This document shows, one piece after another, positions 1-64,000 of a DNA stretch of 64,000 nt (within the stretch, counting starts at the first letter, position 1; every line of letters starts with the position of its first letter). Origin of the DNA: Haloplanus sp. XH21. GTDB taxonomy: Archaea; Halobacteriota; Halobacteria; Halobacteriales; Haloferacaceae. Location: contig NZ_JALLPL010000001.1 in the NCBI RefSeq assembly GCF_023276355.1, positions 868,001 to 932,000 on the forward strand. Direction: 5' to 3'. Both the position numbers and the translations under genes were made by a program. The notes under the pieces are model-generated. The model had not been told where the DNA came from. It saw only the letters and a list, made by a program, of their open reading frames with translations, and ran no database searches.

Positions 1-29
1 AGGGTTACTAATAAATGTTCCCGAGAAAC

Positions 30-39
30 TTTTATACTT
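30..39 (+). promoter_or_regulatory. TATA box of the first substrate-binding operon
   Basis: TTTATACTTA lies about 27 bases before the ATG at 61. This is the spacing of an archaeal TATA box for a leaderless transcript and supports that start codon. Confidence 0.6.
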
Positions 40-60
40 ATACAGTCGAACGGTGCGGGT

Positions 61-957
61 ATGTCAGGCGACGACACGATACGGGTGTTCCACCTGCCGT
101 TCTCGTTCATGCTACCGCAACGGGTCGCGGCCGACCGTGGCTACTTCGCCGACGAGGGACTGGACGTGGACCTGATCGAACGGGACCGCACCTGCGTGAC
201 GAACAAGTACATTCCGGCGGAGGAGACGCTGACCGGCGACAACGACGTGGACCTCTACCCCATCTGCAAGTGGGAGAGCCTCAAGCGCACGTGGGAGTTC
301 GACGACGGCCGCATCGTCGCCAAGGGCACGTTCGCGGACCAACCGTACGCGGTGTTCGTCCGCCCCGACGCGGACATCGAGGACCCCGCGGATCTGGCGA
401 ACACGCCCGTCGGCGTCAACCGGCGGACGGGGCAGGAGTACACCGCCATCCGCGCGCTCGAAGCGCACATGGACGAGGACGAGGTGGTCATCGAGGGTCA
501 CGGGATGCCGACGGACCGCCTGCGCGCACTCCGCGACGGCGACGTCGACGCCGTCACCCTGCTCGACCCGCATATCACCCTCGCCGAACACCTCGGCTTC
601 GAGAAGGTCCTCGAGTTCGAGAACCACATGGGCGTCGTCGGCGCCGAGGGGCTCGAGGGCGAAACGCTCGATGCGTTCATGCGGGCGTACCGCCGCGCGG
701 TCGAGGCCATCAACGCCGACCCCGAGGCCTACCGCGACCAGTATCTCGACATGCTCTGGAAGGACGCCGAGGTGGCGCCCGACCTCTTCGATGATATCGA
801 TACGGACGCCATCCGTGACGCCATCGAGGTACCGGAGTACGCGGTGCCGGATCTCGCGGACCGCGATGACCTCGACCATCACCTTTCGTGGATGAAACAG
901 CGGCAGTTGATCGACGACGACGCCGACATCGACGCCATCGTCTCCCCGGTACGGTGA
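61..957 (+). CDS. NMT1/THI5-family substrate-binding-like protein without signal peptide
   Basis: A 298-residue protein with the periplasmic-binding-protein type II fold of the NMT1/THI5/SsuA group. The N-terminus (IRVFHLPFSF, then RGYFADEGLDVDLIE) is the family opening in which a small molecule is gripped between two lobes. It has no Tat or Sec signal and no lipobox, so it should stay in the cytoplasm. The stop overlaps the GTG of the next gene, so the two are co-translated. No permease or ATPase adjoins it. Transport of nitrate, sulfonate or pyrimidine precursors is the usual family role; a cytoplasmic sensing or enzymatic role is possible. The ligand is unknown. Confidence 0.75.
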   Translation: MSGDDTIRVFHLPFSFMLPQRVAADRGYFADEGLDVDLIERDRTCVTNKYIPAEETLTGDNDVDLYPICKWESLKRTWEFDDGRIVAKGTFADQPYAVFVRPDADIEDPADLANTPVGVNRRTGQEYTAIRALEAHMDEDEVVIEGHGMPTDRLRALRDGDVDAVTLLDPHITLAEHLGFEKVLEFENHMGVVGAEGLEGETLDAFMRAYRRAVEAINADPEAYRDQYLDMLWKDAEVAPDLFDDIDTDAIRDAIEVPEYAVPDLADRDDLDHHLSWMKQRQLIDDDADIDAIVSPVR

Positions 958-1946
958 GCCAGCGCCACCTCGACGCCCAGCGGGCGGCGTTCGACGCGGT
1001 CCACGACGACCCGGACGACCGGCCGGTGATGCGCGCCCGCTTCGAACACAACGGCAGCCCCCGATATCTGCTGTACGCGATCAAGCGGTCCGGTTACGAC
1101 CACGCCCACGGCTTCCACCTCGACGTGGCCCTCGTCTCCGACGAACTCGAAAGCGGGATGGAGACCATCCGACACCGCCTGGCGGACGGCGACACCGACC
1201 TCGTGGACACCGACTACATCTCCGTCGCCCGCGAGCGCGCCGCGGGCGCCGACATCGTCGCCGTCCACCCCTACGGGCGGACCGTCGGCGGTCTCGTCGC
1301 GCCGGAGGACTCGGCTATCGACGGATTGGCGGACCTCTCTGGCCACCGCATCGGGGTCGTGCGCCGTCTCGACAAGAACTGGATTCTGACGCGGGCGGCC
1401 TGCCGCGAGTTCCACGACTTCGACCCCGACGAGACGGCGACGCTCGTCGAGGCCGAGTCGCGGGCGGGGCTTACCCAACTCCTCCGCGACGGCGATGTCG
1501 ACGCCGCACTCCAGTTCTGGCCCATCGTCCCCGAAATCGTCGACACTGGCCCTTACGAGGAGGTGCTGCCCGTCTCGGATCTGGTGCAGCGTCTTTCCGG
1601 AACAGCGAACAAACTCCCCATCGCCACCTTCCTCACCGGCGAGACGTACCTGGAGGAGAACGCGGCGACGGTGCGGGCGTTCACCCGCGCCGCTCGCGAC
1701 GCCGCCGACCGCCTCACCGAGGACGACGACATCTGGACGACCATCGGCGAGCGACTGATGACGACCGACGACCCCGCCGTCGTGCGCGCGGTGCGTGACG
1801 GGTGGCGGGAGATGGTGGTGCGGGACTGGGACGAAGAGAGCGTCGAGGGAATGCATCGCCTGTTCGCTCACCTGACCGCCGTCGCCGGAAGCGAGGCCCT
1901 CGGCGTCGAGGAGATTCCGGCGGGCACGCTTCAGCCAGAGCCATGA
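954..1946 (+). CDS. NMT1/THI5-like protein, duplicate copy 1, GTG start
   Basis: A 330-residue protein. The GTG at 954 overlaps the preceding stop (GTGA) and gives exactly the length of the paralogue at 2143-3135, so I prefer it to an in-frame ATG at 888 that would add a basic, low-quality extension. About 70 percent of residues match that paralogue, including the blocks MRARFEHNGSPRYLLY, HPYGRTVGGLVAPED and RLDKNWILTRAACREF. There is no signal peptide. The fold is that of NMT1/THI5/SsuA binding proteins, with a block similar to the second binding lobe (LADLSGHRIGVVRRL). Ligand and role are unknown. Confidence 0.75.
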   Translation: MSQRHLDAQRAAFDAVHDDPDDRPVMRARFEHNGSPRYLLYAIKRSGYDHAHGFHLDVALVSDELESGMETIRHRLADGDTDLVDTDYISVARERAAGADIVAVHPYGRTVGGLVAPEDSAIDGLADLSGHRIGVVRRLDKNWILTRAACREFHDFDPDETATLVEAESRAGLTQLLRDGDVDAALQFWPIVPEIVDTGPYEEVLPVSDLVQRLSGTANKLPIATFLTGETYLEENAATVRAFTRAARDAADRLTEDDDIWTTIGERLMTTDDPAVVRAVRDGWREMVVRDWDEESVEGMHRLFAHLTAVAGSEALGVEEIPAGTLQPEP

Positions 1947-2142
1947 GCGCCCTTTCCCGTCTCGCTGTCCGGCGATCACGACACCGAGATGACCGGTCTC
2001 AGGGAAATTTTATCACGGTACAGTCGCACCCTGGGCGTGTGCCGACCACGAACCACGCGGCGCGCTCCCGATTCGGCCCGTCTCCCGGCGGCGCCGTGCG
2101 CGCCGAACTACCCCGCCGATCTCCTTTCGCTTTCCGATCACC
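1947..2142 (+). promoter_or_regulatory. Intergenic promoter and leader between the duplicated genes
   Basis: An AT-rich box AAATTTTAT lies near 2006-2014 in otherwise GC-rich sequence. It suggests a separate promoter for the second gene pair, with an untranslated leader of roughly 100 bases. I see no TPP riboswitch core (no CUGAGA element) and no convincing short gene in the leader. Confidence 0.35.
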
Positions 2143-3135
2143 ATGAGCCAAAGCCACATCGAATCCCAACAGGACGCACTCGACGAGTATCACGACGATT
2201 CGGGCGACCTACCGGTGATGCGCGCCCGCTTCGAACACAACGGCAGTCCGCGCTACTTGCTGTACACGATCAAGCGGTTCGGCTACGATCTGGATCACGA
2301 CTTCCATCTCGACGTGCAGCTCGTCTCCGACGCCCTCGAAGACGGCATCGAGACGGTCGAAGCCCAACTCCAGGAGGGCGCCGCCGACCTCATCGACATC
2401 GACTACATCTCCATCGCCCGCGAGCGCGCCGAGGGCGCCGACATCGTCGCCTTCCACCCCTACGGGCGAACCGTCGGCGGCCTCGTCGCGCCGGAGGACA
2501 CGGACATCGACGGATTGGCGGACCTCTCCGGCAAGCGCATCGGGGTCGTGCGCCGTCTCGACAAGAACTGGATTCTGACGCGGGCGGCCTGCCGCGAGTT
2601 CCACGACTTCGACCCCGACGAGACGGCGACGCCCGTCGAGGCCGGATCGAAGGTCGAACTCACGCGGATGATCCGCGACGGCGAGGTCGACGCCGGCTTC
2701 CAGTTCTGGCAGATCATCCCCGAAATCACCGAGACGGGCCCCTACGAGAACGTCCTGCCCGTCTCGGAACTCGTCCAGCGGCTCTCGGAGACGGAGAACA
2801 AACTTCCCGTCGCCGCCTTCCTCACCAGCGAGACGTATCTGGACGAGCAGCGGGAGACGGTGCGGGCGTTCACGCGCGCCTACCGCGACGCCGTCGACCG
2901 CCTCGTTGAGGACGACGAACTCTGGGAGGAAATCGCCGAGAAACTCATGACTTACGACGACCCCGAAGTCATGCGCGCCGTGCGTGACGGCTGGCGCGAC
3001 ATGGTCGTCCGCGACTGGGACGAGGAGAGCGTCGACGGGATGTATCGGCTGTTCGATCACCTGCAAGCCGTCGCCGGCGCCGAGGCTCTCGGCGTCGACG
3101 AGATTCCGGAGGGTACCTTCAACACCGACCCATGA
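2143..3135 (+). CDS. NMT1/THI5-like protein, duplicate copy 2
   Basis: A 330-residue paralogue of 954-1946 starting at ATG 2143. It shares a 97-base stretch of perfect nucleotide identity with the first copy (2536-2632 against 1347-1443), far above the rest of the alignment. It has no signal peptide. Its stop overlaps the ATG of the following gene (ATGA), so translation is probably coupled. The family fold suggests binding of a small organic ligand; no transporter genes adjoin. The acidic composition is typical of a cytoplasmic halophilic protein. Confidence 0.75.
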   Translation: MSQSHIESQQDALDEYHDDSGDLPVMRARFEHNGSPRYLLYTIKRFGYDLDHDFHLDVQLVSDALEDGIETVEAQLQEGAADLIDIDYISIARERAEGADIVAFHPYGRTVGGLVAPEDTDIDGLADLSGKRIGVVRRLDKNWILTRAACREFHDFDPDETATPVEAGSKVELTRMIRDGEVDAGFQFWQIIPEITETGPYENVLPVSELVQRLSETENKLPVAAFLTSETYLDEQRETVRAFTRAYRDAVDRLVEDDELWEEIAEKLMTYDDPEVMRAVRDGWRDMVVRDWDEESVDGMYRLFDHLQAVAGAEALGVDEIPEGTFNTDP

Positions 3136-4100
3136 GCGACACCGTCACCTTCCAGCTGAACTGGGAGCCCAACGGCTTCCAGGCACCGTACTTCCTCGCG
3201 CGTCGCGAGGGGTTCTACGACGACGAGGGTCTCGACGTGGAGTTCGTCGAGGGCCACGGCTCCCCGTTCGCCGCCGAACAGACGGCGAAAGGGCGAAGCG
3301 ACCTGGGTCTGGCCGGCGGGAGCGCCGTCCTCTCCGTTCGGAGCCAGGGCCTCGATCCGCTCGCCGTCGCGGCGGTCAGTCAGAAGACGCCCGCGACCAT
3401 CTACAGCCTGCGGGACGTGTTCGGCGAACCGTTCACCGACCCCGAACAACTGCGCGGCCGGACGGTCGCCCCCTCGGCGACCAAGACCCGCATCCTGACG
3501 CTGCAGTTGCTCGAAGACCGGGGCATCCGCGACGACGTCGAGGTTCACGACGTCCAGAAACACACGCACCACCGCGTCGAACACCAACTGCTCGATGGCG
3601 ATGTCGACGCCGCCGTCGGCGTCGTCACCAACGGGAAGGAACTCGAACGCGAGTACGATCGGATGGCCGACGAACTCCTCATCGGGAACCACCTCGACGT
3701 CTACGGCATGACCGTCGTCAGCAACCCCGAGTTCGCCGCGTCGAACCCCGACACCGTGCGGTCGTTCCTCCGGGCGACGGCGCGCGGATGGGAACTGGCG
3801 ACGACCGACCCCGACCGCGCCATCGACGCGCTCATCGACCGCAACGCCCAACTCGAACACAACCGCGCGGTCGAACGCATGAAGTTCCTGGCCTCCGCCG
3901 AGGACCTGCAGTTCACGGAGTTCGTCCGCGAGGCCGGCTGGGGCCACCACGACGGCCGGCGCTGGGAGAACCTAGCCGAGATGCTCGCCGAGACGGACCT
4001 CCTCGAATCGTCGGTCGATCCCGACGAGGCGTGGACGAACGAGTACGTCGACGAGTCGGACCCCGTCATCGCGAACTACGCCGAGCGCATCGGGCGGTAG
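3132..4100 (+). CDS. ThiY/THI5-like substrate-binding protein without signal peptide
   Basis: A 322-residue protein opening with LNWEPNGFQAPYFLARREGF and DDEGLDVEFVEG, the signature of NMT1/THI5/ThiY proteins that bind pyrimidine precursors of thiamine. The N-terminus has neither Tat motif nor lipobox, unlike the lipoprotein at 15658-16722. The CCCFC motif of the yeast Thi5 HMP-phosphate synthase is absent, so the sequence does not support that enzymatic activity directly. The start overlaps the stop of the preceding gene. A solute-binding or sensor role in the cytoplasm is inferred. Confidence 0.75.
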   Translation: MSDTVTFQLNWEPNGFQAPYFLARREGFYDDEGLDVEFVEGHGSPFAAEQTAKGRSDLGLAGGSAVLSVRSQGLDPLAVAAVSQKTPATIYSLRDVFGEPFTDPEQLRGRTVAPSATKTRILTLQLLEDRGIRDDVEVHDVQKHTHHRVEHQLLDGDVDAAVGVVTNGKELEREYDRMADELLIGNHLDVYGMTVVSNPEFAASNPDTVRSFLRATARGWELATTDPDRAIDALIDRNAQLEHNRAVERMKFLASAEDLQFTEFVREAGWGHHDGRRWENLAEMLAETDLLESSVDPDEAWTNEYVDESDPVIANYAERIGR

Positions 4101-4700
4101 CTACGCGATTTTCCCGCCGAGTTGCCAGAGCGCACGGTACACGGTCCAGGGGTCGCGGTCGGCCCGATCGGCGACCGCTCGGACCGCTTCGAGATATCGC
4201 TCGTAGTCGTCGGCCGTGAGGTCGGTCGGATACGAGCCGTCGAGTTCGCCGGTCACGCGGAGCGCCCGCCAGGCCCGCGGGTCGACGGAGACGTAGCGAT
4301 CCGGGTGGGTGAAGGCCAGAAACGCCGCGGCGACGGCGATATCGACGCCGGTCAGCGCGGTCAGTCGCTCCACTTTCGTCTCGAACGCGTCCGCCCGCGC
4401 GGCGCCCTGGATGGCGTCGACCATCGCCTCGTAGTCGTTGTCGAGAAACTGCGACTCGGCGGCGCGGCGTTCGGCGTCGGAGACGGAGCCGACGCGCTGG
4501 CGGCGACGATAATACCACTGAACGACCCACTCGGCGCCGCGCCGGCCGAACGCGCCGTCGGCGAACACGGGCGGGAGCGTCTCGGTGTGTTCGCGCTCGA
4601 CCAGGTCGAACGGCTCGTCGCGTTCGTATTCGTCGACCAGTTCGTCGATGGTCGCGGGAGTGAGGTCGGTCTCGTTCGTCCCGTCGTTCCGGTCCGTCAT
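4101..4700 (-). CDS. Uncharacterised protein with HhH-GPD-like stretch
   Basis: A 199-residue acidic protein, convergent with the preceding operon (stop codons adjacent at 4100/4101). Residues from about 110 to 150 (LTALTGVDIAVAAAFLAF, then HPDRYVSVDPRAWRAL) resemble the helix-hairpin-helix region of HhH-GPD DNA glycosylases, where the helical hairpin is followed by a conserved Asp. The rest is not recognisable to me. The resemblance is short, so a repair function is a guess and the gene is best treated as uncharacterised. Confidence 0.6.
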   Translation of the reverse strand: MTDRNDGTNETDLTPATIDELVDEYERDEPFDLVEREHTETLPPVFADGAFGRRGAEWVVQWYYRRRQRVGSVSDAERRAAESQFLDNDYEAMVDAIQGAARADAFETKVERLTALTGVDIAVAAAFLAFTHPDRYVSVDPRAWRALRVTGELDGSYPTDLTADDYERYLEAVRAVADRADRDPWTVYRALWQLGGKIA

Positions 4701-4830
4701 ACGTTCCTATTCGTCCCCCGACGGGTGAACGTTTTCGTCGCTCGGCGGGGGCGCCGAGATGACGACAAGACTGGACAGATACCGACCGTGACCGCCGGAT
4801 AGACCCGGTTACCCACGGTACCGGATGACA

Positions 4831-4842
4831 ACATTAATGGCT
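4831..4842 (+). promoter_or_regulatory. Probable TATA region for fdhF
   Basis: The AT-rich stretch CATTAATG lies about 30 bases upstream of the ATG at 4867. It supports that ATG over the in-frame ATG at 4825, which would lie upstream of or inside the promoter. Confidence 0.4.
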
Positions 4843-4866
4843 GACCATCCTGATTCTTCACACATA

Positions 4867-6993
4867 ATGTCATCCGACTCAAGCAGCGAATCGGACGGGC
4901 CGACCAAGACGATCTGCCCGTACTGTGGTGTGGGCTGTGGCATTCAGATTTCGCAGGACGACGAGGGTGAAGTCACGTTCCGGCCGTGGGGCGACGCGCC
5001 GGTCAACGAGGGGAGCATCTGTATCAAGGGTGGTGCGGCGACCCAGTCGGTCAACCACGAGGACCGACTGACCGACCCGCTCATCCGCGACGACGACGGC
5101 GAACTGCAGGAAGTCTCCTGGGACGAGGCCTACAGTTACATCGTCGACAACATGGAGCGCATCCGCGACGACTACAGTCCGCAGGCGATGGGCTTCTATG
5201 GCTGTTCGAAGGCCATGAACGAGGAGAACTACCTCATCCAGAAGCTCGCCCGTCGCTACGGCACCAACAGCGTCGACACCTGTACCCGAATGTGCCACTC
5301 CTCGACGGTGTACGCGCTCAAGAACAGCCTCGGCGAGGGCGCGATGACCAACAGCATGGAAGATCTGGAGGAGGCGGCGGACGTCTTCTGGATCCAGGGC
5401 GCCAACCCCGGCGAGCAGCACCCGATCGCGAACAGCCAGTACTTCCGGCAGGCCGTCCTCGAGGGTGCGACGGTCATCCAGGTCGACCCCCACGCGAACA
5501 AGACCACGCAGTCCTTCGAGATCGACGAGACCGACCGGCACATGCATCTCCAGCTGGAGCCGGGGACCGACATCCCGCTGCTCAACATCGTCATCAAGAC
5601 GATTCTGCAGAACGACTGGGTCGACGAGGAGTTCATCGCCGAGCGCACCGAGGGCTTCGAACACCTCAAGGAGACGCTCGAAGACTTCGACAAGGAAGAG
5701 GCCGCCGAGGAGTGCGGCGTCCCCCTCGAAGACATCGAACTCGCCGCCGAGAAGTACGCGATGGCGAACAACGCCGCCATCTTCACCGGCATGGGGATGA
5801 GCCAGCACACCTGCGGCGTCGACAACGTCCAGAACGAGATCAACCTCGCGCTCATCACCGGCAACCTGGGCCGTCCGGGCACGGGCGTCAACCCGCTCCG
5901 CGGGCAGAACAACGTCCAGGGCGCCTCCGACGTGGGCGCGATGCCGAACGTGCTGCCGGGCTACCGACCCGTCAGCGACCCCGAGGTCCGCGCGGACGTC
6001 GAGGAGGTCTGGGACTTCGAGATTCCGTCCGAACCCGGCCTGACCAACGTCGAACTCTCCCACGAAATCGGCGACACCGTCCACGGGCTCTACATCATGG
6101 GCGAGAACCCCGTGATGAGCGAACCCGACACCAACCAGGTCGAGAAGCGGCTCGAAGAGTTGGAGTTCATGGTGGTTCAGGACATCTACGAGACGGAGAC
6201 GGCCAAATACGCCGACGTGATCCTGCCCGCCACCTCGTGGGCCGAGCGTGACGGCACGGTCGTCAACACGGACCGCCGGACCCAGCGGATGCGCGGCGTC
6301 GACAAAGTGCATCCGAACACGAAAGACGACCTCGAGATCCTCTGTGACGTCGGCAACCGGCTGTTCGGCGACGGCTCCTTCGACTTCGAGGGTCCCGAGG
6401 ACGTGTTCGAGGAACTCCGCCAGGTTGCGCCCATCTTCCACGGCATGACCTACGACCGCCTCGGCGAGGAGGGCATCCACTGGCCGTGCTACGAACCCGG
6501 CGACGAGGGTGACGACTACCTCTACGGCGACGGCTTCACGACCGAGAGCGGTCTCGGGCAGATCGAGGGCGTCAACCACCAGCCGCCGAAGGAGACGCCC
6601 GACGAGGAGTACCCGCTCATCCTCACAACGGGCCGCATCATCGAACATTACAACACGGGGACGATGAGCCGGCGCTCCGAGACGCTCAACCGTGTCGAAC
6701 CCGAGAACTTCGTCGACGTTCACCCGAACGACGCCGAGGAGTACGGCATCGAGGACGGCGAATACATCACGCTCAAGTCCCGACGCGGTGAGATCGAGGT
6801 CGAAGCCCGCGTCACCGAGGACATCAAGGAAGGCACCGTGTGGACGACGCCGCACTTCGCTGACTCCGCCGGCAACCGCCTCACGAACGACGTGCTCGAC
6901 GAGCGCGCGAAGATTCCGGAGTACAAGGCCGCCGCCGCCGAAATCGAGGTCACGGTCGACACCGACACCGCGGACGCGCCGGCCGACGACTAA
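4867..6993 (+). CDS. fdhF: Formate dehydrogenase alpha subunit (molybdopterin, Cys form)
   Basis: A 708-residue protein, close to the 715 of E. coli FdhF, of the Mo/W-bisPGD oxidoreductase family. A [4Fe-4S] motif is formed by Cys17, Cys20, Cys24 and Cys52 (CPYCGVGC, then ICIKGG). The active-site selenocysteine of FdhF-H is a cysteine here (Cys143 in TRMCHSS), followed by the conserved His. Molybdopterin-binding blocks follow (GANPGEQHP, MSQHTCGVDN, RGQNNVQGASDVG). It should oxidise formate to CO2, or act in reverse. No signal peptide, no beta or NAD-reducing subunit and no FdhD adjoin, so the electron partner is unknown. It lies upstream of C1-releasing genes of this window. Confidence 0.9.
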   Translation: MSSDSSSESDGPTKTICPYCGVGCGIQISQDDEGEVTFRPWGDAPVNEGSICIKGGAATQSVNHEDRLTDPLIRDDDGELQEVSWDEAYSYIVDNMERIRDDYSPQAMGFYGCSKAMNEENYLIQKLARRYGTNSVDTCTRMCHSSTVYALKNSLGEGAMTNSMEDLEEAADVFWIQGANPGEQHPIANSQYFRQAVLEGATVIQVDPHANKTTQSFEIDETDRHMHLQLEPGTDIPLLNIVIKTILQNDWVDEEFIAERTEGFEHLKETLEDFDKEEAAEECGVPLEDIELAAEKYAMANNAAIFTGMGMSQHTCGVDNVQNEINLALITGNLGRPGTGVNPLRGQNNVQGASDVGAMPNVLPGYRPVSDPEVRADVEEVWDFEIPSEPGLTNVELSHEIGDTVHGLYIMGENPVMSEPDTNQVEKRLEELEFMVVQDIYETETAKYADVILPATSWAERDGTVVNTDRRTQRMRGVDKVHPNTKDDLEILCDVGNRLFGDGSFDFEGPEDVFEELRQVAPIFHGMTYDRLGEEGIHWPCYEPGDEGDDYLYGDGFTTESGLGQIEGVNHQPPKETPDEEYPLILTTGRIIEHYNTGTMSRRSETLNRVEPENFVDVHPNDAEEYGIEDGEYITLKSRRGEIEVEARVTEDIKEGTVWTTPHFADSAGNRLTNDVLDERAKIPEYKAAAAEIEVTVDTDTADAPADD

Positions 6994-7778
6994 GGCGCGC
7001 CGCCGAGTTTCTTTTCGCCGAGGTCCTCGACCAGTCGCGTATCGCAGTCCGTGCACGTCGCCATCAGCACGCGCTCGGATTCGGTACAGCAGGTTTCGAT
7101 GGTCTCCGTCTCGTCGCGGTTGAGCGCCCCGTCACAGAGTGGGCAGCGATCGAGATACTTCCGGAGGTCACGGAGCGCCGCCACCCGATCGTCGGAGTCG
7201 AGTGTGTCCCAGTCGTCGTCGCCACGATCGGCCAGGACCGCGGCCGCCGCGGCGTCGGCCAGGAGCGCGGACTCCGAGAGCCACTGTCGGAGACTGCCGT
7301 CGACGACGTACGCCACGCCGCCGGAGACGCCCGATGCCTCCGGAACGCCGAGCAGGGTGGCCACGTCGTCGTCGTCGACGCCGTCAGTCCGCAGCCGCTC
7401 GATCTCGTCCTGCCACGCCGACGCGAACGAGCCGACGAGACGGCCGCCCTCGGGCGTGGCCCGGACGGCCGTGCCGTCGAGCGGCGCGAGCGAATCGGGG
7501 AGCCGTAGCTCCTTCCCGAACAGTCCGAGCACGCGTGGCGGGAGATATCGCATCGTGAGCGTCGGCGTTCCGGGAACGAGATAGCCGCGGAAGTAGATGG
7601 CTCCCAGTGCGACCGTAAGCACGAGGAGGCCACCGAGCGGGGTGAGGACGAACGCGGCCACGGCGGCCGCGAGGAGCGCGATGCAGACGTTCACGACCGT
7701 ACAGGGGAGACACCGATTCTCGCCGGTGTACTCTGGACGCCGCAGTCGATCTCCGACAGCGCTGAGTTGGGTACGCAT
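6990..7778 (-). CDS. Conserved membrane protein with zinc-ribbon cysteines
   Basis: A 262-residue protein. A CLPC pair at about residues 23-26 is followed by two hydrophobic segments (roughly 27-47 and 48-66), a central acidic soluble domain, and a C-terminal cysteine cluster (CPLC, CC, CTDC) that looks like a zinc ribbon or rubredoxin-like knuckle. It converges on fdhF with a 4-base overlap. I do not recognise the family; the topology suggests a membrane-anchored cytoplasmic metal-binding domain. Confidence 0.7.
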   Translation of the reverse strand: MRTQLSAVGDRLRRPEYTGENRCLPCTVVNVCIALLAAAVAAFVLTPLGGLLVLTVALGAIYFRGYLVPGTPTLTMRYLPPRVLGLFGKELRLPDSLAPLDGTAVRATPEGGRLVGSFASAWQDEIERLRTDGVDDDDVATLLGVPEASGVSGGVAYVVDGSLRQWLSESALLADAAAAAVLADRGDDDWDTLDSDDRVAALRDLRKYLDRCPLCDGALNRDETETIETCCTESERVLMATCTDCDTRLVEDLGEKKLGGAP

Positions 7779-7804
7779 CGCTCTCGGGTTGGGTGTGCAC
7801 CTCG

Positions 7805-7810
7805 AAAAAA
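7805..7810 (-). terminator. Oligo-T terminator of the cupredoxin gene
   Basis: Six T residues on the minus strand lie about 20 bases past the stop of 7830-8420, in a GC-rich background. This is the typical archaeal U-tract terminator. Confidence 0.5.
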
Positions 7811-7829
7811 GCTGTGCGCTGGGGTCGAC

Positions 7830-8420
7830 TTACTCGTCGCTGCGACGCAGGGCGCCGTAGGCCGCGGCACCGACAGCCGTCACGGCCGCGCCGACACCGA
7901 AGCCGGGACCGTTGCCGCTGGTCTCTTCGCCGCCGTTGCCGCCGTCGCCGCCGGATTCGGTCGGCGTTGCAGTGGCGGTCGGCTCCGGCGTCGCCGTGGC
8001 GCCACCGGAGACGTTGAACTCGCCGCCCTCGTCCATGTGTTCCTCACAGAAGTACGTCGCCAGGTCGCCGGTGGCCTGGAACTGAACGGTCTTGGTCACG
8101 CCGCTTTCGAACACGTAGTCACCACGCCGGACGACGCTGTCGTCGCTGTTCGCGATGACGAGGTTGTGCCGGGCCGTTCCGGACTGGCTGGATTCGGGGA
8201 CGTAGCTGTTCGTCCACTGGATGGCATACCGGTTGCCAGCCTCGACTTCCAGCGTCGGGTTGGTTTCGCCTTCGATGCTGGAGGGCGCCCGGCCGACGAA
8301 GCCGTCCTCGGTCAGTTCAAGTTCGAATGTCTGGGCCTGCGCCGTCACGGATCCCACGGCGCCAGCGAGTCCAGTCGTCGTTGCTGCGGCACCGATCAGG
8401 AATTTTCTTCGCGTCGCCAT
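7830..8420 (-). CDS. Tat-exported cupredoxin with PGF-CTERM-like anchor
   Basis: A 196-residue protein. A twin-arginine signal (TRRKFLIGAAA) starts it and a cupredoxin domain covers about residues 30-138. Type 1 copper ligands visible are His85 (ARHNLVI), Cys125 and His128 (YFCEEH). The axial Met normally about five residues after the His is not there (GGE instead); Met129 follows the His directly. After a Thr/Pro/Gly-rich linker comes GPGFGV plus a hydrophobic helix and a basic end, a PGF-CTERM sorting signal for archaeosortase. It lies downstream of the PQQ dehydrogenase on the same strand and may accept its electrons at the cell surface. Confidence 0.8.
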   Translation of the reverse strand: MATRRKFLIGAAATTTGLAGAVGSVTAQAQTFELELTEDGFVGRAPSSIEGETNPTLEVEAGNRYAIQWTNSYVPESSQSGTARHNLVIANSDDSVVRRGDYVFESGVTKTVQFQATGDLATYFCEEHMDEGGEFNVSGGATATPEPTATATPTESGGDGGNGGEETSGNGPGFGVGAAVTAVGAAAYGALRRSDE

Positions 8421-8439
8421 ATCGGTCCAGTGTATCCCG

Positions 8440-8456
8440 CATTAAATAAAATTATG
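8440..8456 (-). promoter_or_regulatory. TATA box of the cupredoxin gene
   Basis: On the minus strand an ATTTTATTTAATG-like box sits about 25-35 bases before the start codon at 8420, so the gene can be transcribed independently of the PQQ dehydrogenase. Confidence 0.5.
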
Positions 8457-8504
8457 GGAATATCACTGAGACACACTGGCACGGCCGCAGCGCTATCGGC
8501 CTGG

Positions 8505-8511
8505 AAAAAAA
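8505..8511 (-). terminator. Oligo-T terminator of the PQQ dehydrogenase
   Basis: Seven T residues on the minus strand lie 23 bases past the stop at 8534. They separate the PQQ dehydrogenase transcript from the cupredoxin gene. Confidence 0.5.
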
Positions 8512-8533
8512 GGAAGAAGTCGGTAGTGACGCG

Positions 8534-10261
8534 TTACTCGCTGAGGCCGAAGACGGCGACGGTGGAGCCACGACGGCCGCCGTGGAGCCAACCGGAGCCA
8601 CCGACCTGAACCGCGACGTACTGCTTGCCCTCGCCGGGGTCGTACCAGCTGGAGAGCGACGAGCAGATCGGCGCGCCGAGCTGGAACTCCCAGAGTCGGT
8701 CACCGTTCTCGCCGTCGTAGGCGATGATGTGGCCGGTCTGGGTACCCGTGAAGGTCAGGCCGCTTGCGGTCGTGATGGAGCCGCCCCAGAGATAGTCGCT
8801 GGTGACATCCTGGGAGATCCAGTCACGCCAGACCCGTTCACCGGTGGCGGGGTCGACCGCGATGACGGCACTGAGGTTGCCGTTCCAGTTGTCGGGTTCG
8901 TCGACGTCGGGCCAGTCGTTGAGGCCGCCGCCCCAGTAGGTCTGACCCGCTTCGTACTGCGCCTCTTCCCAGAAGATCTCGTGCGGTGCGTTGTTCTGGT
9001 TGAGGTACACGAGTCCCGTTTCGGGGTTGTACGACGGTGGCTGCCAGTCGTTGCCACCGTGTGCGCCAGGAACGAAGGCGACCCGACGGTCCTCGTCCGT
9101 GTGCGGAATCATCTTCCACATGTTGATGTGCTGGGTCGTCTCCTCGGACCGTTCGAGGAGCTGCCCGTTGTTGGCGTCCATCGTGTAGACCCAGGATGTC
9201 TTGCCGGGGCTGATGACGACGTCTTGCGTCTCGCCGTCGCCCATCTCCATGTCGTTGACACGGATCTTGGTCGCCGAGGAGTCGTAGTCCCACACGTCGT
9301 GGGGGGACTCGCCGTAGTGCCACTGGATGGAACCGTCGTCGACGCTGAGCGTCAGCGTCCCGATGGTGTAGCGGTTCGGACCGGGACGGACGGTGCCGTC
9401 GAAGTCCGGACCGGGGTTGCCGACCGGGGCGTGGAGCATGCCGCTCTCGGGGTCGAGCGTCGGCGTCATCCACACCGTACCGGCGCCGTGTTCGTGGGAG
9501 TCGCCGGCCCATTCCTCGGGCGGCGTCGTGTTCGTGCGCCAGATCTCGCTCCCGTCGCTCGGGTTGAGTGCGGCGACGAAGCCGCTGACGCCGTACTCGC
9601 CACCGGCAGAGCCGGTGATGACCTTGCCTTCGTGGACGATCGGAGCCCACGTGGCGGAGTAGCCGATCTCGTGGTCGCCGGTCGACGTGTACCACACCTC
9701 TTCGCCGGTGTATCGGTTGAGTGCGACGACACCGGAGTCGAGCGTGGTCATGAAGACCTTGTCGTTGTGGACGGCGAAGCCACGGTTGTTCGCGTCACAG
9801 CAGAGAAGGAGCCCCTGCGGGTTCGCGTACGTGTAGCTCCAGAGCGTCTCACCGGTGCGGGCGTTGATCGCTTTCGCGTGGTTCGGCCCGTTGGTCTGGT
9901 ACATGACCGGCGGGTCGCCGGGCACGACGATCGGGACGCCTTCCATGCTGGAGGCGACGCCGCTCTGGACCAGGTACTCGAGTTCGAGATTGTCGACGTT
10001 GTCCGGCGTGATGACATCAGCAGAGGTGTGACGCTGCTGCTGATAGCCGCCACCGTACATCAGCCAGCTGGTGGGGTCCTCTTTCGCAGAGGCCTCCCGC
10101 ATGTCCTGGGTGACGTTTTTCTCCGGAATCTGATCGATATCGAACTGCTGGGTGATGGACTCGTCGGGCAGGTTCGTCAGCGTGTACCCGTCCTCGACCT
10201 CCACCATCTCGATGTTCTGTGCGGCCTCTACTGCTTTGTCGTGTTCGTGAATGCTAGCCAT
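8534..10261 (-). CDS. PQQ-dependent alcohol dehydrogenase with lanthanide-type WDYD motif
   Basis: A 575-residue eight-bladed propeller quinoprotein. Repeated tryptophan-docking motifs (GEEVW, GSEIW, GSIQW, GERVW, GDRLW) run through it. The vicinal cysteine pair that shields PQQ is Cys154-Cys155. Metal ligands match methanol/ethanol dehydrogenases: Glu222 (GGEYGVSGF) and Asn282 (VGNPG). The catalytic Asp is Asp325 in HDVWDYD, and Asp327 sits where lanthanide-dependent XoxF/ExaF enzymes have their extra Asp and calcium enzymes have Ala or Ser. It should oxidise a primary alcohol or aldehyde. It has no signal peptide and no cytochrome c domain. Its start lies 4 bases after the stop of the Tat-signal gene at 10265-11185, which may carry it across the membrane. 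The substrate is unknown, and no PQQ synthesis genes are in the window. Confidence 0.9.
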   Translation of the reverse strand: MASIHEHDKAVEAAQNIEMVEVEDGYTLTNLPDESITQQFDIDQIPEKNVTQDMREASAKEDPTSWLMYGGGYQQQRHTSADVITPDNVDNLELEYLVQSGVASSMEGVPIVVPGDPPVMYQTNGPNHAKAINARTGETLWSYTYANPQGLLLCCDANNRGFAVHNDKVFMTTLDSGVVALNRYTGEEVWYTSTGDHEIGYSATWAPIVHEGKVITGSAGGEYGVSGFVAALNPSDGSEIWRTNTTPPEEWAGDSHEHGAGTVWMTPTLDPESGMLHAPVGNPGPDFDGTVRPGPNRYTIGTLTLSVDDGSIQWHYGESPHDVWDYDSSATKIRVNDMEMGDGETQDVVISPGKTSWVYTMDANNGQLLERSEETTQHINMWKMIPHTDEDRRVAFVPGAHGGNDWQPPSYNPETGLVYLNQNNAPHEIFWEEAQYEAGQTYWGGGLNDWPDVDEPDNWNGNLSAVIAVDPATGERVWRDWISQDVTSDYLWGGSITTASGLTFTGTQTGHIIAYDGENGDRLWEFQLGAPICSSLSSWYDPGEGKQYVAVQVGGSGWLHGGRRGSTVAVFGLSE

Positions 10262-10264
10262 GCG

Positions 10265-11185
10265 TTACGCACCTCCCGTGCGTGGGGCGCGCATTTCGTC
10301 CGTGATGCGCATCACATCGTTCGTCAGATCTTCCTGTCCGACGATCATCATCGCCGCGCCAGCGGACAGCGCAGCGGTGAGCTGCGCGTCGCTGAGCTCC
10401 TGAGCGCCGGCGAGATCTTCGGCGGCGCTCGAGAGCAGGTGCAGACCGGCGTACATCTGCTTGAGGTCGCCGTAGTTGTTGTCGAGGATCGTATCCGTCA
10501 GCAGCACCTCGTTCTGCCAGAGATACGTGTCGAGGTAGTCCGTCCACAGCAGCACACCGGCCGCCGATCGCTGGTGGAGCGGAGCGATGTTTGCGGGGTC
10601 GAACCCTTCGACGCCGGCCGGGATGTTCTTCGTCGGCACCCACATGGCCAGGCGTTCCTTGTTGTTGACGACGTTGACGACCGTCGAAGTCAGTTCCTCT
10701 TCACTGTAGCCGAGTTCGTGCAGCGCGGACGCGAGTGCGCCCGTGTTGATGAACTCGCGCGCCGTCGCCCCGATGTGCTCGGGGGTGAACTCCGGAAGGT
10801 GTTCCTCGACGCTCTCGAAGAAGCCGACTTCGACGAGATGCTCGTGGATAGCCCAACCGGGCTCGGCGAGCTGCTGGTACTCCGTGCTTCCCTCGGCCGG
10901 GACGCCCATCGCCCGCAGCTCCGGAAGCCGGGTGATCTGTTCTTCGAGGGAGGCGAGCTCGCTACCGAGCAGACCTGCGTCCAGTTCGCCGGTCAGGTCC
11001 TCGCTGATAGCTTCGCCCATCGCGGCGAGTTCCCCCGCCGCTTCGCCTTCTACTTCGCCCCTGAGATCGCTCAGGGTGAACTCACTACCTGCTGCCACTG
11101 CGCCGGTGAGCCCGACGACCTTGAGGAACTGTCGACGATCCTCTTGGCCGATTTCGGGCATTCCGTCGTTTACATATTGCGACAT
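10265..11185 (-). CDS. Tat-signal partner of the PQQ dehydrogenase, family unknown
   Basis: A 306-residue, mostly helical protein with a twin-arginine signal at residues 17-37 (DRRQFLKVVGLTG, then AVAAG). The mature part is acidic, with aromatic-rich stretches (PGWAIHEHLVEVGFF and WTDYLDTYLWQNEV) and no recognisable cofactor motif. It is the first gene of the operon and is separated from the PQQ dehydrogenase by 3 bases. By analogy with hydrogenase small subunits, it may form a complex with the signal-less dehydrogenase before Tat export. I do not recognise the family. Confidence 0.75.
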   Translation of the reverse strand: MSQYVNDGMPEIGQEDRRQFLKVVGLTGAVAAGSEFTLSDLRGEVEGEAAGELAAMGEAISEDLTGELDAGLLGSELASLEEQITRLPELRAMGVPAEGSTEYQQLAEPGWAIHEHLVEVGFFESVEEHLPEFTPEHIGATAREFINTGALASALHELGYSEEELTSTVVNVVNNKERLAMWVPTKNIPAGVEGFDPANIAPLHQRSAAGVLLWTDYLDTYLWQNEVLLTDTILDNNYGDLKQMYAGLHLLSSAAEDLAGAQELSDAQLTAALSAGAAMMIVGQEDLTNDVMRITDEMRAPRTGGA

Positions 11186-11219
11186 GCCATACCACTCCGT
11201 ACGTAGCGTAGGAATTGTC

Positions 11220-11229
11220 TATATTTAAC
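11220..11229 (-). promoter_or_regulatory. TATA box of the PQQ dehydrogenase operon
   Basis: GTTAAATATA on the minus strand is about 35-44 bases before the ATG at 11185, giving a short leader. It lies in a markedly AT-rich patch (11216-11285). Confidence 0.55.
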
Positions 11230-11230
11230 T

Positions 11231-11248
11231 TTGTGATATATTTCACAA
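11231..11248. promoter_or_regulatory. 18-bp palindrome abutting the PQQ operon TATA box
   Basis: TTGTGATATATTTCACAA is an inverted repeat with 6-bp arms (TTGTGA and TCACAA). It lies immediately upstream of the TATA box on the minus strand, over the TFB-recognition region. It is a candidate operator for a dimeric regulator. Confidence 0.5.
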
Positions 11249-11351
11249 TTTAGGATGTTAATTAAATTAGTCTGTATAAGGGGATATAGAGCGAAACGTC
11301 GTAGCCGCGAGAATGGGAGCGTCTAGCCGCTGTTTGCCGAATTTGTTCGCG

Positions 11352-11867
11352 TTATCGGACCGTGATATGGCCTATCATGCCCGAGGCTGCGTGGGGCACG
11401 CAGACGTACGTGTACTCGCCGGTGACTTCGAAGGTATGGCGGTAGGTCGTTCCTGCTTCGTCGAGCGAGACGTGGTTGATTTCGTCGCCCGAGATGTCGT
11501 AGCTCGCGAACGGGTCAGCCCCTTCGGGGAGTTCGACGTCGCTGTGGGCGTCGGGATGCCCCGAGACGTTGTGGCCGCCGGAGTCGAAAACCCACTCGAC
11601 GGTGTCGCCCTGGGAAACAGCGGTGTTCGCAGGGTCGAACTCGAGGCTGCCACCGGGACCGACGGTGATCGTCGCGTCTGCCGGTTCCGAGGGCGTCGAT
11701 GTCGGCGTCGCTGTTTCCGTTGCCGTTGCCGTCGCCGTTTCCGTCGGCGTTGCCGTTGTCTCACCGTTTCCGCCGAAACATCCAGCGATTCCGGCGAGTG
11801 AAACACTGGCGACCGTCGCTGCGAACTTTCGTCGTGACAGAACCTCTTTCGGCTGCTTTGAGACCAT
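11352..11867 (-). CDS. Halocyanin-like blue copper lipoprotein
   Basis: A 171-residue protein. It has a Tat signal (SRRKFAATVA) and a lipobox with Cys30 (AGC) for lipid anchoring. A Thr/Pro/Glu linker follows, then a plastocyanin-like domain from about residue 65. Type 1 copper ligands are His99, Cys156, His159 and Met164 (CVPHAASGM). It is a mobile or membrane-tethered one-electron carrier on the outside of the cytoplasmic membrane. Its neighbour is the PQQ dehydrogenase operon on the same strand, so it is a plausible electron acceptor. Confidence 0.88.
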   Translation of the reverse strand: MVSKQPKEVLSRRKFAATVASVSLAGIAGCFGGNGETTATPTETATATATETATPTSTPSEPADATITVGPGGSLEFDPANTAVSQGDTVEWVFDSGGHNVSGHPDAHSDVELPEGADPFASYDISGDEINHVSLDEAGTTYRHTFEVTGEYTYVCVPHAASGMIGHITVR

Positions 11868-11889
11868 CGAGTCGAACTTCGCTTTCGGG

Positions 11890-11899
11890 GCAATAAATG
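11890..11899 (-). promoter_or_regulatory. TATA box of the halocyanin gene
   Basis: CATTTATTG on the minus strand is about 27 bases before the halocyanin start codon at 11867. Confidence 0.5.
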
Positions 11900-11978
11900 T
11901 GGTGAAAATCCGTCAGTGACTCCCACACACGGCCAGAAGTGTACCTCTATCTATACGACAGCGGACGGTCGCCCGCAG

Positions 11979-11986
11979 TTTATATA
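11979..11986 (+). promoter_or_regulatory. TATA box of the HTH-THI5 regulator gene
   Basis: TTTATATA is centred 27 bases before the GTG start at 12010, so the transcript should be leaderless and the GTG start is well supported. Confidence 0.65.
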
Positions 11987-12009
11987 CCCTGTAGCGCCAA
12001 AGGGCGAGC

Positions 12010-13293
12010 GTGCGAATTCGAGAGTTTCCGGTCCTCGGCGACGAGGACGAACGGACGGTCGAGACGTTCGCCGCCGGTCTCGACCGCGAGGCGGCACGCG
12101 TCCTGGCGTATCTGGTCGGTCGCGAGGAGTCCGACCGGTTCGCCGACGAAGCGGCCTCGCGGCTCGCCGTCCGCGTCGGCGTCGACCTCGGCCGCGGCCG
12201 CGTCTCCGACGCGCTGTCGACGCTCACGGAGCAGGGGCTGATCGCGGAGACGACCGTCGAGAGCGAAGCCCCGGGGCGGCCGCCGAAAGGCTGGCGCGCC
12301 GCGGACGGCCGCGACTCGACGGGCACGCACGTTCGTGCCCACCACTCCGCGGCGTTGCTCGACCGCGCGGCGACCGTCGGCTCGGCTCTCGGCGACGACA
12401 TCGCTGTCGACACCACCGGCCCGGCGCCGGACGACCGGGACGCGGGCGCCCTCGACATCGGCCTCAACTGGGAGCCAAACGGGCTCCACGCCCCGCTGTT
12501 TGCCGGCGCCTACGCCGACCACGGCGTCGACGTGACGCTCACCGGCTGTCGGGGATCGCGTGCGGCGCTCTCGGCCGTCGCCGACGGCGATGTCGACATC
12601 GGCCTCACCGGCGCCGCCACACTTCTTCGCGCGCACGAGGCGGGTCACGACCTCGTCCCGCTCGCGCTGTACTACCAGCGCGCGATGGTGGTGCTCTACA
12701 CGACGCGATCGGTCTTCGGCGGGCCGCTCCGGAGCGTCGAGGATATCCGCGGCCGTCGGGTCGCCATGCCTGACGGCTCCGAAACCGGCGCGCTCGGCCG
12801 CCTGTTCCTCTCTCAGGCCGGCGTCGTCGACGACGTGACCGTCGTCAGAGCCGACGGCGAGGAGCGCGAGGCACTGCTCGGCGGCGACGCCGACGTGGCG
12901 ACCGGCGTCTTCACCGACCCGCTCGAACTGGAGGCGGCGGGTCACGACGTGGACTCCGTGCTCGTCGCCGATCACTTCCCCGTCCCCGGTCCCGCGTTCG
13001 TCGTCGACCGCGAGACGCTCCGGGAACGCCCCGACGCAGTCCGTGGGTTCCTGGAGGGAACGATGGCGGGGTGGACCGCTGCGCGACTGGATCCCGCGGC
13101 CGCCGTCGACGCCGTCGTCGACCGCAACGGCGAACCGCCCGCGGCCGAACGCCGCAAACTCGAGCAGGCGATCGACCGCTTTGCGGACAGCGACGCCGTG
13201 GACAAACACGGCTGGGGCTGGCACTCCGTCGAAACGTGGCAGCGACTCGCGATCGCTCTCGAACAGGCGGACGCCCTCGGGATCCCACCATGA
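12010..13293 (+). CDS. Winged-helix regulator fused to a THI5/ThiY ligand-binding domain
   Basis: A 427-residue protein. Residues about 1-100 form a winged-helix DNA-binding domain (DREAARVLAYLVGREES, then RVSDALSTLTEQGLI and a wing rich in Gly/Pro/Lys). Residues about 140-427 form a complete NMT1/THI5 binding domain (LNWEPNGLHAPLFAGAYADH) without any signal peptide. This is a one-component regulator whose sensor is a substrate-binding-protein fold. It is the first gene of an operon with an ABC ATPase and permease (ATGA overlap), so it presumably senses the transported ligand, perhaps a thiamine pyrimidine precursor. The start is GTG. Confidence 0.85.
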   Translation: MRIREFPVLGDEDERTVETFAAGLDREAARVLAYLVGREESDRFADEAASRLAVRVGVDLGRGRVSDALSTLTEQGLIAETTVESEAPGRPPKGWRAADGRDSTGTHVRAHHSAALLDRAATVGSALGDDIAVDTTGPAPDDRDAGALDIGLNWEPNGLHAPLFAGAYADHGVDVTLTGCRGSRAALSAVADGDVDIGLTGAATLLRAHEAGHDLVPLALYYQRAMVVLYTTRSVFGGPLRSVEDIRGRRVAMPDGSETGALGRLFLSQAGVVDDVTVVRADGEEREALLGGDADVATGVFTDPLELEAAGHDVDSVLVADHFPVPGPAFVVDRETLRERPDAVRGFLEGTMAGWTAARLDPAAAVDAVVDRNGEPPAAERRKLEQAIDRFADSDAVDKHGWGWHSVETWQRLAIALEQADALGIPP

Positions 13294-14069
13294 TCTCCGT
13301 CGACAACCTCTCCGTGAGCTACGGCGACCTCCGCGCGCTCGACGCTGTCTCGCTCGATATCGCCGACGGCGAGTTCGTCACCATTGTCGGCCCGTCCGGC
13401 TGTGGCAAGACCACGCTCCTGCGGACCATCGGCGGCCTCGAAACGCCGACGACGGGCCACGTCAGCGTCGACGGCGACCCGCCCGAAGTCGCCCAGTCGG
13501 CCGCCCGCCTCGGCTTCGTCTTCCAGGATCACACCCTCCTCCCCTGGAAGACGGCCCTGGAGAACGTCACGTTCCTCCGCCGGATGGCGGGGAAGGACCC
13601 CGACCCCACCGGCGCCCGTGAACTGCTGGCGACGACCGGCCTCGACGGCTTCGAGGACGCCCGCCCCGCCGAACTCTCCGGGGGGATGAAACAGCGCGTC
13701 GCCATCGCACGGGCCATCCACCTCGGCGCCGACGTGTTGCTCATGGACGAGCCGTTCGGCGAACTCGACGAGATCACCCGCGACGAGATGGGGGTCGAAA
13801 TCCTCCGCCTGTGGCGCGAGAACCGCAAGACGGTCGTCTTCGTCACCCACAGCGTCCCCGAGGCGGTCTTCCTCGGTGACCGCTGCCTCGTCGTTTCGGG
13901 CGACGACCGTCCAGACGCCGGGTCGACGACCGGCGACGGCGCCCCCGGCCGCATCGTCGGGGAGTTCGACATCGACCTCCCCCGCCCCCGCGACGAGTCG
14001 GTGTTCGGCTCCGAGGCGTTCGGCACCCAGGTCGCCCGGGTGCGCCGCGCGCTCCACGGCGACCGATGA
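13290..14069 (+). CDS. ABC transporter ATP-binding protein (NitT/TauT/ThiZ type)
   Basis: A 259-residue ATPase. The ATG at 13290 overlaps the stop of the regulator. All ABC motifs are present: Walker A GPSGCGKTT, Q-loop FQDHTLLPW, signature LSGGMKQR, Walker B VLLMDEPFGELDE, and the switch His in FVTHS. It energises uptake by the permeases at 14066-14821 and probably 14861-15658. The C-terminal 50 residues are acidic and specific to this group. Confidence 0.9.
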   Translation: MISVDNLSVSYGDLRALDAVSLDIADGEFVTIVGPSGCGKTTLLRTIGGLETPTTGHVSVDGDPPEVAQSAARLGFVFQDHTLLPWKTALENVTFLRRMAGKDPDPTGARELLATTGLDGFEDARPAELSGGMKQRVAIARAIHLGADVLLMDEPFGELDEITRDEMGVEILRLWRENRKTVVFVTHSVPEAVFLGDRCLVVSGDDRPDAGSTTGDGAPGRIVGEFDIDLPRPRDESVFGSEAFGTQVARVRRALHGDR

Positions 14070-14821
14070 GCGTCGCGGACCGCGTCCCGCTCCCGGACGT
14101 GGTGTTGCCGGTGTCGGCGCTGGTCGCCGCCGTCGCGGGCTGGTGGGCACTCGTCGTCGGCTTCGCGGTTCCTCCCTACCTGCTCCCCTCGCCGACAGCC
14201 GTGGCCACGCGCCTCGTCGACAACCCCGACCTGTATCTGTCCCACGCGACGGAGACGCTCCGAAAGATCGTCGCGGGCGGCGCGGCCGGCATCGCCGTCG
14301 GGTTCTCGCTCGCGCTCGTCGTCTCGGCGGTGCCCGTTCTCCGGCGGGCGATCTACCCCTATCTCGTCGCCGCCCGTGTCCTGCCGAAAATCGCCATCGC
14401 GCCCATCTTCCTCATCTACTTCGGCGTCGGCTTCGGAACGGCCGTGCTCTTCGTCGCGCTCGTCGTCTTCTTCCCCGTCGTCGTCGGGACGGCGGCGGGC
14501 CTCGACCGCACGCCCGACGCCCACCTCGATCTGTTGCGGTCGGTCGACGCCGATCCGCTCCGGACCTTCCTGGCCGTCCGCCTCCCGCACGCACTGCCGG
14601 ATGTCTTCGCGGGCGTGAAACAGGCGGTCACGCTCGCGGTGGTCGGCGCCGTCGTCGCCGAGTGGATCCTCTCGAACGACGGACTGGGCGCGCTGATCCT
14701 CGTCGCCTCCGAGAACGTCCAGGTGGACGTGATGCTCGCGGCGCTGGTCGTCCTCCTCCCGATGGGACTCTTGCTCTACGGCGGCGTGACGCTCTGCCAG
14801 CGCGCCGTCTCCTGGCAGTGA
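14066..14821 (+). CDS. ABC transporter permease (NitT/TauT/ThiX type)
   Basis: A 251-residue membrane protein with about six transmembrane helices. The EAA loop that docks on the ATPase is visible (LLRSVDADPLRTFLAVRLPH, then ALPDVFAGVK). It overlaps the ATPase gene by 4 bases. Family members carry nitrate, sulfonates, taurine or thiamine precursors; the THI5-type binding proteins on either side favour a thiamine-related or similar heterocyclic ligand. Confidence 0.88.
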   Translation: MSVADRVPLPDVVLPVSALVAAVAGWWALVVGFAVPPYLLPSPTAVATRLVDNPDLYLSHATETLRKIVAGGAAGIAVGFSLALVVSAVPVLRRAIYPYLVAARVLPKIAIAPIFLIYFGVGFGTAVLFVALVVFFPVVVGTAAGLDRTPDAHLDLLRSVDADPLRTFLAVRLPHALPDVFAGVKQAVTLAVVGAVVAEWILSNDGLGALILVASENVQVDVMLAALVVLLPMGLLLYGGVTLCQRAVSWQ

Positions 14822-14860
14822 TTCGGTGACGACGCACGGTGACGTGTTACGGCCGGCGCG

Positions 14861-15658
14861 TCAGCCCCAGTCGAGGCGCCGTTCGATCGTTGCGGGGACG
14901 AGATAGAACCCCAGACCGAGCAGCGTCAGCGCTCCGAGCGCGGCGAAGGTGGTACTGGTCCGCAGATACTCCGCGCTGTCGAACAGCTGATACCCCAGCC
15001 CCGTCTGGAGCGTGAGAAACTCCGCGACGACGGTGCCGACGACCGCAAGCGCCGCGGCGAGTTTCACGCCGGCGAAGACGCTCGGCGCGGCCGCGGGCAC
15101 GCGAACCCGGAGGAACACGCGACGGGGCGGCGCGTCGACGGAGCGGGCGAGGTCGGTGTACTCCTGGGGCACCGTCCGGAGTCCGTCGACCGACGCGATG
15201 GCGACCGGGAACACCGTCATGGTGGTGACGAGCAGTGCGCGCGCGAGGATCCCGTCGCCGATCCAGAGGAAGACGAGCGGCGCGATGGCGATCAGCGGCG
15301 CGATACGGAGCGCGATCAGATACGGATGCACCACCGCGGCGGCCACCCGCGAGCCGACCATCGCGAACGCCAGCGCGAGGCCGACGGCGACGCCGCCGGC
15401 GAGGCCGAGACCGGCCGTCACCGCCGTCGTGGCCGCGGCCGCGAGCAGCGTCTCGCGGGCGGCCATCCCGGCCACCACCACGTCGACCGGCGAGGGCAGG
15501 ATCACGCTCGGGACCCCCGTCGCGGCGACGAACCGCTGCCATCCGCCGACGGCGACCGCGAACACGACCGCCGGGGGCCAGACGGCGCTGAACGCCGACC
15601 GGAGCGTGTCGCCGCCCACCGGCCCGATTCCCCGGCGTCGGCGGTCGTTCGTCGCCAT
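14861..15658 (-). CDS. Second ABC transporter permease of the same family
   Basis: A 265-residue protein with about six transmembrane helices and an EAA loop (LARSVDAPPRRVFLRVRVPA). The ATG at 15658 overlaps the stop of the lipoprotein gene; a longer open frame upstream is only a shadow of that gene. It converges on the other permease with a 39-base gap. No second ATPase is present, so it probably shares the ATPase at 13290, possibly as a heterodimer with the 14066 permease. Confidence 0.85.
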   Translation of the reverse strand: MATNDRRRRGIGPVGGDTLRSAFSAVWPPAVVFAVAVGGWQRFVAATGVPSVILPSPVDVVVAGMAARETLLAAAATTAVTAGLGLAGGVAVGLALAFAMVGSRVAAAVVHPYLIALRIAPLIAIAPLVFLWIGDGILARALLVTTMTVFPVAIASVDGLRTVPQEYTDLARSVDAPPRRVFLRVRVPAAAPSVFAGVKLAAALAVVGTVVAEFLTLQTGLGYQLFDSAEYLRTSTTFAALGALTLLGLGFYLVPATIERRLDWG

Positions 15659-16722
15659 CAGACCATGTCGGCGTAGGAACCCACGGACTCGGCGTCGGTG
15701 TCGAGATACTCGTTCGTCCAGACGGCGTCGGGATCGATGTCGCCGTCGAGGGCGCCCGCGTCGGCGAGCGCGTCGTGGATCACGCGCCAGGGTTCGGCCT
15801 GGCTCCACCCCCAGCCGTGCTCCCTGACCGCGTCGCTGAGGGCGAACTCCGCGGCCATCGTCTCCCACTTCCGGCGCTGTTGGGCGTGCGACTCCTCGAG
15901 GACGCCGTTGGCCTCGACGAGGATGTCCGTCGCCTCGCCCGGTCGCTGGTGGGCCCACGCCGCGCCGCGGGCGGTTCCCCGGAGGAACGCCCGGACGGCG
16001 TCCGGGTTCGATCCGGCCCACTCCCGGTTCGTGGCGATCACGTGCCCGTAGGACGGGATGGTGTCGCCGACGGCGAGGCTGTCGACGGTGTAGCCCTGGG
16101 CTCCGGCGCTGATGGCGTCGCCGAAGACCCCGCCCGCGGCGTCGACGTTCCCCGAGAGGAGTTGCTGGACCGTGTCGTACCCCGTATCGACCATCTCCAC
16201 GTCCTCACGGACGCCTGCCTCCTCCAGCAGGAGTTCCGTGAGCATCCGGACCATGCCCGGCCCGGTCCCCACCGTCTTGCCGGCGAGCTGATCGGCGTTC
16301 GATAGCTCGCCGCCGAACGTCTCGCGGGTCGAAAACACCACGGCCGGACTCTTCTGCATCACGACGCCGACCGACTGCGGCGAGAGGTCGCGGCTGTTGA
16401 TGTTCAGCACCTGGTCGCTGCTGCTAACCGCGAACTTGGCGTTGCCGAGGCCCGCCTGCTTCGCCGAGAACGTCGAACCCTCTCCCGACTTGATAGACGA
16501 GAGCGTCAATCCCTCCTCCTCGTAGAACCCGTTTTCCTTCGCGACGAAGTAGGGAACGTGGAGACCGCTCGGCTTCCAGTTGAGCAGTAGGGACGCCTCG
16601 CCCGGAATCGCCGTCCTCGTCGTGGTCCCTGCGGCGTTCGTTCCGCCGCATCCCGCGAGCCCAGTCGCCCCCGCCGCGCCCGCCGCGACGAGAAAGCGCC
16701 GTCTCGTCGGCGTCTGTCTCAT
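15658..16722 (-). CDS. ThiY-like ABC substrate-binding lipoprotein
   Basis: A 354-residue protein with a Tat signal (TRRRFLVAAGAAG) and lipobox (LAGC, Cys25), so it is an extracytoplasmic lipid-anchored binding protein. The mature part begins LLLNWKPSGLHVPYFVAKEN and follows the NMT1/THI5/ThiY pattern through GWGWSQAEPW. The same GWGW motif occurs in the HTH-fused regulator, so the two probably bind the same ligand. It is the first gene of the minus-strand half of the transporter. Confidence 0.9.
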   Translation of the reverse strand: MRQTPTRRRFLVAAGAAGATGLAGCGGTNAAGTTTRTAIPGEASLLLNWKPSGLHVPYFVAKENGFYEEEGLTLSSIKSGEGSTFSAKQAGLGNAKFAVSSSDQVLNINSRDLSPQSVGVVMQKSPAVVFSTRETFGGELSNADQLAGKTVGTGPGMVRMLTELLLEEAGVREDVEMVDTGYDTVQQLLSGNVDAAGGVFGDAISAGAQGYTVDSLAVGDTIPSYGHVIATNREWAGSNPDAVRAFLRGTARGAAWAHQRPGEATDILVEANGVLEESHAQQRRKWETMAAEFALSDAVREHGWGWSQAEPWRVIHDALADAGALDGDIDPDAVWTNEYLDTDAESVGSYADMV

Positions 16723-16744
16723 AGCCGGCTATCAGGACACGGTT

Positions 16745-16758
16745 GAAATAAAAATTCC
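16745..16758 (-). promoter_or_regulatory. TATA box of the ThiY-like operon
   Basis: AATTTTTATTTC on the minus strand is about 25-35 bases before the start codon at 16722. Confidence 0.55.
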
Positions 16759-16775
16759 GGTGGAAGGTTTATATA

Positions 16776-17066
16776 CTACCGAATGCCGATATCGTCTTCG
16801 GGCGGCGACCACTCGAACTCGAGTTCGAGTTCCAGTTGCCGGTGGGTCTCGCCGACGAACTCCACTTCGACCTCGATGGGTTCGTCGAACTCGAAAGGAA
16901 TCTCCCACTCGTCGGTCGAGATGGTGAGGCGCGGTTCGGATTCGATCTGGTCGGCCAGGTCGCGCAGGAAGTCGGCGGTCGACTGCCGGGAGAGGCGCAC
17001 CTCGCGTTCGAAGTAGCCGTCGGTAACCGTTCGAGTCCCGTCGTTCGCGTCCGGTAGGTCAGCCAT
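16776..17066 (-). CDS. Amphi-Trp domain protein
   Basis: A 96-residue acidic protein matching the amphi-Trp domain. The N-terminal helix (EREVRLSRQSTADFLRDLAD) is followed by amphipathic strands with alternating hydrophobic and acidic residues (EWEIPFEF, VEVEFVGE, LELEFEW). The family is common in halophiles and its function is unknown. The ATG at 17066 is preferred because it follows a TATA-like box at about 17085-17093 on the minus strand and gives the usual domain length. Confidence 0.8.
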   Translation of the reverse strand: MADLPDANDGTRTVTDGYFEREVRLSRQSTADFLRDLADQIESEPRLTISTDEWEIPFEFDEPIEVEVEFVGETHRQLELELEFEWSPPEDDIGIR

Positions 17067-17122
17067 GGACTGTCTAGAGAGGAGAGAGGTAAATAGTGTG
17101 CGCCCATACACCCCGGTAATCG

Positions 17123-17422
17123 ATGTCTCTGTTCGACGTTCTCGGGAGCAAGGCGCGTCTCAAGATCATCCGCGAACTCGCGACGGAGCCACGGTACGTC
17201 TCGGAACTCGCGGATCGAGTCGGGATGGACGGCAAGACGGCCGTCCATCACCTCTCGACGCTGGAGGAGGCGGGTATCGTCGAGAGCTACCGGACCAGCC
17301 GGCGGAAATACTACCGACTGGCCAAGCGCATCGAACTCCGGGCCTCGCCCGAACCCGACCCCATGTTTCTCCTCCACGCCGACGACGTCGAGGTCGACGA
17401 GGCCGAATCACGGTCGCGCTGA
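17123..17422 (+). CDS. ArsR-family winged-helix regulator
   Basis: A 99-residue protein that is essentially one winged helix: VLGSKARLKIIRELATEPRY, then VSELADRVGMDGKTAVHHL as the recognition helix, and a wing with ESYRTSRRKYYRLAK. No metal-binding cysteines are seen, so it is not a classical arsenic sensor. It is divergent from the amphi-Trp gene and 99 bases before the cation exchanger, either of which it may control. Confidence 0.82.
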   Translation: MSLFDVLGSKARLKIIRELATEPRYVSELADRVGMDGKTAVHHLSTLEEAGIVESYRTSRRKYYRLAKRIELRASPEPDPMFLLHADDVEVDEAESRSR

Positions 17423-17491
17423 CCGACGGCGACGCGCCCGAACCGTTGCGTGTATAATAATTCAACGTACGGTGATACCCGCGTACCAACC

Positions 17492-17500
17492 TACATAATA
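17492..17500 (+). promoter_or_regulatory. TATA box of the first cation exchanger
   Basis: TACATAATA is centred 26 bases before the ATG at 17522. It supports that start rather than an upstream in-frame ATG at 17450. Confidence 0.55.
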
Positions 17501-17521
17501 GTCCACACCTTTCGACGGTCC

Positions 17522-18733
17522 ATGGTACGAATGCGGGTGGTCGTCGGTATCGCGCTGTTACTGTCGCTTCTCGTCGCGTCGCCGGCCGCTTCGGCGGTCG
17601 CCGACGACCTCGGTGCGGCCGGACCGGTCGACACCGTCGTTGCCCAGGAGGAAGAAGAGGAAGGCGGTATCGAGGGGGCTATCTCCGGCTTCGTCGAGGC
17701 CCAGGGGACCATCGGGGCGGTCATCGTCCTCCTCGGCGGCGTCTTGCTCCTGACCGCGTGTACGGAGAAACTTATCAGCTACCTCGCGCGCGCATCGATC
17801 AACATGAAGATGTCGCTGTTCGCGCTCGCGATCATCTTCACCGGGTTCGAGTTCGACGACACGATCCTCGCGCTGGTGCTCTCGGGCGGCGGCCTGGAGA
17901 GCGCCGCCCTCGGGACGGCGCTCGGCACCGGTCTCGCCATCATCGGCGTGACGCTCGCCATCGCCGCCGTCATCAAGCCCTTCCCGGTCGATCTTCCGAA
18001 CGACTACATCGCCATCTTCGGCGTCGCGCCAGTTCTCCTCGTTCCCTTCGTCCTGCTCGGGACGCTCACGTTCGTCCACGGCCTCGTTCTGACAGCCTTC
18101 TTCGTGTTCGCCTTCGGCTACTTCCTCGTCCGGGAGCGCCAGCGGGAGATCCCCGTCTTCCGCGATACGGAACTCGGCGAGGAACTCAGTCCCGACGGCG
18201 GCATGGCTCGGCCCCAGTCGCTCGAAGAGATCCCCGAGGATCGGGCGCTCGGTGACTTCGCCGACTACGGAATCGTGTGGATCAGTCTCTCCATCGTCGC
18301 GCTCGCAGGCATCGTCCTCGCCGCCATGCTGCTCGAAGGCGGCTCCGAGGTGGTCATCGAAGGGTTCGGCATCGAGGAGACCGTCTTCGGTGCGACCTTC
18401 CTCACGCTCATCCTCACCTTCGAGGACATCATGCTCACCATCGAACCGGTCCGGCGGGGCTTCCCCGAGATCGGCGTCGGCAACGTCATCGGGAGCGTGC
18501 TGTTCTCGGTGACCGGTAACATCGGCGTCATCATGTTCCTGAGCGAAGTGAACATCTCTTCGTCGGTGCTCTCCTTCCACCTCCCGGCCATGATCGTCGT
18601 GACCGCGCTCGCCGCCTACTTCTTCTACGAGGGTGAGATGAAGCGCTGGCACGGCTACCTGCTCGGCGGCCTCTACGTCGCCTACTGGATCATCGCCCTG
18701 ATCGTGTTCAGCGGGGTGCCCATCGGCGAGTAG
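17522..18733 (+). CDS. Sodium/calcium exchanger family protein 1
   Basis: A 403-residue integral membrane protein. It has an N-terminal hydrophobic segment, an acidic loop (EEEEEGG), then ten or so helices arranged as two inverted repeats. The cation-site regions are GFEFDDTILALV in the first repeat and FEDIMLTIEPVRRG, then GNVIGSVLFS, in the second, as in the CaCA superfamily. It probably exchanges Na+ for Ca2+ or another cation. It is convergent with a paralogue at 18757-19830. Confidence 0.82.
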   Translation: MVRMRVVVGIALLLSLLVASPAASAVADDLGAAGPVDTVVAQEEEEEGGIEGAISGFVEAQGTIGAVIVLLGGVLLLTACTEKLISYLARASINMKMSLFALAIIFTGFEFDDTILALVLSGGGLESAALGTALGTGLAIIGVTLAIAAVIKPFPVDLPNDYIAIFGVAPVLLVPFVLLGTLTFVHGLVLTAFFVFAFGYFLVRERQREIPVFRDTELGEELSPDGGMARPQSLEEIPEDRALGDFADYGIVWISLSIVALAGIVLAAMLLEGGSEVVIEGFGIEETVFGATFLTLILTFEDIMLTIEPVRRGFPEIGVGNVIGSVLFSVTGNIGVIMFLSEVNISSSVLSFHLPAMIVVTALAAYFFYEGEMKRWHGYLLGGLYVAYWIIALIVFSGVPIGE

Positions 18734-18756
18734 AGGCCCGTTCGACGGTTCCCCGA

Positions 18757-19830
18757 TCAGAGCGGGAGCGCCACTGCATCGCTGTAGTTCGCGACCCAGT
18801 ACGCGGCGTACATCCCGAGCAACAGCACGCCGGTCCCGCGGCCCACTTTCCCGCGGAGGAAGGCCACGCTCACGACGCCGAGGGTCGCGAAGAAGAATGG
18901 CCAGTGGACCGTCAACACCGTGCCCGTCGTATCCAGCGGGTGGACGATGGCGATCAACCCGGCGTTCGCGCTGACGAAAAAGAGGATGCTGCCGACGACG
19001 TTGCCGACGCCGAGGTGAGGTCGGTTCTGCCGCACTGGTTCGACGGTGAGGAACAGTTCCTCCAGCGACGCGATGAAGCTCATCACCGTCGCGCCGAACG
19101 CGAGACCGGTTACGCCGAGCAGCGCGAGCAGGTCCTCCGCGCCCGAGACGGCGATTTCCGAGCCGACGGTCATCCCGATGGCGGCCACGATGGCGATGGC
19201 GAGAAACGCGGGCCCCTCGTACTGCTCGGGGACGCGCTTCTCGACGAACTCGTCGACGTCGAGATCTAGGTCGACGTCGAACCAGCCGTCTTCGTCGTCC
19301 TCGCGTTCCTCTCCCGCCTCGTGTTCGCGCTCCATGATCTCGACTTCCTCCGCCGAGAGATACCGCGTCTCGCTCCACCGTTCCAGCCCGTAGATGATCG
19401 CGAGATAGGGGATGAACGTCGCCGTGAGGACGATCCCGTCGAACCGCGAGAGCGTGCCGTCGAGCGCGAGACCGAAGAGGAGAAACGGGGTGAGCAGCGT
19501 CATCGCCAGGTAGTTCCGCGGCACCTTCGTCTCGAAGGGGACGAGCACGCCGGCGATACCGACGGCGGCCCCGAGGATGAACATCGCCTCGCCGAAGACG
19601 GTGCCCAGCGCGAGATCGGGTAACTCCTCGAACGCCGCTGCGACCCCCAGAATGACGTTTTCGAGGTCGGTCCCCGCGAGCACGACGGTGAGGAAAAAGC
19701 CGGAGACGCCGAGCGCCAGCGCCCCTTCGGCCACCGCTTCGATGAACGTCTCGACGCTGACGATGACGATGGCGACGCCGACCAGAAACAACACGACCGA
19801 GAGCAGTTCGCCCGACAGTCCCAGTACCAT
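18757..19830 (-). CDS. Sodium/calcium exchanger family protein 2
   Basis: A 357-residue CaCA-type exchanger. The repeats are visible as LAGTDLENVILG, then GTVFGEAMFILG, and ASLEELFLTVEPVRQ, then GNVVGSILFFVSAN. A cytoplasmic acidic loop (residues about 175-205, DEDGWFDVDLDLDVDEF) lies between the halves. The ATG at 19830 begins at the first hydrophobic helix; an upstream in-frame start is less likely. It ends 23 bases from the end of its paralogue. Confidence 0.82.
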   Translation of the reverse strand: MVLGLSGELLSVVLFLVGVAIVIVSVETFIEAVAEGALALGVSGFFLTVVLAGTDLENVILGVAAAFEELPDLALGTVFGEAMFILGAAVGIAGVLVPFETKVPRNYLAMTLLTPFLLFGLALDGTLSRFDGIVLTATFIPYLAIIYGLERWSETRYLSAEEVEIMEREHEAGEEREDDEDGWFDVDLDLDVDEFVEKRVPEQYEGPAFLAIAIVAAIGMTVGSEIAVSGAEDLLALLGVTGLAFGATVMSFIASLEELFLTVEPVRQNRPHLGVGNVVGSILFFVSANAGLIAIVHPLDTTGTVLTVHWPFFFATLGVVSVAFLRGKVGRGTGVLLLGMYAAYWVANYSDAVALPL

Positions 19831-19876
19831 GCGATTTGAGAGGGCATACGCCCACCGCCACATAAAGCCCCCGACC

Positions 19877-20665
19877 TTACAGATTCGAGGCGTGGCCCCC
19901 GCCGTCGACGGGGATGGCGGCGCCGTTGACGTAACTCGCTCGCTCCGAACAGAGGAAGGCGATCACGTCGCCGAACTCCTCGGGTTGCCCGATGCGCTCC
20001 ATCGGATTCCCGGCACTCCACTCCTCGAGTCCCGTGTCGTAGTCGGGGTAGTCGCCGCGTTCGACGCCCTGCTCGACGAGTTCCTCGATCCGCGGCGTCT
20101 CGTGGGTGCCCGGCAACACCGTGTTCGCGCGTACGTCCGGCGCGAGTTCCGTCGAGAGGGTCTTCTCCAGGCCGACGACGCTCATCCGCACCGCGTTCGA
20201 GAGCACCAGCGAGTCGATGGCCTCCTTGACGCTCCCGGAGGTGATGGTGGTGATAGTACCGCCGCCGTCTTTCAGGTGCGGCGTCGCCTCCCGCGCCAGT
20301 CGGACGACGCTCATCACCAGCAGGTCGAAGGCCTCGTACCAGTCTTCATCGTTCGTCTCCAGGAAGGGGCCGCTCGGCGGCCCACCGGCGCTCGTCACGA
20401 GGTGATCCAGGCCACCGAACTCCTCGACCGTCCGGTCGACCAGGTGCATCACGGCCGATTCGTCGGTGATGTCGCCGCGAACGCCGATGACCTCGCCCGT
20501 CGCGTCCGCGCGGATGTCGGCGACCGCCGCGTCGAGACGGTCGGGATCACGGCCGTTGACGACGACGTTCGCGCCCTCCGCCGCGAGCGCCGTCGCCGCC
20601 GCCTTCCCCAGGCCGCTGCTCGAAGCCGAAACCAGTGCCGTATCGCCGTCGAGTCCGAGATCCAT
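19877..20665 (-). CDS. SDR-family oxidoreductase with atypical active site
   Basis: A 262-residue Rossmann protein. The nucleotide-binding turn is SASSSGLGKAAA (residues about 15-26), followed by NGRDPDRLD and SAGGPPSGPF. Ser of the active site is in TITSGS, but the YxxxK pair is replaced by LVLSNAVRMSVVGLEKTL, so Tyr and the usual Lys are missing. A subgroup of SDR proteins with an SNxxR signature is known to me from annotation only. The ATG at 20665 starts at the usual SDR N-terminus. The substrate is unknown. Confidence 0.8.
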   Translation of the reverse strand: MDLGLDGDTALVSASSSGLGKAAATALAAEGANVVVNGRDPDRLDAAVADIRADATGEVIGVRGDITDESAVMHLVDRTVEEFGGLDHLVTSAGGPPSGPFLETNDEDWYEAFDLLVMSVVRLAREATPHLKDGGGTITTITSGSVKEAIDSLVLSNAVRMSVVGLEKTLSTELAPDVRANTVLPGTHETPRIEELVEQGVERGDYPDYDTGLEEWSAGNPMERIGQPEEFGDVIAFLCSERASYVNGAAIPVDGGGHASNL

Positions 20666-20822
20666 ACGCTGACGTGTCGTGCGGGCCCCCAAAGAGTCAC
20701 CGAAGGCGGAAATCGCGCCCCAACGGTCAAGTCAGTCGGTCCCCCAGCGGGGGTATGAACGGCCACGTCGGTCCCCCACCCGGACGACGCGGCGGGACGC
20801 ACCTGCTGTCGGGGGCGGTCCG

Positions 20823-21473
20823 ATGAGCCTCGTCGCCGTCGTCGACCTCACTCATCCGGATCTCGCGCTGACGCCGACGATCCGGTCGACGGCCGCGGAG
20901 ATTCAGGTCGTCACGCACGCGGCGACCGACGCCGAGACGGGCATGTTCTTCTTCCTCGTCGAGGCGGACTCGTTCCCGACCTTCGAGGCGGCGCTCGAAC
21001 GCGACGAGACGGTCGCGGATTCGATGCTGGTCGCCGAGGCGTCGACGGCGCGCATCTACCGCCTTCGGCACACCCCCGGGACGAAACTGGTCTCGCCGGC
21101 CACCACCGAAGTCGGCGGACTGATGCTCGAAGCCGAGAGCACCGCGTCGGGCTGGTCGATCCGGATGCAGCTCCCGGACCGCGAGACGCTCAGCCAGTTC
21201 TGCGAGTTCTGCGAGCGGGAGGGCATCGAGTACACGCTCGGTCACATCTACAGCCTCGACGAGTTCTCCGTCGACGACGGCGGCGTCGGCCTCACCGACG
21301 CCCAGCGCGAAACGCTGGTGAAAGCCTACACGGAAGGGTACTTCGAGGAACCCCGCGGCACGTCGCTCGAGGAACTGGCCGACGACCTCGGTATCTCGCC
21401 GACCGCCGTCGGCGGCCGCATCCGACGCGGCGCCTCTCGGCTCATCGAGCGGACGCTCGTCGACGAGGAGTAA
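20823..21473 (+). CDS. HTH_10 (bacterioopsin-activator type) transcription regulator
   Basis: A 216-residue haloarchaeal regulator. The N-terminal two thirds form a Bat-type sensor module with no obvious cofactor site. The C-terminal 55 residues are the HTH_10 domain (LTDAQRETLVKAYTEGYF, then GTSLEELADDLGISPTAVGG and IRRGASRLIE). It is divergent from the SDR gene and just upstream (in coordinates) of the catabolic cluster, which makes it a candidate regulator of it. Confidence 0.85.
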   Translation: MSLVAVVDLTHPDLALTPTIRSTAAEIQVVTHAATDAETGMFFFLVEADSFPTFEAALERDETVADSMLVAEASTARIYRLRHTPGTKLVSPATTEVGGLMLEAESTASGWSIRMQLPDRETLSQFCEFCEREGIEYTLGHIYSLDEFSVDDGGVGLTDAQRETLVKAYTEGYFEEPRGTSLEELADDLGISPTAVGGRIRRGASRLIERTLVDEE

Positions 21474-21499
21474 GTGGCGGTTCCGGGTCCGCCGTCGGC

Positions 21500-21850
21500 T
21501 CACACGACGTTGACGTGATCGTCCCGCGGCTCCCAGAGCACGCCGGTCAGGCGGTGATCGTCGACGGCCTCGAGCGTCTCCCCGACGGTCCATCCCTGCT
21601 CGCTCATGGCGGCACTGACGGCGCCGAGGGGCACGCCCTCGCCGTCCGCGAGGCCGTCGATGACGGCGATGAGTCCCTGCTCCGCCGGGGCCGCTTGCAT
21701 CTCGTCCGGACACCGCTCCCACACGATGTCGTGACCCGTGACCGCGGTGTGGCGGCGGTAGAACGCCACGATGTCGTTCGGCTGCTCGGTCGCCGCCCGC
21801 TCTCCGCAGGCGGGGCACTCGGCGACGAAGGCGTCCATGCAGGTGGTCAC
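21500..21850 (-). CDS. Small CxxC zinc-finger-like protein
   Basis: A 116-residue protein from a GTG at 21850 that overlaps the stop of the Rieske gene; an ATG at 21838 would give 112 residues and is equally plausible. CPACGER near the start and a later single Cys (WERCPDE) suggest a metal knuckle. The C-terminal half (GLIAVIDGLADGEGVPLGAV, then VGETLEAVDDHRLTGVLWEP) looks like a small helical domain. Translational coupling to the Rieske oxygenase suggests an accessory role. The family is not recognised. Confidence 0.65.
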   Translation of the reverse strand: MTTCMDAFVAECPACGERAATEQPNDIVAFYRRHTAVTGHDIVWERCPDEMQAAPAEQGLIAVIDGLADGEGVPLGAVSAAMSEQGWTVGETLEAVDDHRLTGVLWEPRDDHVNVV

Positions 21851-23013
21851 GCGTTGTACGCCTCTTGGGCCAGTCGGTGGAACCGGTGGAGCGTGTGCTC
21901 GTTGGGTCCAAGTTGTCCCTGTGCGAGCGCGCCGGACGTGAGCCCCTCGTACTGGCGCTCGACCAGTTCGAAGTCCTCCTCCTGAAGCTGGCGACTGGTC
22001 CGGACGAACTCCTCCTCTTCCTCGGTCAGCTCCGGCTCCGCGAAGTAGTAGTCGGCGATCAACTGGAACCGACCCTCGTCGATGGGGTCGATGATGTAGG
22101 TGCCGTAGCCGTCCGCCGTGCCGTACATGTTGACCGTGAAGTTGGGCCAGAAGTAGTGGAACTGGGCCTCGTGTTCGTCGTGGATACGGAGTTCGTCCTC
22201 GACGTCCTCCTCGTGGGTGTAGTGGAGGACCCAGTGGTAGTCGTTGACCTCCAGTTCGGACTCGTCGAGCTGAATGCCCGTGATCCAGTCCTGGTGGTTC
22301 GCCTGGCAGTGATCACATTCGGAGTAGTTGCCGCCGAACGTCTTCCAGTTGCACTCCACTTCAGAGACGTACCGCCGGGCGTGTTCGTACTCCTCCAGGG
22401 GCAGGGATTCCAGGCGCGTCTTGAGCTTCCCCGCCTGTTCGGCGAGCGACAGCGACGGGTCCTCCGCGAAGTTGAGGAAGACGAGCGGCCCGATGCTGTC
22501 GGTGTGGACCTCCATGAGGCCGTTCTCGTCGGGATCTAGGCCGCCGGTGTCGTCGGAATCGAGGCCGCAAACGTCATCGTCGTCGAGGTCGGGGTTGAGT
22601 TCCGCTTCCTCGAAACTCCGCGGCGTGCTCCGCAGGTCGCCGTCCAGGTCGTAGGTCCAGAGATGGTACGGACACTGGATGCGGCTCATGGTGCCGGGAT
22701 CCGTCATCGGCGTGTCGTCGACCATCTTCGACCCGCGATGGGCACAGACGTTGTAGAACGCGCGCACCTCGCCCTCCTCGTCCCGGGCGACGATGACCTG
22801 CTTGTCACCGATGGTCCGGGTGAAGTACTCCCCCGCTTCGGAGATGCAGTTCTCGTGGCCGGCGTACACCCAGTACTGCGAGAACACCTTCTCCTTCTCC
22901 ATCTCCCAGACGTCCGGGTCGGTGAAGTATTTCGCCGGGAGAGCGTTCGTCTCGTCCGTGATGTCGGGACTCACTGCGCTCACGCGTTCGTCGTTGCCGT
23001 TCCATCGAGTCAT
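21847..23013 (-). CDS. Rieske non-haem iron oxygenase, glycine betaine monooxygenase type
   Basis: A 388-residue oxygenase alpha subunit. The Rieske [2Fe-2S] ligands are Cys90, His92, Cys114 and His117 (CAHRGS and CPYHLW). The mononuclear iron site is in GGNYSECDHCQANHQD, with His235 and His240. The NYxECxHC pattern places it with GbcA, choline monooxygenase and stachydrine demethylase. It should hydroxylate an N-methyl group, releasing formaldehyde, e.g. glycine betaine to dimethylglycine. An acidic insert (residues about 141-170) separates the domains. No reductase gene adjoins. The start at 23013 fits a TATA-like box (ACTTAGATT) about 27 bases upstream. Confidence 0.85.
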   Translation of the reverse strand: MTRWNGNDERVSAVSPDITDETNALPAKYFTDPDVWEMEKEKVFSQYWVYAGHENCISEAGEYFTRTIGDKQVIVARDEEGEVRAFYNVCAHRGSKMVDDTPMTDPGTMSRIQCPYHLWTYDLDGDLRSTPRSFEEAELNPDLDDDDVCGLDSDDTGGLDPDENGLMEVHTDSIGPLVFLNFAEDPSLSLAEQAGKLKTRLESLPLEEYEHARRYVSEVECNWKTFGGNYSECDHCQANHQDWITGIQLDESELEVNDYHWVLHYTHEEDVEDELRIHDEHEAQFHYFWPNFTVNMYGTADGYGTYIIDPIDEGRFQLIADYYFAEPELTEEEEEFVRTSRQLQEEDFELVERQYEGLTSGALAQGQLGPNEHTLHRFHRLAQEAYNA

Positions 23014-23123
23014 GTATTCCCACATCCACAGTCGGGAATCTAAGTTCCTCACCTGTCTCACGTGGGATCCTTAAGTATCGGCGCGGCGCCCCCGAGGCTG
23101 CGGCCGGTCCTCGCCCCCGTCGG

Positions 23124-23975
23124 CTACTCGTTCAGGCGCTCGCGGCGCCACGCTTCGGTGTCGGCCACCTGGTTGAACGTGTAGATATGCAGCCCCCGGA
23201 TCCCGTACTCGGGGTCCTCGGCGTACGGCGCCAGCCCGTCGACGAGTTCGTCGGGCGTGTACTTGCCGCGGGAGCCGATGAGCCGACGGACGAACGACAC
23301 CACGCCGTCCGTCTTCTGCAGGAAGCGCACCGAGTCCCCGACGCCGACCTTCCGCGAGATGCTCAGCAGCCGCTGGTAGTCCATCACGCCGGGGATGCCC
23401 ACCTCGACCGGGAGCGAGATGCCCCGCTCGCGGACGTCCGCGATCCACCCTCGCACGGCCTCGGGGTCGTAACAGAGCTGAGTGGTGATATACGTGGCGT
23501 GCGGGGCCTTCTTCTCCATGGCCTCCACCAGCGTGCGGTCGCCGAGGAAGTCGTGACCCTCGGGGTAGCCGGTGATCCCCACGTCCTCGAACGCGTAGCC
23601 GAGGTCGTCGAGCGCCACGAGGAGTTCGTGCGCGGACGCGAACTCGCCGACCGGTTCGTCGCGGTCACCCCCCGGCACGAAGATGTCGGTGACGCCCGCG
23701 TCGACGAACCGCCCGACGACCGCATCGAGGTGCGCCTCGTCGCGGACGTACCGCGCGGCGAGGTGTGGAATCGGATCGTAGCCGCGTGCGGCCGCCCGCT
23801 CGGTCCACTCGACCGTCGCGTCGAGTCCCAACTGTGGCGAGGCGGTGACGGCGATCTCGGCGCCGTCGGGCAGCCGGTTCATCTGCTCCCCGAAGCTATC
23901 GAAGGGCATCAGTTCGAACCGCGGGTCGGTGAGCAGTGCCGCGACGCCGTCGGCGTCAGTGTTGGTGTGGGACAT
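23124..23975 (-). CDS. Methylenetetrahydrofolate reductase-like protein
   Basis: A 283-residue TIM-barrel protein of the MetF family. Recognisable pieces are IAVTASPQLGLDATVEW at the start (the catalytic-Glu strand of MetF is changed here), HLAARYV, IFVPGGDRDEPVG, VGITGYPEGH, and ITTQLCYDPEAVRGWI, the last two being family hallmarks. It should interconvert 5-methyl- and 5,10-methylene-tetrahydrofolate. Lying next to a DmdA-like demethylase, it probably runs in the oxidising direction on methyl-THF. A palindrome GACCAC-CGT-GTGGTC at 24010-24024 lies just upstream. Confidence 0.82.
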   Translation of the reverse strand: MSHTNTDADGVAALLTDPRFELMPFDSFGEQMNRLPDGAEIAVTASPQLGLDATVEWTERAAARGYDPIPHLAARYVRDEAHLDAVVGRFVDAGVTDIFVPGGDRDEPVGEFASAHELLVALDDLGYAFEDVGITGYPEGHDFLGDRTLVEAMEKKAPHATYITTQLCYDPEAVRGWIADVRERGISLPVEVGIPGVMDYQRLLSISRKVGVGDSVRFLQKTDGVVSFVRRLIGSRGKYTPDELVDGLAPYAEDPEYGIRGLHIYTFNQVADTEAWRRERLNE

Positions 23976-24009
23976 GGGGTCGACGGGTCAGGCCTCGTCG
24001 GCTCTAGAC

Positions 24010-24024
24010 GACCACCGTGTGGTC
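24010..24024. promoter_or_regulatory. Palindrome upstream of the MTHFR-like gene
   Basis: GACCACCGTGTGGTC has 6-bp inverted arms and lies about 35 bases before the start codon at 23975 on the minus strand. It is a candidate operator in the promoter region. Confidence 0.3.
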
Positions 24025-24136
24025 ATACTGTCGGCTGTAACTGTTTCGAGAGAGTCGCCATCTCGGGGTGGCGAATATCCGTGTCGGCGTACAGCCGGCA
24101 GTATCGGCGTTTCGCGTCCCGCTCGGGCCACGCGGG

Positions 24137-25522
24137 TCACTCCTCGGCGTCCTTTCGAGCGTTCAGTTTCGCCTGTTCGCGTGCGCTCGGATTCACGGAC
24201 TCCGTGAACGGCACCTCCGCGACCGTCGCGTACGCGGGTTCGCCCGACGCCGTGGCGTACTCGTCCGGCAAGTGGACCGCGAACTCGAGGTCGAGGTCCT
24301 GCTCGTAGATGTCGTCGTTCAGGAGGGCGTCGGTCTCCGCCTGCAGTTTGTCCGCGGGCACGAAGCCGAGACCGATGTTCGTCTCGAGGTCCGGATTCCA
24401 CCACGGCGAGGTCATGTAACCACACTCCGTGCCCGTGTCGGGGTCGGAGATGATCCAGAAGTCCGGCGCGTAGTCCCGAATCGGCTCGCCGGCGATTTTC
24501 AGGCCGACCAGTTTGTGGGTGAACGGGTACTCGCCGGCTTCGATCAGGTCCCGTTGGCGTTCGAGTTCCGCCTTGCCGACGTAGTCGGCGTCCTTGTCGT
24601 CGGGCACCTGATAGCCGAGATTGACCTGGAAGGGCGAGGTTTCGTGGTCCATGTCCTGGCCCCACGAGAGGATGCCCGCCGCGATGCGGCGGTGGTGGCC
24701 CGGGGCGATCTGTCGCCCGCCATGATCTTTGACCGACGCCATCACGGGATCCCAGACGCGTTCGGCGTTCTTCGTCGCGTCTTTTACGTAGATTTCGAAC
24801 CCCTTCTCGCCCGAGAACCCGGTCTGGCTCACCAGCACGTCACAGCCGTCGATCTCCGCCTCCATGAGCCCGTAGTAGGGAATGTCGCTCACCGCGTCGC
24901 CCACGACATCGACCAGCACGTCCTCCGAGAGCGGCCCCTGAATCTGCATCGGGGCGACGTCGATCTCGTCTATTTCGACGTCGAACCCCATCCCGACGTT
25001 GACGCCCTGGAGCCACTGCATGAGCGTCGAATCCGAGATGGAGAACCAGAACTCGTCTTCCGCGACCCGCAGCAGGATCGGGTCGTTCAGGATGCCGCCG
25101 TCCTCGTTACAGAGGATGACGTACTTGCCGTGCATCGGGTCGATGCCGGTGGCGTCGCGGGTGATGACGTAGTCGGTGAGTGCCTCCGCATCGGGGCCTT
25201 TCACCCGAATCTGCCGTTCGACGGCGACGTCCCACAGCGTCACGCTGTTCGTGAGCGCCTCGTACTCCGCCATCGCGCCGCCGTCCTCGGGTTCGACGAG
25301 TCCGCGCGGGTGGTAGATGCGGTTGTAGACCGTACACCGCCACGCCCCCTCCTCATTGAACGACTTGTGGAAGAACGGCGACTTGCGCACGCGCGTCGAC
25401 ACGAGCATCTCGATGCCCGGGTCGCCGGTCTGGCGCAAGTTTCGTGGGAGCGTCCGGTCCGACTGGTCTATCTCCGGGTGGTTCGGGTGGCCGTCGGGGG
25501 TCGGTGCCTGATCGCTCGTCAT
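24137..25522 (-). CDS. DmdA/GcvT-family tetrahydrofolate-dependent demethylase
   Basis: A 461-residue aminomethyltransferase-fold protein, longer than glycine-cleavage T protein (about 365). It follows the pattern of DMSP demethylase DmdA: VTLWDVAVERQIRVKG, KYVILCNEDGGILNDPILL, FWFSISDSTLMQWLQG, MQIQGPLSEDVLV. The C-terminal GCV_T_C domain is at about residues 330-440. It should move a methyl or methylene group from a methylated sulfur or nitrogen compound to THF. Next to it is a MetF-like gene, which could oxidise the methyl-THF. Alternatives are a betaine or sarcosine demethylase. The start has a TATA-like box (CCTTATCTG) about 27 bases upstream. Confidence 0.8.
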   Translation of the reverse strand: MTSDQAPTPDGHPNHPEIDQSDRTLPRNLRQTGDPGIEMLVSTRVRKSPFFHKSFNEEGAWRCTVYNRIYHPRGLVEPEDGGAMAEYEALTNSVTLWDVAVERQIRVKGPDAEALTDYVITRDATGIDPMHGKYVILCNEDGGILNDPILLRVAEDEFWFSISDSTLMQWLQGVNVGMGFDVEIDEIDVAPMQIQGPLSEDVLVDVVGDAVSDIPYYGLMEAEIDGCDVLVSQTGFSGEKGFEIYVKDATKNAERVWDPVMASVKDHGGRQIAPGHHRRIAAGILSWGQDMDHETSPFQVNLGYQVPDDKDADYVGKAELERQRDLIEAGEYPFTHKLVGLKIAGEPIRDYAPDFWIISDPDTGTECGYMTSPWWNPDLETNIGLGFVPADKLQAETDALLNDDIYEQDLDLEFAVHLPDEYATASGEPAYATVAEVPFTESVNPSAREQAKLNARKDAEE

Positions 25523-25611
25523 CGTTCGTGATATTCAACCCCTCCAGATAAGGATACACCGCAGGTGGTTGTGGTGTATAAGTGACCCCTCGTTGACGAC
25601 GGTGCGTATGC

Positions 25612-25621
25612 CGCCTATTTG
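25612..25621 (+). promoter_or_regulatory. Possible TATA box for the sarcosine-oxidase-like gene
   Basis: CCTATTTGCC lies 65-75 bases before the ATG at 25685, in a divergent promoter region shared with the DmdA-like gene. GTGTATAAGTG at about 25574-25584 is an alternative. Confidence 0.3.
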
Positions 25622-25665
25622 CCCCGTTGCGCCGGGCGAACGGCCGACACAACTGTCAAGAGAGT

Positions 25666-25680
25666 CCCCGTTGAACGGGG
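25666..25680. promoter_or_regulatory. Perfect inverted repeat just before a start codon
   Basis: CCCCGTTGAACGGGG has 7-bp arms around one central base and ends 4 bases before the ATG at 25685. It could be an operator or an mRNA hairpin hiding the translation start. Confidence 0.4.
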
Positions 25681-25684
25681 GGAT

Positions 25685-26827
25685 ATGAGTTCGCGTGACG
25701 ACCGGCGCGACGTCATCGTCGTCGGTGTCGGCGGCATGGGTAGTGCGACGGCGTACCACCTCGCGCGCCGCGGGGTCGACGTGTTAGGGCTGGAGCGGTT
25801 CGACGTGCCCCACACCCAGGGCTCCTCGCACGGCGTCACCCGCATCATCCGGCGAGCGTACTACGAACACCCCTCCTACATCCCGCTCATCGAGCGGGCG
25901 TACGACCTCTGGGACGACCTGGCCGACGAGACGGGGCGGTCGGTCATCCACCGCACCGGCTCCGTCGACGCGGGTCCCGCCGACAACGTCGTCTTCGAGG
26001 GATCGCTTCGCTCCTGTGAGGAACACGACATCCCCCACGAGGTGTTGACGGGGGCGGAACTCAACGAGCGCTTCCCGGGCTACGACCTCCCGGCGGACTA
26101 CCGCGCGCTCTACCAGCCGGACGGCGGGTTCGTCGTGCCGGAGCAGTCCATCATCGGCCACACGGAGGAGGCCCAGGCCGCCGGCGCCGAGATTCACGCC
26201 CGCGAGGGCGTCGACGACTGGGCGCCCACCCCCGACGGCGGCGTTCGGGTCTGGACCGACAGGGACACCTACGAGGCCGACCGGCTCGTGCTCGCGGCGG
26301 GCGCGTGGAACTACAAGCTTGCCGACGCGCTCTCCGGCCTGGCGACTCCCGAGCGACAGGTGCTCGCCTGGTTCCAGCCCGAGACGCCGTCGCTGTTCGG
26401 CCCCGACGAACTCCCCGTCTGGAACATCGCCGTCCCCGAGGGGCGGTTCTACGGCCTCCCCATCTACGACGTGCCCGGGTTCAAACTCGGGAAATACCAC
26501 CACCTCGACGAGGCGGTCGATCCGGACGACTACGACACCGAGCCACGGCCCGCCGACGAGGTGCTGCTCCGTGATTTCACCGAGAAATACTTCCCCGATG
26601 CCGCCGGGCCGACGATGCGGCTCGCCACCTGCATGTTCACCAACTCCCCCGACGAGCATTTTATCCTCGATACGCTCCCGGATCATCCCCAGGTGGCCGT
26701 CGGCGCGGGCTTCTCGGGCCACGGCTTCAAGTTCGCCCCCGTCATCGGCGAGATACTCGCGGATCTCGCGGTCGACGGCGAGACCGACCACCCTATCGAG
26801 ATGTTCCGTCTCGACCGGTTCGCCTGA
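25685..26827 (+). CDS. Monomeric sarcosine oxidase / N-methyl amino acid oxidase-like flavoprotein
   Basis: A 380-residue DAO-family FAD enzyme. The dinucleotide-binding motif VGVGGMGSATAYHLARRG is at residues about 12-29. GSSHGVTRIIRRAYYEHP is the MSOX/SolA signature. Cys316 in CMFTNSPDEHFILD matches Cys315 of monomeric sarcosine oxidase, which binds FAD covalently. It should oxidise an N-methyl group (sarcosine to glycine) with oxygen, giving formaldehyde and hydrogen peroxide. It is divergent from the DmdA-like gene and followed by the dimethylglycine-dehydrogenase-like gene, so it fits the last step of betaine demethylation. Confidence 0.87.
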   Translation: MSSRDDRRDVIVVGVGGMGSATAYHLARRGVDVLGLERFDVPHTQGSSHGVTRIIRRAYYEHPSYIPLIERAYDLWDDLADETGRSVIHRTGSVDAGPADNVVFEGSLRSCEEHDIPHEVLTGAELNERFPGYDLPADYRALYQPDGGFVVPEQSIIGHTEEAQAAGAEIHAREGVDDWAPTPDGGVRVWTDRDTYEADRLVLAAGAWNYKLADALSGLATPERQVLAWFQPETPSLFGPDELPVWNIAVPEGRFYGLPIYDVPGFKLGKYHHLDEAVDPDDYDTEPRPADEVLLRDFTEKYFPDAAGPTMRLATCMFTNSPDEHFILDTLPDHPQVAVGAGFSGHGFKFAPVIGEILADLAVDGETDHPIEMFRLDRFA

Positions 26828-26920
26828 CCGCCGTGGCGTCGACGGCGACGCCGAAGTTAAAGGCCGCAGGTGAACAACCCGGAATCTTTTGCTGTATTCG
26901 AGTAGATACCCGTGCGTTCC

Positions 26921-29416
26921 ATGAGTGCGGATGACACACTTCCGGGGAGCGCGGGAACCGTCGTCGTTGGAGCGGGTTGTGTCGGCTGCAGCGCCGCCTA
27001 CCATCTGAGCCAGCTGGGCCGCGAGGACGTGATCGTCCTCGACCGCGGGCCGCTGTTCGAAACCGGCGGCTCGACCTCGCACGCGCCAGGGCTCGTCTTC
27101 CAGACGACCGGCAACAAACTGATGTGCGACATGGCGGCCTACACGCGGGAACTGTACTCCGATCTCGACAGCTTCCGCCAGTCCGGCGGGATCGAAGTCG
27201 CCTACACCGAGGACCGGTGGGACTTCCTCAAGCGAAAGCGGGAGTGGGGGCGGGCCTACGGACTGGACGGCGGCGAACTCCTTTCCCCGGAGGCGGTCGC
27301 CGACCGCATTCCACAGGTCGACGCCGACGTCATCCACGGCGGCTACTACCTCCCGACCGACGGGAAGGCCCACGCCGTCGACGCCTCCGCGACGATGGCC
27401 GACCGCGCCCGGGACCAGGGCGTCGAGTTCTACGGAAACACGTGGGTCGACGACGTCGAAACCGCCGACGGAGAGGTGCAGGCCGTCGTCACCGACCGCG
27501 GCCGCATCGAGGCCGACGAGGTGCTTCTGGCGACCAACATCTGGGGCCCGCTGTTCGGCGAGATGGTCGACATCGACGTGCCCCTGGTGCCCTGTGCCCA
27601 TCAGTATCTCGTCAGCGACGACCTCGACGAACTGCGGGGCGCCGACCGCGAGATCGAACAACCCATCCTCCGCCACCAGGACTACTCGCTGTACTTCCGC
27701 CAGCACGGCGACGCCTACGGCATCGGCTCGTACAACCACGAACCCCTGCTGGTCGATCCGGAGGACATCTACGGGCCGGAGCAACTCGCGGATCTCGGCC
27801 TCGAATACCCCTCCCTCCGGGAGTTCACGGCGGAGCATTTCTACGAGCACACCCATCCCGACCACGACAAGGCGCCCTACGACGCGGCGTGTGAACTCGT
27901 CCCCGCCTTCGAGGACGCGTCCTTCGAGTCGGCCATCAACGGGATGTTCTGTTTCACTCCCGACGGGATGCCGATCCTCGGGGAGACCGAGGACATCGAC
28001 GGGCTCTGGTGGTCGCTCGCCATCTGGGTGACCCAGTCCGGCGGCGCGGGCAACATCATCGCCGAGTGGATGGAGAACGGCGTCCCCCGCCTCGACGGCG
28101 AGCGAGTCGACGTCTCCGGCGCCCACATCTCCCGGTTCCAGGACCACACCGGCTCCCGCGAGTTCACGTACGGCCGCGGCGCCCAGCAGTACCAGGAGGT
28201 GTACCAGCTGATCCATCCGCGCCAGCAGCCGACCGACCAGCGCGAACTCCGGCAGAGCCCCTTCCACCACCGGACGTCGGCCCTCGACGCCGAGTTTTAC
28301 GAGAGCGACGGGTGGGAGGTGCCCCAGTGGTACGGGGTCAACGAGGAGCGGGTCGACGAGTACGATATTCCCGACCGGCCGGGCTGGCTCGGCCGCCACT
28401 GGTCGAAGGCGCAGGCGGTCGAACACCACGCCGTCCGCGAGGACGTGGCGATGGTCGACATGACGACCTTCACCGGCATCGAGGTGACCGGCTCCGGGGT
28501 GCCGGCGTTCCTGCAGGGCCTCCTCACCAACGACGTGGACATCGACGTCGGCCGGATGACGTACACGACGATGCTCAACGAGGACGGCGGCGTGCTCGCC
28601 GACCTGACCGTCTCGCGCCTCGGCCCGGACCGATACATGCTGTTCACGGGCGGCGGCTCCTCGGCGACGCTCCACTCGCGGTGGATCCGCGACCACGCGC
28701 CAGCCGACGTGACCGTCACCGTCCACGATTCGAGCCTCGCCGGCGTGGGCGTGTTCGGCCCCGACTCGCGGGCCGTGCTGGAGCCGCTCGTCGAGACCGA
28801 CCTCTCGAACGACGCGTTCCCCTTCTACTCCGTCGAGGAGACGTACCTCGACGGGATTCCCGTGACGATGCTGCGCCTCTCCTACGCCGGCGAACTCGGC
28901 TGGGAACTCTACACGCCCATGGAGTACGGCACCCGCCTCTGGGACACGGTGTGGGAGGCCGGCCAGGAGGAGGACATCGTCCCGATGGGGTGGGCGGCGC
29001 TCGACTCGACCAGCCTGGAGAAAGGGTATCGCCTCTGGGGGGCGGATCTCACGCCCGAACACACGCCGTTCGAGGCGAACCTCGGGTTCGCGGTCGACCT
29101 CGACACCGACTTCGTCGGCAAGGACGCACTCGGCGACGGAGACCCCGATCAGCGTCTCGTTCCGCTGACCCTCGACGAGCAGGGGGCGATCGTCGACGCC
29201 GGCAGACCCGTCACCGACGGTGACGACGTGCTCGGCTACACCGCGCGCGCGGACTACGGCTACACCGTCGACGCCGGTATCGCCTACGCGTACCTGCCGA
29301 CGGCGTACGCCGACGCCGGCCAGCCACTCGCCGTCGAATACGAGAACCAGCGGTTCGACGCCACCGTGCGCGAGGAACCACTGTTCGACCCCGAACGGGA
29401 GAAACTCCTCCGATGA
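26921..29416 (+). CDS. Dimethylglycine/sarcosine dehydrogenase-like FAD plus GcvT protein
   Basis: An 831-residue two-part enzyme. The N-terminal DAO domain has GAGCVGCSAAYHLS (residues 17-30) and GSTSHAPGLVFQ, where His54 matches the covalent FAD histidine of dimethylglycine dehydrogenase. An FAO-type linker domain follows, then an aminomethyltransferase (GCV_T and GCV_T_C) domain from about residue 440 (GIEVTGSGVPAFLQGLLTND, then YAGELGWELY and LDSTSLEKGYRLWG). It should oxidise dimethylglycine to sarcosine and pass the carbon to THF as methylene-THF. The ATG at 26921 is chosen over a GTG at 26912 because it begins close to the FAD motif. Confidence 0.88.
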   Translation: MSADDTLPGSAGTVVVGAGCVGCSAAYHLSQLGREDVIVLDRGPLFETGGSTSHAPGLVFQTTGNKLMCDMAAYTRELYSDLDSFRQSGGIEVAYTEDRWDFLKRKREWGRAYGLDGGELLSPEAVADRIPQVDADVIHGGYYLPTDGKAHAVDASATMADRARDQGVEFYGNTWVDDVETADGEVQAVVTDRGRIEADEVLLATNIWGPLFGEMVDIDVPLVPCAHQYLVSDDLDELRGADREIEQPILRHQDYSLYFRQHGDAYGIGSYNHEPLLVDPEDIYGPEQLADLGLEYPSLREFTAEHFYEHTHPDHDKAPYDAACELVPAFEDASFESAINGMFCFTPDGMPILGETEDIDGLWWSLAIWVTQSGGAGNIIAEWMENGVPRLDGERVDVSGAHISRFQDHTGSREFTYGRGAQQYQEVYQLIHPRQQPTDQRELRQSPFHHRTSALDAEFYESDGWEVPQWYGVNEERVDEYDIPDRPGWLGRHWSKAQAVEHHAVREDVAMVDMTTFTGIEVTGSGVPAFLQGLLTNDVDIDVGRMTYTTMLNEDGGVLADLTVSRLGPDRYMLFTGGGSSATLHSRWIRDHAPADVTVTVHDSSLAGVGVFGPDSRAVLEPLVETDLSNDAFPFYSVEETYLDGIPVTMLRLSYAGELGWELYTPMEYGTRLWDTVWEAGQEEDIVPMGWAALDSTSLEKGYRLWGADLTPEHTPFEANLGFAVDLDTDFVGKDALGDGDPDQRLVPLTLDEQGAIVDAGRPVTDGDDVLGYTARADYGYTVDAGIAYAYLPTAYADAGQPLAVEYENQRFDATVREEPLFDPEREKLLR

Positions 29417-29647
29417 TGCCCGTATCGTCCCGGACACACCCGTCAGAACGCCAAGGCTTATTTGGTACAACGAATAGCACAGTGTGTGGATCTCCCGTGG
29501 CGGACGGTATCAGCACTCACACCAAGGCGGTACTGTACCGCCGCCGGCGCGTGCGGGAGGAGCGCACAGGACGACAGACCACGCGAATCGACACACGACA
29601 TATGAACGACCTACGACGATCGACCGGGGCTAGCCGGGGGGAATCGC
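29417..29647 (+). promoter_or_regulatory. Promoter and structured leader of the BCCT transporter
   Basis: GGCTTATTTGG at 29455-29465 is a likely TATA box, so transcription would start near 29488 and leave a leader of about 160 bases. Inside it lies the perfect palindrome GGCGGTACTGTACCGCC (29526-29542, 8-bp arms around one base). An open frame crossing the region shows no protein-like sequence. Confidence 0.45.
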
Positions 29648-31504
29648 ATGACTGATTCGGACGACTCGACCGGGAAGATGTCCGACGGCCTCCAGGTGGA
29701 GCTGTTCCATCCGGAGTCGGACCGCGAGCCCGGTGACACCAACATTCAGGCACTCGGATTCGACATCCATCCGGTCGTCTTCCCCGTGGCGTTGGTGCTC
29801 GTCGTACTGTTTATCGTACTCACCGTTTTCTTCCGAACGGTCGCGCAGGCGCTCGGATGGACGATGGTCGTCACTCAGCAGACGGCACGGGAGAACGGCT
29901 GGGAGGTCCTTCGCCAGGTCCAGGATGGCGTCGTCGTGCATCAGACCGCCGGCGACGCGTACACCGTCATTTTCAATTTCATCGGCGCCAACTTCGGCTG
30001 GTTCTACCTGCTGGCGGTGAACATCTTCATCGCTACGCTGCTGTTTTTCGCCTTCAGCAAGTACGGCAAGATTCGGATCGGCGGCGTCGGGGCGGAGAAG
30101 GAGTTCAGCGACTTCGCGTGGATGGCGATGCTGTTCAGCGCCGGCATGGGAATCGGTCTCATGTTCTTCAGCGTCTCCGAACCGCTGTACTACTTCCAGA
30201 GCGTCCCCGGTTTCTTCAGCGCCGAAGGCGGGACGGGCGCGGCGGCCTCCGCCGCGATGGCACAGACGTTCTTCCACTGGGGCTTCCACCCGTGGGCCAT
30301 CTACGGCCTCGTCGGCCTCGGCCTCGCGTTCTTCTCGTTTAACCGCGGCCTGCCGCTCACCTTCCGGTCCATCTTCTGGCCGCTTCTCGGCGAGCGGATC
30401 TACGGCTGGCCGGGGCACGTCATCGACCTCGTGACGGTGTTCGCGACCCTGTTCGGTCTGGCGACATCGCTCGGTCTCGGCGTCGCGCAGGTGAATACCG
30501 GGCTGTCGTACGTGGGCGGTGACCTCCTCGGTCTCGTCTCCATTCCGACGAACACGTTCGTGCAGATCCTGCTCATCGCGGGCATCACCGGCATCGCCAC
30601 CCTGTCCGTCGCGGCCGGTCTCGACGGCGGCGTCAAGCGCCTGAGCACGCTCAATCTCTACTTGATGTTCGCGCTGCTCGGGTTCCTGCTCATCGTCGGC
30701 CCGACGGTGTACATCCTCGGCGCGTGGGTCGAGGGGCTCGGGGCGTACTTCGGCAGCATCATCGAACTCGCCTTCTTCCGCGGCACGCTGGCCGAGGGCG
30801 GGTCGACCGTCACCGCCTGGACCGTCTTCTACTGGGGGTGGTGGATCGCGTGGTCGCCCTTTGTGGGGATGTTCATCGCCCGCATCTCGAAAGGACGGAC
30901 CGTTCGGGAGTTCGTTCTGGGCGTGCTCGTGTTGCCGGCGATGTTCTCGACCATCTGGCTCGCCACGTTCGGCGGGAGTGCCCTGTACAACTCGCTCGTG
31001 GGCAACGGAGCGGCCCTGGCCACGTACAATGATGTCGGCCAGACCGTCGCCATGTTCGCCATGCTCGAGCAGTTCCCGCTCGGGGCGCTGTCGGGTATCC
31101 TGGCGACGATACTCGTGGTCACGTTTTTCGTCACGTCCTCCGACTCGGGATCCCTGGTGGTTGACCATCTGACCTCCGGTGGCAAACACGACGTGCCGAA
31201 AGTCCAGCGCGTCTTCTGGGCGATCATCGAAGGGGTCGTCGCCGCAACCCTCCTGTGGGGTGGCGGACTCGGCGCCCTGCAGACGGCCGTGATCACGACC
31301 GGACTCCCCTTCGCAGTTATCCTCTGTCTGATGTGTTACACCGTCTATCTCGGCCTCAGCCACGAGTACCAGATCCTCGAATCCGAGGAGTTCCGGGACC
31401 GCATCGCGAAGATATCCGAACAGGAGGACGTGGACGTGGTGACCTCCGGCGACGAGATGGTTACTGACATTCGGGAGGAGAGTGAATCGAGTCCGAGCGA
31501 CTGA
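29648..31504 (+). CDS. BCCT-family betaine/carnitine/choline (or DMSP) transporter
   Basis: A 618-residue protein with about twelve transmembrane helices. It carries the BCCT glycine stretch GMGIGLMFFSVSEP, whose GMGIG form goes with Na+ coupling as in BetP, and the aromatic box FYWGWWIAWSPFVGMF of the substrate-binding helix. FFHWGFHPWAIYG is a further hallmark. A hydrophilic acidic N-tail (about 40 residues) and C-tail (about 60) flank the core; in BetP such tails sense osmotic stress. It lies directly downstream of demethylation genes, so it probably imports their substrate: glycine betaine, and possibly DMSP, choline or carnitine. Confidence 0.92.
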   Translation: MTDSDDSTGKMSDGLQVELFHPESDREPGDTNIQALGFDIHPVVFPVALVLVVLFIVLTVFFRTVAQALGWTMVVTQQTARENGWEVLRQVQDGVVVHQTAGDAYTVIFNFIGANFGWFYLLAVNIFIATLLFFAFSKYGKIRIGGVGAEKEFSDFAWMAMLFSAGMGIGLMFFSVSEPLYYFQSVPGFFSAEGGTGAAASAAMAQTFFHWGFHPWAIYGLVGLGLAFFSFNRGLPLTFRSIFWPLLGERIYGWPGHVIDLVTVFATLFGLATSLGLGVAQVNTGLSYVGGDLLGLVSIPTNTFVQILLIAGITGIATLSVAAGLDGGVKRLSTLNLYLMFALLGFLLIVGPTVYILGAWVEGLGAYFGSIIELAFFRGTLAEGGSTVTAWTVFYWGWWIAWSPFVGMFIARISKGRTVREFVLGVLVLPAMFSTIWLATFGGSALYNSLVGNGAALATYNDVGQTVAMFAMLEQFPLGALSGILATILVVTFFVTSSDSGSLVVDHLTSGGKHDVPKVQRVFWAIIEGVVAATLLWGGGLGALQTAVITTGLPFAVILCLMCYTVYLGLSHEYQILESEEFRDRIAKISEQEDVDVVTSGDEMVTDIREESESSPSD

Positions 31505-31606
31505 CCTCCTCCACCCGGCTCGCTGCTTCGACGCCACGGTTTGGGACGCGATTCATTTCGCTTCCCGCGCTACAGCGCGTCTGCTTGCCCCCGCATCCGT
31601 TCGGCG

Positions 31607-32035
31607 ATGTCTGAGCCATCACACCGCGTGCGAGCCGCCGTCGCGACCCTGTTCGGAGCGCGCAGGTCGGCGATGGCGACGCTCGCGGCGCCGCTTCGGG
31701 CGGACTCCGACATGGATCTCAGCCTCTCGATTCCCGAGGCCCAGACGACGACCGTCAAAGGCGACGTGGGGTGGACGAGTCGCCCGCCGGCTCGGGTTCG
31801 CTGCCCCCGCTGCGGCGACGAAATCTCCCAGACGGTTCGTGCCCCGATCGACTGCCCCGGTTGTCGTCTCAAGCGACCTGCCGAGGCGTTCCCCGACTTC
31901 GAACTGCTCGCCATGCGCTGTCCGGTCTGTGGGTGTGATATGGCGTTTGGGCGGCGACATCCGAACGTCATCGCTGTCCCGGAGTACGCCACCTGCCGGC
32001 AGTGTCAGTACCACTGGGAACTCGAACACTTCTAA
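31607..32035 (+). CDS. Double zinc-ribbon protein
   Basis: A protein of about 142 residues with two pairs of metal-binding knuckles: CPRCGDE and CPGCR, then CPVCGCD and CRQCQ near the C-terminus. Such small zinc ribbons are common in haloarchaea and are of unknown role. The start is uncertain: ATG codons at 31673 and 31712 are also in frame, and the first 35 residues are unusually basic, so the true protein may begin at one of these. Confidence 0.6.
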   Translation: MSEPSHRVRAAVATLFGARRSAMATLAAPLRADSDMDLSLSIPEAQTTTVKGDVGWTSRPPARVRCPRCGDEISQTVRAPIDCPGCRLKRPAEAFPDFELLAMRCPVCGCDMAFGRRHPNVIAVPEYATCRQCQYHWELEHF

Positions 32036-32052
32036 CGCGACAACGATCCGTC

Positions 32053-32493
32053 TCAGTCCACTTCCGAGAGTCGCACCGTCGTCACGGGGACGTTCGCCGT
32101 CCGCACCACTTTCTCGGCGGTCGTTCCGAGCAGTCCGCCGACCTTGCCGCGGTAGCCGGTGCCCATCACGATGAGATCGGCTTCGATATCGTCGGCGTAG
32201 TCCACGATTCCCTCGTGAACCGATCCGCTGGTTATCTCGGTGACAGCCTCGACGCCGGCGTCGGCCGCCATCTCCGCAACCTCCGCCGTGACCTCCTCGC
32301 CGTACTCGCGGTACTCCTCGCGCACCTCGTCCTCGTCCTCCCAGATGTACACGGTCCGTGGCGCACCGGGGAGCTTGACGACGTAGAGCGCGTGTACCGT
32401 CGCACCGACGGCCGCCGCGAGCTGAATGCCGTGTTCGGCCGCCTTTCGGGCCTCTTTGCTCCCGTCGGTCGGAATCAGAATCGTGTCGTACAT
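32053..32493 (-). CDS. UspA-family universal stress protein
   Basis: A 146-residue single Usp domain: MYDTILIPTDGSKEARKAAE at the start, and the ATP-binding motif GTGYRGKVGGLLGTTAEKVV near the end (GxGxxGx8-9GS/T). The core DLIVMG is present. It is probably an ATP-binding stress regulator in the cytoplasm. A TATA-like box ACTTATTTGC lies about 38-46 bases upstream. It lies between two plus-strand genes and is transcribed alone. Confidence 0.9.
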   Translation of the reverse strand: MYDTILIPTDGSKEARKAAEHGIQLAAAVGATVHALYVVKLPGAPRTVYIWEDEDEVREEYREYGEEVTAEVAEMAADAGVEAVTEITSGSVHEGIVDYADDIEADLIVMGTGYRGKVGGLLGTTAEKVVRTANVPVTTVRLSEVD

Positions 32494-32683
32494 CTATCTG
32501 TTCACTGGATCGGGGTTCTCCGGTCAAGCGCAAATAAGTTGGGGAAACCGCGCATTCGGGCTCCTCGACCGTATCGCTCACACTGCGTTCTCGATCGGTC
32601 GCGTCCCCATCTTCCTCGATCGGATGGGTCGATACGCGCCATCGAGCCAAGGCTTAACCGCTCGGTGGCCAATGCTACGCCGA

Positions 32684-34243
32684 ATGGCCTCCGACTGGTT
32701 CGACCGGCGGCCGACAGCGCCCGGCGTTGCCGTGTTCGTCTCCGGCGTGGCCAGCATGGGGCTGGAGATCCTCGCCGGCCGAATCGTCGCCCCGCAGTTC
32801 GGGAGCAGCATCTACACTTGGGGGAGCATCATCGCCGTCTTCCTCGCCGCCCTGAGCCTCGGCTACCACCTCGGCGGACAGCGCGCGGCCCGCCGCGCCA
32901 GCGACGAACGACTGGCGTGGCTGTTGCTCGGCACCGCCGCCTACGTCGCCGTGGTGGTGTTCGCGACCGACACGCTGTTGGCCGCGGCGTCGGCGATACC
33001 GCTCCCGGGCCGGTTCGCGTCGCTGCCCGCCGTGACGCTGCTGTTCGGCCCACCGACCTACCTGCTCGGCTACGTCAGTCCCTACGCGGCGGAGCTGTCC
33101 GCAACGGAGGGGGTCGGCGCCGCTTCCGGCCACGTCTACGCCGTCGGCACCGTCGGGAGCATCATCGGCGCCTTTCTGACGACGTTCGTGCTGATCCCGG
33201 CGCTGCGCGTCGAGACCATCGGGGTCGGCTTCGGCCTCCTGCTCGTCGGCACGGCGCTCTGGCTCACGCGCCGGAGCGACCGCCATGAGCCGACCCTCGC
33301 GGGCGTGGTCGTCGCGCTCATGGTCGTCGGCGCCGGCGTCAGCGGCGCGGTCGGCGTCTCCGCTGGTGGTCCCGTGATCTACCAGACCCAGACGCCGTAC
33401 CAGGAACTCCGGGTCACGCAACTCGGCGACGTGCGCACCCTGTATCTCGACGGGCAGCCACACAGCGCGATGGACGTGAACGACCCCGACCGCCACGTCT
33501 TCGATTACACCCGCTATTTCCACCTGCCCTTGCTCATGACCGACGACGTTGACCGGGTGTTGTTCGTCGGCGGCGGCGGGTTCACCGGCCCGAAACATTT
33601 CGCGGAGGAGTACGACGTCACCGTCGATGTCGCCGAGATCGACCCCGAGGTGATCGCCACCGCGAAGCGCCACTTCGCGCTGGAGGAGTCCGAGAACCTG
33701 CGCGTCCACAACACCGGCGGGCGGCAGTTCCTCCAGGAGACCAACCACACGTACGACCTCATCGTCCTCGACGCCTACAAGAAGGACAAAGTTCCCTTCC
33801 AGTTGACGACCGTCGAGTTCATGCGCCTCGCCGGGGAGCGACTCGACGACGACGGCGTGCTGTTCGCCAACCTGATCTCGGCACCCAGCGGTCCCGCCTC
33901 GAAGTTCTACCGCGCCGAGTACAAGACCATGTCGCGGGTGTATCCGCAGGTGTACACGTTCGCCACTGCCGGGACGAACGCCGTCCAGAACGTGGAAGTC
34001 ATCGCCACCAAACGGGAGGATCGGCTCACGCCACGGACGTTACAGCGACGAAACGAACGCCGCGATATCGGGATCGACCTCTCTACGGAAGTCGACACCT
34101 ACCGCGATCCACCACCGACCGACGACGTGCCCCTGCTTCGGGACGAACGGGCGCCCGTCGACAGCCTCCTCAATCCGATGGTCGGGCGCCGATACGTCGT
34201 GCAACGAACCGTCGAGAACGGGACGGCGACGGCTACTGGCTGA
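32684..34243 (+). CDS. Membrane-fused spermidine-synthase-like methyltransferase-fold protein
   Basis: A protein of about 519 residues. The N-terminal half has seven or so hydrophobic helices (FVSGVASMGLEILAGRIVAP first). The C-terminal half is a spermidine-synthase/SAM-methyltransferase fold (VLFVGGGGFTGPKHFAEEY, then AEIDPEVIATAKRHF and DLIVLDAYKKDKVPFQL). The class is annotated as fused MFS/spermidine synthase; its substrate is not established. Whether it really makes polyamines is doubtful. The ATG at 32684 is chosen because a TTAA-type box lies about 30 bases upstream; 32672 and 32624 are alternatives. Confidence 0.78.
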   Translation: MASDWFDRRPTAPGVAVFVSGVASMGLEILAGRIVAPQFGSSIYTWGSIIAVFLAALSLGYHLGGQRAARRASDERLAWLLLGTAAYVAVVVFATDTLLAAASAIPLPGRFASLPAVTLLFGPPTYLLGYVSPYAAELSATEGVGAASGHVYAVGTVGSIIGAFLTTFVLIPALRVETIGVGFGLLLVGTALWLTRRSDRHEPTLAGVVVALMVVGAGVSGAVGVSAGGPVIYQTQTPYQELRVTQLGDVRTLYLDGQPHSAMDVNDPDRHVFDYTRYFHLPLLMTDDVDRVLFVGGGGFTGPKHFAEEYDVTVDVAEIDPEVIATAKRHFALEESENLRVHNTGGRQFLQETNHTYDLIVLDAYKKDKVPFQLTTVEFMRLAGERLDDDGVLFANLISAPSGPASKFYRAEYKTMSRVYPQVYTFATAGTNAVQNVEVIATKREDRLTPRTLQRRNERRDIGIDLSTEVDTYRDPPPTDDVPLLRDERAPVDSLLNPMVGRRYVVQRTVENGTATATG

Positions 34244-34308
34244 TCGTCGGGGTCACTACATTCGATTCTCTCCGATCAGCGCTCGCTATCGCGCTCGGAG
34301 TACGCCAC

Positions 34309-34314
34309 AAAAAA
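34309..34314 (-). terminator. Oligo-T terminator of the cold-shock gene
   Basis: Six T residues on the minus strand lie 42 bases past the stop of the cold-shock gene at 34356. Confidence 0.4.
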
Positions 34315-34355
34315 CGGAGTAACGCGGTGTCGCCGTCAGGCGACGGTGCGAAATA

Positions 34356-34550
34356 TTATACGCGAACGACGTTGGTCGCGCGCGGGCCCTTGGGGGCCTG
34401 TTCGATGTCGAATTCGATCTCGGTCCCTTCGGTCAGATCCTCGCCGCCAACGTCTTCCATGTGGAAGAAAACGTCGTCGTCAGCATCCTCAGTCTCGATG
34501 AAACCGTAGCCGCCTGTGTCGTTGAAGAAATCAACCTTACCGTTTGCCAT
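34356..34550 (-). CDS. cspA: Cold-shock-domain protein
   Basis: A 64-residue cold-shock domain, the usual length in haloarchaea. RNP1 is GYGFIE and RNP2 is VFFHM, the two RNA-binding motifs. The protein starts MANGKVDFFNDTGG and is acidic. It probably acts as a single-stranded RNA or DNA chaperone. A TATA-like box GGTTAAGG (minus strand CCTTAACC, 34577-34584) is about 30 bases upstream of the start. Confidence 0.92.
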   Translation of the reverse strand: MANGKVDFFNDTGGYGFIETEDADDDVFFHMEDVGGEDLTEGTEIEFDIEQAPKGPRATNVVRV

Positions 34551-34875
34551 TGCAATTCGATTGACGCCAAGTAGACGGTTAAGGATTCCTATTCGTCTTC
34601 AGATACGCGTGAATAGAAAACGAATATCCGCGATCAGAATTATTTTCTGTTCATTTGCACGAACCACGTCTTCTACCACAGATTTTTTTGGGATCTCTCC
34701 GATACGAGGGCGTCTTTCCGACGAGTCCGTTAACCTTCCTGGTGGGCCGCCGCTGTCGTGCGTTATCGGACTTCTCCTGTCGAATAGTTGGCCTCGGCAC
34801 CCACAATCTATCCATAGTGAATGTGTTTAGCGCGGCTATAGACGCCGCTCAATCCGTAATCCGTTCACTCTCTTG
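34551..34875. other. AT-rich intergenic region at the edge of the defence module
   Basis: No convincing gene. It holds the cold-shock promoter, a run of seven T residues at 34682-34688, the short direct repeat TGGCCTCGGCAC (34789-34800) and the inverted-repeat arm TCTATCCATA (34807-34816), whose partners lie near 38.4 kb. Confidence 0.5.
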
Positions 34876-35445
34876 CTACTCCTCTCGCATGTGTGCCAGA
34901 ATTTGGAAGAATCGAAATGCGGGTTCATCGAAACTCTTCTTTGTTTCTGATGCACGTTCCCGGATCTCACTCACCCGGTTGTTGTACTCGCCGTTGATTA
35001 CGAGTTCAATTGATTCGTCATAGTCGCTCTCGAACTGTTGCGTCATCTCTTCCAACCCGTCGGTCAGATGACCCTCGGATACATACGGCGACCAGAACTG
35101 AAACCTGTACTCCTCAGCATCGTCAAAAACGTCGGTGACTAAGTCGTAGTCCTCCTCGAATTTATGGAAGATACGTTCGAGCGAGTGCTGATAACTCTCA
35201 TTTCCGTATTTGCTCCACCATCCTTCCTCGTCGGGAGAGCCTGAATATAGCGAGCCTCGAATATGAGTGACGACCTCGCAAGCATAGACCGTCTGTTCCC
35301 CGTTTATTGATTTGACGCCAAGCACGTCGAGTTCCATCTGTCTACCCGCTTCTTTCGACCGCTGATTGTACGAGACGAGTTCGCAGTCGTTGATGACCCG
35401 GAGGTATGCCCCGACAATTAGTTCGCCAATCTGTGTCTGAATCAT
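34876..35445 (-). CDS. Small nuclease-like partner of the DUF262 protein
   Basis: A 189-residue protein. The first 60 residues resemble a PD-(D/E)xK nuclease core: Glu8 in the first helix (IGELIVGAYL), Asp40 (MELDVLG) and Glu57 (VYACEVVTH). The final Lys of the motif is not present, so activity is uncertain. The rest is helical and acidic. It overlaps the stop of the DUF262 gene by 4 bases, so both are made together. Base composition is more AT-rich than the surroundings, consistent with recent transfer. Confidence 0.6.
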   Translation of the reverse strand: MIQTQIGELIVGAYLRVINDCELVSYNQRSKEAGRQMELDVLGVKSINGEQTVYACEVVTHIRGSLYSGSPDEEGWWSKYGNESYQHSLERIFHKFEEDYDLVTDVFDDAEEYRFQFWSPYVSEGHLTDGLEEMTQQFESDYDESIELVINGEYNNRVSEIRERASETKKSFDEPAFRFFQILAHMREE

Positions 35446-38222
35446 GACTCCTCAGCGGAGCGCACGAGTCGCTCACGCAGTTCGTCAATGTATCCCGAAT
35501 CGGGATGTAGACGATACTGCATCTGGTCTCCCATCCATTCGTAATCGATAAGACGGTACGTGAAGTCCTCGCTGTATTTCCGGGTGACCCCCGAGAGGAT
35601 GCCGGATATCGCTTGACCACCGCCCGTCGAAAGGTCATATTCGTCCTCCATCCGTTGACGGACATCCTCGTTCAGCATCCAACCCCCGTTATCGAGCAGG
35701 ATTCGAATGAACGCCTCCTGTCGGTTCGTCAACCGCCGGAAGAAACTGTCTGGCAGACTTTCGTACTCTATATCAGAGCCGTCGTCGGTACTCGATCCGC
35801 CCGATGGCTGTGGTTCAGACGCAATCCCCCACTCTTCGAGTGCAAAGTCGACTATCTTCTGTTCCCGCTCCTCGATCTCGTCGCGTCCGAACTCGTCATA
35901 ATCGGCAAGGCTCTGCTGCACTCGCAGGTTCGATGATTTGTATTCTGCTTCGCGTCCTCCGGGGGCAATCTTCTTTTGTTCGAAGGGCAGGTTGCCGTAG
36001 TTCTTGTTCCAGTACTCGCTCGCAATGGTGAGGTTTCCGAGACGGTGAACGTGGTCGTCGAACTCCTCACGAAGATTCTCTGGGATATGCTCCTCGGGGA
36101 GCTTCCGGGCGAGGATATGTTCGACCTCGAACGAGGTTGAGAGGATTTGTTCGAGGTCACGCTGTACGTCTTCCCGTACCTCGATATCCAAGTTCTGTCC
36201 GTAGTGGTAGAACAAGTAGCGAATATCCTGACTCGACATCGACTCGTAGAAGTCAGGGTCACGAAGATTACGCTCAAAGCGGTCATCGTCGGTGTAGATG
36301 CGGGTAATCGAGTCGAGACGATTGAGCACGTCCTCGAACAGATACGAGTCGTCTGCATGAATCGAATGAGCGAGGCGCACTAATCTGCCTCGTCCCGTAT
36401 CGGCCCGTCTGCCATCGGTTGCATAGACGCGGAAGACGAGCGTTTCGCACGCCCGAATGATATCCGCCATCTTGTCGGATTCATCGTCACCGTACACCAT
36501 CTGTGCCGCCATCAGGACGGGGAGAACGTTCGCAACCCTGCCGAGTGCGAGCAAGCGTTTCAGTGCTGAATCGACTTCATCAGGGCGTTGCGAGGGGTTG
36601 AACAGCGCCGCGAACGCTGATGCGGCCTCGCGAAGGTTCTGTGTGTACTCGTCAATTTCGTCCTGAACGGTATCGTACTCTCCGTTCCGGTATCTTTCTC
36701 GGAGCCGGTCTTTGAGGGTGTCGAGACTGTTGAAGTACTCGTCTGAATCATATCCGTCGTAGATTCCCCAGTGGAACCGTTGCACACTGTCTTCGTCGAA
36801 ATCACTCACTCTGTCATGCCCGTTAGAGAGGACGAATAGCTCGCGGTAGATGCTCCCGAAACGCTGCTTGATTTTGGTTTCGAGAGCGCCACGGTTGCTG
36901 GAACGGTCGTCCATATACATCAGGAAGCTCTTCGTTTTGTCGAGCGACGACAGCGGCTTCCCCCGATCATTCAGACTCTCGAAAATCGATGCCGCCTCGG
37001 AATCACTGTCTATCTCTACGACGTTGATTTTGCAGTCGTATCGCAGACGCTCTGATATCTCTCGAACAGGCAGGTCCTCAAATTCCGACTCGAAATACTC
37101 CCTGGCGTATTCGAGACGCTCCTGTGACGGGGTTTCACACTCTAGACTCGCAGAACCGAACAGGCTGTCTCGGAAGAACTCACCGTCCTGGTCCTGAGGC
37201 ATCAGTCGGGGACGCTCGTCAACGGGGAATATCAAATTATCTTCTGACACGGTTTCGTCAACCACGTCATCGAACTGGGTGGCGACGTGAAGGAGGATAA
37301 GCGCGGTCGTCAATCGCTGCTGCCCGTCAACAACATCATACACGTCGAAGCGCCTACCTCGGTCTGTTTGATACTGCTCGTCCTTCTTGTCGAGGATGAT
37401 GTTCCCGAAGAAGTGGTTGGTTTCCTCGGGGAGATATCGAAGGTCATCGATGAGGTCTTCTAACTGCGGTTCCTCCCACGAGTAGCTACGTTGGTAGGAT
37501 GGAATATCGTAACCAGCAACCTTCCAAAGACTAGTCAGCGGTTCCGACAACGCTTCCCGAAATTCAACCGGGGCTATAGTAGACTCTATTTCAATGCCGA
37601 ACGGGGAGACGGTATCTTGTCCAAACTCGTATGCTCCCAGCATCGGGCCTCGTCCTTGCTGATATGTGAATTTCATACCTGAGACTCCCCAGAGAGAAAA
37701 TGCAACGAAATAGGGTCCATCAATACCAGCTTCATCAACGACATTTAGCATCCTTGCAGTTCGTTCCACGACAATTCCCTCAAAAGTCGACGCGCCGATG
37801 TATGGGCCATCAACCCGACTACGTTCGCCTGAATTAGCGATATTCAGCGTGACGGCCTCCACAATTCCGTTGTTTGCGATATGGGTATATCGTACAACAT
37901 CACCATCGTCTGTTGTTACTACACCGGGCCCGGTCGCAGTGTGGCGAAGCTCGTCGCCTCTACCCCTGCTTCCCCCAAATGGGTTCGATAGTACTGGGAT
38001 GGACTTGTGCGGTTCTTCGATTTCTTCTAGTCGGTATGCTGCGTCGGCGTCGAACGCCCCCGAATCAATGATGTGTACGACTAACCCCGAGGTATCTTCA
38101 GCATCGTAGACACCGCCCCCATCTCGAATAGATTTTACACGCTGCTCGTGATAATTATCGGCAATAATTCGTTCGTTCTGGTCGCAACCTCGTGAGTTTA
38201 GGATATCTTGCCGTAGCGACAT
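35442..38222 (-). CDS. GmrSD-like DUF262/DUF1524 protein with extra N-terminal domain
   Basis: A 926-residue protein. Residues about 1-195 resemble the region that follows the AlbA_2 (Schlafen-like) domain in prokaryotic proteins (VVHIIDSGAFDADAAYRL, then YTHIANNGIVEAVTL and FVAFSLWGVSGMKF). DUF262 follows with IPSYQRSYSW (residues 240-249), DGQQRLTT (299-306) and FESLNDRGKPL, the ParB-like NTPase motifs. DUF1524, an HNH nuclease, has FEVEHILARK and HRLGNLTIA near residues 695-745. A winged-helix-like C-terminus ends it. The family includes GmrSD type IV restriction enzymes that cut modified DNA, so phage defence is likely. The ATG at 38222 is chosen from its TATA box. Confidence 0.82.
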   Translation of the reverse strand: MSLRQDILNSRGCDQNERIIADNYHEQRVKSIRDGGGVYDAEDTSGLVVHIIDSGAFDADAAYRLEEIEEPHKSIPVLSNPFGGSRGRGDELRHTATGPGVVTTDDGDVVRYTHIANNGIVEAVTLNIANSGERSRVDGPYIGASTFEGIVVERTARMLNVVDEAGIDGPYFVAFSLWGVSGMKFTYQQGRGPMLGAYEFGQDTVSPFGIEIESTIAPVEFREALSEPLTSLWKVAGYDIPSYQRSYSWEEPQLEDLIDDLRYLPEETNHFFGNIILDKKDEQYQTDRGRRFDVYDVVDGQQRLTTALILLHVATQFDDVVDETVSEDNLIFPVDERPRLMPQDQDGEFFRDSLFGSASLECETPSQERLEYAREYFESEFEDLPVREISERLRYDCKINVVEIDSDSEAASIFESLNDRGKPLSSLDKTKSFLMYMDDRSSNRGALETKIKQRFGSIYRELFVLSNGHDRVSDFDEDSVQRFHWGIYDGYDSDEYFNSLDTLKDRLRERYRNGEYDTVQDEIDEYTQNLREAASAFAALFNPSQRPDEVDSALKRLLALGRVANVLPVLMAAQMVYGDDESDKMADIIRACETLVFRVYATDGRRADTGRGRLVRLAHSIHADDSYLFEDVLNRLDSITRIYTDDDRFERNLRDPDFYESMSSQDIRYLFYHYGQNLDIEVREDVQRDLEQILSTSFEVEHILARKLPEEHIPENLREEFDDHVHRLGNLTIASEYWNKNYGNLPFEQKKIAPGGREAEYKSSNLRVQQSLADYDEFGRDEIEEREQKIVDFALEEWGIASEPQPSGGSSTDDGSDIEYESLPDSFFRRLTNRQEAFIRILLDNGGWMLNEDVRQRMEDEYDLSTGGGQAISGILSGVTRKYSEDFTYRLIDYEWMGDQMQYRLHPDSGYIDELRERLVRSAEES

Positions 38223-38579
38223 AGCACTATAGAAGAAAGCATATTTAAACAGACTTTGCCCCACGGTGAAACTGTTCTGAAAGTGACGAGCCCTATATGA
38301 CGCCTCAGAGTGTACTCTATTCGCCTTTTGATTACGACTGTCCTCTCTCAGCGGGTAGCAGACGCGATTCTCTGACGTTCGTCCACTTATTTCCCGAAAC
38401 GTATGGATAGAAAGCTGGCCTCGGCACTCATAGGGCTCGTCACCATCGGGAGCCACCCCGACTCGGAGCGGTGCGCTCGTCATCGGCCAGTGGCCCCTAC
38501 GTGATGCGCTCGGAAAGAGGCTTCTGCACGCCGTCGTCTCGGAATGGTGAACGTCCCCGTCGACGTACCGCCGGCCTCG
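38223..38579. other. Region between the defence module and the palindromic repeat
   Basis: No gene supported. It contains the DUF262 promoter, the inverted-repeat arm TATGGATAGA (38402-38411) and the direct repeat TGGCCTCGGCAC (38416-38427). The DUF262 frame stays open up to 38483 but the translation there is not protein-like and lies upstream of the promoter. Confidence 0.5.
38241..38249 (-). promoter_or_regulatory. TATA box of the defence module
   Basis: TTTAAATAT on the minus strand is 20-27 bases before the ATG at 38222, the best TATA match in the region. It decides the start of the DUF262 gene. Confidence 0.6.
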
Positions 38580-38650
38580 TACGGTTTATTGGACGTCAGT
38601 ACCGGTGGTTTCGGCGAACCGCCGGTACACAGTTACAATAATCCGTATCA
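38580..38650. repeat. Palindromic MITE-like repeat, copy A
   Basis: A 71-base near-palindrome. Its left end TACGGTTTATTG mirrors the right end, which reads TGATACGGATTATTGTAACT on the minus strand; the inner arms ACCGGTGGTT and ACCGGCGGTT pair as well. The right 22 bases are identical to copy B at 45.4 kb. The last three bases (38648-38650) are the stop codon of the minus-strand BtrH-like gene. Confidence 0.75.
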
Positions 38651-39649
38651 GAACTCGTCGCGAGCGTGTTTGAAGAAGCGATGCTCCTGTTCGGCGATGC
38701 CGTTCAGTGCCCCCTCGGCCTCGCTGAGGGCGGTCCGGCGCTCGGCGTCGTCGTCGGCGCTCACGGCGGTGCCGAAGGCTGCGGCCGCGGCCTCCCACTC
38801 TTCGGCGATGGTGCGCATCCGGTCGGCGACGGGGCCGCCGACGCCCGCCTCCGGTGCGAGGACGTCGAGCGCGTCGGCGTAGAGTCGGCGGAAGGCGGCG
38901 CCGCGGCCGTGTTCCTCGATGGAGTAGCGGGCGTGGCGGGCGGGAGGAATCGGATCGTCGCGATCGGCCCACGACCCCACGCGGTTCGCGAACGTCCGGA
39001 TCGCGTCGGGACCGTGGTCGCCGGCAGCGCCAAGCCGTCGCTCGTAGGAGCGGGTGTCGAGCATGTAGGTCGTCGTCTCGCGGAAGGCGCGGTTGGCCGC
39101 GGTTTCGAGGTCGACGCCCGTCTGAACGTCGGTGACGACGATGTGCGAGTAGTTCAGATCGCGGATCTGCCCGCCGCTCCAGGAGCGGTTCAGATCGGCG
39201 ATAGGCAGTTCGAACGCGTCGGGTTCCGTGGCGTCCGAGAGCAGGAGCGCGTCGTCGCCGTAGCCGATGGCGAGGGCGACGTGCGGGGAGATGTGGCCTG
39301 TCGCGGGCACGTGGTCCAGTTCGGTCGGATCGAGAAAGAGGAGGACCGGCTCCTCCATGTCCAGACGGCCGGTGATGCTCTCCCAGGCGTCCTCGAAACT
39401 GTCCTCTTCGCGGCGAACGTAGTCGATATCGAGCGATTCGAAGAACTGCTCTTCGAGCCAGAGCGGACGCCCGAGGAACTCGTGCCAGTCGCGGTCCGCC
39501 CGGTCGAGCGTGACCGAGGCGATGCCGCCGCCGAGGCCGAAACAGGTCGCCTCGTCGAAGTTCCAGCCGTGAAACTCGGACAGGTTTCGGAGCGCGCTCG
39601 TTCCGCAGTGGTGCCCCGTTCGGTGATCGAATCCGGAGAGTTGGAACAT
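38648..39649 (-). CDS. BtrH N-terminal and DUF4872 domain protein
   Basis: A 333-residue protein of the butirosin-BtrH-like family. The N-terminal papain-like/acyltransferase-type domain has HHCGTSALRNL, with Cys and downstream His candidates, and FGLGGGIASV. The C-terminal DUF4872 domain covers roughly residues 190-333. BtrH transfers an acyl chain in butirosin synthesis, but no antibiotic genes adjoin here, so the function is unknown. The ATG at 39649 has a TATA-like box (GTACATACA) about 27 bases upstream. Its stop codon is provided by the palindromic repeat. Confidence 0.8.
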   Translation of the reverse strand: MFQLSGFDHRTGHHCGTSALRNLSEFHGWNFDEATCFGLGGGIASVTLDRADRDWHEFLGRPLWLEEQFFESLDIDYVRREEDSFEDAWESITGRLDMEEPVLLFLDPTELDHVPATGHISPHVALAIGYGDDALLLSDATEPDAFELPIADLNRSWSGGQIRDLNYSHIVVTDVQTGVDLETAANRAFRETTTYMLDTRSYERRLGAAGDHGPDAIRTFANRVGSWADRDDPIPPARHARYSIEEHGRGAAFRRLYADALDVLAPEAGVGGPVADRMRTIAEEWEAAAAAFGTAVSADDDAERRTALSEAEGALNGIAEQEHRFFKHARDEF

Positions 39650-40009
39650 GGATCGTACTCCGGCATGTCGCAGGGGACATGTATGTACACTCCACCAACC
39701 CACTTCGTCCGGCGGGGCCGCCTCGGCGGGTCGGAGCGCCGTCTTCCCCACGCCCGGCGGGCCACACAGGGTGACGAGCACACTCGGATCTACGGGCGCG
39801 TCCACTAACCAGTCCCCGCACTCACAGTCCTGCTCGTTGGACTTCTCGCGGCGCGACCCGTGGCGTGCTCGTGGGGGCGGCGGCCATCGTCGCCGGGGCA
39901 GTGCTGGGGACGGTGAGTTAGTGGCGGGTATTTTCGAGGCGAGGACGGACGCGACGGCGGGCCGACTTGGCCCGGAATTTTTGGGACCCGCTGTCGAAGC
40001 ACTCTGCCG
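39650..40009. other. Intergenic stretch with a gene fragment
   Basis: It contains promoter elements for the two flanking divergent genes and a degraded P-loop gene start (39700-39805). AATTTTT at 39976-39982 is the likely TATA box for the plus-strand gene at 40010. No intact gene is seen. Confidence 0.5.
39700..39805 (-). pseudogene. 5' fragment of a P-loop ATPase or kinase gene
   Basis: From a GTG at 39805 the minus strand encodes VDAPVDPSVLVTLCGPPGVG followed by KTAL: a typical N-terminal beta strand and Walker A (GPPGVGKT) of an AAA-type ATPase or small kinase. After about 26 codons the similarity ends and the frame runs into the promoter of the BtrH-like gene. The rest of the gene is missing, so it is probably a truncated remnant. 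Confidence 0.45.
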
Positions 40010-42271
40010 ATGACCGCACACCACATACCCAAAGGTGCCGGCCTCGAGACGTTACAGGAGGTGCTGACCGGCTGGAGCGAGGCGGGGGCAGCCGACGAGC
40101 CACGCTACACCGCCGACGTCGAGGACATCATCAGCGTCTCCGACGTGGTCGGACGGCAGACGCGGTTTCTCGAGGAGATCGGGGTGCTCGAGCCACACAA
40201 ACAGAAACACCGACTGACCGACGCCGGGCGGGAACTCGCGGACGCGCTCGCCACCGGCGACGAGGACCGGGCGAAAGAGCAGGCCCGCGAGCTGCTCGCC
40301 GACTGGGACCTCACCGAGGACGTTCGCGGCGTGGTCGGCGGAAATCCGATGGACGAGGACGAACTCGTCCCGATCGTCGCCGACCTCGCCGATCAGGACC
40401 TCGAAACGAGTCGCGTCGAGACGGGGATCCGGACGTTGCTCGACCTCTACGACTGGGCGAACCTGCTGGAGCGCGACGCCGACGGCCGGTACCGACTCCC
40501 GGAATCGGCGCAGGCGGAAGCCGAGACGGAACCCGGCGAGGAGACCGGCGGCCCAGCCGAGGACGCCCACGCGGAGATATCGGAAGCCAAGGAAGCGGCC
40601 GAAGAGGCCGCGGGCGCGGCGGAGACGGCGGTCTCGGCGGCCGAGCAACCGACAGAGTCGACGGCGGAGGACTCCGCGGATGCGGCCGAAACCATCGAAC
40701 AGACCATCGAGGACGTGACCGAACAGGCGGTGGCTGAGACGGCCGAAGCGACCGCTCGGTCGGTGGCCGAGGAGGCGGCCCGCGAGCGAGCGGCGGAAAT
40801 CGCCGAGGAAACGGCGGCGGATGTCGCGGAAGCGACGGCCGAAGAGATCGCTGAGGACGTCGCCGAGGAGTTGTCCGAGGAAGTGACGGAGGCCGCCGAA
40901 ACTGCGGCGGAGGCGGCCGAGCGCTCCGAGGAAATCGCCACGACCGAAGAGGAAGCGATCGAGCAGACGGCGACGGAGACGGCCGAGTCGGTTGCCCGTG
41001 GGGTGGCCGAGGACGTGGCCCGAACGGTCGCCGACGAGGCGGTCGACGACGCTACCGACGACCTCGTCCAGCAGGCGACGGACGCCGCGGCGGAGACGGC
41101 CCGCGACGTGGCCGAACGAACCGCCGAGGAGACGGCGGCGGGGGTCATCGAAGACGCGGTCGAGGAGGCAGAACGCGCCGCGGAGACGGCATCGGAGGCC
41201 GCGGAGACCGTCCGGTCGCTCGCCGAGGAGGTAGAGGGTGTCAGTGAGTCGACGGTAGAGGCCGCCGAGGGGGTCGGCGACGTGGACGGTGCCGTCGCCG
41301 AAACGGCACCGGAGACCGAAGAGGCAGTCGAGGCTGAAGCGGCGGAAACCGCCCCGTCGGAAGCCGCCGAAACGGAGATCGCCGACGCGGTCGAGGGCGC
41401 GGCCGGCGATGTCGAAGGCACTGCCGAGGAGTTGACCCGAGAACTCCTGACCGACGCCGGGGAGCTTCGGATTTCGGTCGGCGAGGATTCGGGCATCGAG
41501 ATCACCGTCGACGAGGACTCCGGGGTCGAGATCGGCGTCGATGGCGACGTCGATCTGGAGAACGTCGACCTCCCGGAGGGGGTTCGCGTCGCGTCGGACG
41601 AGACCCTCGAAACCGACGGCGGCGTGGACGAGTTGGCCGCTGACGGCGGTAACGAGGTGGAACTGACCGAGACGGACGACGGCGTTCGCATCGACGTCGA
41701 CGCCGGACCGGGCATCACTATCGCCGTCGGTGGCGAAGAGGGTGAAACGGAGGAAGCCGGGTCAGAGGGTGCGGAAGAAGGCGAAGGTGGCGAAGAAGCG
41801 GAAGGAGAGGAAGCAGGTGAAGAAGCGGAAGGAGAGGGCGAAGCCGAAACCGAAGAAGCAGAGCCGGAAGCAGCGGAGGAACCCGCAGCGACGGAAGCCG
41901 AGGCGGCGGAGGAGACGGAGAGTGAGTCCGAAGAATCGGCGGACGAAGCCGAGGCTGAAGCCGAAGCGGAGGGCGAAACGGGGGCCACGATCGAGGAGCT
42001 CGAAGCCCTCGACGACGTCGCGTCGACCGAGGAGCTCGTGACCACTCTTAGCGATGCGGCGACGGAGGCCAAAGAGGCGGCCGAGGAGGCGAAATCGGCC
42101 GCCGAAGAGGCCCGGACGGCGGCCCAGCAGGCGGCCGGCGGGAACGGGAGCGACGGCTCGACGCCCGCGACCGAACCGCACGCGATCTCACTCGACCTCG
42201 ATATCGACTCGGAGGACCTCGAAGCGATCGTTCGCGGCCTCAAGGACGGGCTACAGAACGGGGAGTCCTGA
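40010..42271 (+). CDS. Large acidic Ala/Glu-rich protein with N-terminal winged-helix region
   Basis: A 753-residue protein. The first 165 residues are ordinary globular sequence that looks like two winged-helix units (GLETLQEVLTGWSEAG and HRLTDAGRELADALATGD). Residues about 170-470 are an Ala/Glu-rich coiled-coil-like tract built from AETA, AEEV and similar units. About 475-590 is a run of acidic beta-like repeats (GEDSGIEITVDEDSGVEIGV). Then comes a Glu/Ala tract and a short conserved-looking end (AISLDLDIDSEDLEAIVRG). There is no signal peptide. Function is unknown; it may be a DNA-binding or scaffold protein. Confidence 0.75.
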   Translation: MTAHHIPKGAGLETLQEVLTGWSEAGAADEPRYTADVEDIISVSDVVGRQTRFLEEIGVLEPHKQKHRLTDAGRELADALATGDEDRAKEQARELLADWDLTEDVRGVVGGNPMDEDELVPIVADLADQDLETSRVETGIRTLLDLYDWANLLERDADGRYRLPESAQAEAETEPGEETGGPAEDAHAEISEAKEAAEEAAGAAETAVSAAEQPTESTAEDSADAAETIEQTIEDVTEQAVAETAEATARSVAEEAARERAAEIAEETAADVAEATAEEIAEDVAEELSEEVTEAAETAAEAAERSEEIATTEEEAIEQTATETAESVARGVAEDVARTVADEAVDDATDDLVQQATDAAAETARDVAERTAEETAAGVIEDAVEEAERAAETASEAAETVRSLAEEVEGVSESTVEAAEGVGDVDGAVAETAPETEEAVEAEAAETAPSEAAETEIADAVEGAAGDVEGTAEELTRELLTDAGELRISVGEDSGIEITVDEDSGVEIGVDGDVDLENVDLPEGVRVASDETLETDGGVDELAADGGNEVELTETDDGVRIDVDAGPGITIAVGGEEGETEEAGSEGAEEGEGGEEAEGEEAGEEAEGEGEAETEEAEPEAAEEPAATEAEAAEETESESEESADEAEAEAEAEGETGATIEELEALDDVASTEELVTTLSDAATEAKEAAEEAKSAAEEARTAAQQAAGGNGSDGSTPATEPHAISLDLDIDSEDLEAIVRGLKDGLQNGES

Positions 42272-42272
42272 C

Positions 42273-43286
42273 CTACTCGATTCGGTCCCTCGCGGCGGCG
42301 GCGAGGAAGGGCAGCGTGATGGTGGCGTCGCCGAGGACGGTGACGTTTTTCGCGGATTTCTCCAACTTCCCCCAGGACCGCGCTTCGTCGAGGGTCGCTC
42401 CCGAGAGGCCGCCGGTCGAGGCGGGATCCGTGGTGAGTTGCACGCCGTAGTCGTAGGCCTCGGGCACGGTGAGCATGGTCTGGAGGACGAAGTTCTTCGG
42501 GACGCCGCCGCCGACGACGGTCGCCCCGGCCTGCTCGGCGTCGAAGGCGATGTCGGTGATGTTCGTCATGTCGGCGAGGGCGTCGAGCGTGAACTCGGAG
42601 ACCTGGGAGTGCATCCAGGCCTGGATGCCGAGCACGGAGTCCTGAATCGCGGGGACGAAGATGGGGACGTCGTGCTCGTAGGCTGCGGCGGCGATGCCGG
42701 GATCCTCCGTCACGTCGGCGTTGGCGTCGAGGTTGGCTCGCCCCAGTTCGCGCGTGAACTCGCTGATGGCGACCGGGCCGTCGAACGCCGGAAACACCTC
42801 GTCGCGGAGGTGGCCCTCGAACAGCGTGAAATGCTCTTGCGGAAGGTAGACGTTGTAGATGCGGTCGACGCCCTCGTCGCGGAGCTGTTCGTCGTGCTCG
42901 CGCTCGTCCCCCTCCTCGGCGGTGCGACCGTGGTGGTGTTTGCCGCCGATGGCCTCGATGGCGTCGTGGGTGAGGTTCGCGCCGGTCGTCACCAGCACGT
43001 CGATGTGACCGTCGCGGATCAGATCCGACACGACTCGTCGCATTCCGCCGGGGACCATCGCGCCCGCGAGGCCGAAGAAGTTGGTCACGTCGTCGTCGCC
43101 GAGCATCTCGCTATAGATGTCTACCGCGCGCGAGAGCTCCGCGGCGCCGATGCCCGCCTTGCCGTACTCGGTCGCGAGGTCGCCGACGCTCATCTCGGCC
43201 CACACCTCGGCGTGATCCAGGGGATCGTCGTGGAACTCCTCGCGGTGGGCGCCGTGGCCCGCCGCGTCGTGGTCGTCGTCAGTCAT
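42273..43286 (-). CDS. dys: Deoxyhypusine synthase
   Basis: A 337-residue protein matching DHS along its length. The catalytic-lysine loop is GGGVPKNFVLQ; FFGLAGAMVPGGMRRVVSDLI and VLVTTGANLTHDAIEAIGG are NAD-site hallmarks. It moves an aminobutyl group to the conserved lysine of aIF5A; in haloarchaea agmatine is the likely donor. The genes for aIF5A and agmatinase lie 2 kb away on the same strand. The ATG at 43286 is taken because the codons before it have no family counterpart. Confidence 0.93.
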   Translation of the reverse strand: MTDDDHDAAGHGAHREEFHDDPLDHAEVWAEMSVGDLATEYGKAGIGAAELSRAVDIYSEMLGDDDVTNFFGLAGAMVPGGMRRVVSDLIRDGHIDVLVTTGANLTHDAIEAIGGKHHHGRTAEEGDEREHDEQLRDEGVDRIYNVYLPQEHFTLFEGHLRDEVFPAFDGPVAISEFTRELGRANLDANADVTEDPGIAAAAYEHDVPIFVPAIQDSVLGIQAWMHSQVSEFTLDALADMTNITDIAFDAEQAGATVVGGGVPKNFVLQTMLTVPEAYDYGVQLTTDPASTGGLSGATLDEARSWGKLEKSAKNVTVLGDATITLPFLAAAARDRIE

Positions 43287-43353
43287 GCGCCGGAATCGGC
43301 GCTCCAGCGGTTTCAACGGCGCGATTGTTTCGTGGGCGTCGGTCGCCGCCGCG

Positions 43354-44112
43354 TCACAGCCCCGTGGGGTGGTCGATGTACGTCGTCTCGACGCCCCACT
43401 CTTCGCACAGCGACCCGAGCGCGCGGACGCCGAACGTCTCGGTCGCGTAGTGACCCGCGAGGAAGACGTTCAGCCCGCGGTCGCGGGCCTCGTGGTACGC
43501 TTTCTGCTTGCCCTCGCCGGTGACGAGGGCGTCGAGTCCGGCGTCGGCCGCCTCCTCGATCCAGTCGACGCCGCTCCCGGTGACGATGCCGATGTCCTCG
43601 ATGTGATCCGGGCCGAAGCCGAGCACCTGCGTCTCGGTGTCGAGTTCCCGATCCAGCAGCGCGGCGAGTTCGTCGACGCCGGAGGAATCTCTCGCCGTCC
43701 CTCGCGTGCCGACGTATTCGGGGCCGAACGTTCCGAACGGTGCCCGGTCCTCGAGACCCAACACGTCCGCGAGACCGGCGGCGTTGCCGAGTTCTTGGTG
43801 GCCGTCGAGGGGGAGATGAGAGACGTACAGCGCCACGTCCTCGCGAACGAGCGGTTCGATCCGGTCGTAGTTGAGGCCGGTGAGGTGGTCGAACCCGCCC
43901 CACGCGAGGCCATGGTGGACGAGTAGCGCGTCGGCGTCTCGGTCGATGGCCGCGTCGATCGTCGCTTCGGCGGCGTCGACGGCGAGAGCCACGCGGTCGA
44001 CGGTCCCCGTCTCACGGCCGACCTGCAGGCCGTTGGCGCTCGCGTCGATGTCGGCGTAGTCGTTGGTGCGAAGCCGGTCGTCGAGTCGGGCGACGAGTTC
44101 GCTGCGGTCCAT
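43354..44112 (-). CDS. Nif3-like dinuclear metal centre protein
   Basis: A 252-residue NIF3/YbgI family protein. Metal-binding residues are visible as HHGLAWGG and HLPLDGH near the middle of the first half and GHYATETFG at the end. NGLQVG near the N-terminus is conserved. Members form hexameric rings with a dinuclear metal site; the reaction is not established. It lies between deoxyhypusine synthase and agmatinase on the same strand, with short gaps. Confidence 0.88.
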   Translation of the reverse strand: MDRSELVARLDDRLRTNDYADIDASANGLQVGRETGTVDRVALAVDAAEATIDAAIDRDADALLVHHGLAWGGFDHLTGLNYDRIEPLVREDVALYVSHLPLDGHQELGNAAGLADVLGLEDRAPFGTFGPEYVGTRGTARDSSGVDELAALLDRELDTETQVLGFGPDHIEDIGIVTGSGVDWIEEAADAGLDALVTGEGKQKAYHEARDRGLNVFLAGHYATETFGVRALGSLCEEWGVETTYIDHPTGL

Positions 44113-44143
44113 ACGTCGTCTCCGGTCGCGAGGGGTTTGTAGC

Positions 44144-44983
44144 CTAGGGCTCGCCGTCGGCGTGCGCGAACACGAGATCACGGAGGAGTTTCCCGCCGAG
44201 CGTCGCCGCCTGCCCGTCGTCGCGGTCGTTCACCTCGACGACATCGCCGCCGTCGGCGAGGGGGGCGACCGCGCGGACGACCGAGCGCATCTCGCGGGCC
44301 GAGAGCCCGCCGGGTTCCATCGTTCCCGTGCCGGGCGCGGCGGCGGGGTCGGCGGCGTCGATGTCGACGCTCAGATACGTAGTGGCGCTCGCGGGGTCGA
44401 CGGCGTCGGTCACGGCGTCGCGGACGGCGGCGACGCCCTGTGCAGTCACCGTCTCCGGGGAGATGACGGTCACGTCGTCGTCGGCCGCCCGGTCCCATTC
44501 CGTCTCGCTACCGGCACGGGCACCGACGACGATGGCGTGGTCGGCCGTTTCGAGCGCGTGCCGGGTCACGCAGGCGTGGCTCCATGGATTGCCGTCGAAG
44601 TCGGCCCGGAGATCGAGGTGGGCGTCGAGACAGACGAAGAGATCCGGATCGACCGCCCGGACGCCGGCGATGGAGACGGTGTGTTCGCCGCCGAGCAGGA
44701 GGGGGACGGCGCCGTCCGTGACGATATCACGGAGTGTTCCGGCGAGGTAGTCGACGTACTCCGCGGCGTCGTCCCACGCGTGGATGTCGCCGTGGTCGTG
44801 CACGGAGAGGCCGGAGAAGTGATGGCCGGTTCGGTGATCGTAATCCTCGAACGAGGCGGCGAACTTCCGGATCCGATCGGGCCCGAACCGGGTTCCTGGC
44901 TGGAAGGTCGTCGAGATGCCGAGCGGTGCGCCCACGACGACGTAGTCGGCCGCGTCGCGGCCGGCGGACGCACCGGGGAACAT
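44144..44983 (-). CDS. speB: Agmatinase (ureohydrolase family)
   Basis: A 279-residue ureohydrolase. Manganese-site motifs are GGEHTVS, DAHLDLR and SVDIDAADPAAAPGTG. It should hydrolyse agmatine, or an aminopropyl/aminobutyl-agmatine-like adduct, to release urea. Its start lies 1 base from the stop of the aIF5A gene, so the two are one operon. Together with deoxyhypusine synthase this points to hypusination of aIF5A using agmatine rather than spermidine. Confidence 0.9.
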   Translation of the reverse strand: MFPGASAGRDAADYVVVGAPLGISTTFQPGTRFGPDRIRKFAASFEDYDHRTGHHFSGLSVHDHGDIHAWDDAAEYVDYLAGTLRDIVTDGAVPLLLGGEHTVSIAGVRAVDPDLFVCLDAHLDLRADFDGNPWSHACVTRHALETADHAIVVGARAGSETEWDRAADDDVTVISPETVTAQGVAAVRDAVTDAVDPASATTYLSVDIDAADPAAAPGTGTMEPGGLSAREMRSVVRAVAPLADGGDVVEVNDRDDGQAATLGGKLLRDLVFAHADGEP

Positions 44984-45358
44984 CTACACGATCTTCCGCT
45001 GGCCTTCGTACTCCAGGTACTCGATCTCGTCGTCGGGCGACAGGTCCTCGTCTTCCGGAATGCGCATCGTGAACGTCTCGTAGGTGTCGAGGTCCATGAT
45101 CTGGGCGTCGTCACCGGAGACGGAGACGACCTGGCCGCCCTTCCGTTCGATTATCGGCACCCACACCTTCGCGTCGACCGGCTGGCTGAGCGAGCGCTTC
45201 TTGCCGTCGAAGACGCCCTGTCCTTCGATTCGTGCCTTGGCACTGCCGTGTTTCCCGGGCTTTGCAGTGCTGTACGACTTGATTTCACACGAGGCGCTGT
45301 CCATCATCACGTAGCTTCCCTCTTGCAGTTCACGCACCTGCTTTTGCTCTTTAGCCAT
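44984..45358 (-). CDS. eif5a: Translation factor aIF5A
   Basis: A 124-residue factor. The modification loop [14 protein letters not shown] holds Lys36, the lysine turned into (deoxy)hypusine. The N-terminal SH3-like barrel is followed by the OB domain ([20 protein letters not shown], then [12 protein letters not shown]). It acts at the ribosome to relieve stalling. A TATA box GTATAAAC (45382-45389) is about 27 bases before the start. It is the first gene of an operon with agmatinase. Confidence 0.97.
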
Positions 45359-45381
45359 ATCCAGCGATAACGGAAGCCGGT

Positions 45382-45389
45382 GTATAAAC
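45382..45389 (-). promoter_or_regulatory. TATA box of the aIF5A operon
   Basis: GTTTATAC on the minus strand is centred 27 bases before the aIF5A start codon at 45358. Confidence 0.6.
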
Positions 45390-45418
45390 GGTTTGGAAAC
45401 CCGCTATCGGCCCGTTCA

Positions 45419-45559
45419 TACGGTTTATTGTCAGTCAGTACCGGTGGGTCGCCGGACGCCCCGGCGAACCGACAGTAATACTGCCGGCTGGAAGTCAATC
45501 AAGATATCCGCCATCCCGCGATGACGGATATCCCGAGACAGTTACAATAATCCGTATCA
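45419..45559. repeat. Palindromic MITE-like repeat, copy B
   Basis: A 141-base element. Its ends are the same as copy A: TACGGTTTATTG and TCAGTACCGGTGG on the left, and on the minus strand TGATACGGATTATTGTAACT on the right. It differs inside: a hairpin GTCGCCGG-ACGC-CCCGGCGAAC and a second inverted repeat GATATCCGCCATC with GATGACGGATATC. Bases 45557-45559 are the stop codon of the kinase gene on the minus strand. Confidence 0.75.
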
Positions 45560-47230
45560 CTTCTCGCGTCGCCGCCGCATCTCCTGGCGGGTGAACTGTG
45601 GCCGCGCCGTGACCCCGCGCCGTTCCCGGAGCGAACGATAGAGCAAGACGGCGACGGGGACGGTGATCACGCCGGCGACGATGGCCGCCTCGGGCGTCTC
45701 GTTGAACGCGTAGAGCAGGGATGTCGAGAGCACGCCGACGGCGACGAGGATGCTGTAGGCGATGCGCTTGGCGAGGCGGTCGAGCACGTCGTGTTCGTCG
45801 TCGAGTTGCACCTGCACCGTGAGGTCGTCGCGCTTGACCCGGTCGAGCACGTCGTCGAGTTTCGGCGGGACGGTCACCAGCGACCGCGCGGTATCCTCTA
45901 GCTGGTCGCCGGCCGATTCGACGGCCTGTCGCACGCCCTCCTCGCGATACCCCTGCTCGGTGAGGTAGTCGGTGGCGACGGCGATGAAATCGAAGTCGGG
46001 GTCGAGCGTGACACAGACGCCTTCGACCACCGTCGCCACCCGGAGGATGAGCGCGAAGTTCCGCGGGAGCCGCAGCGGGAAGTCGTAGATGGTGTCCTCG
46101 ACCTGCTGGATGACCTGCTGGACGCGGTACTGCTCCAAGTTCTCGCCGCGGACGTCGGCGATGGCGAGTTCCATCACGTTGCCCATCACCTCGCGGTCGG
46201 CTTCGGGGCTGAGCGTCCCCATCTCGATCATCGCGTCGAGGATGCCGTCGATGTCCTGGTTGGCAACGGCGACGTAGAAGTCGACGATTTTCTCCTGGAA
46301 GTAGGCGTCGACGCGCCCGCTCATGCCGAAGTCATAGAAGATGATGGCGCCGTCGTCGTCGACCGCCAGATTCCCGGGGTGGGGGTCGGCGTGGAAGACA
46401 CCGTCTTCGATGATCATCTGGAGGTAGACGCGCTGCAGGCTCTCGGCGAGGGCGGTGCGGTCGTGTCCCCGTTCGTCGAGCGTGTCGATGTCGTTGATCT
46501 TGACGCCCTCGATGTACTCCATGACGAGGACGCGCTCGCCGGAGAGGTCGTTGACGGCCGACGGGATCCGAATCCGATCGTTATCTTGGAAGTTTCCCCG
46601 AATCTCGTCGAGCATCCGTCGTTCGCGGTCGTAGTTCATCTCCTGTCGGATCGTGGTGTCGAACTCGTCGGCGAGATTCGAGAGGGAGAACCGTCGCGAC
46701 TCGTCGATGAACCGCAGGAGGATGGGAAGGAGCCACTGGACCGCCCGCAGGTCGGCCTCGACGAGGGCCTCGACGCCCGGACGCCGCACCTTGATCGCGA
46801 CGGTGTCGCCCTCGTAGGTGGCGCGATACACCTGCCCGAGACTGGCGCCGCTGATGGCGTCCCGTTCGAAGTCGTCGAACACCTCGTCGACGGGACCGAC
46901 TTCGTCTTCGATGATGGGCCGTGTCTCCGCCCACTCGGCGGGCGGGACGTCGTCCTGGAGCGAGGTGAGCACGTCGATGTACGCCGGCGGGAGGACATCG
47001 GGGCGGGTCGACAGCAGTTGACCGAGTTTGATGAACGTCGGCCCGAGGGTGAGCAGCGAGTCGAGGAGGCGGTCGGCTCGCTCTCGCTGTGTCGCGGGGT
47101 CGACGCTCCGTGGGCCGCCGAACAGGAGGAAGCGCCGCCGATCGCGGGCGTAGGCGACGAGGAGGGGGAGAAACTGGTGGACGACTCGGACGAACCGCCA
47201 GTAGGCGCGGAGATTGACCAGCGTGACCAC
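45557..47230 (-). CDS. ABC1/UbiB/AarF-family atypical kinase
   Basis: A 557-residue protein. Family motifs are FIKLGQLLSTRPDVLP (the KxGQ motif), SGASLGQVYRA in place of a Gly-rich loop, AIKVRRPG with the ATP lysine, and DPHPGNL with FYDFGMSG for metal binding. Two C-terminal hydrophobic helices (about 495-540) anchor it. Relatives support quinone synthesis or lipid metabolism as ATPases. It is in an operon behind a small heat-shock protein (6-base gap). The repeat supplies its stop codon. Confidence 0.92.
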   Translation of the reverse strand: MVTLVNLRAYWRFVRVVHQFLPLLVAYARDRRRFLLFGGPRSVDPATQRERADRLLDSLLTLGPTFIKLGQLLSTRPDVLPPAYIDVLTSLQDDVPPAEWAETRPIIEDEVGPVDEVFDDFERDAISGASLGQVYRATYEGDTVAIKVRRPGVEALVEADLRAVQWLLPILLRFIDESRRFSLSNLADEFDTTIRQEMNYDRERRMLDEIRGNFQDNDRIRIPSAVNDLSGERVLVMEYIEGVKINDIDTLDERGHDRTALAESLQRVYLQMIIEDGVFHADPHPGNLAVDDDGAIIFYDFGMSGRVDAYFQEKIVDFYVAVANQDIDGILDAMIEMGTLSPEADREVMGNVMELAIADVRGENLEQYRVQQVIQQVEDTIYDFPLRLPRNFALILRVATVVEGVCVTLDPDFDFIAVATDYLTEQGYREEGVRQAVESAGDQLEDTARSLVTVPPKLDDVLDRVKRDDLTVQVQLDDEHDVLDRLAKRIAYSILVAVGVLSTSLLYAFNETPEAAIVAGVITVPVAVLLYRSLRERRGVTARPQFTRQEMRRRREK

Positions 47231-47236
47231 CCGGGC

Positions 47237-47593
47237 TTACGCGTCCTCGATGGGGATGGATTGCTCCGGCGCGGCCTCGTGTTTGGGGAGGCGGAGTTCG
47301 AGAACGCCCCGTTCGACCGACCCCTCGGCGCCCGCCCCCGTCGCATCCGGCGGCAGGGGGAGTTCGGCGTCGAGAAAGAGGGAGCGATCCTCCCGAACGT
47401 AGTCGAATCCTTCGGGCAGCGTCTTCTCGCGGCGTGCCTCGATGTGGAGGCGGCCGCGTTCGACACGCACGTCGACGGTTTCGGCGGTCGCGCCCGGCAG
47501 GTCGAGGACGAGCAGGTAGGCGTCGTCGCTTTCGAGCAGGTCCGCAAACACGGCCTCGGGGAGTTCTCGAAGCGCGTCCCGAAGTGCTGACAT
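47237..47593 (-). CDS. Hsp20/alpha-crystallin-type small heat-shock protein
   Basis: A 118-residue protein with the alpha-crystallin domain: LLVLDLPGATAETVDVRVER, then REKTLPEGFDYVREDRSLF and VERGVLELRLPK. It lacks the C-terminal IxI motif in full (only SIPI is near the end). It is probably an ATP-independent chaperone; close relatives include GvpH. The ATG at 47593 gives the normal length. It is the first gene of an operon with the AarF-type kinase. Confidence 0.85.
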   Translation of the reverse strand: MSALRDALRELPEAVFADLLESDDAYLLVLDLPGATAETVDVRVERGRLHIEARREKTLPEGFDYVREDRSLFLDAELPLPPDATGAGAEGSVERGVLELRLPKHEAAPEQSIPIEDA

Positions 47594-47708
47594 GCCCCCG
47601 CATAGGGAGTGGGTGGCGAAAAAGGCCGTGGTGTGGGTGGTGGCGACCGCGGCCGAATAACTAAGTCGGTCGCCCGTCCAGTGCCCACGTCTAGCCGGCA
47701 CTGCTCCA

Positions 47709-48761
47709 ATGCTCTCGCTCGTTCCCGCCGCCGTCGGCGTCGCCCTCATGCTCACGCTTGCGGCCGGCGCGTACGCCGCCTCGCGGACCGACGGCCTCGA
47801 CTACCGGACGGCCGTCCTCGCTGCGGCCGTGGCGGTGGCCGTCGGCGGCGCCGCCGTGACCGCGGTGTCAGTCGCTCCCGCGGGCGAACCCGCGGCCGCT
47901 GACGGCTCCGAACCGAGGGTCACCACGACACCGGCGCCGGGGACCGCGACGCCGACTGCGATCCCCACTCCGACCGACACCCCGCGTTCTCCCTCCACCG
48001 CGTCGACCGTCGTCAGCGTCGCCGCGGGCGACAGACTCACGTACCGAACGGCGTCGGGCGCGAAACGAACGGTGCGGCTCGCGGGGGTCGATGCACCCGG
48101 CGTCGAGGGCGCGTCACCCCGGCAGTTCGACGGCGTGCTGACGGGAAGCCGTGGCCGCGCGTGTCTCGCTGATCAGGGCCGGCGGTCGGTGCGTGCCCTC
48201 CGTGGTCGCCTCCTCGACGAGACGGTGACCGTCCGTGTGGTCGACGAGCGCGGAACGCCGACGGCCGTGGTGACACACGACAGCCGGTCGATCAACCGCC
48301 ATCTCGTGGCCAGAGGATACGTCCGGGCCACCGACGGGCGCTACGACGACGCCGAACGCGCCGCCCGGAGCGCCACCCTCGGCGTCTGGTCGTGCACGCT
48401 CGTCGAACCCGACCGCCCGATTCGGGCCGACGCCAGCACGGGCCTGCGCATCGCCGCTGTCCACCCCAACCCGCCCGGCGACGACGCCGCGGCCCTGAAC
48501 GAGGAGTACGTCGTCATCGAGAACACCGGTCGAACGACCGTCGACCTCTCCAACTGGTGGCTCACGGTCGGTGACACGGTGGTCCTCCTCGACGGCCCGG
48601 CACTCCATCCCGGCACGAACCTCGTCGTTCACGTCGGGACGGGACGGGACACCGACGGCCACCTGTATTTGGGCGCCACGAGGCCCCTCCTCGGAAACGC
48701 TCATGGAACGTTGAAACTCTCCGATGGTGACTCCAACCGGTCAGTCAGGCTGACGTACTGA
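47709..48761 (+). CDS. Membrane-anchored nuclease-like protein with lamin-tail domain
   Basis: A 350-residue protein. Two hydrophobic helices lie within the first 60 residues, then a Thr/Pro linker (about 70-95). A staphylococcal-nuclease-like OB domain spans about 98-235 (RLAGVDAPGVEG, then SINRHLVARGYVRA); the usual Glu after the PE motif is not clear, so catalysis is uncertain. A lamin-tail domain follows (about 240-350, LNEEYVVIENTGRTTVDLSN, then WWLTV). It probably acts outside the cell. Confidence 0.82.
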   Translation: MLSLVPAAVGVALMLTLAAGAYAASRTDGLDYRTAVLAAAVAVAVGGAAVTAVSVAPAGEPAAADGSEPRVTTTPAPGTATPTAIPTPTDTPRSPSTASTVVSVAAGDRLTYRTASGAKRTVRLAGVDAPGVEGASPRQFDGVLTGSRGRACLADQGRRSVRALRGRLLDETVTVRVVDERGTPTAVVTHDSRSINRHLVARGYVRATDGRYDDAERAARSATLGVWSCTLVEPDRPIRADASTGLRIAAVHPNPPGDDAAALNEEYVVIENTGRTTVDLSNWWLTVGDTVVLLDGPALHPGTNLVVHVGTGRDTDGHLYLGATRPLLGNAHGTLKLSDGDSNRSVRLTY

Positions 48762-48807
48762 CTAAAATCGGCTGGTACCGAAGTTCTGACTGAACCACTG
48801 TCGAATA

Positions 48808-48834
48808 AAACAAGAAGAAAGTTTAACCTTGTTT
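48808..48834. promoter_or_regulatory. Inverted repeat over the promoter of the COG1361-MMPL operon
   Basis: AAACAAG (48808-48814) and CTTGTTT (48828-48834) are perfect inverted arms flanking the likely TATA element GTTTAAC (48821-48827). A second pair, CTGAAC (48790) and GTTCAG (48842), lies outside. This looks like an operator for a repressor of the operon. Confidence 0.45.
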
Positions 48835-48889
48835 CAGTTTTGTTCAGCCAATCGTCATCGTTATCATCGGCCACCTGCAGGTGCCTCCA

Positions 48890-50518
48890 ATGAGGCGGAT
48901 TACGATTCTTGGCGTCGTCGTCCTGTTGTTGCTCGCGCCGATCGTTCCCGCGGTCGGGTCGAGCGTCGTGACGGGGAACCCGCAGTTGAGTCACAGCGTG
49001 GCCGACAACACGTTCCAGGCCAATCAGGACGCGACGCTCACCGTCGTCACGACCAACGACGGCAACATCGAGGACGGGGGTATCGGCCGGTTCGAAGACC
49101 AGGTCCAGAGCGCACGGAGCGTGCAGATGCGGGTCGTCGAGTCCCAGGTCGAGGGTCCGATCGATGTCAAGACGGGGACGGTGACGACCGGAAGCATCGG
49201 TCCCGGTGGCGCCGCCCGGTTCGACTTCGATCTGGAGATCGGGAGCGCCGACCCCGGCACCTACACCGTTCCCGTCCGCGTCACCTACCGCCACGCTCGG
49301 GCGGTCATCTATGACGAGACGAGCAGTGGCCCCGCCAACATCGAGTACGTCTGGCTCGACGAGGAGCGGACCGTCGACCTGCAGATCCGGATCGAGGAGC
49401 AGGCGTCGTTCGATATCGTCTCCGAGGGCTCGAACGAACTGCTCGCTGGCGACACCGGGTCGCTCGACTTCACGATCGAGAACACGGGCACGCGGACCGC
49501 GTCGAACGCGACCGTGAACCTCCAGTCTCAGGCGTCGGGGCTCTTCTTCGGGAGCGCGTCGGCGCCAGCGGCCGAGACGAGCGTGTTCGTTCGGTCGCTG
49601 GCCCCCGGTGAGACGCGCCGCGTCTCGGTACAGGTCGGCGCCGACACGGACCTCTCGCCCGGCGAGTATCCGATCGATACCGTCGTCAGCTACCGCGATC
49701 AGAACGACATCACCCGTCGATCGGAGACGCTCACGACCGGCGTGAACGTGCGCCCCGAGCGCTCCTTCGCCCTCGAGGATCTCTCCACGTCGATGTTCCG
49801 TGTCGACGAGTCGGAGGCCACACTCTCGGGGCGCATCGTTAACACCGGGCCGGCGCCCGCGCGGAACGTCGTCGTCCGGCTGCAGAACGGTGGCATCGTC
49901 ACGCCGACGAACGGCGAGTCGGCGGTCGGAACGCTCGACCCCGGCGAGTCGGCCCTCGTCTCCTTCACCGCCGCCATCCCCGGTGAGGCCGACCCCGGCA
50001 CCAACTCGCTCTCGTTCGGCGTGGAGTACGAGAACGCCCAAGGAAAGGTACGGACGGCCTCGGAACCCATCCGAAAGACGGTGGAGATCGGTCCCTCGCA
50101 GGACCGCTTTGCCGTGTCGAACGTCTCGACGACGGTGACGCCGGGCGGGACGGCCCGCCTCACCGTCGACGTTCGGTACGTCGGCGAGGAGCCGATCACG
50201 GCGGTTAACGCCCGCCTGTTCACCAGCGATCCGCTGTCGACGTCCGACGACGGCGCGCATCTCGGCGCGATGGATCCGGGCGAGACGGCGACCGCCACGT
50301 TCCGTATCAGCGCCACGAGCGATGCGCTTCCCAAGGCGTACGGCGCCTCGATCGAAGCCCGCTACGACGAGGCCGACGGTGACACCGCGTTCACCGATGG
50401 GATGCCGATCGGCGTGGCTGTGGACGAACCGTCCGGCGGTCCGCCGGTGCTCCCCATCGCCATCGCCGTGATCGTCCTTCTGGTGATCGGCGCCACTGTG
50501 TGGTATCGACGACGATGA
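48890..50518 (+). CDS. COG1361-type secreted repeat protein with C-terminal anchor
   Basis: A 542-residue protein with a Sec signal peptide (ITILGVVVLLLLAPIVPAVG) and several Ig-like or CARDB-like repeats of about 130 residues (LDFTIENTGTRTASNATVNL; LSGRIVNTGPAPARNVVVRL; LTVDVRYVGEEPITAVNARL). A C-terminal transmembrane helix ends in YRRR, leaving the repeats outside the cell. Such proteins usually stand next to MMPL-type exporters, as here, and may act as adaptor or periplasmic-space partner. The ATG at 48890 is preferred to a GTG at 48881. Confidence 0.82.
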   Translation: MRRITILGVVVLLLLAPIVPAVGSSVVTGNPQLSHSVADNTFQANQDATLTVVTTNDGNIEDGGIGRFEDQVQSARSVQMRVVESQVEGPIDVKTGTVTTGSIGPGGAARFDFDLEIGSADPGTYTVPVRVTYRHARAVIYDETSSGPANIEYVWLDEERTVDLQIRIEEQASFDIVSEGSNELLAGDTGSLDFTIENTGTRTASNATVNLQSQASGLFFGSASAPAAETSVFVRSLAPGETRRVSVQVGADTDLSPGEYPIDTVVSYRDQNDITRRSETLTTGVNVRPERSFALEDLSTSMFRVDESEATLSGRIVNTGPAPARNVVVRLQNGGIVTPTNGESAVGTLDPGESALVSFTAAIPGEADPGTNSLSFGVEYENAQGKVRTASEPIRKTVEIGPSQDRFAVSNVSTTVTPGGTARLTVDVRYVGEEPITAVNARLFTSDPLSTSDDGAHLGAMDPGETATATFRISATSDALPKAYGASIEARYDEADGDTAFTDGMPIGVAVDEPSGGPPVLPIAIAVIVLLVIGATVWYRRR

Positions 50519-50563
50519 CCGGACGCTCGACGGTCGCCGGACGCTGCCGTCGACACGCGGAGA

Positions 50564-52888
50564 GTGACTAACGTGCATACGCTTCGAACGCTGTTTCGGA
50601 CGATCGGTCACGAGATCCAGGCGCATCCAGTCGCGACGCTGCTGATCGCGGCCGTGTTACTGTTCACCGCCTTCGGTGGGGCCGCACAGATCACGAGCGT
50701 CACCGGCGACGCGGCGTTCACCGGCGAGAATCCCACGCTGGAGACGTTCGACGACGCGTTCGACCGCGGTTCGATTTCGGTGATGGTCCGCGGAGAGACC
50801 ACCGATCCTGCGACGCTCAGCGCGATCGCCCGGTTCGACGACCGCATGTCGTCCGTCGAGGACGTCGCGTACGTCTCGAGTCCCGCCGACCGCGTCAGGG
50901 CGGAGTACGGCCGGATCCCCGACTCACAGGAGAAGATCGAGCGCGTCATCGGCACCCCGGACACCGTCTTCGTGCAGGTAGTGTTCGACCCCGGCCTCTC
51001 ACAGGCGGAGACGCGGCCCATCTACACGGAAGCGCTGAACGCCGAAGAGTGGGCGCGCTTCCCGGTCGGCGTGGACGTGATCATCACGGGGTCGGCGGCG
51101 TTCTCCGCCCAGTTGTCGGAGCTGATCGGGCAGAGCACCAACCAGTTACTCGGCCTCGCCGTGGGGCTGATGATCGTCGCGCTCTTTTTCCTCTTTCGGG
51201 GGGTGCGGCTGCGTCTGCTCCCGATCGTCGCGGTGTTTACCGGCGTTCTCTACACGTTCGGTGCGATCGGCTACGCTGGGGTGCCGAACTCGACGCTGAC
51301 GAGTTCGGTCTTCCCCATCCTGATCGGCCTCGGCATCGACTACTCCGTCCAGTTCCACGAGCGATACGAGGAGGAACTGGAGCGTCACGAGCCACGTGAA
51401 GCGCTGCCGAGAGCGCTGTCGGGCATCGGGCCGCCGGTGTTCATCGCCATGCTCGCCGCCGCCCTCGGCTTCGGGGCGACGTGGGTGTCGACGCTCGGGA
51501 CGCCCGCGTTCGTCTGGTTCGCCCAGACGTCCATCTTCGGCGTGTTGCTCACCTTCCTCGCAGGGGTGCTGGTCTTACTCCCGATACTGACGCTGTACGC
51601 GCGGTATCGGGGGCCGGACGATGCGGACGAGAGCGACAGCCAGCAGTCGGACACGGACGAGACCGAGTCGGCGGACGGTCCCCGTGTGGACCCCGCCGAG
51701 CGGGAAGTCACCGATCCGACCGACTCCGAACGGGTCGGCGTCGTTGGCCGGACGCTCGGGCGGATGTCGCGGACGCTCGCGGCCAACCCCGGGATCGTGT
51801 TACTCGTCGCCCTGCTGTTGATGGGCGCCGGATTTCAGGCCGGACAGGGGCTGGATACGCTCGCCGACACCGAGGGGTTCGTCCCACAGGATCTGCCGGC
51901 GTACGTCGATCTCCAGCAGTTCCGCGCCCAGACCGGCGGCGGCGCGGCCGTCCAGTACGATGTCCTCGTCACCGGGAGTGATCTCACCAATCCCGCGGTG
52001 TTGCACTGGATGGAGCAGTTCGAGCAGGTGGCCGTCGGTGCGCCACTGATTCAGGGGGTGGACTCGCCCGCGACGCTCGTCGCCGAGCACAACGGCGGCG
52101 AGATACCCGAGACGCAGACGGGGGTCGAGCGCGTCCTCGCCGACGTGCCCGCACAGGAGCGCGCCAACTACTACAACGACGGTGTTGCCCACATTACCGT
52201 CATCGGCGCCCAGGACATGACGACCGGCGAGACGCTGTCGTTCATCTCGAACGTCAACGACGCCATCGCGTTCAGCAACCCGCCGCCGGGCGTCGACCCG
52301 ACCCTCACCGGAACGGCGGCCATCACGCCTCCGTCGATCGTCGACCAGATCGAGAGCCGGAACGTGACGACGGGGCTCGGCGTCCTGTTCGTCTTCGGCC
52401 TGCTGTTGCTGTACTACCGGAACCTCGTGAAAGCCGTCGCGCCGCTGGTGCCGATGCTCTTCGTCATCGGCTGGCAGAACCTCTATATGGCGGCGCTCGA
52501 CATCCCCGTCTCGCCGCTCGGCGCCTCGCTCGGCGCCATGACCGTCGGTATCGGCGCCGAATACACCATCATCGTGATGGAGCGATACTACGAGGAGAAA
52601 GCCCGGCCGGGCTCGAGCAAACTCGACGCCGTGGAGACGGCCGCCACCCGCGTCGGCAAGGCCATCTCCGTCTCGGGAATGACCACCGTCTTCGGCTTCT
52701 CGGCGCTCACGCTCTCGCCGTTCCCCATCCTCGGCGACTTCGGCTACCTGACCGTCGGCGTCATCTTCCTGACGCTGGTGGCCGCGCTGGCGACGCTGCC
52801 GCCGACGCTGATCCTCCTCGACACGACCGCCGAGCGCCTCCGATCACTGTTCGAGCGCTCGCGTGGGGGCGACGTGACGGCGCGGTGA
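50564..52888 (+). CDS. MMPL/RND-superfamily exporter
   Basis: A 774-residue protein built of two similar halves, each with one helix, a large outside loop, then five or six helices. The sterol-sensing-like block with charged residues is FPILIGLGIDYSVQFHERYE in the first half and GAMTVGIGAEYTIIVMERYY in the second, where the Asp/Glu-Tyr pairs carry protons in this family. The acidic central loop is at about 350-400. It may export lipids or amphiphilic compounds. The GTG at 50564 follows the COG1361 gene by 45 bases; a GTG at 50573 is an alternative. Confidence 0.87.
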   Translation: MTNVHTLRTLFRTIGHEIQAHPVATLLIAAVLLFTAFGGAAQITSVTGDAAFTGENPTLETFDDAFDRGSISVMVRGETTDPATLSAIARFDDRMSSVEDVAYVSSPADRVRAEYGRIPDSQEKIERVIGTPDTVFVQVVFDPGLSQAETRPIYTEALNAEEWARFPVGVDVIITGSAAFSAQLSELIGQSTNQLLGLAVGLMIVALFFLFRGVRLRLLPIVAVFTGVLYTFGAIGYAGVPNSTLTSSVFPILIGLGIDYSVQFHERYEEELERHEPREALPRALSGIGPPVFIAMLAAALGFGATWVSTLGTPAFVWFAQTSIFGVLLTFLAGVLVLLPILTLYARYRGPDDADESDSQQSDTDETESADGPRVDPAEREVTDPTDSERVGVVGRTLGRMSRTLAANPGIVLLVALLLMGAGFQAGQGLDTLADTEGFVPQDLPAYVDLQQFRAQTGGGAAVQYDVLVTGSDLTNPAVLHWMEQFEQVAVGAPLIQGVDSPATLVAEHNGGEIPETQTGVERVLADVPAQERANYYNDGVAHITVIGAQDMTTGETLSFISNVNDAIAFSNPPPGVDPTLTGTAAITPPSIVDQIESRNVTTGLGVLFVFGLLLLYYRNLVKAVAPLVPMLFVIGWQNLYMAALDIPVSPLGASLGAMTVGIGAEYTIIVMERYYEEKARPGSSKLDAVETAATRVGKAISVSGMTTVFGFSALTLSPFPILGDFGYLTVGVIFLTLVAALATLPPTLILLDTTAERLRSLFERSRGGDVTAR

Positions 52889-52926
52889 TGGGAACGACTA
52901 ACTGACCCCGGGTCCAGACGGCAACT

Positions 52927-53844
52927 ATGCCCACTGCACCCGCCGACTCGGCGTACGGAACCGCCCTCGTACCCACGGTCACCCCCTTTTCGAACGGCTC
53001 GGTCGATGTCGAGGCGGTCGCCGACCTCTGTGAGTTCGTGCTGGCGAACGGCGCCGACGGTCTCGTCCCCTGTGGAACCACCGGCGAGTTCGCGAGTCTC
53101 ACTGAGGAAGAGTACGAGACGGTCGTCGCGGCGAGCGTCGACGCCGCCGACGGCGCGCCCGTCCTCCCCGGCGCCGCGGCGACGAGCGTCGCCGACACGC
53201 TCGACCGGATCGACATCGCGGCCGACTGCGGCGCCGACGCCGTGCTGATCGTCCTGCCGTACTTCCACGGCCAGAACGCCCCGGGCGGCAACGAGCGGTT
53301 CGTCCGCGCGGTGCTCGCCGAAACGTCGCTGCCGATCATCCTCTACAACATCCCCTCGTGTGTCGGGCAGTCCATCGACGCCGATCTGGTGGAAGCCGTC
53401 GCGGACCATCCCGACCTCGTCGGCATGAAAGACACCAGCGGCGATCTGACCCACCTCCTCGACATCATCCACCGGACGGACGACGACTTCCACCTGTTCC
53501 AGGGGTACGACAGCCAGCTCGTCCCCGCGATGTCGATGGGGGCGACCGGCGGCATCAACGCGCTGACCAACGTCTTCCCCGGCGTCGTCTCGGACGCAAT
53601 CGATTCGGCGACGGGTGACGCGGACGACTTCGCCCACGCTCGTGATCTCCAGTTGGACCACCTCGGTCCCTTCTTCGGCGAGTGTCTGGAGTACGGGTTC
53701 GCTCCCGCGACCAAGACCGCGCTGGTCGCTCGCGGCGTGATCGACGACGACACGGTGCGACCGCCCTTGGTCCAACTCGGCGACGACGCGACGGCGTCCG
53801 TGTGCACGGCCGTCGACCGCGTCGTCGACGCCGTCGGGGAGTAG
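52927..53844 (+). CDS. DapA-family aldolase/lyase (KDG-aldolase-like)
   Basis: A 305-residue TIM barrel of the DHDPS/NAL family. GTTGEFASLTEEEY, YNIPSCVGQSID and the Schiff-base lysine in GMKDTSGD are visible. It could be a dihydrodipicolinate synthase, but haloarchaea also use this family as 2-keto-3-deoxygluconate aldolase, and no lysine or sugar genes adjoin. The substrate is not decided by the sequence. It stands 38 bases after the exporter and ends 41 bases before the PHP gene. Confidence 0.85.
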   Translation: MPTAPADSAYGTALVPTVTPFSNGSVDVEAVADLCEFVLANGADGLVPCGTTGEFASLTEEEYETVVAASVDAADGAPVLPGAAATSVADTLDRIDIAADCGADAVLIVLPYFHGQNAPGGNERFVRAVLAETSLPIILYNIPSCVGQSIDADLVEAVADHPDLVGMKDTSGDLTHLLDIIHRTDDDFHLFQGYDSQLVPAMSMGATGGINALTNVFPGVVSDAIDSATGDADDFAHARDLQLDHLGPFFGECLEYGFAPATKTALVARGVIDDDTVRPPLVQLGDDATASVCTAVDRVVDAVGE

Positions 53845-53885
53845 CCGCCACGAAACTTATCTCTCGGCGGCGATAACGGACTTCC

Positions 53886-54656
53886 GTGAGCCAGACGACG
53901 ATCCGGATCGACCCGCACGTTCACTCGGACGCCTCCTACGACGGCCACGACCCCGTGGAGCTCCTGCTGGAGCAGGCGGCCGAGATCGGTCTCGACGGCG
54001 TCGTCATCACGGATCACGACGTGATCCACGAATCGGTTCGGGCGGCGGAACTCGCCCCCGAGTACGGCCTGCTCGGCATCCCCGGCGTCGAGGTGTCGAC
54101 GGCCGTCGGCCACCTGCTGGCCATCGGCGTCCGGGAGATGCCACCCCGCCGCGCGCCGCTCGACGCGACGGTTGAGTGGGTGCGCGACCACGGCGGCCTC
54201 GCGGTCGTTCCCCACCCGTTCCAGCGGAGTCGCCACGGTGTCCCTCGCCGCCATCTCGCCGACTGCGACGCGATCGAGGTGTTCAACTCGTGGCTGTTCA
54301 CCGGCTTTCGCAACCGGCGGGCGCGGCGCTTCGCCGCCGAGCACGACTACCCTGCTCTCGCCGCCAGCGACGCCCACTCCGTGCCCCACGTCGGGCGGGC
54401 GTATACGGAACTCGTCATGCCGGACGCCGACCGATCGGCGCTCGACGGCGAGGCGGTGCTCGACGCTGTCCGGAGTGGCGCGACGCGGATGCGCGGTCGA
54501 CGCCAGCCGATCCCCGCGTCGGCCCGCCACTACGCGGTCGGTTCGATGCGAAAGAGCGGCTACTACGCCAAACTGGGGGCGCTCAAGGGGCACGCGGCGG
54601 CCAAAACCGGTGTCGTGCAGGGCGCTCGGCTGCTGTCCGACATCTCGTCGCGGTGA
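53886..54656 (+). CDS. PHP-domain metal-dependent phosphoesterase
   Basis: A 256-residue protein, GTG start. The PHP metal motifs are DPHVHSD near the N-terminus, ITDHD, and later PHPFQ, SDAHS. It probably hydrolyses a phosphoester such as a nucleotide or DNA end; related proteins also include histidinol-phosphatase. The C-terminal 50 residues are a basic helical extension (MRKSGYYAKLGALKGHAAAK). Starts at 53886 because the family begins two residues before the metal site region. Confidence 0.82.
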   Translation: MSQTTIRIDPHVHSDASYDGHDPVELLLEQAAEIGLDGVVITDHDVIHESVRAAELAPEYGLLGIPGVEVSTAVGHLLAIGVREMPPRRAPLDATVEWVRDHGGLAVVPHPFQRSRHGVPRRHLADCDAIEVFNSWLFTGFRNRRARRFAAEHDYPALAASDAHSVPHVGRAYTELVMPDADRSALDGEAVLDAVRSGATRMRGRRQPIPASARHYAVGSMRKSGYYAKLGALKGHAAAKTGVVQGARLLSDISSR

Positions 54657-54679
54657 CCGCCGGGGGACTGCCCGTTCGC

Positions 54680-55192
54680 TCAGTCCCTCCCCGCATCCAC
54701 CACGTGCGAGGTCTCGGCGTACAGATTCGCTCGCTCGACGTACCGTTCTCCGGCGTCGGCCCACCCCGAGTCGGGCACCTCCTTGACCGGCTCGGCGGGC
54801 GTCCCCGCCACCAGCGTCTCGGGTGGAACCTCCGTCCCTTCGGTGACGACGCTCCCGGCGGCGACGATGGCCCGCTCTCCGACGGTGACGTCGTTGAGGA
54901 CGACGGCGCCCATCCCCACGAGCGCTCGCTCCTCGACCGTCGCGCCGTGGACGATGGCCGCGTGGCCGACGGTGGCGTAGGGGCCGACGACGGCGTCCTC
55001 GTGACAGACCGCGTTGTCCTGGATGTTTCCGCCCTCCCGAACGACGATCGGATCGTCGCCGCGGAGCGTGGCGTTCGGCCACACCGAGGCGTCGCGCTCG
55101 AGGGTGACGTCGCCGACGACGACGGCCGCGTCGTCGACGTAGGCCTCCTCGTGAACGGTCGGTTCGACGCCATCGACGGCTCTGAGCACCAT
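54680..55192 (-). CDS. Gamma-class carbonic anhydrase-like hexapeptide protein
   Basis: A 170-residue left-handed beta-helix (VVVGDVTLERDASVWPNATL, then repeated VxxxA/V hexapeptides). Zinc-ligand histidines are in NAVCHED and GHAAIVHG, as in Cam/CamH proteins. It may hydrate CO2 in the cytoplasm; acyltransferase activity is the other option for the fold. The ATG at 55192 has a TATA box CTTTATAC 22-29 bases upstream on the minus strand. It is divergent from the arginine decarboxylase gene. Confidence 0.88.
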   Translation of the reverse strand: MVLRAVDGVEPTVHEEAYVDDAAVVVGDVTLERDASVWPNATLRGDDPIVVREGGNIQDNAVCHEDAVVGPYATVGHAAIVHGATVEERALVGMGAVVLNDVTVGERAIVAAGSVVTEGTEVPPETLVAGTPAEPVKEVPDSGWADAGERYVERANLYAETSHVVDAGRD

Positions 55193-55213
55193 ACCGCGTC
55201 GTCGGCCGCCGTG

Positions 55214-55221
55214 GTATAAAG
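55214..55221 (-). promoter_or_regulatory. TATA box of the gamma carbonic anhydrase gene
   Basis: CTTTATAC on the minus strand is centred 26 bases before the start codon at 55192. Confidence 0.6.
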
Positions 55222-55253
55222 AACACCGACCGCCGCGGGCGCGCGACGACACG

Positions 55254-55262
55254 CCCTTAAGG
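55254..55262 (+). promoter_or_regulatory. TATA-like box of the arginine decarboxylase gene
   Basis: CCCTTAAGG is centred 25 bases before the ATG at 55283, suggesting a leaderless transcript. Confidence 0.5.
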
Positions 55263-55282
55263 CTCACCCGCCTGTGGTCGGC

Positions 55283-55768
55283 ATGAACGAGACCATCGAT
55301 GTCGTCTGGGGGGACGGCGAGGCGGGCACGCCGCTGAGCGCCTTCGACGCGGCGCTCGCGGATGCGGGCATCCACAACTACAACCTCGTCACTTACTCGT
55401 CGATGATCCCGCCGGGCCGTCGCGTCGTCGAAGCGGAGCGTCTCGACGCGACGTACGGCGTCGGTGCGCCGGTCGGCACGGTGCTCGCGGAAAACGAGGC
55501 GACCCGGACCGACGAAACCATCGCCGCCGGTCTGGGCTGGATCCGCGCCGACGAGGGGGGCGTGATGATGGAGAGCAGCGCGGGGTCGGCGGCGGCGTGT
55601 CGCGCCGACTTGCGCGAGAAACTCGCCGACGCGAAACGGATCCGGGACTGGAACTGGGAGGGCGAGCCCGAACTGGTGGTCCACGAGTACACCGTCGACC
55701 GCACGGGCGCCGTCGTCGTCGGCGCGGTGTACGGGCCGTTGTCGTACGCTGACGGCGAGCTACGGTGA
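55283..55768 (+). CDS. pdaD: Pyruvoyl-dependent arginine decarboxylase
   Basis: A 161-residue proenzyme. Self-cleavage should occur between Ser39 and Ser40 in NLVTYSSMIPPG, giving the pyruvoyl group, as in the Methanocaldococcus enzyme. The second half has ESSAGSAAACRADLREKLAD and the C-terminal VVHEYTVDRTGAVVVGAVYG strand. It makes agmatine from arginine, the substrate of the agmatinase at 44144-44983 and the likely donor for aIF5A modification. It starts the plus-strand side of a divergent promoter. Confidence 0.92.
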   Translation: MNETIDVVWGDGEAGTPLSAFDAALADAGIHNYNLVTYSSMIPPGRRVVEAERLDATYGVGAPVGTVLAENEATRTDETIAAGLGWIRADEGGVMMESSAGSAAACRADLREKLADAKRIRDWNWEGEPELVVHEYTVDRTGAVVVGAVYGPLSYADGELR

Positions 55769-56263
55769 TCACTCCAACGACTCAGCGTACTCGAAGTCGT
55801 CGGCCGTCGCCGCCGGACGTTCCCCGTCGAGTTCGATGTGCCACCCGTGGAGGACAGTTGGATCATCGAGTGCGGCGTCAAGCGTCGTTCGAATGTCGCC
55901 GACGGCGACCCCGTAGTAGTCCTCGGGGACCCCGTGGAGATACTGGAGCGCCGTCTCGAACAGCGAGCGCATCCCGTCGTCGTTCTCGAAGTCGAAGTGC
56001 TTGTACGCGCCGGCGGCGACCTGGACCATTCCGTGCAGGAAGGCGCTCTCGGTCGTGCCGGAGCCGTAGTTGTACCATTCGTCCTCGAAACAGTCGTGGG
56101 CTTCGTGGAACGCACCGGCGTTGTAGAGGCGGACGCCGTGGATCACCCCACGCCGGAGCGTACCGTGTTCCCACCCGTTCGATTCGGGACGCTGTGGATC
56201 CCACCCGGTCGGCGCGCCGGTCGGCGGCGGCGCCACGCTGTAGTCGTGGGTGTGATCGTCCAT
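55769..56263 (-). CDS. DUF309-family protein
   Basis: A 164-residue helical protein with the DUF309 core [20 protein letters not shown], then [16 protein letters not shown]. The His/Glu pairs in [12 protein letters not shown] could bind metal. Its role is unknown. It converges with the arginine decarboxylase gene with no gap. Confidence 0.85.
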
Positions 56264-56351
56264 GGTGTTCGTACGGGGCCGACGGAAGTAACGTCTGTGG
56301 TGGGGCGCGCGGACGGAAACGCACTTTAACGCCCGCGACTAGTAGTTGGTA

Positions 56352-57218
56352 ATGAGGATTCGAGAGTTCGGCGACGACCCCGAGGTGGCGGTCGTCGCGG
56401 CTATCCATGGCGACGAACCCTGTGGCCCGCGAGCGGTCGAGGCGATTCTCGCCGACCCACCTGCCTTCGAACGGCCGGTGAAGTTCATCGTCGCCAACGA
56501 GCGCGCCCTCGACCGGGGCGTGCGGTATCTGGACGACGACCTCAACCGGGCGTTCCCCGGCGACGAGGCGGCCGCGAGTCACGAACGCCGTCTCGCGAGC
56601 GAACTACTGGCCGAACTCGAGGGGTGTACGACGCTCGCGCTTCACTCCACGCAGTCGTACGCGCACCCGTTCGCGCTCGTCGATACGGTCGACCCCGAGA
56701 CGGCCGACCTGTGTGCCGCGCTTCCCATCGACACCCTCGTCGAGACGGGTGACTACGCCGACGGCCGTCTCATCTCATACCCGCGGACGATCGAAGTGGA
56801 ATGTGGCCGACAGTGGTCGGAGCAAGCCGCGGCGAACGCCGAACAGCTCGTCACGGCCTTCCTGCGCGCGACGGGCGTTCTCCCCGCGACGGCGGACAGC
56901 GCCCCCAACGACGACGTGCCGGTGTTCCGACTCACCGGCCGGGTGCCGAAAGCGCCCGCTTCGGAACACGAGGTGTTCGTCGAGAACTTCGAGCGCGTGC
57001 CGCCGGGCGTGCCGTTCGCGTCGGCCGACGGCGAGGACCACGTCGCCGACGATCCGTTCTATCCGATCCTGATGTCGGCGGAGGGTTACGAGACCGTGTT
57101 CGGGTACGCGGCCGAGCGTCGGGGCCGACTGGCCGACATCGGCGACGAGTCGGCGCGGGGTCAGTCCTCGGACGGCGCGAGTTCGACCAGCGTGAGATCC
57201 CGGTCGAGCATACAGTAG
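56352..57218 (+). CDS. Succinylglutamate desuccinylase/aspartoacylase-family protein
   Basis: A 288-residue M14-like zinc hydrolase. The zinc site is AIHGDEPCGPRA with the downstream HSTQSYAHPF histidine, and VANERAL with DLNRAFPG is typical. The substrate is unknown. The last 19 codons overlap the 3' end of the minus-strand UPF0179 gene, and these C-terminal residues (SSDGASSTSVRSRSSIQ) look like translated antisense rather than a domain, so the true selected protein effectively ends before it. Confidence 0.83.
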   Translation: MRIREFGDDPEVAVVAAIHGDEPCGPRAVEAILADPPAFERPVKFIVANERALDRGVRYLDDDLNRAFPGDEAAASHERRLASELLAELEGCTTLALHSTQSYAHPFALVDTVDPETADLCAALPIDTLVETGDYADGRLISYPRTIEVECGRQWSEQAAANAEQLVTAFLRATGVLPATADSAPNDDVPVFRLTGRVPKAPASEHEVFVENFERVPPGVPFASADGEDHVADDPFYPILMSAEGYETVFGYAAERRGRLADIGDESARGQSSDGASSTSVRSRSSIQ

Positions 57219-57610
57219 TCGTGGGGCGGATCGCCGATCACGTCCTCGATGCGGTATTCGGTGTCGAAGTCGGCGCCGTCGGGGACGCAGTAGGTGTGGC
57301 TCGGGCAGTCGGTGTAGGGACACGAGCCGGCTAGCTTCGCTTTGCTGCCGGCGTAGGCGGCCTTCGAGGGGACGTTCGCGGTGATGGACGTGGGTTCGAC
57401 TTCGACGGCGCGGACGCCTTCGTCGTGGACCGCGCAGTCGAGCGTCTGGGCGTTCTCGCGAACGTCCGTGATCCGGTAGCGGGTTCCCGGCGAGAGGTCG
57501 AGACACTGCCCGCGGTACGGACAGCCCTCGCACGCGGTCGACTCGCCGCGGAAGACGAATTCGCGGCCCACCTCGGCGAGGCGCGTTCCGATGAGCGTGA
57601 CCTCCGACAT
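57161..57610 (-). CDS. UPF0179 family protein
   Basis: A 149-residue archaeal family protein with conserved cysteines in three groups: CEGCPYRGQC, CPYTDCPSHTYC and HDYCML. They suggest an iron-sulfur cluster or zinc site. VTLIGTRLAEVGREFVFRGE is the family start, which fixes the ATG at 57610. Function is unknown. It overlaps the deacylase-like gene at its 3' end by 58 bases. Confidence 0.88.
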   Translation of the reverse strand: MSEVTLIGTRLAEVGREFVFRGESTACEGCPYRGQCLDLSPGTRYRITDVRENAQTLDCAVHDEGVRAVEVEPTSITANVPSKAAYAGSKAKLAGSCPYTDCPSHTYCVPDGADFDTEYRIEDVIGDPPHDYCMLDRDLTLVELAPSED

Positions 57611-57635
57611 GGACGCCTGTTTTCCCCCCGCCCGG

Positions 57636-58016
57636 TTAAGCCTCGCGACCGACGAGTTCGTCGAGGCGGTCGAGGTAGGCCTCGCGGGGCACCTGATAGG
57701 CGGCGCGGTAGTCGATATCGCCCGTCGCGAACGCCCGCGCCAGGTCGAGCGCCGTCTCGACGGCCTTCTCGCGCGTCTCACAGGATTCGACCCGTGCGTC
57801 GACCTCCGGTTCGAGAAAGAGCGTAATCGTCCAGCCGTCGGCCTCGCGGGCGCTCGGCCGTCGCCCGGGTTTCCCGGGCGAGAGGTAGATGGTCGGCATG
57901 CAGGCCGCCGGAAACGCTGCCGTGTCGAACACGTCCGGGCGATAGGCCAGGATGGCCCGGCCCGCCGGCTCCTCGTGCCAGACCGTCCAGCCGTCGGGGA
58001 GCGATTCGAGACTCAC
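57636..58016 (-). CDS. Conserved haloarchaeal protein, possibly DUF5820
   Basis: A 126-residue acidic protein. Its start MSLESLPDGWTVWHEEPAGR and the core ILAYRPDVFDTAAFPAAC, then MPTIYLSPGKPGRR fit a small conserved haloarchaeal family that I recall as DUF5820; this name is tentative. There are no cofactor motifs, signal or membrane segments. It stands 25 bases upstream of UPF0179 on the same strand, so they are probably co-transcribed. Confidence 0.75.
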   Translation of the reverse strand: MSLESLPDGWTVWHEEPAGRAILAYRPDVFDTAAFPAACMPTIYLSPGKPGRRPSAREADGWTITLFLEPEVDARVESCETREKAVETALDLARAFATGDIDYRAAYQVPREAYLDRLDELVGREA

Positions 58017-58462
58017 GGGGCCACCTTCGGCCGCCGTCTATAGGAGCGTTTGGAATACGGTCGACGGGGATCATCCGGGATGACGAACGTTCCAGTCGAC
58101 AGCCCCGTCGAACGCGTCCCATCACACCGGATCGGGCCGCTGATGCGAAACGCTCAGACGAACCGGCGTGTTGGGCGCCCAGCACCCCCCTCATACCGCT
58201 TTCACACCCCCGTCTATTCGCCGAAAATCGCGGGACGTTCGGCCGATGGCGGAACAAGACTTATCTGTCTCTACTCCTGACAGTGTTTATAGTCTCGGTT
58301 ACCAGCGAACCGGGTCACCGTCAACCGGCCGCTCCCCGCCGCCCATCCGTCGTGTGTTGTCGCTTCCCGACGAGGCCGTCGCCGGGCGCGTACTGTGATA
58401 CGTGTTCACAACCCACGGACTGCCGTGACGGTGCGGCTCGGGCCCGAGACACCGACGAGACA
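58017..58462 (+). promoter_or_regulatory. Long intergenic region and leader upstream of the PrkA operon
   Basis: 446 bases without a convincing gene. GTTTATAG at 58285-58292 is the best TATA box; transcription would start near 58315 and leave a leader of about 150 bases before the PrkA ATG. An in-frame ATG at 58283 lies on the TATA box and the extra residues are not protein-like, so I reject it. The minus-strand promoter of 57636-58016 is also here. Confidence 0.5.
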
Positions 58463-60529
58463 ATGACGAAGGAAACCCTCGACGACCTCAGCCAGGACTA
58501 CAAGGAATCGGTGCCGTCGGACCTCCGCGAAGCCAAACGCTTCGACTGGTATCTGGACGAGGTGTACGACGACCCGCGGATCGCTCGCAACGCCCACCAG
58601 CGCGTCGCCGACATGTTCGACTACTACGGGACGGCGTACGACGAAGACGCCGGCGTCGTGGAGTACCGCATGGCCTCGGAGGACCCGTTACACGACGGGG
58701 AGAACACCTTCTACGGCCGCGAAGTCCACGAATCGATCCACGAGTTCGTCAACAAGGTGAAAAGCGGCGCCCGGGGGCTCGGCCCGGAGAAACGCATCAA
58801 ACTGTTGCTCGGGCCCGTCGGCTCCGGGAAGTCGCATTTCGACTGGATGGTGCGGCGGTATTTCGAGGACTATACGGCGAGCGATGACGGGCGGATGTAC
58901 ACGTTCCAGTGGGTGAACCTCGGTGACATCATCCGCGGACAGGATCCCAGCGACGACACCGTCGTCTCGCCGATGAACCAGGATCCCCTCGTGCTCCTCC
59001 CACAGGAACAGCGCGACCGAGTGCTGGAGCGATTGAACGAGACCCTCGACGCGCCCTACACCATTCGCAACGAGCAGTCGCTCGACCCCGCCAGCGAGTT
59101 CTACATGGATCGCCTGCTGGCGCAGTACGACGACGACCTGAAGGCCGTCCTCGACGAGCACATCGAGATCATCCGCCTCGTTGCCTCCGAGAACAAGCGC
59201 CAGTGCGTCGAGACGTTCGAGCCCAAAGACAAGAAAAATCAGGACGAGACCGAACTCACCGGCGATGTCAACTACTCCAAGATCGCCGTCTACGGCGAGT
59301 CCGACCCGCGTGCGTTCGACTACTCCGGCGCGTTCTGTAACGCCAATCGGGGGCTGTTCAGCGGCGAGGAACTCCTGAAACTCCAGCGGGAGTTCCTCTA
59401 TGACTTCCTGCACGCCTCCCAGGAACAGACGATCAAGCCGAAAAACAACCCCCGTATCGACATCGACCAGGTGATCGTCGGCCGCACCAACATGCCCGAA
59501 TACCGGGACAAGAAAGGCGACGAGAAGATGGAGGCGTTCAACGACCGCACCAAGCGCATCGACTTCCCGTACGTTCTGGAGTACAGCGAGGAGGCCGAAA
59601 TCTACCGGAAAATGCTCCGGAACGCCGACGTGCCGGACATGCACATCGAACCCCACGCGATGGAGATGGCGGGCCTCTTCGGCGTCCTGACGCGCATCAC
59701 CGACCCCGACGGCGAGAACGTCACGCTCGTCCAGAAGGCCAAGGCCTACAACGGCGAAATCGACGAGACCGACGATGTCGACGTGAAGAAGCTGCGCGAG
59801 GAAGGCGAGGAGGCCGCGGACGTCGCCGAGGGGATGGACGGCGTCTCCGCCCGGTTCATCGGCGACGAGATCGCGGAGGCCATCATGGACGCCACCCACC
59901 GCGGGCGGGAGTATCTCTCCCCGCTCTCGGTGTTCACCCACTTCGAGGAGAACCTCGAGAACCACGGCTCGATCCCCGAGTCGAACGTCGACCGCTACCA
60001 CCGCTATCTCGAACTCGTCCGCGAGGAGTACAAGGAGCGCGCCATCGAGGACGTGCGCCACGCGCTCGCGTACGATGTCGACGAGATCCAGCGCCAGGGC
60101 GAGAAGTACATGGACCACGTGATGGCCTACATCGACGACGCCACCGTGACCGACGAACTCACCGGGCGCGAGCAGGAACCCGACGAGACGTTCCTGCGGT
60201 CCGTCGAGGAGAAGTTGGCGATTCCGAGCGACCGCAAGGACGACTTCCGCCAGGAGGTGTCGAACTGGGTGAGTCGGCGCGCCCGCGAGGGCGAGGGATT
60301 CGACCCGCAGGACAACGACCGCCTGCGCCGGGCGCTGGAGCGCAAACTCTGGGAGGACAAGAAACACAACATCAACTTCTCCGCGCTGGTGTCGGCGAAC
60401 GAACTCGACGACGACGAGCGGAGCGCGTGGATCGATGCGCTCATCGAACAGGGCTACTCCCGCGAGGGTGCTACGGAGGTGCTGGAGTTCGCCGGCGCGG
60501 AGGTCGCAAAGAGTGAACTCGAGGGATAG
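58463..60529 (+). CDS. prkA: PrkA-type serine protein kinase 1
   Basis: A 688-residue AAA-fold protein of the PrkA family (bacterial relatives 630-650). Walker A is GPVGSGKS (residues 117-124). FDYYGTAYDED, IHEFVNKVKSGARGLGPEKR and RIDFPYVLEYSEEAEIYRKM are family blocks. The C-terminal PrkA domain extends from about 400. Bacterial PrkA acts with YeaH and SpoVR in stress or sporulation; in archaea its targets are unknown. It is the first gene of a three-gene run with a second PrkA and a YeaH homologue. Confidence 0.93.
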   Translation: MTKETLDDLSQDYKESVPSDLREAKRFDWYLDEVYDDPRIARNAHQRVADMFDYYGTAYDEDAGVVEYRMASEDPLHDGENTFYGREVHESIHEFVNKVKSGARGLGPEKRIKLLLGPVGSGKSHFDWMVRRYFEDYTASDDGRMYTFQWVNLGDIIRGQDPSDDTVVSPMNQDPLVLLPQEQRDRVLERLNETLDAPYTIRNEQSLDPASEFYMDRLLAQYDDDLKAVLDEHIEIIRLVASENKRQCVETFEPKDKKNQDETELTGDVNYSKIAVYGESDPRAFDYSGAFCNANRGLFSGEELLKLQREFLYDFLHASQEQTIKPKNNPRIDIDQVIVGRTNMPEYRDKKGDEKMEAFNDRTKRIDFPYVLEYSEEAEIYRKMLRNADVPDMHIEPHAMEMAGLFGVLTRITDPDGENVTLVQKAKAYNGEIDETDDVDVKKLREEGEEAADVAEGMDGVSARFIGDEIAEAIMDATHRGREYLSPLSVFTHFEENLENHGSIPESNVDRYHRYLELVREEYKERAIEDVRHALAYDVDEIQRQGEKYMDHVMAYIDDATVTDELTGREQEPDETFLRSVEEKLAIPSDRKDDFRQEVSNWVSRRAREGEGFDPQDNDRLRRALERKLWEDKKHNINFSALVSANELDDDERSAWIDALIEQGYSREGATEVLEFAGAEVAKSELEG

Positions 60530-60530
60530 G

Positions 60531-62786
60531 ATGGGTCACGAGTACATCCGCGCGGGCGACGAGGCGCTCTCCGGAGCCTACGAGGAGCCGATGCGCCTCG
60601 CCGAGTACGTCGACCGGGCGCTCGCCCGCCCCTCCATCGCGTCGCACGCACCGAAATACCTGCTGGAAGCCATCGAATCGATGGGCACGCGAACGGTCGT
60701 CGAGGAGGGCGAGGAGCGCGAGCGCTACCGCTTCTTCGACGACCCTGCCAACGACGGCGAGCACGCCATTCTTGGCAACACCGCCGTGCTCAACGGCTTC
60801 GTCGACGACCTGCGGACCATCGCCGCCGACCGCGGCAAACGCGAGACGATCATCTGGTTCGACGGGCCGACGGCGACCGGCAAGTCCGAACTCAAGCGCT
60901 GTCTCATCAACGGGCTCCGGGAGTACTCCAAGACCGAGGCCGGACGGCGCTACACCGTCGAGTGGAACGTCGCCAGCGCCACCGAGGACCGCGGCCTGAG
61001 TTACGGCGGCGGGACCGACCGCGAGGACGACTGGTACGAGAGCCCCGTCCAGACACACCCGCTGTCGGTGTTCCCCGCAGAGGTGCGAGCGTCGATCCTG
61101 GCCGATCTCAACGAGGGGAACCACGTTCCGATCAGCGTCGACGCCGACCTCGATCCCTTCTCCCGCGAGGCGTACGAGCATCTGGAGGAGCGCTACCGCC
61201 GGGACGGGGGGACCGCCCTGTTTTCCTCCATCACCGACCCGCGCCACCTCCGGGTGAAAAACTACGTCGTCGACGTGGGGCGGGGAATCGGCGTCCTCCA
61301 CTCCGAGGACGACGGGTCGCCGAAAGAGCGCCTCGTCGGGTCGTGGATGCCCGGGATGCTCCGCGAACTCGACTCCCGCGGGCGGAAGAACCCACAGGCG
61401 TTCTCCTACGACGGCGTCCTCTCGCAGGGCAACGGCCTGTTGACCGTCGTCGAGGACGCCGCCCAGCACGCGGATCTGCTCCGGAAACTCCTGAACGTCC
61501 CCGACGAGGGACGGGTCAAACTCGACAAGGGCATCGGGATGGACATCGACACGCAACTGCTCATCATCTCGAACCCCGACCTCGATGTCGAACTCGACAA
61601 GTACGCCGATCGCAACGGGCGCGACCCGCTGAAGGCGCTCAAGCGCCGTCTCGACAAACACGAGTTCGGCTACCTGACGACGCTCTCGTTGGAGGCGGAA
61701 CTCGTCCGCCGGGAGTTGACCAGCGAAACCGCCGTCTGGGAGGCCGAGGGGTACGCCGATCTGGACGCGCGGGTACGGGAGGGCGTGACGCTCTCGGTGC
61801 GCGGGAGCGACGGCCGCGTCGTCGACCGGGAACTCGCGCCCCACTCCGTCGAGGCGGCGGCGCTGTACAGCGTCGTCACCCGCCTGGACGGCGAGGACTG
61901 CCCCGGTGACCGCACGCTCGTCGAGAAGGCGTTGCTGTTCGATCAGGGCTACCTGCAGGAGGGTGACGAGCGCATCGAGGCCGAATCGTTCGACTTCGAC
62001 GGCGACGACGGCAGTCACGGCATCCCCGTCACGTACACGCGGGATATCGTCGCCGACCTGCTCCAGACCGACGCCGACCGCCAGCATCCCGACCTGCCGG
62101 TGGAACGAGTGATCATGCCCGACGACATCCTCGATGCGATGGCCGAGGGGCTGGACGACGCGCCCGTCTTCTCCCGCGCCGAGGCCGCGGAGTACGAAAA
62201 CCGCCTCGCGGTCGTCAAGAGTCACGTCTTCGACCGGCAGGAGGCCGACGTTCTCGACGCCGTGCTCGCGGAGAAAGGCGTCGACGAGGAGACGGTCAAC
62301 GAGTACGTCGAACACGTCTTCGCGTGGGCCAACGACGAGCAGGTGGCCACCGACCGCGGCGCGGTCGATCCCGACCCCCTGTTGTTGAAGGTGTTCGAAA
62401 CCGAGCATCTCGGCCGGTTCGACGAGGGTGCTTACGACGGCGCCACGCCGACCGCCCCCGTCGTGGCGTTCCGCAACGAGAAGGTCATCACCGCCATCAA
62501 CCGCTACGCGTGGGAGAACCGCGACGAAGACTTCGCCATCGAGAACGTCGACGTCGCGGAGATTCCGGTCATCCGGGCGGTGCTCGACGCCCACGACTGG
62601 AGCGACGTACAGCGCCTCTTCGAGGAGTTCGATCCCACGCAGTGGGCGGATCCGCCATCGGGAACGGAGACCGCTCGGGTCAAAGACCGGACGCTCGCGG
62701 CCCTCCGCGAACGAGGGTACACGCCCGAATCGGCCGAGCTGACCAGCCGCAAGGTGATGCGGGAGGTGAGTTACCGATGGGACTGA
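60531..62786 (+). CDS. PrkA-type serine protein kinase 2
   Basis: A 751-residue paralogue, longer and diverged. Walker A is GPTATGKS (residues 112-119). [11 protein letters not shown] / [20 protein letters not shown] / [20 protein letters not shown] series matches the middle of PrkA proteins. The start ATG is 1 base after the stop of PrkA 1, and its end overlaps the start of YeaH by 10 bases. Two unequal PrkA proteins in one operon suggest a hetero-oligomer. Confidence 0.9.
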
Positions 62787-64000
62787 GGGAGGATCTCGAC
62801 CGCTTCCGCGAGGTGGGCGAAGAGCGCCGCGAGGACCTGGCGGCGTTCATCCAGCACGGTGACCTCGGCGGGAGCGACCCGGACAGCATCCGGATCCCGA
62901 TCAAAGTCGTCGACCTGCCGGAGTTCGTCTACGACCCGCGGGAACAGGGAGGCGTCGGTCAGGGACAGGACGGAACGCCCGATGTCGGCGACCCGGTCGG
63001 TCAGCCCGAGCCAGCCGATGTCGACGCTGACGGCGACGAGGATGGGGACGAAGACGGCGACCCCGGCGACGAGCGCGGCGAGCACGAGTATTACGAGATG
63101 GACCCCGAGGAGTTCGCCCAGGAACTCGACGAGGAACTCGGTCTCGACCTGGAGCCCAAGGGGAAGGAAGTGGTCGAGGAGATGGAGGGCGATTTCACCG
63201 AACTCACCCGCGCCGGGCCGAACAGCACGCTCGACTTCGAGCGCCTGTTCAAGAAAGGCCTCAAGCGGAAACTGGCGATGGATTTCGACGAGTCGTTCGT
63301 CCGCGAGGCGATGCGCGTCGCCGGGGCCACGCCGGACGATGTCTTCCGGTGGTGCCGCGAGCAGAACGTCCTCGTCTCCCAGGCGTGGATCGACGACCAG
63401 TGGGACGAAATTCCCGCGGACGAACGCGACCGCTGGGAGAGTTTCGAGTCGATGGCCGAGCACGTCGACCGGACGACCACGCTCGACCGCATCCGAGAGG
63501 AGGGCCTCCGCGACGTGCCCTTCCGCCGCGAGGACGAACGCTACCGCCACCCCGAGGTCGTCGAGAAGACGGAGAAGAACGTGGTCGTGGTGAACATCCG
63601 CGACGTGTCCGGAAGCATGCGCGAGGGGAAACGCGAACTCGTGGAGCGGACCTTTACGCCGCTCGATTGGTATCTCACCGGCAAGTACGACCGCGCCGAG
63701 TTCGTCTACATCGCCCACGACGCGGAAGCGTGGGAGGTTGAGCGGGAGGACTTCTTCGGCATCCGTAGCGGCGGCGGGACGCGCATCTCGTCGGCGTACG
63801 AACTCGCCGCGGAGGTCCTTGCGGAACGCTACCCGTGGGCGGAGTGGAACCGCTACGTCTTCGCGGCGGGCGACAGCGAGAACTCCAGCAACGACACCCG
63901 GGAGCACGTCATCCCCCTGATGCGGGAGATCCCGGCGAACCTGCACGCGTACGTCGAGACGCAGCCGGGCGGGACGGCCATCAACGCCACCCACGCCGAA
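62777..64000 (+). CDS. YeaH/DUF444-family VWA protein, cut by the window end
   Basis: At least 408 residues; no stop before the window ends. The ATG at 62777 overlaps the end of PrkA 2. [20 protein letters not shown] opens the family, then an acidic low-complexity linker (about residues 75-110). [18 protein letters not shown] follows. The VWA domain has its MIDAS motif DVSGSM near residue 276 and a metal Thr in [11 protein letters not shown]444 proteins work with PrkA and SpoVR; a SpoVR gene may follow beyond the window. Confidence 0.9.

Follow-up and report, generated by a model that had tools for sequence, protein, structure and literature searches.

Background

Several described quinoproteins each have part of what is found in the enzyme reported here. 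The lanthanide enzymes PedH/ExaF (6zcv/6zcw) and XoxF methanol dehydrogenase (4mae, 6dam) have its fold and its Glu-Asn-Asp-Asp metal ligand set, PedH/ExaF together with the Cys-Cys pair and XoxF together with the WDYD motif. The extra Asp of this ligand set is regarded as a lanthanide signature (PMC11845868, PMC11996626). The E. coli membrane glucose dehydrogenase Gcd, known to work with Ca or Mg, has the D-x-D arrangement and a Lys at the position of an Arg, as the haloarchaeal enzyme does, but differs from it by a membrane domain and by the absence of Cys-Cys and of the Glu and Asn ligands (23% identity). Quinoproteins have also been described in heterotrophic marine Thaumarchaeota: some of these have DYD, they lack Cys-Cys, most carry signal peptides or transmembrane segments, and they are reported along with a PQQ synthase (PMC7300363).

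Here we analyse a dehydrogenase encoded on a stretch of 64,000 nucleotides from Haloplanus sp. XH21 (the window, at its full length). The source genome measures 2.94 Mb, and among named relatives Haloplanus ruber is the closest (91%). Compared with PedH/ExaF, the protein is about 30% identical, falls in a separate clade, has Lys354 instead of Arg and no signal peptide, and is encoded next to a helical partner gene and to cupredoxin rather than cytochrome genes. Compared with XoxF, it likewise lies outside the clade, has Lys for Arg, lacks a signal peptide and has no XoxG- or XoxJ-like neighbours that we could see. Unlike the quinoproteins of Thaumarchaeota, it has Cys-Cys and the helical partner, and it lacks a signal as well as pqqC and pqqE in its genome. 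An earlier note on this DNA had proposed a lanthanide-dependent quinoprotein outside Bacteria; the protein is indeed archaeal and has the complete ligand set, but archaeal occurrence is in itself no novelty, since marine Thaumarchaeota had been described before as having DYD quinoproteins (PMC7300363). In the open-licence literature we found no report of a haloarchaeal lanthanide-type dehydrogenase, of the helical partner or of archaeal PQQ uptake.

Results and discussion

Identity of the dehydrogenase and residues of its active site

The dehydrogenase gene starts with ATG (see Table 1 for all coordinates). Among the NCBIfam profiles, TIGR03075 for PQQ methanol/ethanol dehydrogenases matches the product over its full length with 385.7 bits (E 3e-115), which is below the curated score of 480 bits and marks the protein as full-length but divergent. 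Together with the match to Pfam PF01011 (2e-52) and the PDB sequence search (PedH 6zcv as best entry with 1e-73, XoxF 6dam with 4e-67) this excludes a chance match. An AlphaFold model, built without ligand, has a pLDDT of 88, and the top five entries of a structure search with it are all lanthanide enzymes (PedH, XoxF); PedH (TM 0.81-0.84) is the best PDB match both by sequence and by fold. The eight-bladed propeller is present together with the Cys-Cys, Trp, Glu, Asn and Asp of the broad methanol/ethanol-type PQQ alcohol dehydrogenases. Other families fit less well: the second-best NCBIfam model, the acido-empty-quinoprotein TIGR04528, scores 280 bits (far under its cut-off of 650), and membrane glucose dehydrogenase TIGR03074 scores 126 bits against the 832 required, while the hydrophobic N-terminus of that family is also absent.

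Translation confirms the reading frame and the numbering of Cys154-Cys155, Glu222, Asn282, Asp325 and Asp327 as given in the earlier note, and in alignments with PedH and XoxF these residues coincide with the known positions of the disulfide and the metal site. Its assignment of Asp327 to the metal site is upheld as well: the residue aligns with the second metal-site Asp of the PedH and XoxF chains and is the predicted lanthanide-signature residue of the DYD motif, located two residues past the catalytic Asp and accompanied by the Glu and the Asn. All of the site residues named are invariant in 30 close homologues. In a wider set of 52 haloarchaeal homologues (down to 31% identity) this still holds for Asn282, Asp325, Asp327, Trp264 and Lys354, whereas Cys-Cys is retained in 35 and position 222 is Glu in 46 and Asp in the other six. 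Within the clade of the window dehydrogenase, conservation extends to the PQQ-stacking Trp264, to Cys-Cys, Glu107 and Arg160, and to every metal ligand.

Table 1. Features of the dehydrogenase locus in the window, with the evidence for each assignment
Feature	Position	Strand	Evidence
Three cytosolic NMT1/THI5-like proteins, no signal peptides	1029-1946, 2143-3135, 3132-4100	+	PF09084
Formate dehydrogenase alpha subunit, recurrent neighbour	4825..6993	+	TIGR01591 above cut-off
Exported cupredoxin-like protein, PGF-CTERM anchor	7830..8420	-	TIGR04126; conserved neighbour; relatives match PF00127
Quinoprotein alcohol dehydrogenase, catalytic subunit, 575 aa, no signal peptide	8534..10261	-	Family models, PDB alignment, AlphaFold model
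Lys354, replaces PQQ-contacting Arg of XoxF/MxaF/PedH; equals Lys493 in E. coli Gcd	9200..9202	-	Alignments
Asp325-Tyr326-Asp327 (DYD), predicted metal ligands/catalytic Asp	9281..9289	-	PedH/XoxF alignment; both Asp invariant 52/52
Asn282, predicted metal ligand	9416..9418	-	PDB chain alignment, homologue conservation
Glu222, predicted metal ligand	9596..9598	-	PDB chain alignment, homologue conservation
Cys154-Cys155, predicted vicinal disulfide above PQQ	9797..9802	-	PDB alignment, homologue conservation
Partner protein, 306 aa, all-helical, Tat-like N-terminus DRRQFLKVVGLTGAVAAGS	10265..11185	-	Co-occurrence, fold model
Halocyanin-type blue copper lipoprotein, full His-Cys-His-Met site	11352..11867	-	PF00127 3e-16, TIGR03102, alignment
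HTH domain fused to NMT1 ligand-binding domain, divergent regulator	12010..13293	+	PF09084
ABC transporter ATPase	13290..14069	+	Sequence; conserved block
ABC transporter permease	14066..14821	+	Conserved block
Second ABC transporter permease, start approximate	14861..15565	-	Conserved block
NMT1-type substrate-binding lipoprotein of ABC transporter	15658..16722	-	PF09084 3e-33
Two CaCA-type cation exchangers, recurrent neighbours	17450-18733, 18757-19863	+, -	PF01699

Distribution and phylogeny

The dehydrogenase is widespread in haloarchaea and forms a distinct clade, neither of which the earlier note had recognized. A homologue is present in 54 of the 293 sampled genomes of the order and in 17 of its 87 genera (the collection was scanned with the dehydrogenase as query, the partner alignment being too divergent). 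In a tree of 57 sequences all haloarchaeal proteins group in a single clade (100/100), apart from both XoxF and PedH/ExaA. The closest bacterial branch after midpoint rooting contains a protein of a Paraburkholderia plasmid and others (L085, L141, L146), which have Cys-Cys, D-x-D and the Lys in common with the haloarchaeal enzymes; they differ by their own hydrophobic N-terminal signal and the absence of a partner gene, at 32-37% identity.

We considered whether the protein could be named XoxF or ExaF, and reject this given the separate clade, Lys354 and the absent signal peptide. The PQQ-contacting Arg of XoxF (Arg326) is absent, its place being taken by Lys354 in all 52 homologues, and an adjacent cytochrome c (XoxG) with XoxJ was not found, as the flanking reading frames encode the helical partner and the cupredoxins. 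The tree also shows no grouping with PedH/ExaA that would fit PedH/ExaF.

A two-gene unit with a helical partner

The dehydrogenase gene is one half of a two-gene unit, a pairing that had previously been missed. The partner gene lies directly upstream on the same strand, at a distance of three bases. Its product has no match in Pfam or NCBIfam; the AlphaFold model is all-helical with high confidence (pLDDT 91) and finds no match among PDB structures (Foldseek, best E 0.2). The partner occurs in 54 of the 54 dehydrogenase-bearing genomes and elsewhere only as one fragment with stops (Fisher 1e-58, uncorrected for relatedness of the genomes). Almost all haloarchaeal loci have it side by side with the dehydrogenase, down to an identity of 33% for the latter, while it was found next to none of the 31 bacterial homologues. 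At one further locus (L113) the apparent absence of the partner was rejected as an artefact of the gene caller; one copy in an incomplete metagenome-assembled genome (MAG; L104) is truly without it. The fragment mentioned above (G252:C1:1281309-1281632) has two stop codons, lies in a genome without the dehydrogenase and represents an apparent recent loss of the system.

PQQ supply and NMT1-type genes

As the earlier note had stated, there are no PQQ synthesis genes within the 64-kb window. Its suggestion that the cofactor might be made elsewhere in the genome found no support, as a genome search did not find the known pqq genes: pqqC was not found, and the pqqB and pqqE models remain far under their cut-offs, as they do in all 14 control genomes. 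None of the 54 dehydrogenase-bearing genomes has pqqC (TIGR02111) or pqqE (TIGR02109), whereas two bacterial control genomes score far above the cut-off. The use of PQQ without its synthesis is common in bacteria, and the import described so far relies on PqqU, which sits in the outer membrane of Gram-negative bacteria (PMC12124388).

Genes of the NMT1 type are found on both sides of the dehydrogenase (Table 1), and a fourth NMT1/THI5-like protein in the window ends at 957. Non-adjacent cases included and relatedness ignored, the dehydrogenase is present in 38 of the 39 genomes with a strong match to the HTH-NMT1 regulator and in 34 of the 36 with a signal-less NMT1/THI5-like protein of the type encoded at 2143. 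Conversely, all 36 genomes of the window-type clade carry the regulator and/or a cytosolic NMT1/THI5-like protein. We infer that the NMT1-type ABC transporter (13290-16722), the regulator and the cytosolic proteins may serve to take up, sense or handle PQQ. Two genomes have a cytosolic NMT1-like protein and no dehydrogenase match (G051 and G081, the latter a 71%-complete MAG that also carries the regulator).

Metal, cofactor and location

Judged from its metal-site residues, lanthanide use by the haloarchaeal dehydrogenase is somewhat probable: the full Glu-Asn-Asp-Asp set favours it, while Lys354 adds doubt. Metals reported for E. coli Gcd are Ca, Mg, Zn and Sr (PMC11996626), and its D466-M-D468 and K493 align with D325/D327/K354, so D-x-D alone is no proof of lanthanide dependence. 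The same two-subunit quinoprotein might thus work with Ca or Mg as its physiological metal, in the manner of Gcd or promiscuously, with a D-x-D unrelated to lanthanide. Both metals are plentiful in brines and two Na/Ca-type exchangers recur as neighbours, whereas no lanthanide-handling gene was identified here, which we count against a lanthanide. Nonetheless, we consider Ca or Mg rather unlikely: in Gcd the columns of the Glu and Asn ligands are occupied by N355 and V422, the haloarchaeal enzyme has all four ligands as in XoxF and PedH, the extra Asp is invariant across 52 divergent haloarchaeal proteins, and ocean microbes prefer lanthanide types although Ca is abundant (PMC11996626). Given genomes without a known PQQ route, it might also be argued that PQQ is missing from the protein, which would then be an 'empty quinoprotein', or that its place is taken by a different quinone or cofactor. 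The missing pqqC and pqqE, with positive controls, would fit this, as would the second rank of TIGR04528, and the co-occurring cytosolic THI5-like proteins could make or carry such a cofactor. However, conservation of the complete PQQ and metal site within the clade, together with the bacterial precedents for PQQ use without synthesis, makes this improbable.

The location of the enzyme is the other point on which readings differ. A hydrophobic N-terminal stretch is found in none of the 52 haloarchaeal dehydrogenases, against 28 of 31 bacterial relatives, whereas the partners of the window clade have a conserved RRxFLK followed by a hydrophobic stretch (Tat assignments are based on motif and hydropathy only). 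The simplest reading of these sequences is that the folded pair would be exported via the Tat signal of the partner, with blue-copper acceptors replacing cytochrome c; the two flanking cupredoxins are candidate electron acceptors, although in the 7830-8420 protein, where His/Cys/His are aligned, the axial ligand is uncertain. Export is not general, however, since the partners of several other clades lack the Tat-like motif and have as neighbours cupredoxin-domain proteins or, in some cases, a 2Fe-2S ferredoxin and a CDC48-type AAA ATPase; some members may therefore be cytosolic. One could go further and take the enzyme as cytosolic throughout, in which case the partner would start with an ordinary structural element; its N-terminus is modelled with fair confidence. 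The signal-less catalytic subunit (52/52), the Tat-less partner clades and the ferredoxin and ATPase neighbours of some of these agree with that view. We nevertheless regard it as unlikely, because the motif and hydrophobic stretch are conserved in the window clade, exported cupredoxins lie on both sides, and the ferredoxin/AAA neighbours are seen at no locus with a Tat-type partner.

The CDC48-type ATPase with a nearby 2Fe-2S ferredoxin was observed at L050, L052, L053, L054, L061 and L086. Reduced PQQ is too high in potential for easy reduction of ferredoxin, and on these redox grounds a direct transfer of electrons to ferredoxin in the Tat-less clades is doubtful.

Proposed mechanism

As a whole, the best explanation is a two-subunit PQQ/lanthanide dehydrogenase that is Tat-exported, passes electrons to cupredoxins and depends on imported PQQ, to which we give about an even chance. 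The product of 8534-10261 would be the catalytic subunit of this haloarchaeal quinoprotein alcohol dehydrogenase. Its beta-propeller is predicted to bind PQQ together with a single metal; the ligands would be Glu222, Asn282, Asp325 and Asp327, and the metal most likely a light lanthanide. Asp325 would act as the base while the metal polarises the C5 carbonyl of PQQ, and the substrate, a small alcohol or else an aldehyde like formaldehyde, would be oxidised by hydride transfer. The catalytic subunit probably folds in the cytosol and then associates with the helical protein of 306 aa; in the window clade both would be exported together through the Tat signal of the latter. At the outer face of the membrane, electrons would pass to the flanking cupredoxins and not to a c-type cytochrome. 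PQQ would not be made by the cell but brought in from outside, perhaps through the linked NMT1-type ABC transporter.

A broader version is more tentative and, as it stands, doubtful: a distinct lanthanide-dependent haloarchaeal system in which a signal-less propeller joins a helical subunit of new fold, PQQ is scavenged via NMT1-type uptake and sensing, and the enzyme is cytosolic in the Tat-less clades with ferredoxin and CDC48. If true, rare-earth enzymology would reach a large group of archaea that can be cultured and would include a subunit not known from bacteria, and the locus would be a first candidate for archaeal PQQ acquisition. Cultured Haloplanus, Natrinema and Haladaptatus allow tests of both.

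Other neighbours and minor observations

Besides the formate dehydrogenase, recurrent neighbours include an aldehyde ferredoxin oxidoreductase and a zinc enzyme that is nearest to glutathione-independent formaldehyde dehydrogenase (below cut-off). Given these neighbours, a short alcohol or formaldehyde is a plausible substrate, though we hold this with low confidence. The pair of CaCA-type exchangers is possibly linked to the handling of Ca or lanthanide.

A cluster for glycine betaine breakdown is located at 21847-29416 of the window, consisting of a Rieske oxygenase nearest to GbcA, MTHFR-like and GCV_T proteins and a FAD enzyme of the DMGDH/sarcosine-oxidase type; its C1 units would be set free in the region that also encodes the formate dehydrogenase. 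In some genomes (L046, L047) a COG0523 (CobW/ZigA-like) metallochaperone GTPase is found near the quinoprotein pair. Two loci (L057:10715-12901 and L060:10111-12429) encode a secreted cupredoxin fused to a GSDH-type domain (soluble PQQ sugar dehydrogenase-like). These fusions adjoin a Cys-less quinoprotein pair and likely represent a second quinoprotein wired to blue copper. Finally, the stretch 34001-38000 of the window has a GC content of about 0.53, against about 0.66 elsewhere, and was possibly acquired recently.

Follow-up and report, generated by a model that had tools for sequence, protein, structure and literature searches.

Within the window, the 64,000-nucleotide stretch of Haloplanus sp. 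XH21 DNA analysed here, an eight-gene neighbourhood at 20817-31504 brings together two modules that mostly occur apart, one headed by a Rieske oxygenase and the other by a DmdA-like protein; the comparison behind this is new here. We suggest that the cluster encodes the uptake of glycine betaine and its stepwise demethylation through two parallel first steps, a reading to which we give a probability of roughly 0.58. A preliminary description of this DNA had proposed that one gene set turns betaine into glycine and C1 units; gene content and the nearest solved structures make these products the best-supported reading, but the combination of two alternative first-step modules had gone unnoticed.

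Gene content of the cluster

The genes of the neighbourhood are listed in Table 1; the enzymes, BCCT transporter and HTH_10 regulator first described as lying together are all present as full-length open frames and supported by Pfam. Matches above the Pfam cut-off comprise Rieske and Ring_hydroxyl_A, MTHFR, GCV_T, DAO (in the protein resembling monomeric sarcosine oxidase, MSOX), BCCT, HTH_10 with BAT, and, in the protein resembling dimethylglycine oxidase (DMGO), DAO, FAO_M, GCV_T and GCV_T_C; a GCV_T_C domain at the C-terminus of the DmdA-like protein scored 20.6 bits, under the cut-off of 25.9. Two details of the preliminary description needed revision. The proposed interval, 19877-31504, had included an SDR gene at 19877-20692, which is absent from the recurring neighbourhood and was dropped, few loci carrying an SDR and those mostly at low identity; and the gene list, sound for the genes it named, had overlooked the Zn-finger-like gene, a constant neighbour of the Rieske gene. 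The word island suits the grouping of the genes but not foreign DNA as judged by composition, since the G+C content of 0.65-0.69 matches much of the window and no tRNA was found. The cluster genes are distributed patchily and in relatives lie on plasmids, which suggests mobility. Promoter and terminator scans gave nothing above chance, with a promoter model that is bacterial applied to an archaeal host.

Table 1. Genes of the cluster, with positions in the window, strand and supporting matches
Feature	Position	Strand	Support
HTH_10/BAT transcriptional regulator, probable cluster regulator	20817..21473	+	Pfam HTH_10, BAT
Small Zn-finger-like protein, HVO_B0008 family	21500..21850	-	PF25214, PF25215 (HVO_B0008_N/C)
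Rieske non-haem iron oxygenase alpha subunit, probable glycine betaine N-demethylase	21847..23061	-	PF00355, PF00848
MTHFR-like protein, probably 5-methyl-THF to 5,10-methylene-THF	23124..23975	-	PF02219
DmdA/GcvT-like protein, predicted THF-dependent glycine betaine methyltransferase	24137..25522	-	PF01571
Monomeric sarcosine oxidase-like flavoprotein	25619..26827	+	MSOX 1el5, 304 bits
Dimethylglycine oxidase/dehydrogenase-like protein, FAD and folate (GcvT) halves	26912..29416	+	DMGO 1pj5, 593 bits
BCCT transporter, probable betaine importer	29648..31504	+	PF02028, 579 bits

Proposed pathway

Betaine would be brought in by the BCCT transporter and could then lose its first methyl group in either of two ways: removal as formaldehyde by the Rieske oxygenase, drawing on O2 and on electron carriers of the host, or transfer by the DmdA-like protein to tetrahydrofolate (THF), giving 5-methyl-THF that the MTHFR-like enzyme may oxidise to methylene-THF. 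Both first steps would yield dimethylglycine, to be converted by the DMGO-like enzyme to sarcosine and methylene-THF, after which the MSOX-like enzyme would produce glycine. In relatives, glycine could proceed to pyruvate via serine hydroxymethyltransferase and serine/threonine ammonia-lyase, and spare C1 units could be oxidised by formate-THF ligase (FTHFS) and formate dehydrogenase.

A stronger proposal, to which we give even odds, is that the DmdA-like protein represents a new activity, a direct, O2-independent glycine betaine:THF methyltransferase, which together with MTHFR and formate-THF ligase would let haloarchaea gain ATP from oxidising the methyl groups of betaine. This protein would have been exchanged repeatedly for the Rieske enzyme at the head of a shared pathway, and the retention of both here would permit betaine use with and without oxygen.

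Distribution of the two head modules

Computation established which families the proteins belong to, that the modules are conserved and alternate, and that MTHFR and FTHFS are coupled to the DmdA-like gene. Across 146 genomes of the order, DmdA-like genes occur in 36 (39 before removal of G029, G040 and G081, whose matches were only GcvT-like at 33-34% identity) and Rieske relatives in 15, so distributed that 32 genomes have the DmdA-like gene only, 11 the Rieske gene only, 4 both, the window's genome included, and 99 neither. Twenty-seven genomes carry a close DMGO orthologue, with an identity of 60% or more: 16 DmdA-only, 9 Rieske-only, 2 with both, and none of the 99 with neither. DMGO at this identity accompanies either head and is never seen in the absence of both. 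We infer two interchangeable first steps of one pathway, a Rieske demethylase that depends on O2 and a predicted methyltransferase that depends on folate. At lower identity one genome combines a 45% DMGO with neither head enzyme, and some DmdA-like genomes have only distant DMGO-like proteins (35-41%); these low-identity counts are lower bounds, six candidates having been scored per genome, and G076, DMGO-negative in the profile, carries a 37.5% relative at locus L126.

MTHFR is present in 36/36 genomes with a DmdA-like gene (Fisher 3.5e-32, a test that ignores shared ancestry, most DmdA-only genomes with close DMGO belonging to one family), and in 32/32 DmdA-only against 0/11 Rieske-only genomes; without a DmdA-like gene it occurs in two (G117, G129). 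FTHFS follows a similar pattern, with 30/32 DmdA-only against 0/11 Rieske-only genomes, and 34/36 with the DmdA-like gene against 18/110 without it (52 in total rather than 53, G086 falling under the family cut-off).

In the DMGO tree the first-step label requires at least three changes forced by well-supported branches, so that the head enzyme appears to have been swapped more than once. The contig search with DMGO yielded 10 loci; L110, L112, L113, L114 and L115 were left out of the tree, their contigs being already covered, as was L124, which repeats L079, and L117 belongs to a genome already in the profile (G139).

Neighbour counts derive from 30 of 34 DmdA-like loci and 11 of 12 Rieske loci, the remainder being shorter than 14 kb. 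The 34 loci represent 34 of the 36 DmdA-like genomes, with the window's own genome and G111 outside the set; three of the loci, from G057, G083 and G115, belong to both-type genomes. L083, counted among the 11 Rieske loci, comes from G115, which has its DmdA-like gene elsewhere on the same contig. MSOX-like relatives are found in 9/11 Rieske loci versus 2/30 DmdA-like loci, and relatives of the HTH_10/BAT regulator (at least 48% identity) in 4/11 and 9/30, respectively. Two genomes (G077 and G093, loci L071 and L072) unite DmdA-like, MTHFR, DMGO, MSOX, SHMT, BCCT and HTH_10 genes without a Rieske gene.

Other candidate first enzymes fared poorly. The corrinoid MttB-type family occurs in 5/146 genomes, all DmdA-like-positive and none among the 27 with close DMGO, which leaves the overall distribution unexplained; in those five genomes it may still be active. 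The BHMT family, found in 9/14 control genomes, occurs in 0/146. A Ring_hydroxyl_A protein as a substitute was seen in just one (G069) of the 16 DmdA-only genomes with close DMGO.

The DmdA-like protein and DMSP demethylase

The DmdA-like protein is predicted to be a folate-dependent methyltransferase related to DmdA, the DMSP demethylase of marine bacteria, yet outside it. Its nearest solved structures, aminomethyltransferase 1woo and GcvT-like 3tfh (DmdA), are almost tied, and its best NCBIfam match, the DMSP-demethylase equivalog NF009133, reaches 239.8 bits against a cut-off of 410. In a tree whose bacterial side consists of just eight DmdA or DmdA-like rows, the 25 haloarchaeal rows group together (100/100), as do the three annotated DmdA in a clade of their own (100/100). 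Both proteins are of the GcvT-type family, are likely to share redox-neutral methyl transfer to THF, and keep the folate-contacting Ser, Glu and Tyr described for DmdA (PMC7487153), which we mapped onto S161, E243 and Y245, kept in 47/47 haloarchaeal rows of the alignment. They differ in sequence (31% identity to the DmdA of Phaeobacter DSM 17395), in length, the haloarchaeal protein being about 90 residues longer, and at the position of the DMSP-contacting Trp (role from PMC7487153, mapping made here), where all 47 haloarchaeal rows have Phe and the eight bacterial relatives Trp or Tyr; the three annotated roseobacter DmdA have Tyr, so this residue is not absolute. A structure prediction of the DmdA-like protein, based on five closely related sequences, had a mean pLDDT of 45.6 and was set aside.

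It is possible, though in our view unlikely, that betaine is degraded by Rieske, DMGO and MSOX alone and that the DmdA-like/MTHFR pair serves another co-imported methyl donor, such as DMSP or a different sulfonium or betaine compound. The sub-cut-off family match would suit this, as would the nearest bacterial relatives by identity (Loktanella and Phaeobacter, 36-41%; Marivivens, 38%), which adjoin acyl-CoA genes typical of DMSP breakdown and include genes in DMSP-type operons. The 16 genomes that pair a DMGO orthologue with a DmdA-like gene in the absence of Rieske argue against it, as does the Phe at the DMSP-linked position. The gene neighbourhoods point the same way: a search for dmdB/C/D-like neighbours that recovered both positive-control loci found no DmdC-like, no DmdB-like and one weak DmdD-like gene (33%) at 34 DmdA-like loci, and at five further loci one DmdB-like gene (L093, 28%, about 10 kb away). 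With the protein below the equivalog cut-off, outside the annotated DmdA clade and lacking convincing dmdB/C/D homologues nearby, DMSP, a substrate considered at the outset, is disfavoured for the cluster.

The Rieske oxygenase and the shared enzymes

The Rieske protein is probably a glycine betaine N-demethylase; its start is likelier near 23013, the point from which its relatives align. N-demethylase-type metal sites (CxH...CxxH; ExxHxxxxH plus Asp) are present as CAH...CPYH, ECDHCQANH and EEDFELVE, the latter two aligning with ECYHCGPAH and PEDLNLVE of CntA. No GbcB-type partner reductase was found among ten proteins around the cluster scanned with Pfam and NCBIfam. The Zn-finger-like gene accompanies the Rieske gene in all 11 Rieske loci that span 14 kb or more, and it occurs on exactly those 13 plasmid records on which a Rieske of more than 60% identity is found.

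That the substrate is some other quaternary ammonium compound (carnitine, proline betaine or a trimethylamine-type compound), with DMGO and MSOX taking its N-methyl products, seems improbable. Carnitine monooxygenase (6y8j) is the closest solved structure of the Rieske protein, which scores 130 bits (residues 37-263) against the GbcA equivalog NF058607, far under the cut-off of 670, and a trimethylamine transporter is the closest solved structure of the BCCT protein, followed by choline and betaine transporters. Nevertheless, the whole-length DMGO match and the MSOX-type oxidase best fit the series betaine, dimethylglycine, sarcosine. Carnitine cleavage, moreover, releases trimethylamine and requires malic semialdehyde dehydrogenase, which is absent from the Pfam and NCBIfam scans of the cluster.

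The DMGO-like protein, with fused FAD and GcvT halves, matches 1pj5 over residues 16-832 and keeps an Asp that differs in 3gsi. The MSOX-like protein, whose start is likelier at 25685, has 1el5 as its nearest solved structure over its whole length (MTOX, 193 bits), and in NCBIfam scores 497.9 with the N-methyltryptophan oxidase model (cut-off 257) and 319 with soxA_mon (cut-off 479.65). The MTHFR-like protein, with 7xg9 as nearest solved relative, reaches 44.9 bits in Pfam (cut-off 24) and 46.2 with equivalog TIGR00676 (cut-off 293.7), and the BCCT protein 467 bits with TIGR00842 (cut-off 407.55) and 505.6 with betaine_BCCT (cut-off 650).

5-methyl-THF, the expected product of the DmdA-like protein, can be used by methionine synthase, and MTHFR is usually biosynthetic, yet a chief role of the pair in methionine methyl supply and C1 balance instead of carbon catabolism is very improbable, given that the FTHFS coupling and the DMGO, BCCT and ammonia-lyase genes indicate oxidation. 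In a reported proteome of an anaerobic haloarchaeon, moreover, the most abundant protein is a 'glycine cleavage T' protein (PMC5437934), which its gene order suggests may be DMGO-like.

Relation to earlier work and known systems

Haloarchaeal betaine use has so far been suggested from genes alone and reported negative in two species. The idea is not a fresh one: Anderson et al. proposed it in 2011 from DMGO-like genes beside BCCT genes in H. marismortui, H. volcanii, H. turkmenica and H. walsbyi, the same pairing as here, alongside negative growth results with betaine in two haloarchaeal species, H. walsbyi growth not being enhanced despite these genes (PMC3102087); the accessible part of that paper makes no mention of a Rieske enzyme, DMSP-type demethylation or alternating heads. 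Nor, according to two reports, do haloarchaea generally hoard organic solutes, as had been assumed; salt balance is achieved mainly by KCl (PMC3102087, PMC2329653), with which betaine consumption would be compatible. In SAR11, DMSP or betaine demethylation has been proposed for two aminomethyltransferases, SAR11_1265, encoded beside metF, and SAR11_1303, whose gene adjoins those for betaine transporters (PMC3160333). Both are likewise GcvT/DmdA-type, with a function likewise only proposed, but the organisms are bacterial and have BHMT to act on betaine, a family absent from the haloarchaeal genomes here.

Our search of the open-access literature found no folate-dependent betaine demethylase and no report of the predicted transfer from betaine to THF. 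The alternating heads make betaine use directly testable in culturable species, among them Haloarcula hispanica, a candidate DmdA-only species, and Haloarcula marismortui and Halalkalicoccus paucihalophilus, which are of the both type; head-module content predicts which haloarchaea could use betaine without oxygen. Glycine betaine is likely present in brines, where haloarchaea are among the main heterotrophs, and its possible use by them bears on competition with methylotrophic methanogens. Bacterial glycine betaine catabolism, for instance in Pseudomonas and Arthrobacter, proceeds through GbcAB, dimethylglycine oxidase or dehydrogenase and sarcosine oxidase. The haloarchaeal cluster resembles this route in the succession of Rieske, DMGO-like and MSOX-like enzymes and in having transporter and regulator in the same cluster, but differs in a Rieske protein far under the GbcA cut-off, in a Zn-finger partner in place of an adjacent reductase, and in its second, folate-dependent head module.

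Organization of the cluster and identities of its proteins

The contig that carries the window is 2.53 Mb long, in a genome of 2.94 Mb. The cluster diverges from a central point at about 25.55 kb, with genes running outward on both strands. Several genes probably start further downstream than their first start codon, because relatives align only from those points. An SDR gene included in the extent of the preliminary description was rejected as a cluster member: it falls outside the neighbourhood that recurs in other loci.

Table. Coordinates of the cluster genes and of other features in the window
Feature	Position	Strand	Remark
HTH_10/BAT regulator	20817-21473	plus	left end of cluster
Small HVO_B0008-family gene	21500-21850	minus	
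Rieske oxygenase alpha subunit	21847-23061	minus	
MTHFR-like gene	23124-23975	minus	
DmdA/GcvT-like gene	24137-25522	minus	
MSOX-like gene	25619-26827	plus	
DMGO-like gene	26912-29416	plus	
BCCT transporter	29648-31504	plus	
SDR gene	19877-20692		rejected as member
NMT1/ThiY-like protein	3132-4100	plus	
Molybdopterin oxidoreductase	4825-6993	plus	
NMT1/ThiY-like protein	15658-16722	minus	
GmrSD protein	35442-38483	minus	1013 residues

The closest solved structure to the Rieske protein is carnitine monooxygenase, whose metal-site motifs are kept; the Rieske protein scores 130 against the GbcA model (cut-off 670). Along its entire length the dimethylglycine oxidase/dehydrogenase-like (DMGO) protein resembles dimethylglycine oxidase 1pj5 (593 bits), and it retains the Asp that differs in 3gsi. 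The monomeric sarcosine oxidase-like (MSOX) protein is closest to that enzyme (304 bits, versus 193 bits to N-methyltryptophan oxidase), and also scores above the cut-off of the NCBIfam N-methyltryptophan oxidase model. The MTHFR-like protein matches at family level only. Membership of the BCCT family is clear, and the assignment of betaine as substrate is putative: the top solved match is a trimethylamine transporter (484 bits; BetP about 313 bits), and the score is under the cut-off of the betaine equivalog. In haloarchaea, this Rieske gene is constantly accompanied by the gene of the Zn-finger-like HVO_B0008-family protein (loci L075-L086), which may act in assembly, regulation or electron transfer.

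Two proposed alternative first steps across the order

Single cluster proteins were used as queries against one set of 146 genomes of the order, in co-occurrence tests that take genomes as independent and leave shared ancestry uncorrected. The DmdA-like protein is found in 36 genomes (39 matched, minus 3 with GcvT-like matches only), the Rieske protein in 15, and both of these heads, the candidate first steps from betaine to dimethylglycine, in four (the window genome, G057, G083 and G115). MTHFR occurs in 38/146 genomes and in all 36 with the DmdA-like protein (Fisher 3.5e-32, ancestry ignored). Formate-THF ligase (FTHFS), above cut-off in 52/146, is present in 30/32 DmdA-only genomes versus 0/11 Rieske-only and 18/99 with neither head (ancestry ignored). 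A close DMGO (at least 60% identity) was detected in 27 genomes: 16 DmdA-only, nine Rieske-only, two with both and none of the 99 with neither. Within one family (f14), genus g22 is Rieske-type, its member G057 carrying both heads, and genus g42 is DmdA-type; well-supported branches of the DMGO tree force at least three changes of head label.

The 11 Rieske loci of at least 14 kb contain the HVO_B0008-family gene (11), ammonia-lyase (10), close DMGO (nine) and MSOX (nine), and none has MTHFR; the 30 DmdA loci of that size contain MTHFR (25), DMGO of any identity (20), ammonia-lyase (15), FTHFS (12) and BCCT (11). Two loci (L071 and L072, in G077 and G093) have the cluster's enzymes, transporter and regulator save the Rieske gene and its partner. 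Among named species, both heads occur in Haloarcula marismortui pHMA411 and Halalkalicoccus paucihalophilus, the DmdA-like head in Halococcus morrhuae and H. thailandensis, and the Rieske head in Natribaculum breve, Natrinema zhouii, Halarchaeum nitratireducens and Halogranum amylolyticum. Around the DmdA-like genes of named species are annotated genes of folate and C1 metabolism (DHFR, DHPS, aminodeoxychorismate synthase, MTHFD, formate-THF ligase, formate dehydrogenase and SHMT). A DmdA-like paralogue of Haloarcula sp. GH36 (68% identity) has neither MTHFR nor DMGO beside it, and therefore not all members of the family are part of the system.

A second DmdA-like subfamily (loci L073, L074 and L097; about 62-71% to the window protein) has no MTHFR nearby, and its copy in G115 (L074) matched as two pieces, as if frameshifted. 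The window's molybdopterin oxidoreductase, which could oxidize formate from C1 breakdown, resembles formate dehydrogenase and is 40% identical to an enzyme annotated as such within a DmdA-type island.

The DmdA-like protein as a predicted betaine enzyme

These distributions imply that the DmdA-like protein would be a betaine-demethylating first-step enzyme, a new activity. We favor this reading because the protein alternates with the Rieske oxygenase ahead of the same downstream genes, because other candidates for the conversion of betaine to dimethylglycine are missing, because it fell outside DmdA in membership tests, and because 5-methyl-THF as its product would agree with the MTHFR gene that constantly accompanies it. 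Of these other candidates, BHMT occurs in 0/146 genomes, MttB in 5/146 (none among close-DMGO genomes) and another Ring_hydroxyl_A protein in only 1/16 DmdA-only close-DMGO genomes. The MttB-family genes, which have no in-frame stops, are in G076, G012, G015, G030 and G039, all with a DmdA-like gene, and lie near formate-THF ligase in G012 and G076.

The alternative, an enzyme acting on DMSP, draws on the closest bacterial relatives, which lie in DMSP-type operons and speak against the betaine reading; in one bacterial relative, Lichenihabitans, the DmdA-like gene is instead accompanied by MTHFR, purU and folD. The haloarchaeal protein scores 239.8 bits against the DmdA model, below the cut-off of 410, and its clade is apart from DmdA with full support in a tree whose outgroups were flagged for long branches. 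DmdC-like and DmdB-like neighbours were found at 0/34 DmdA-like loci (both of two positive-control loci were detected), with one weak DmdD-like match among the 34; five further loci from named species gave one weak DmdB-like match, about 10 kb off. Some accessions of the group containing AEM59334.1 are, we assume, haloarchaeal. In the accessible text of PMC7487153, AEM59334.1 and others are grouped apart from DmdA, and a Trp is tied to DMSP binding. At that position, as mapped by us onto the PMC7487153 site, Phe stands in 47/47 haloarchaeal rows, which repeat some genomes, and Tyr in the three annotated roseobacter DmdA.

Relation to earlier work

Given what had been published before, a haloarchaeon with a betaine-degradation cluster is to be expected. 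According to the accessible text, DMGO-like genes lie near BCCT genes in four haloarchaea, for which use of betaine, dimethylglycine or sarcosine was suggested, and betaine growth results are cited there as negative (no enhancement in H. walsbyi, no growth in H. utahensis; Anderson et al., 2011, PMC3102087). Likewise, from partial texts, the same suggestion exists for Halococcus hamelinensis (PMC4325475), and in SAR11 GcvT/DmdA-type paralogues adjoining metF and adjoining betaine transporter genes were postulated (PMC3160333). In the open-access literature searched, we found neither the two-head alternation nor a folate-dependent betaine demethylase in haloarchaea. Worth testing are the co-occurrence, within a single cluster, of two first steps that would be interchangeable, and the new activity that the DmdA-like protein is implied to have.

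In Halodesulfurarchaeum formicicum HTSR1, the protein of highest abundance is called a glycine cleavage T protein by the authors of that study, as far as the accessible text goes (PMC5437934). The gene order published around it equals that in genome G012, where an 846-residue DMGO-like gene (L130, 1580-4120; 35% identity to the window's DMGO) is followed in turn by ETF beta and alpha, MTHFD, MTHFR, FDH, formate-THF ligase and an MttB-like gene. Should G012 be this organism, the HTSR1 protein would be a DMGO-like flavoprotein and no plain T-protein, and its abundance would be suggestive of heavy N-methyl catabolism.

Other features of the window

The GmrSD protein carries GmrSD_N and GmrSD_C domains, is of the kind found in type IV restriction or defence, and is matched by the HEC-06/Orf5 models of PADLOC. 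Its gene lies in a G+C-poor stretch at 34-38 kb, with surrounding DNA of about 53-54% G+C, and was likely acquired. The two NMT1/ThiY-like substrate-binding proteins are related (38% identical). Around the second, at about 13.1-16.0 kb, are open frames that resemble ABC transporters, an assignment made by eye.
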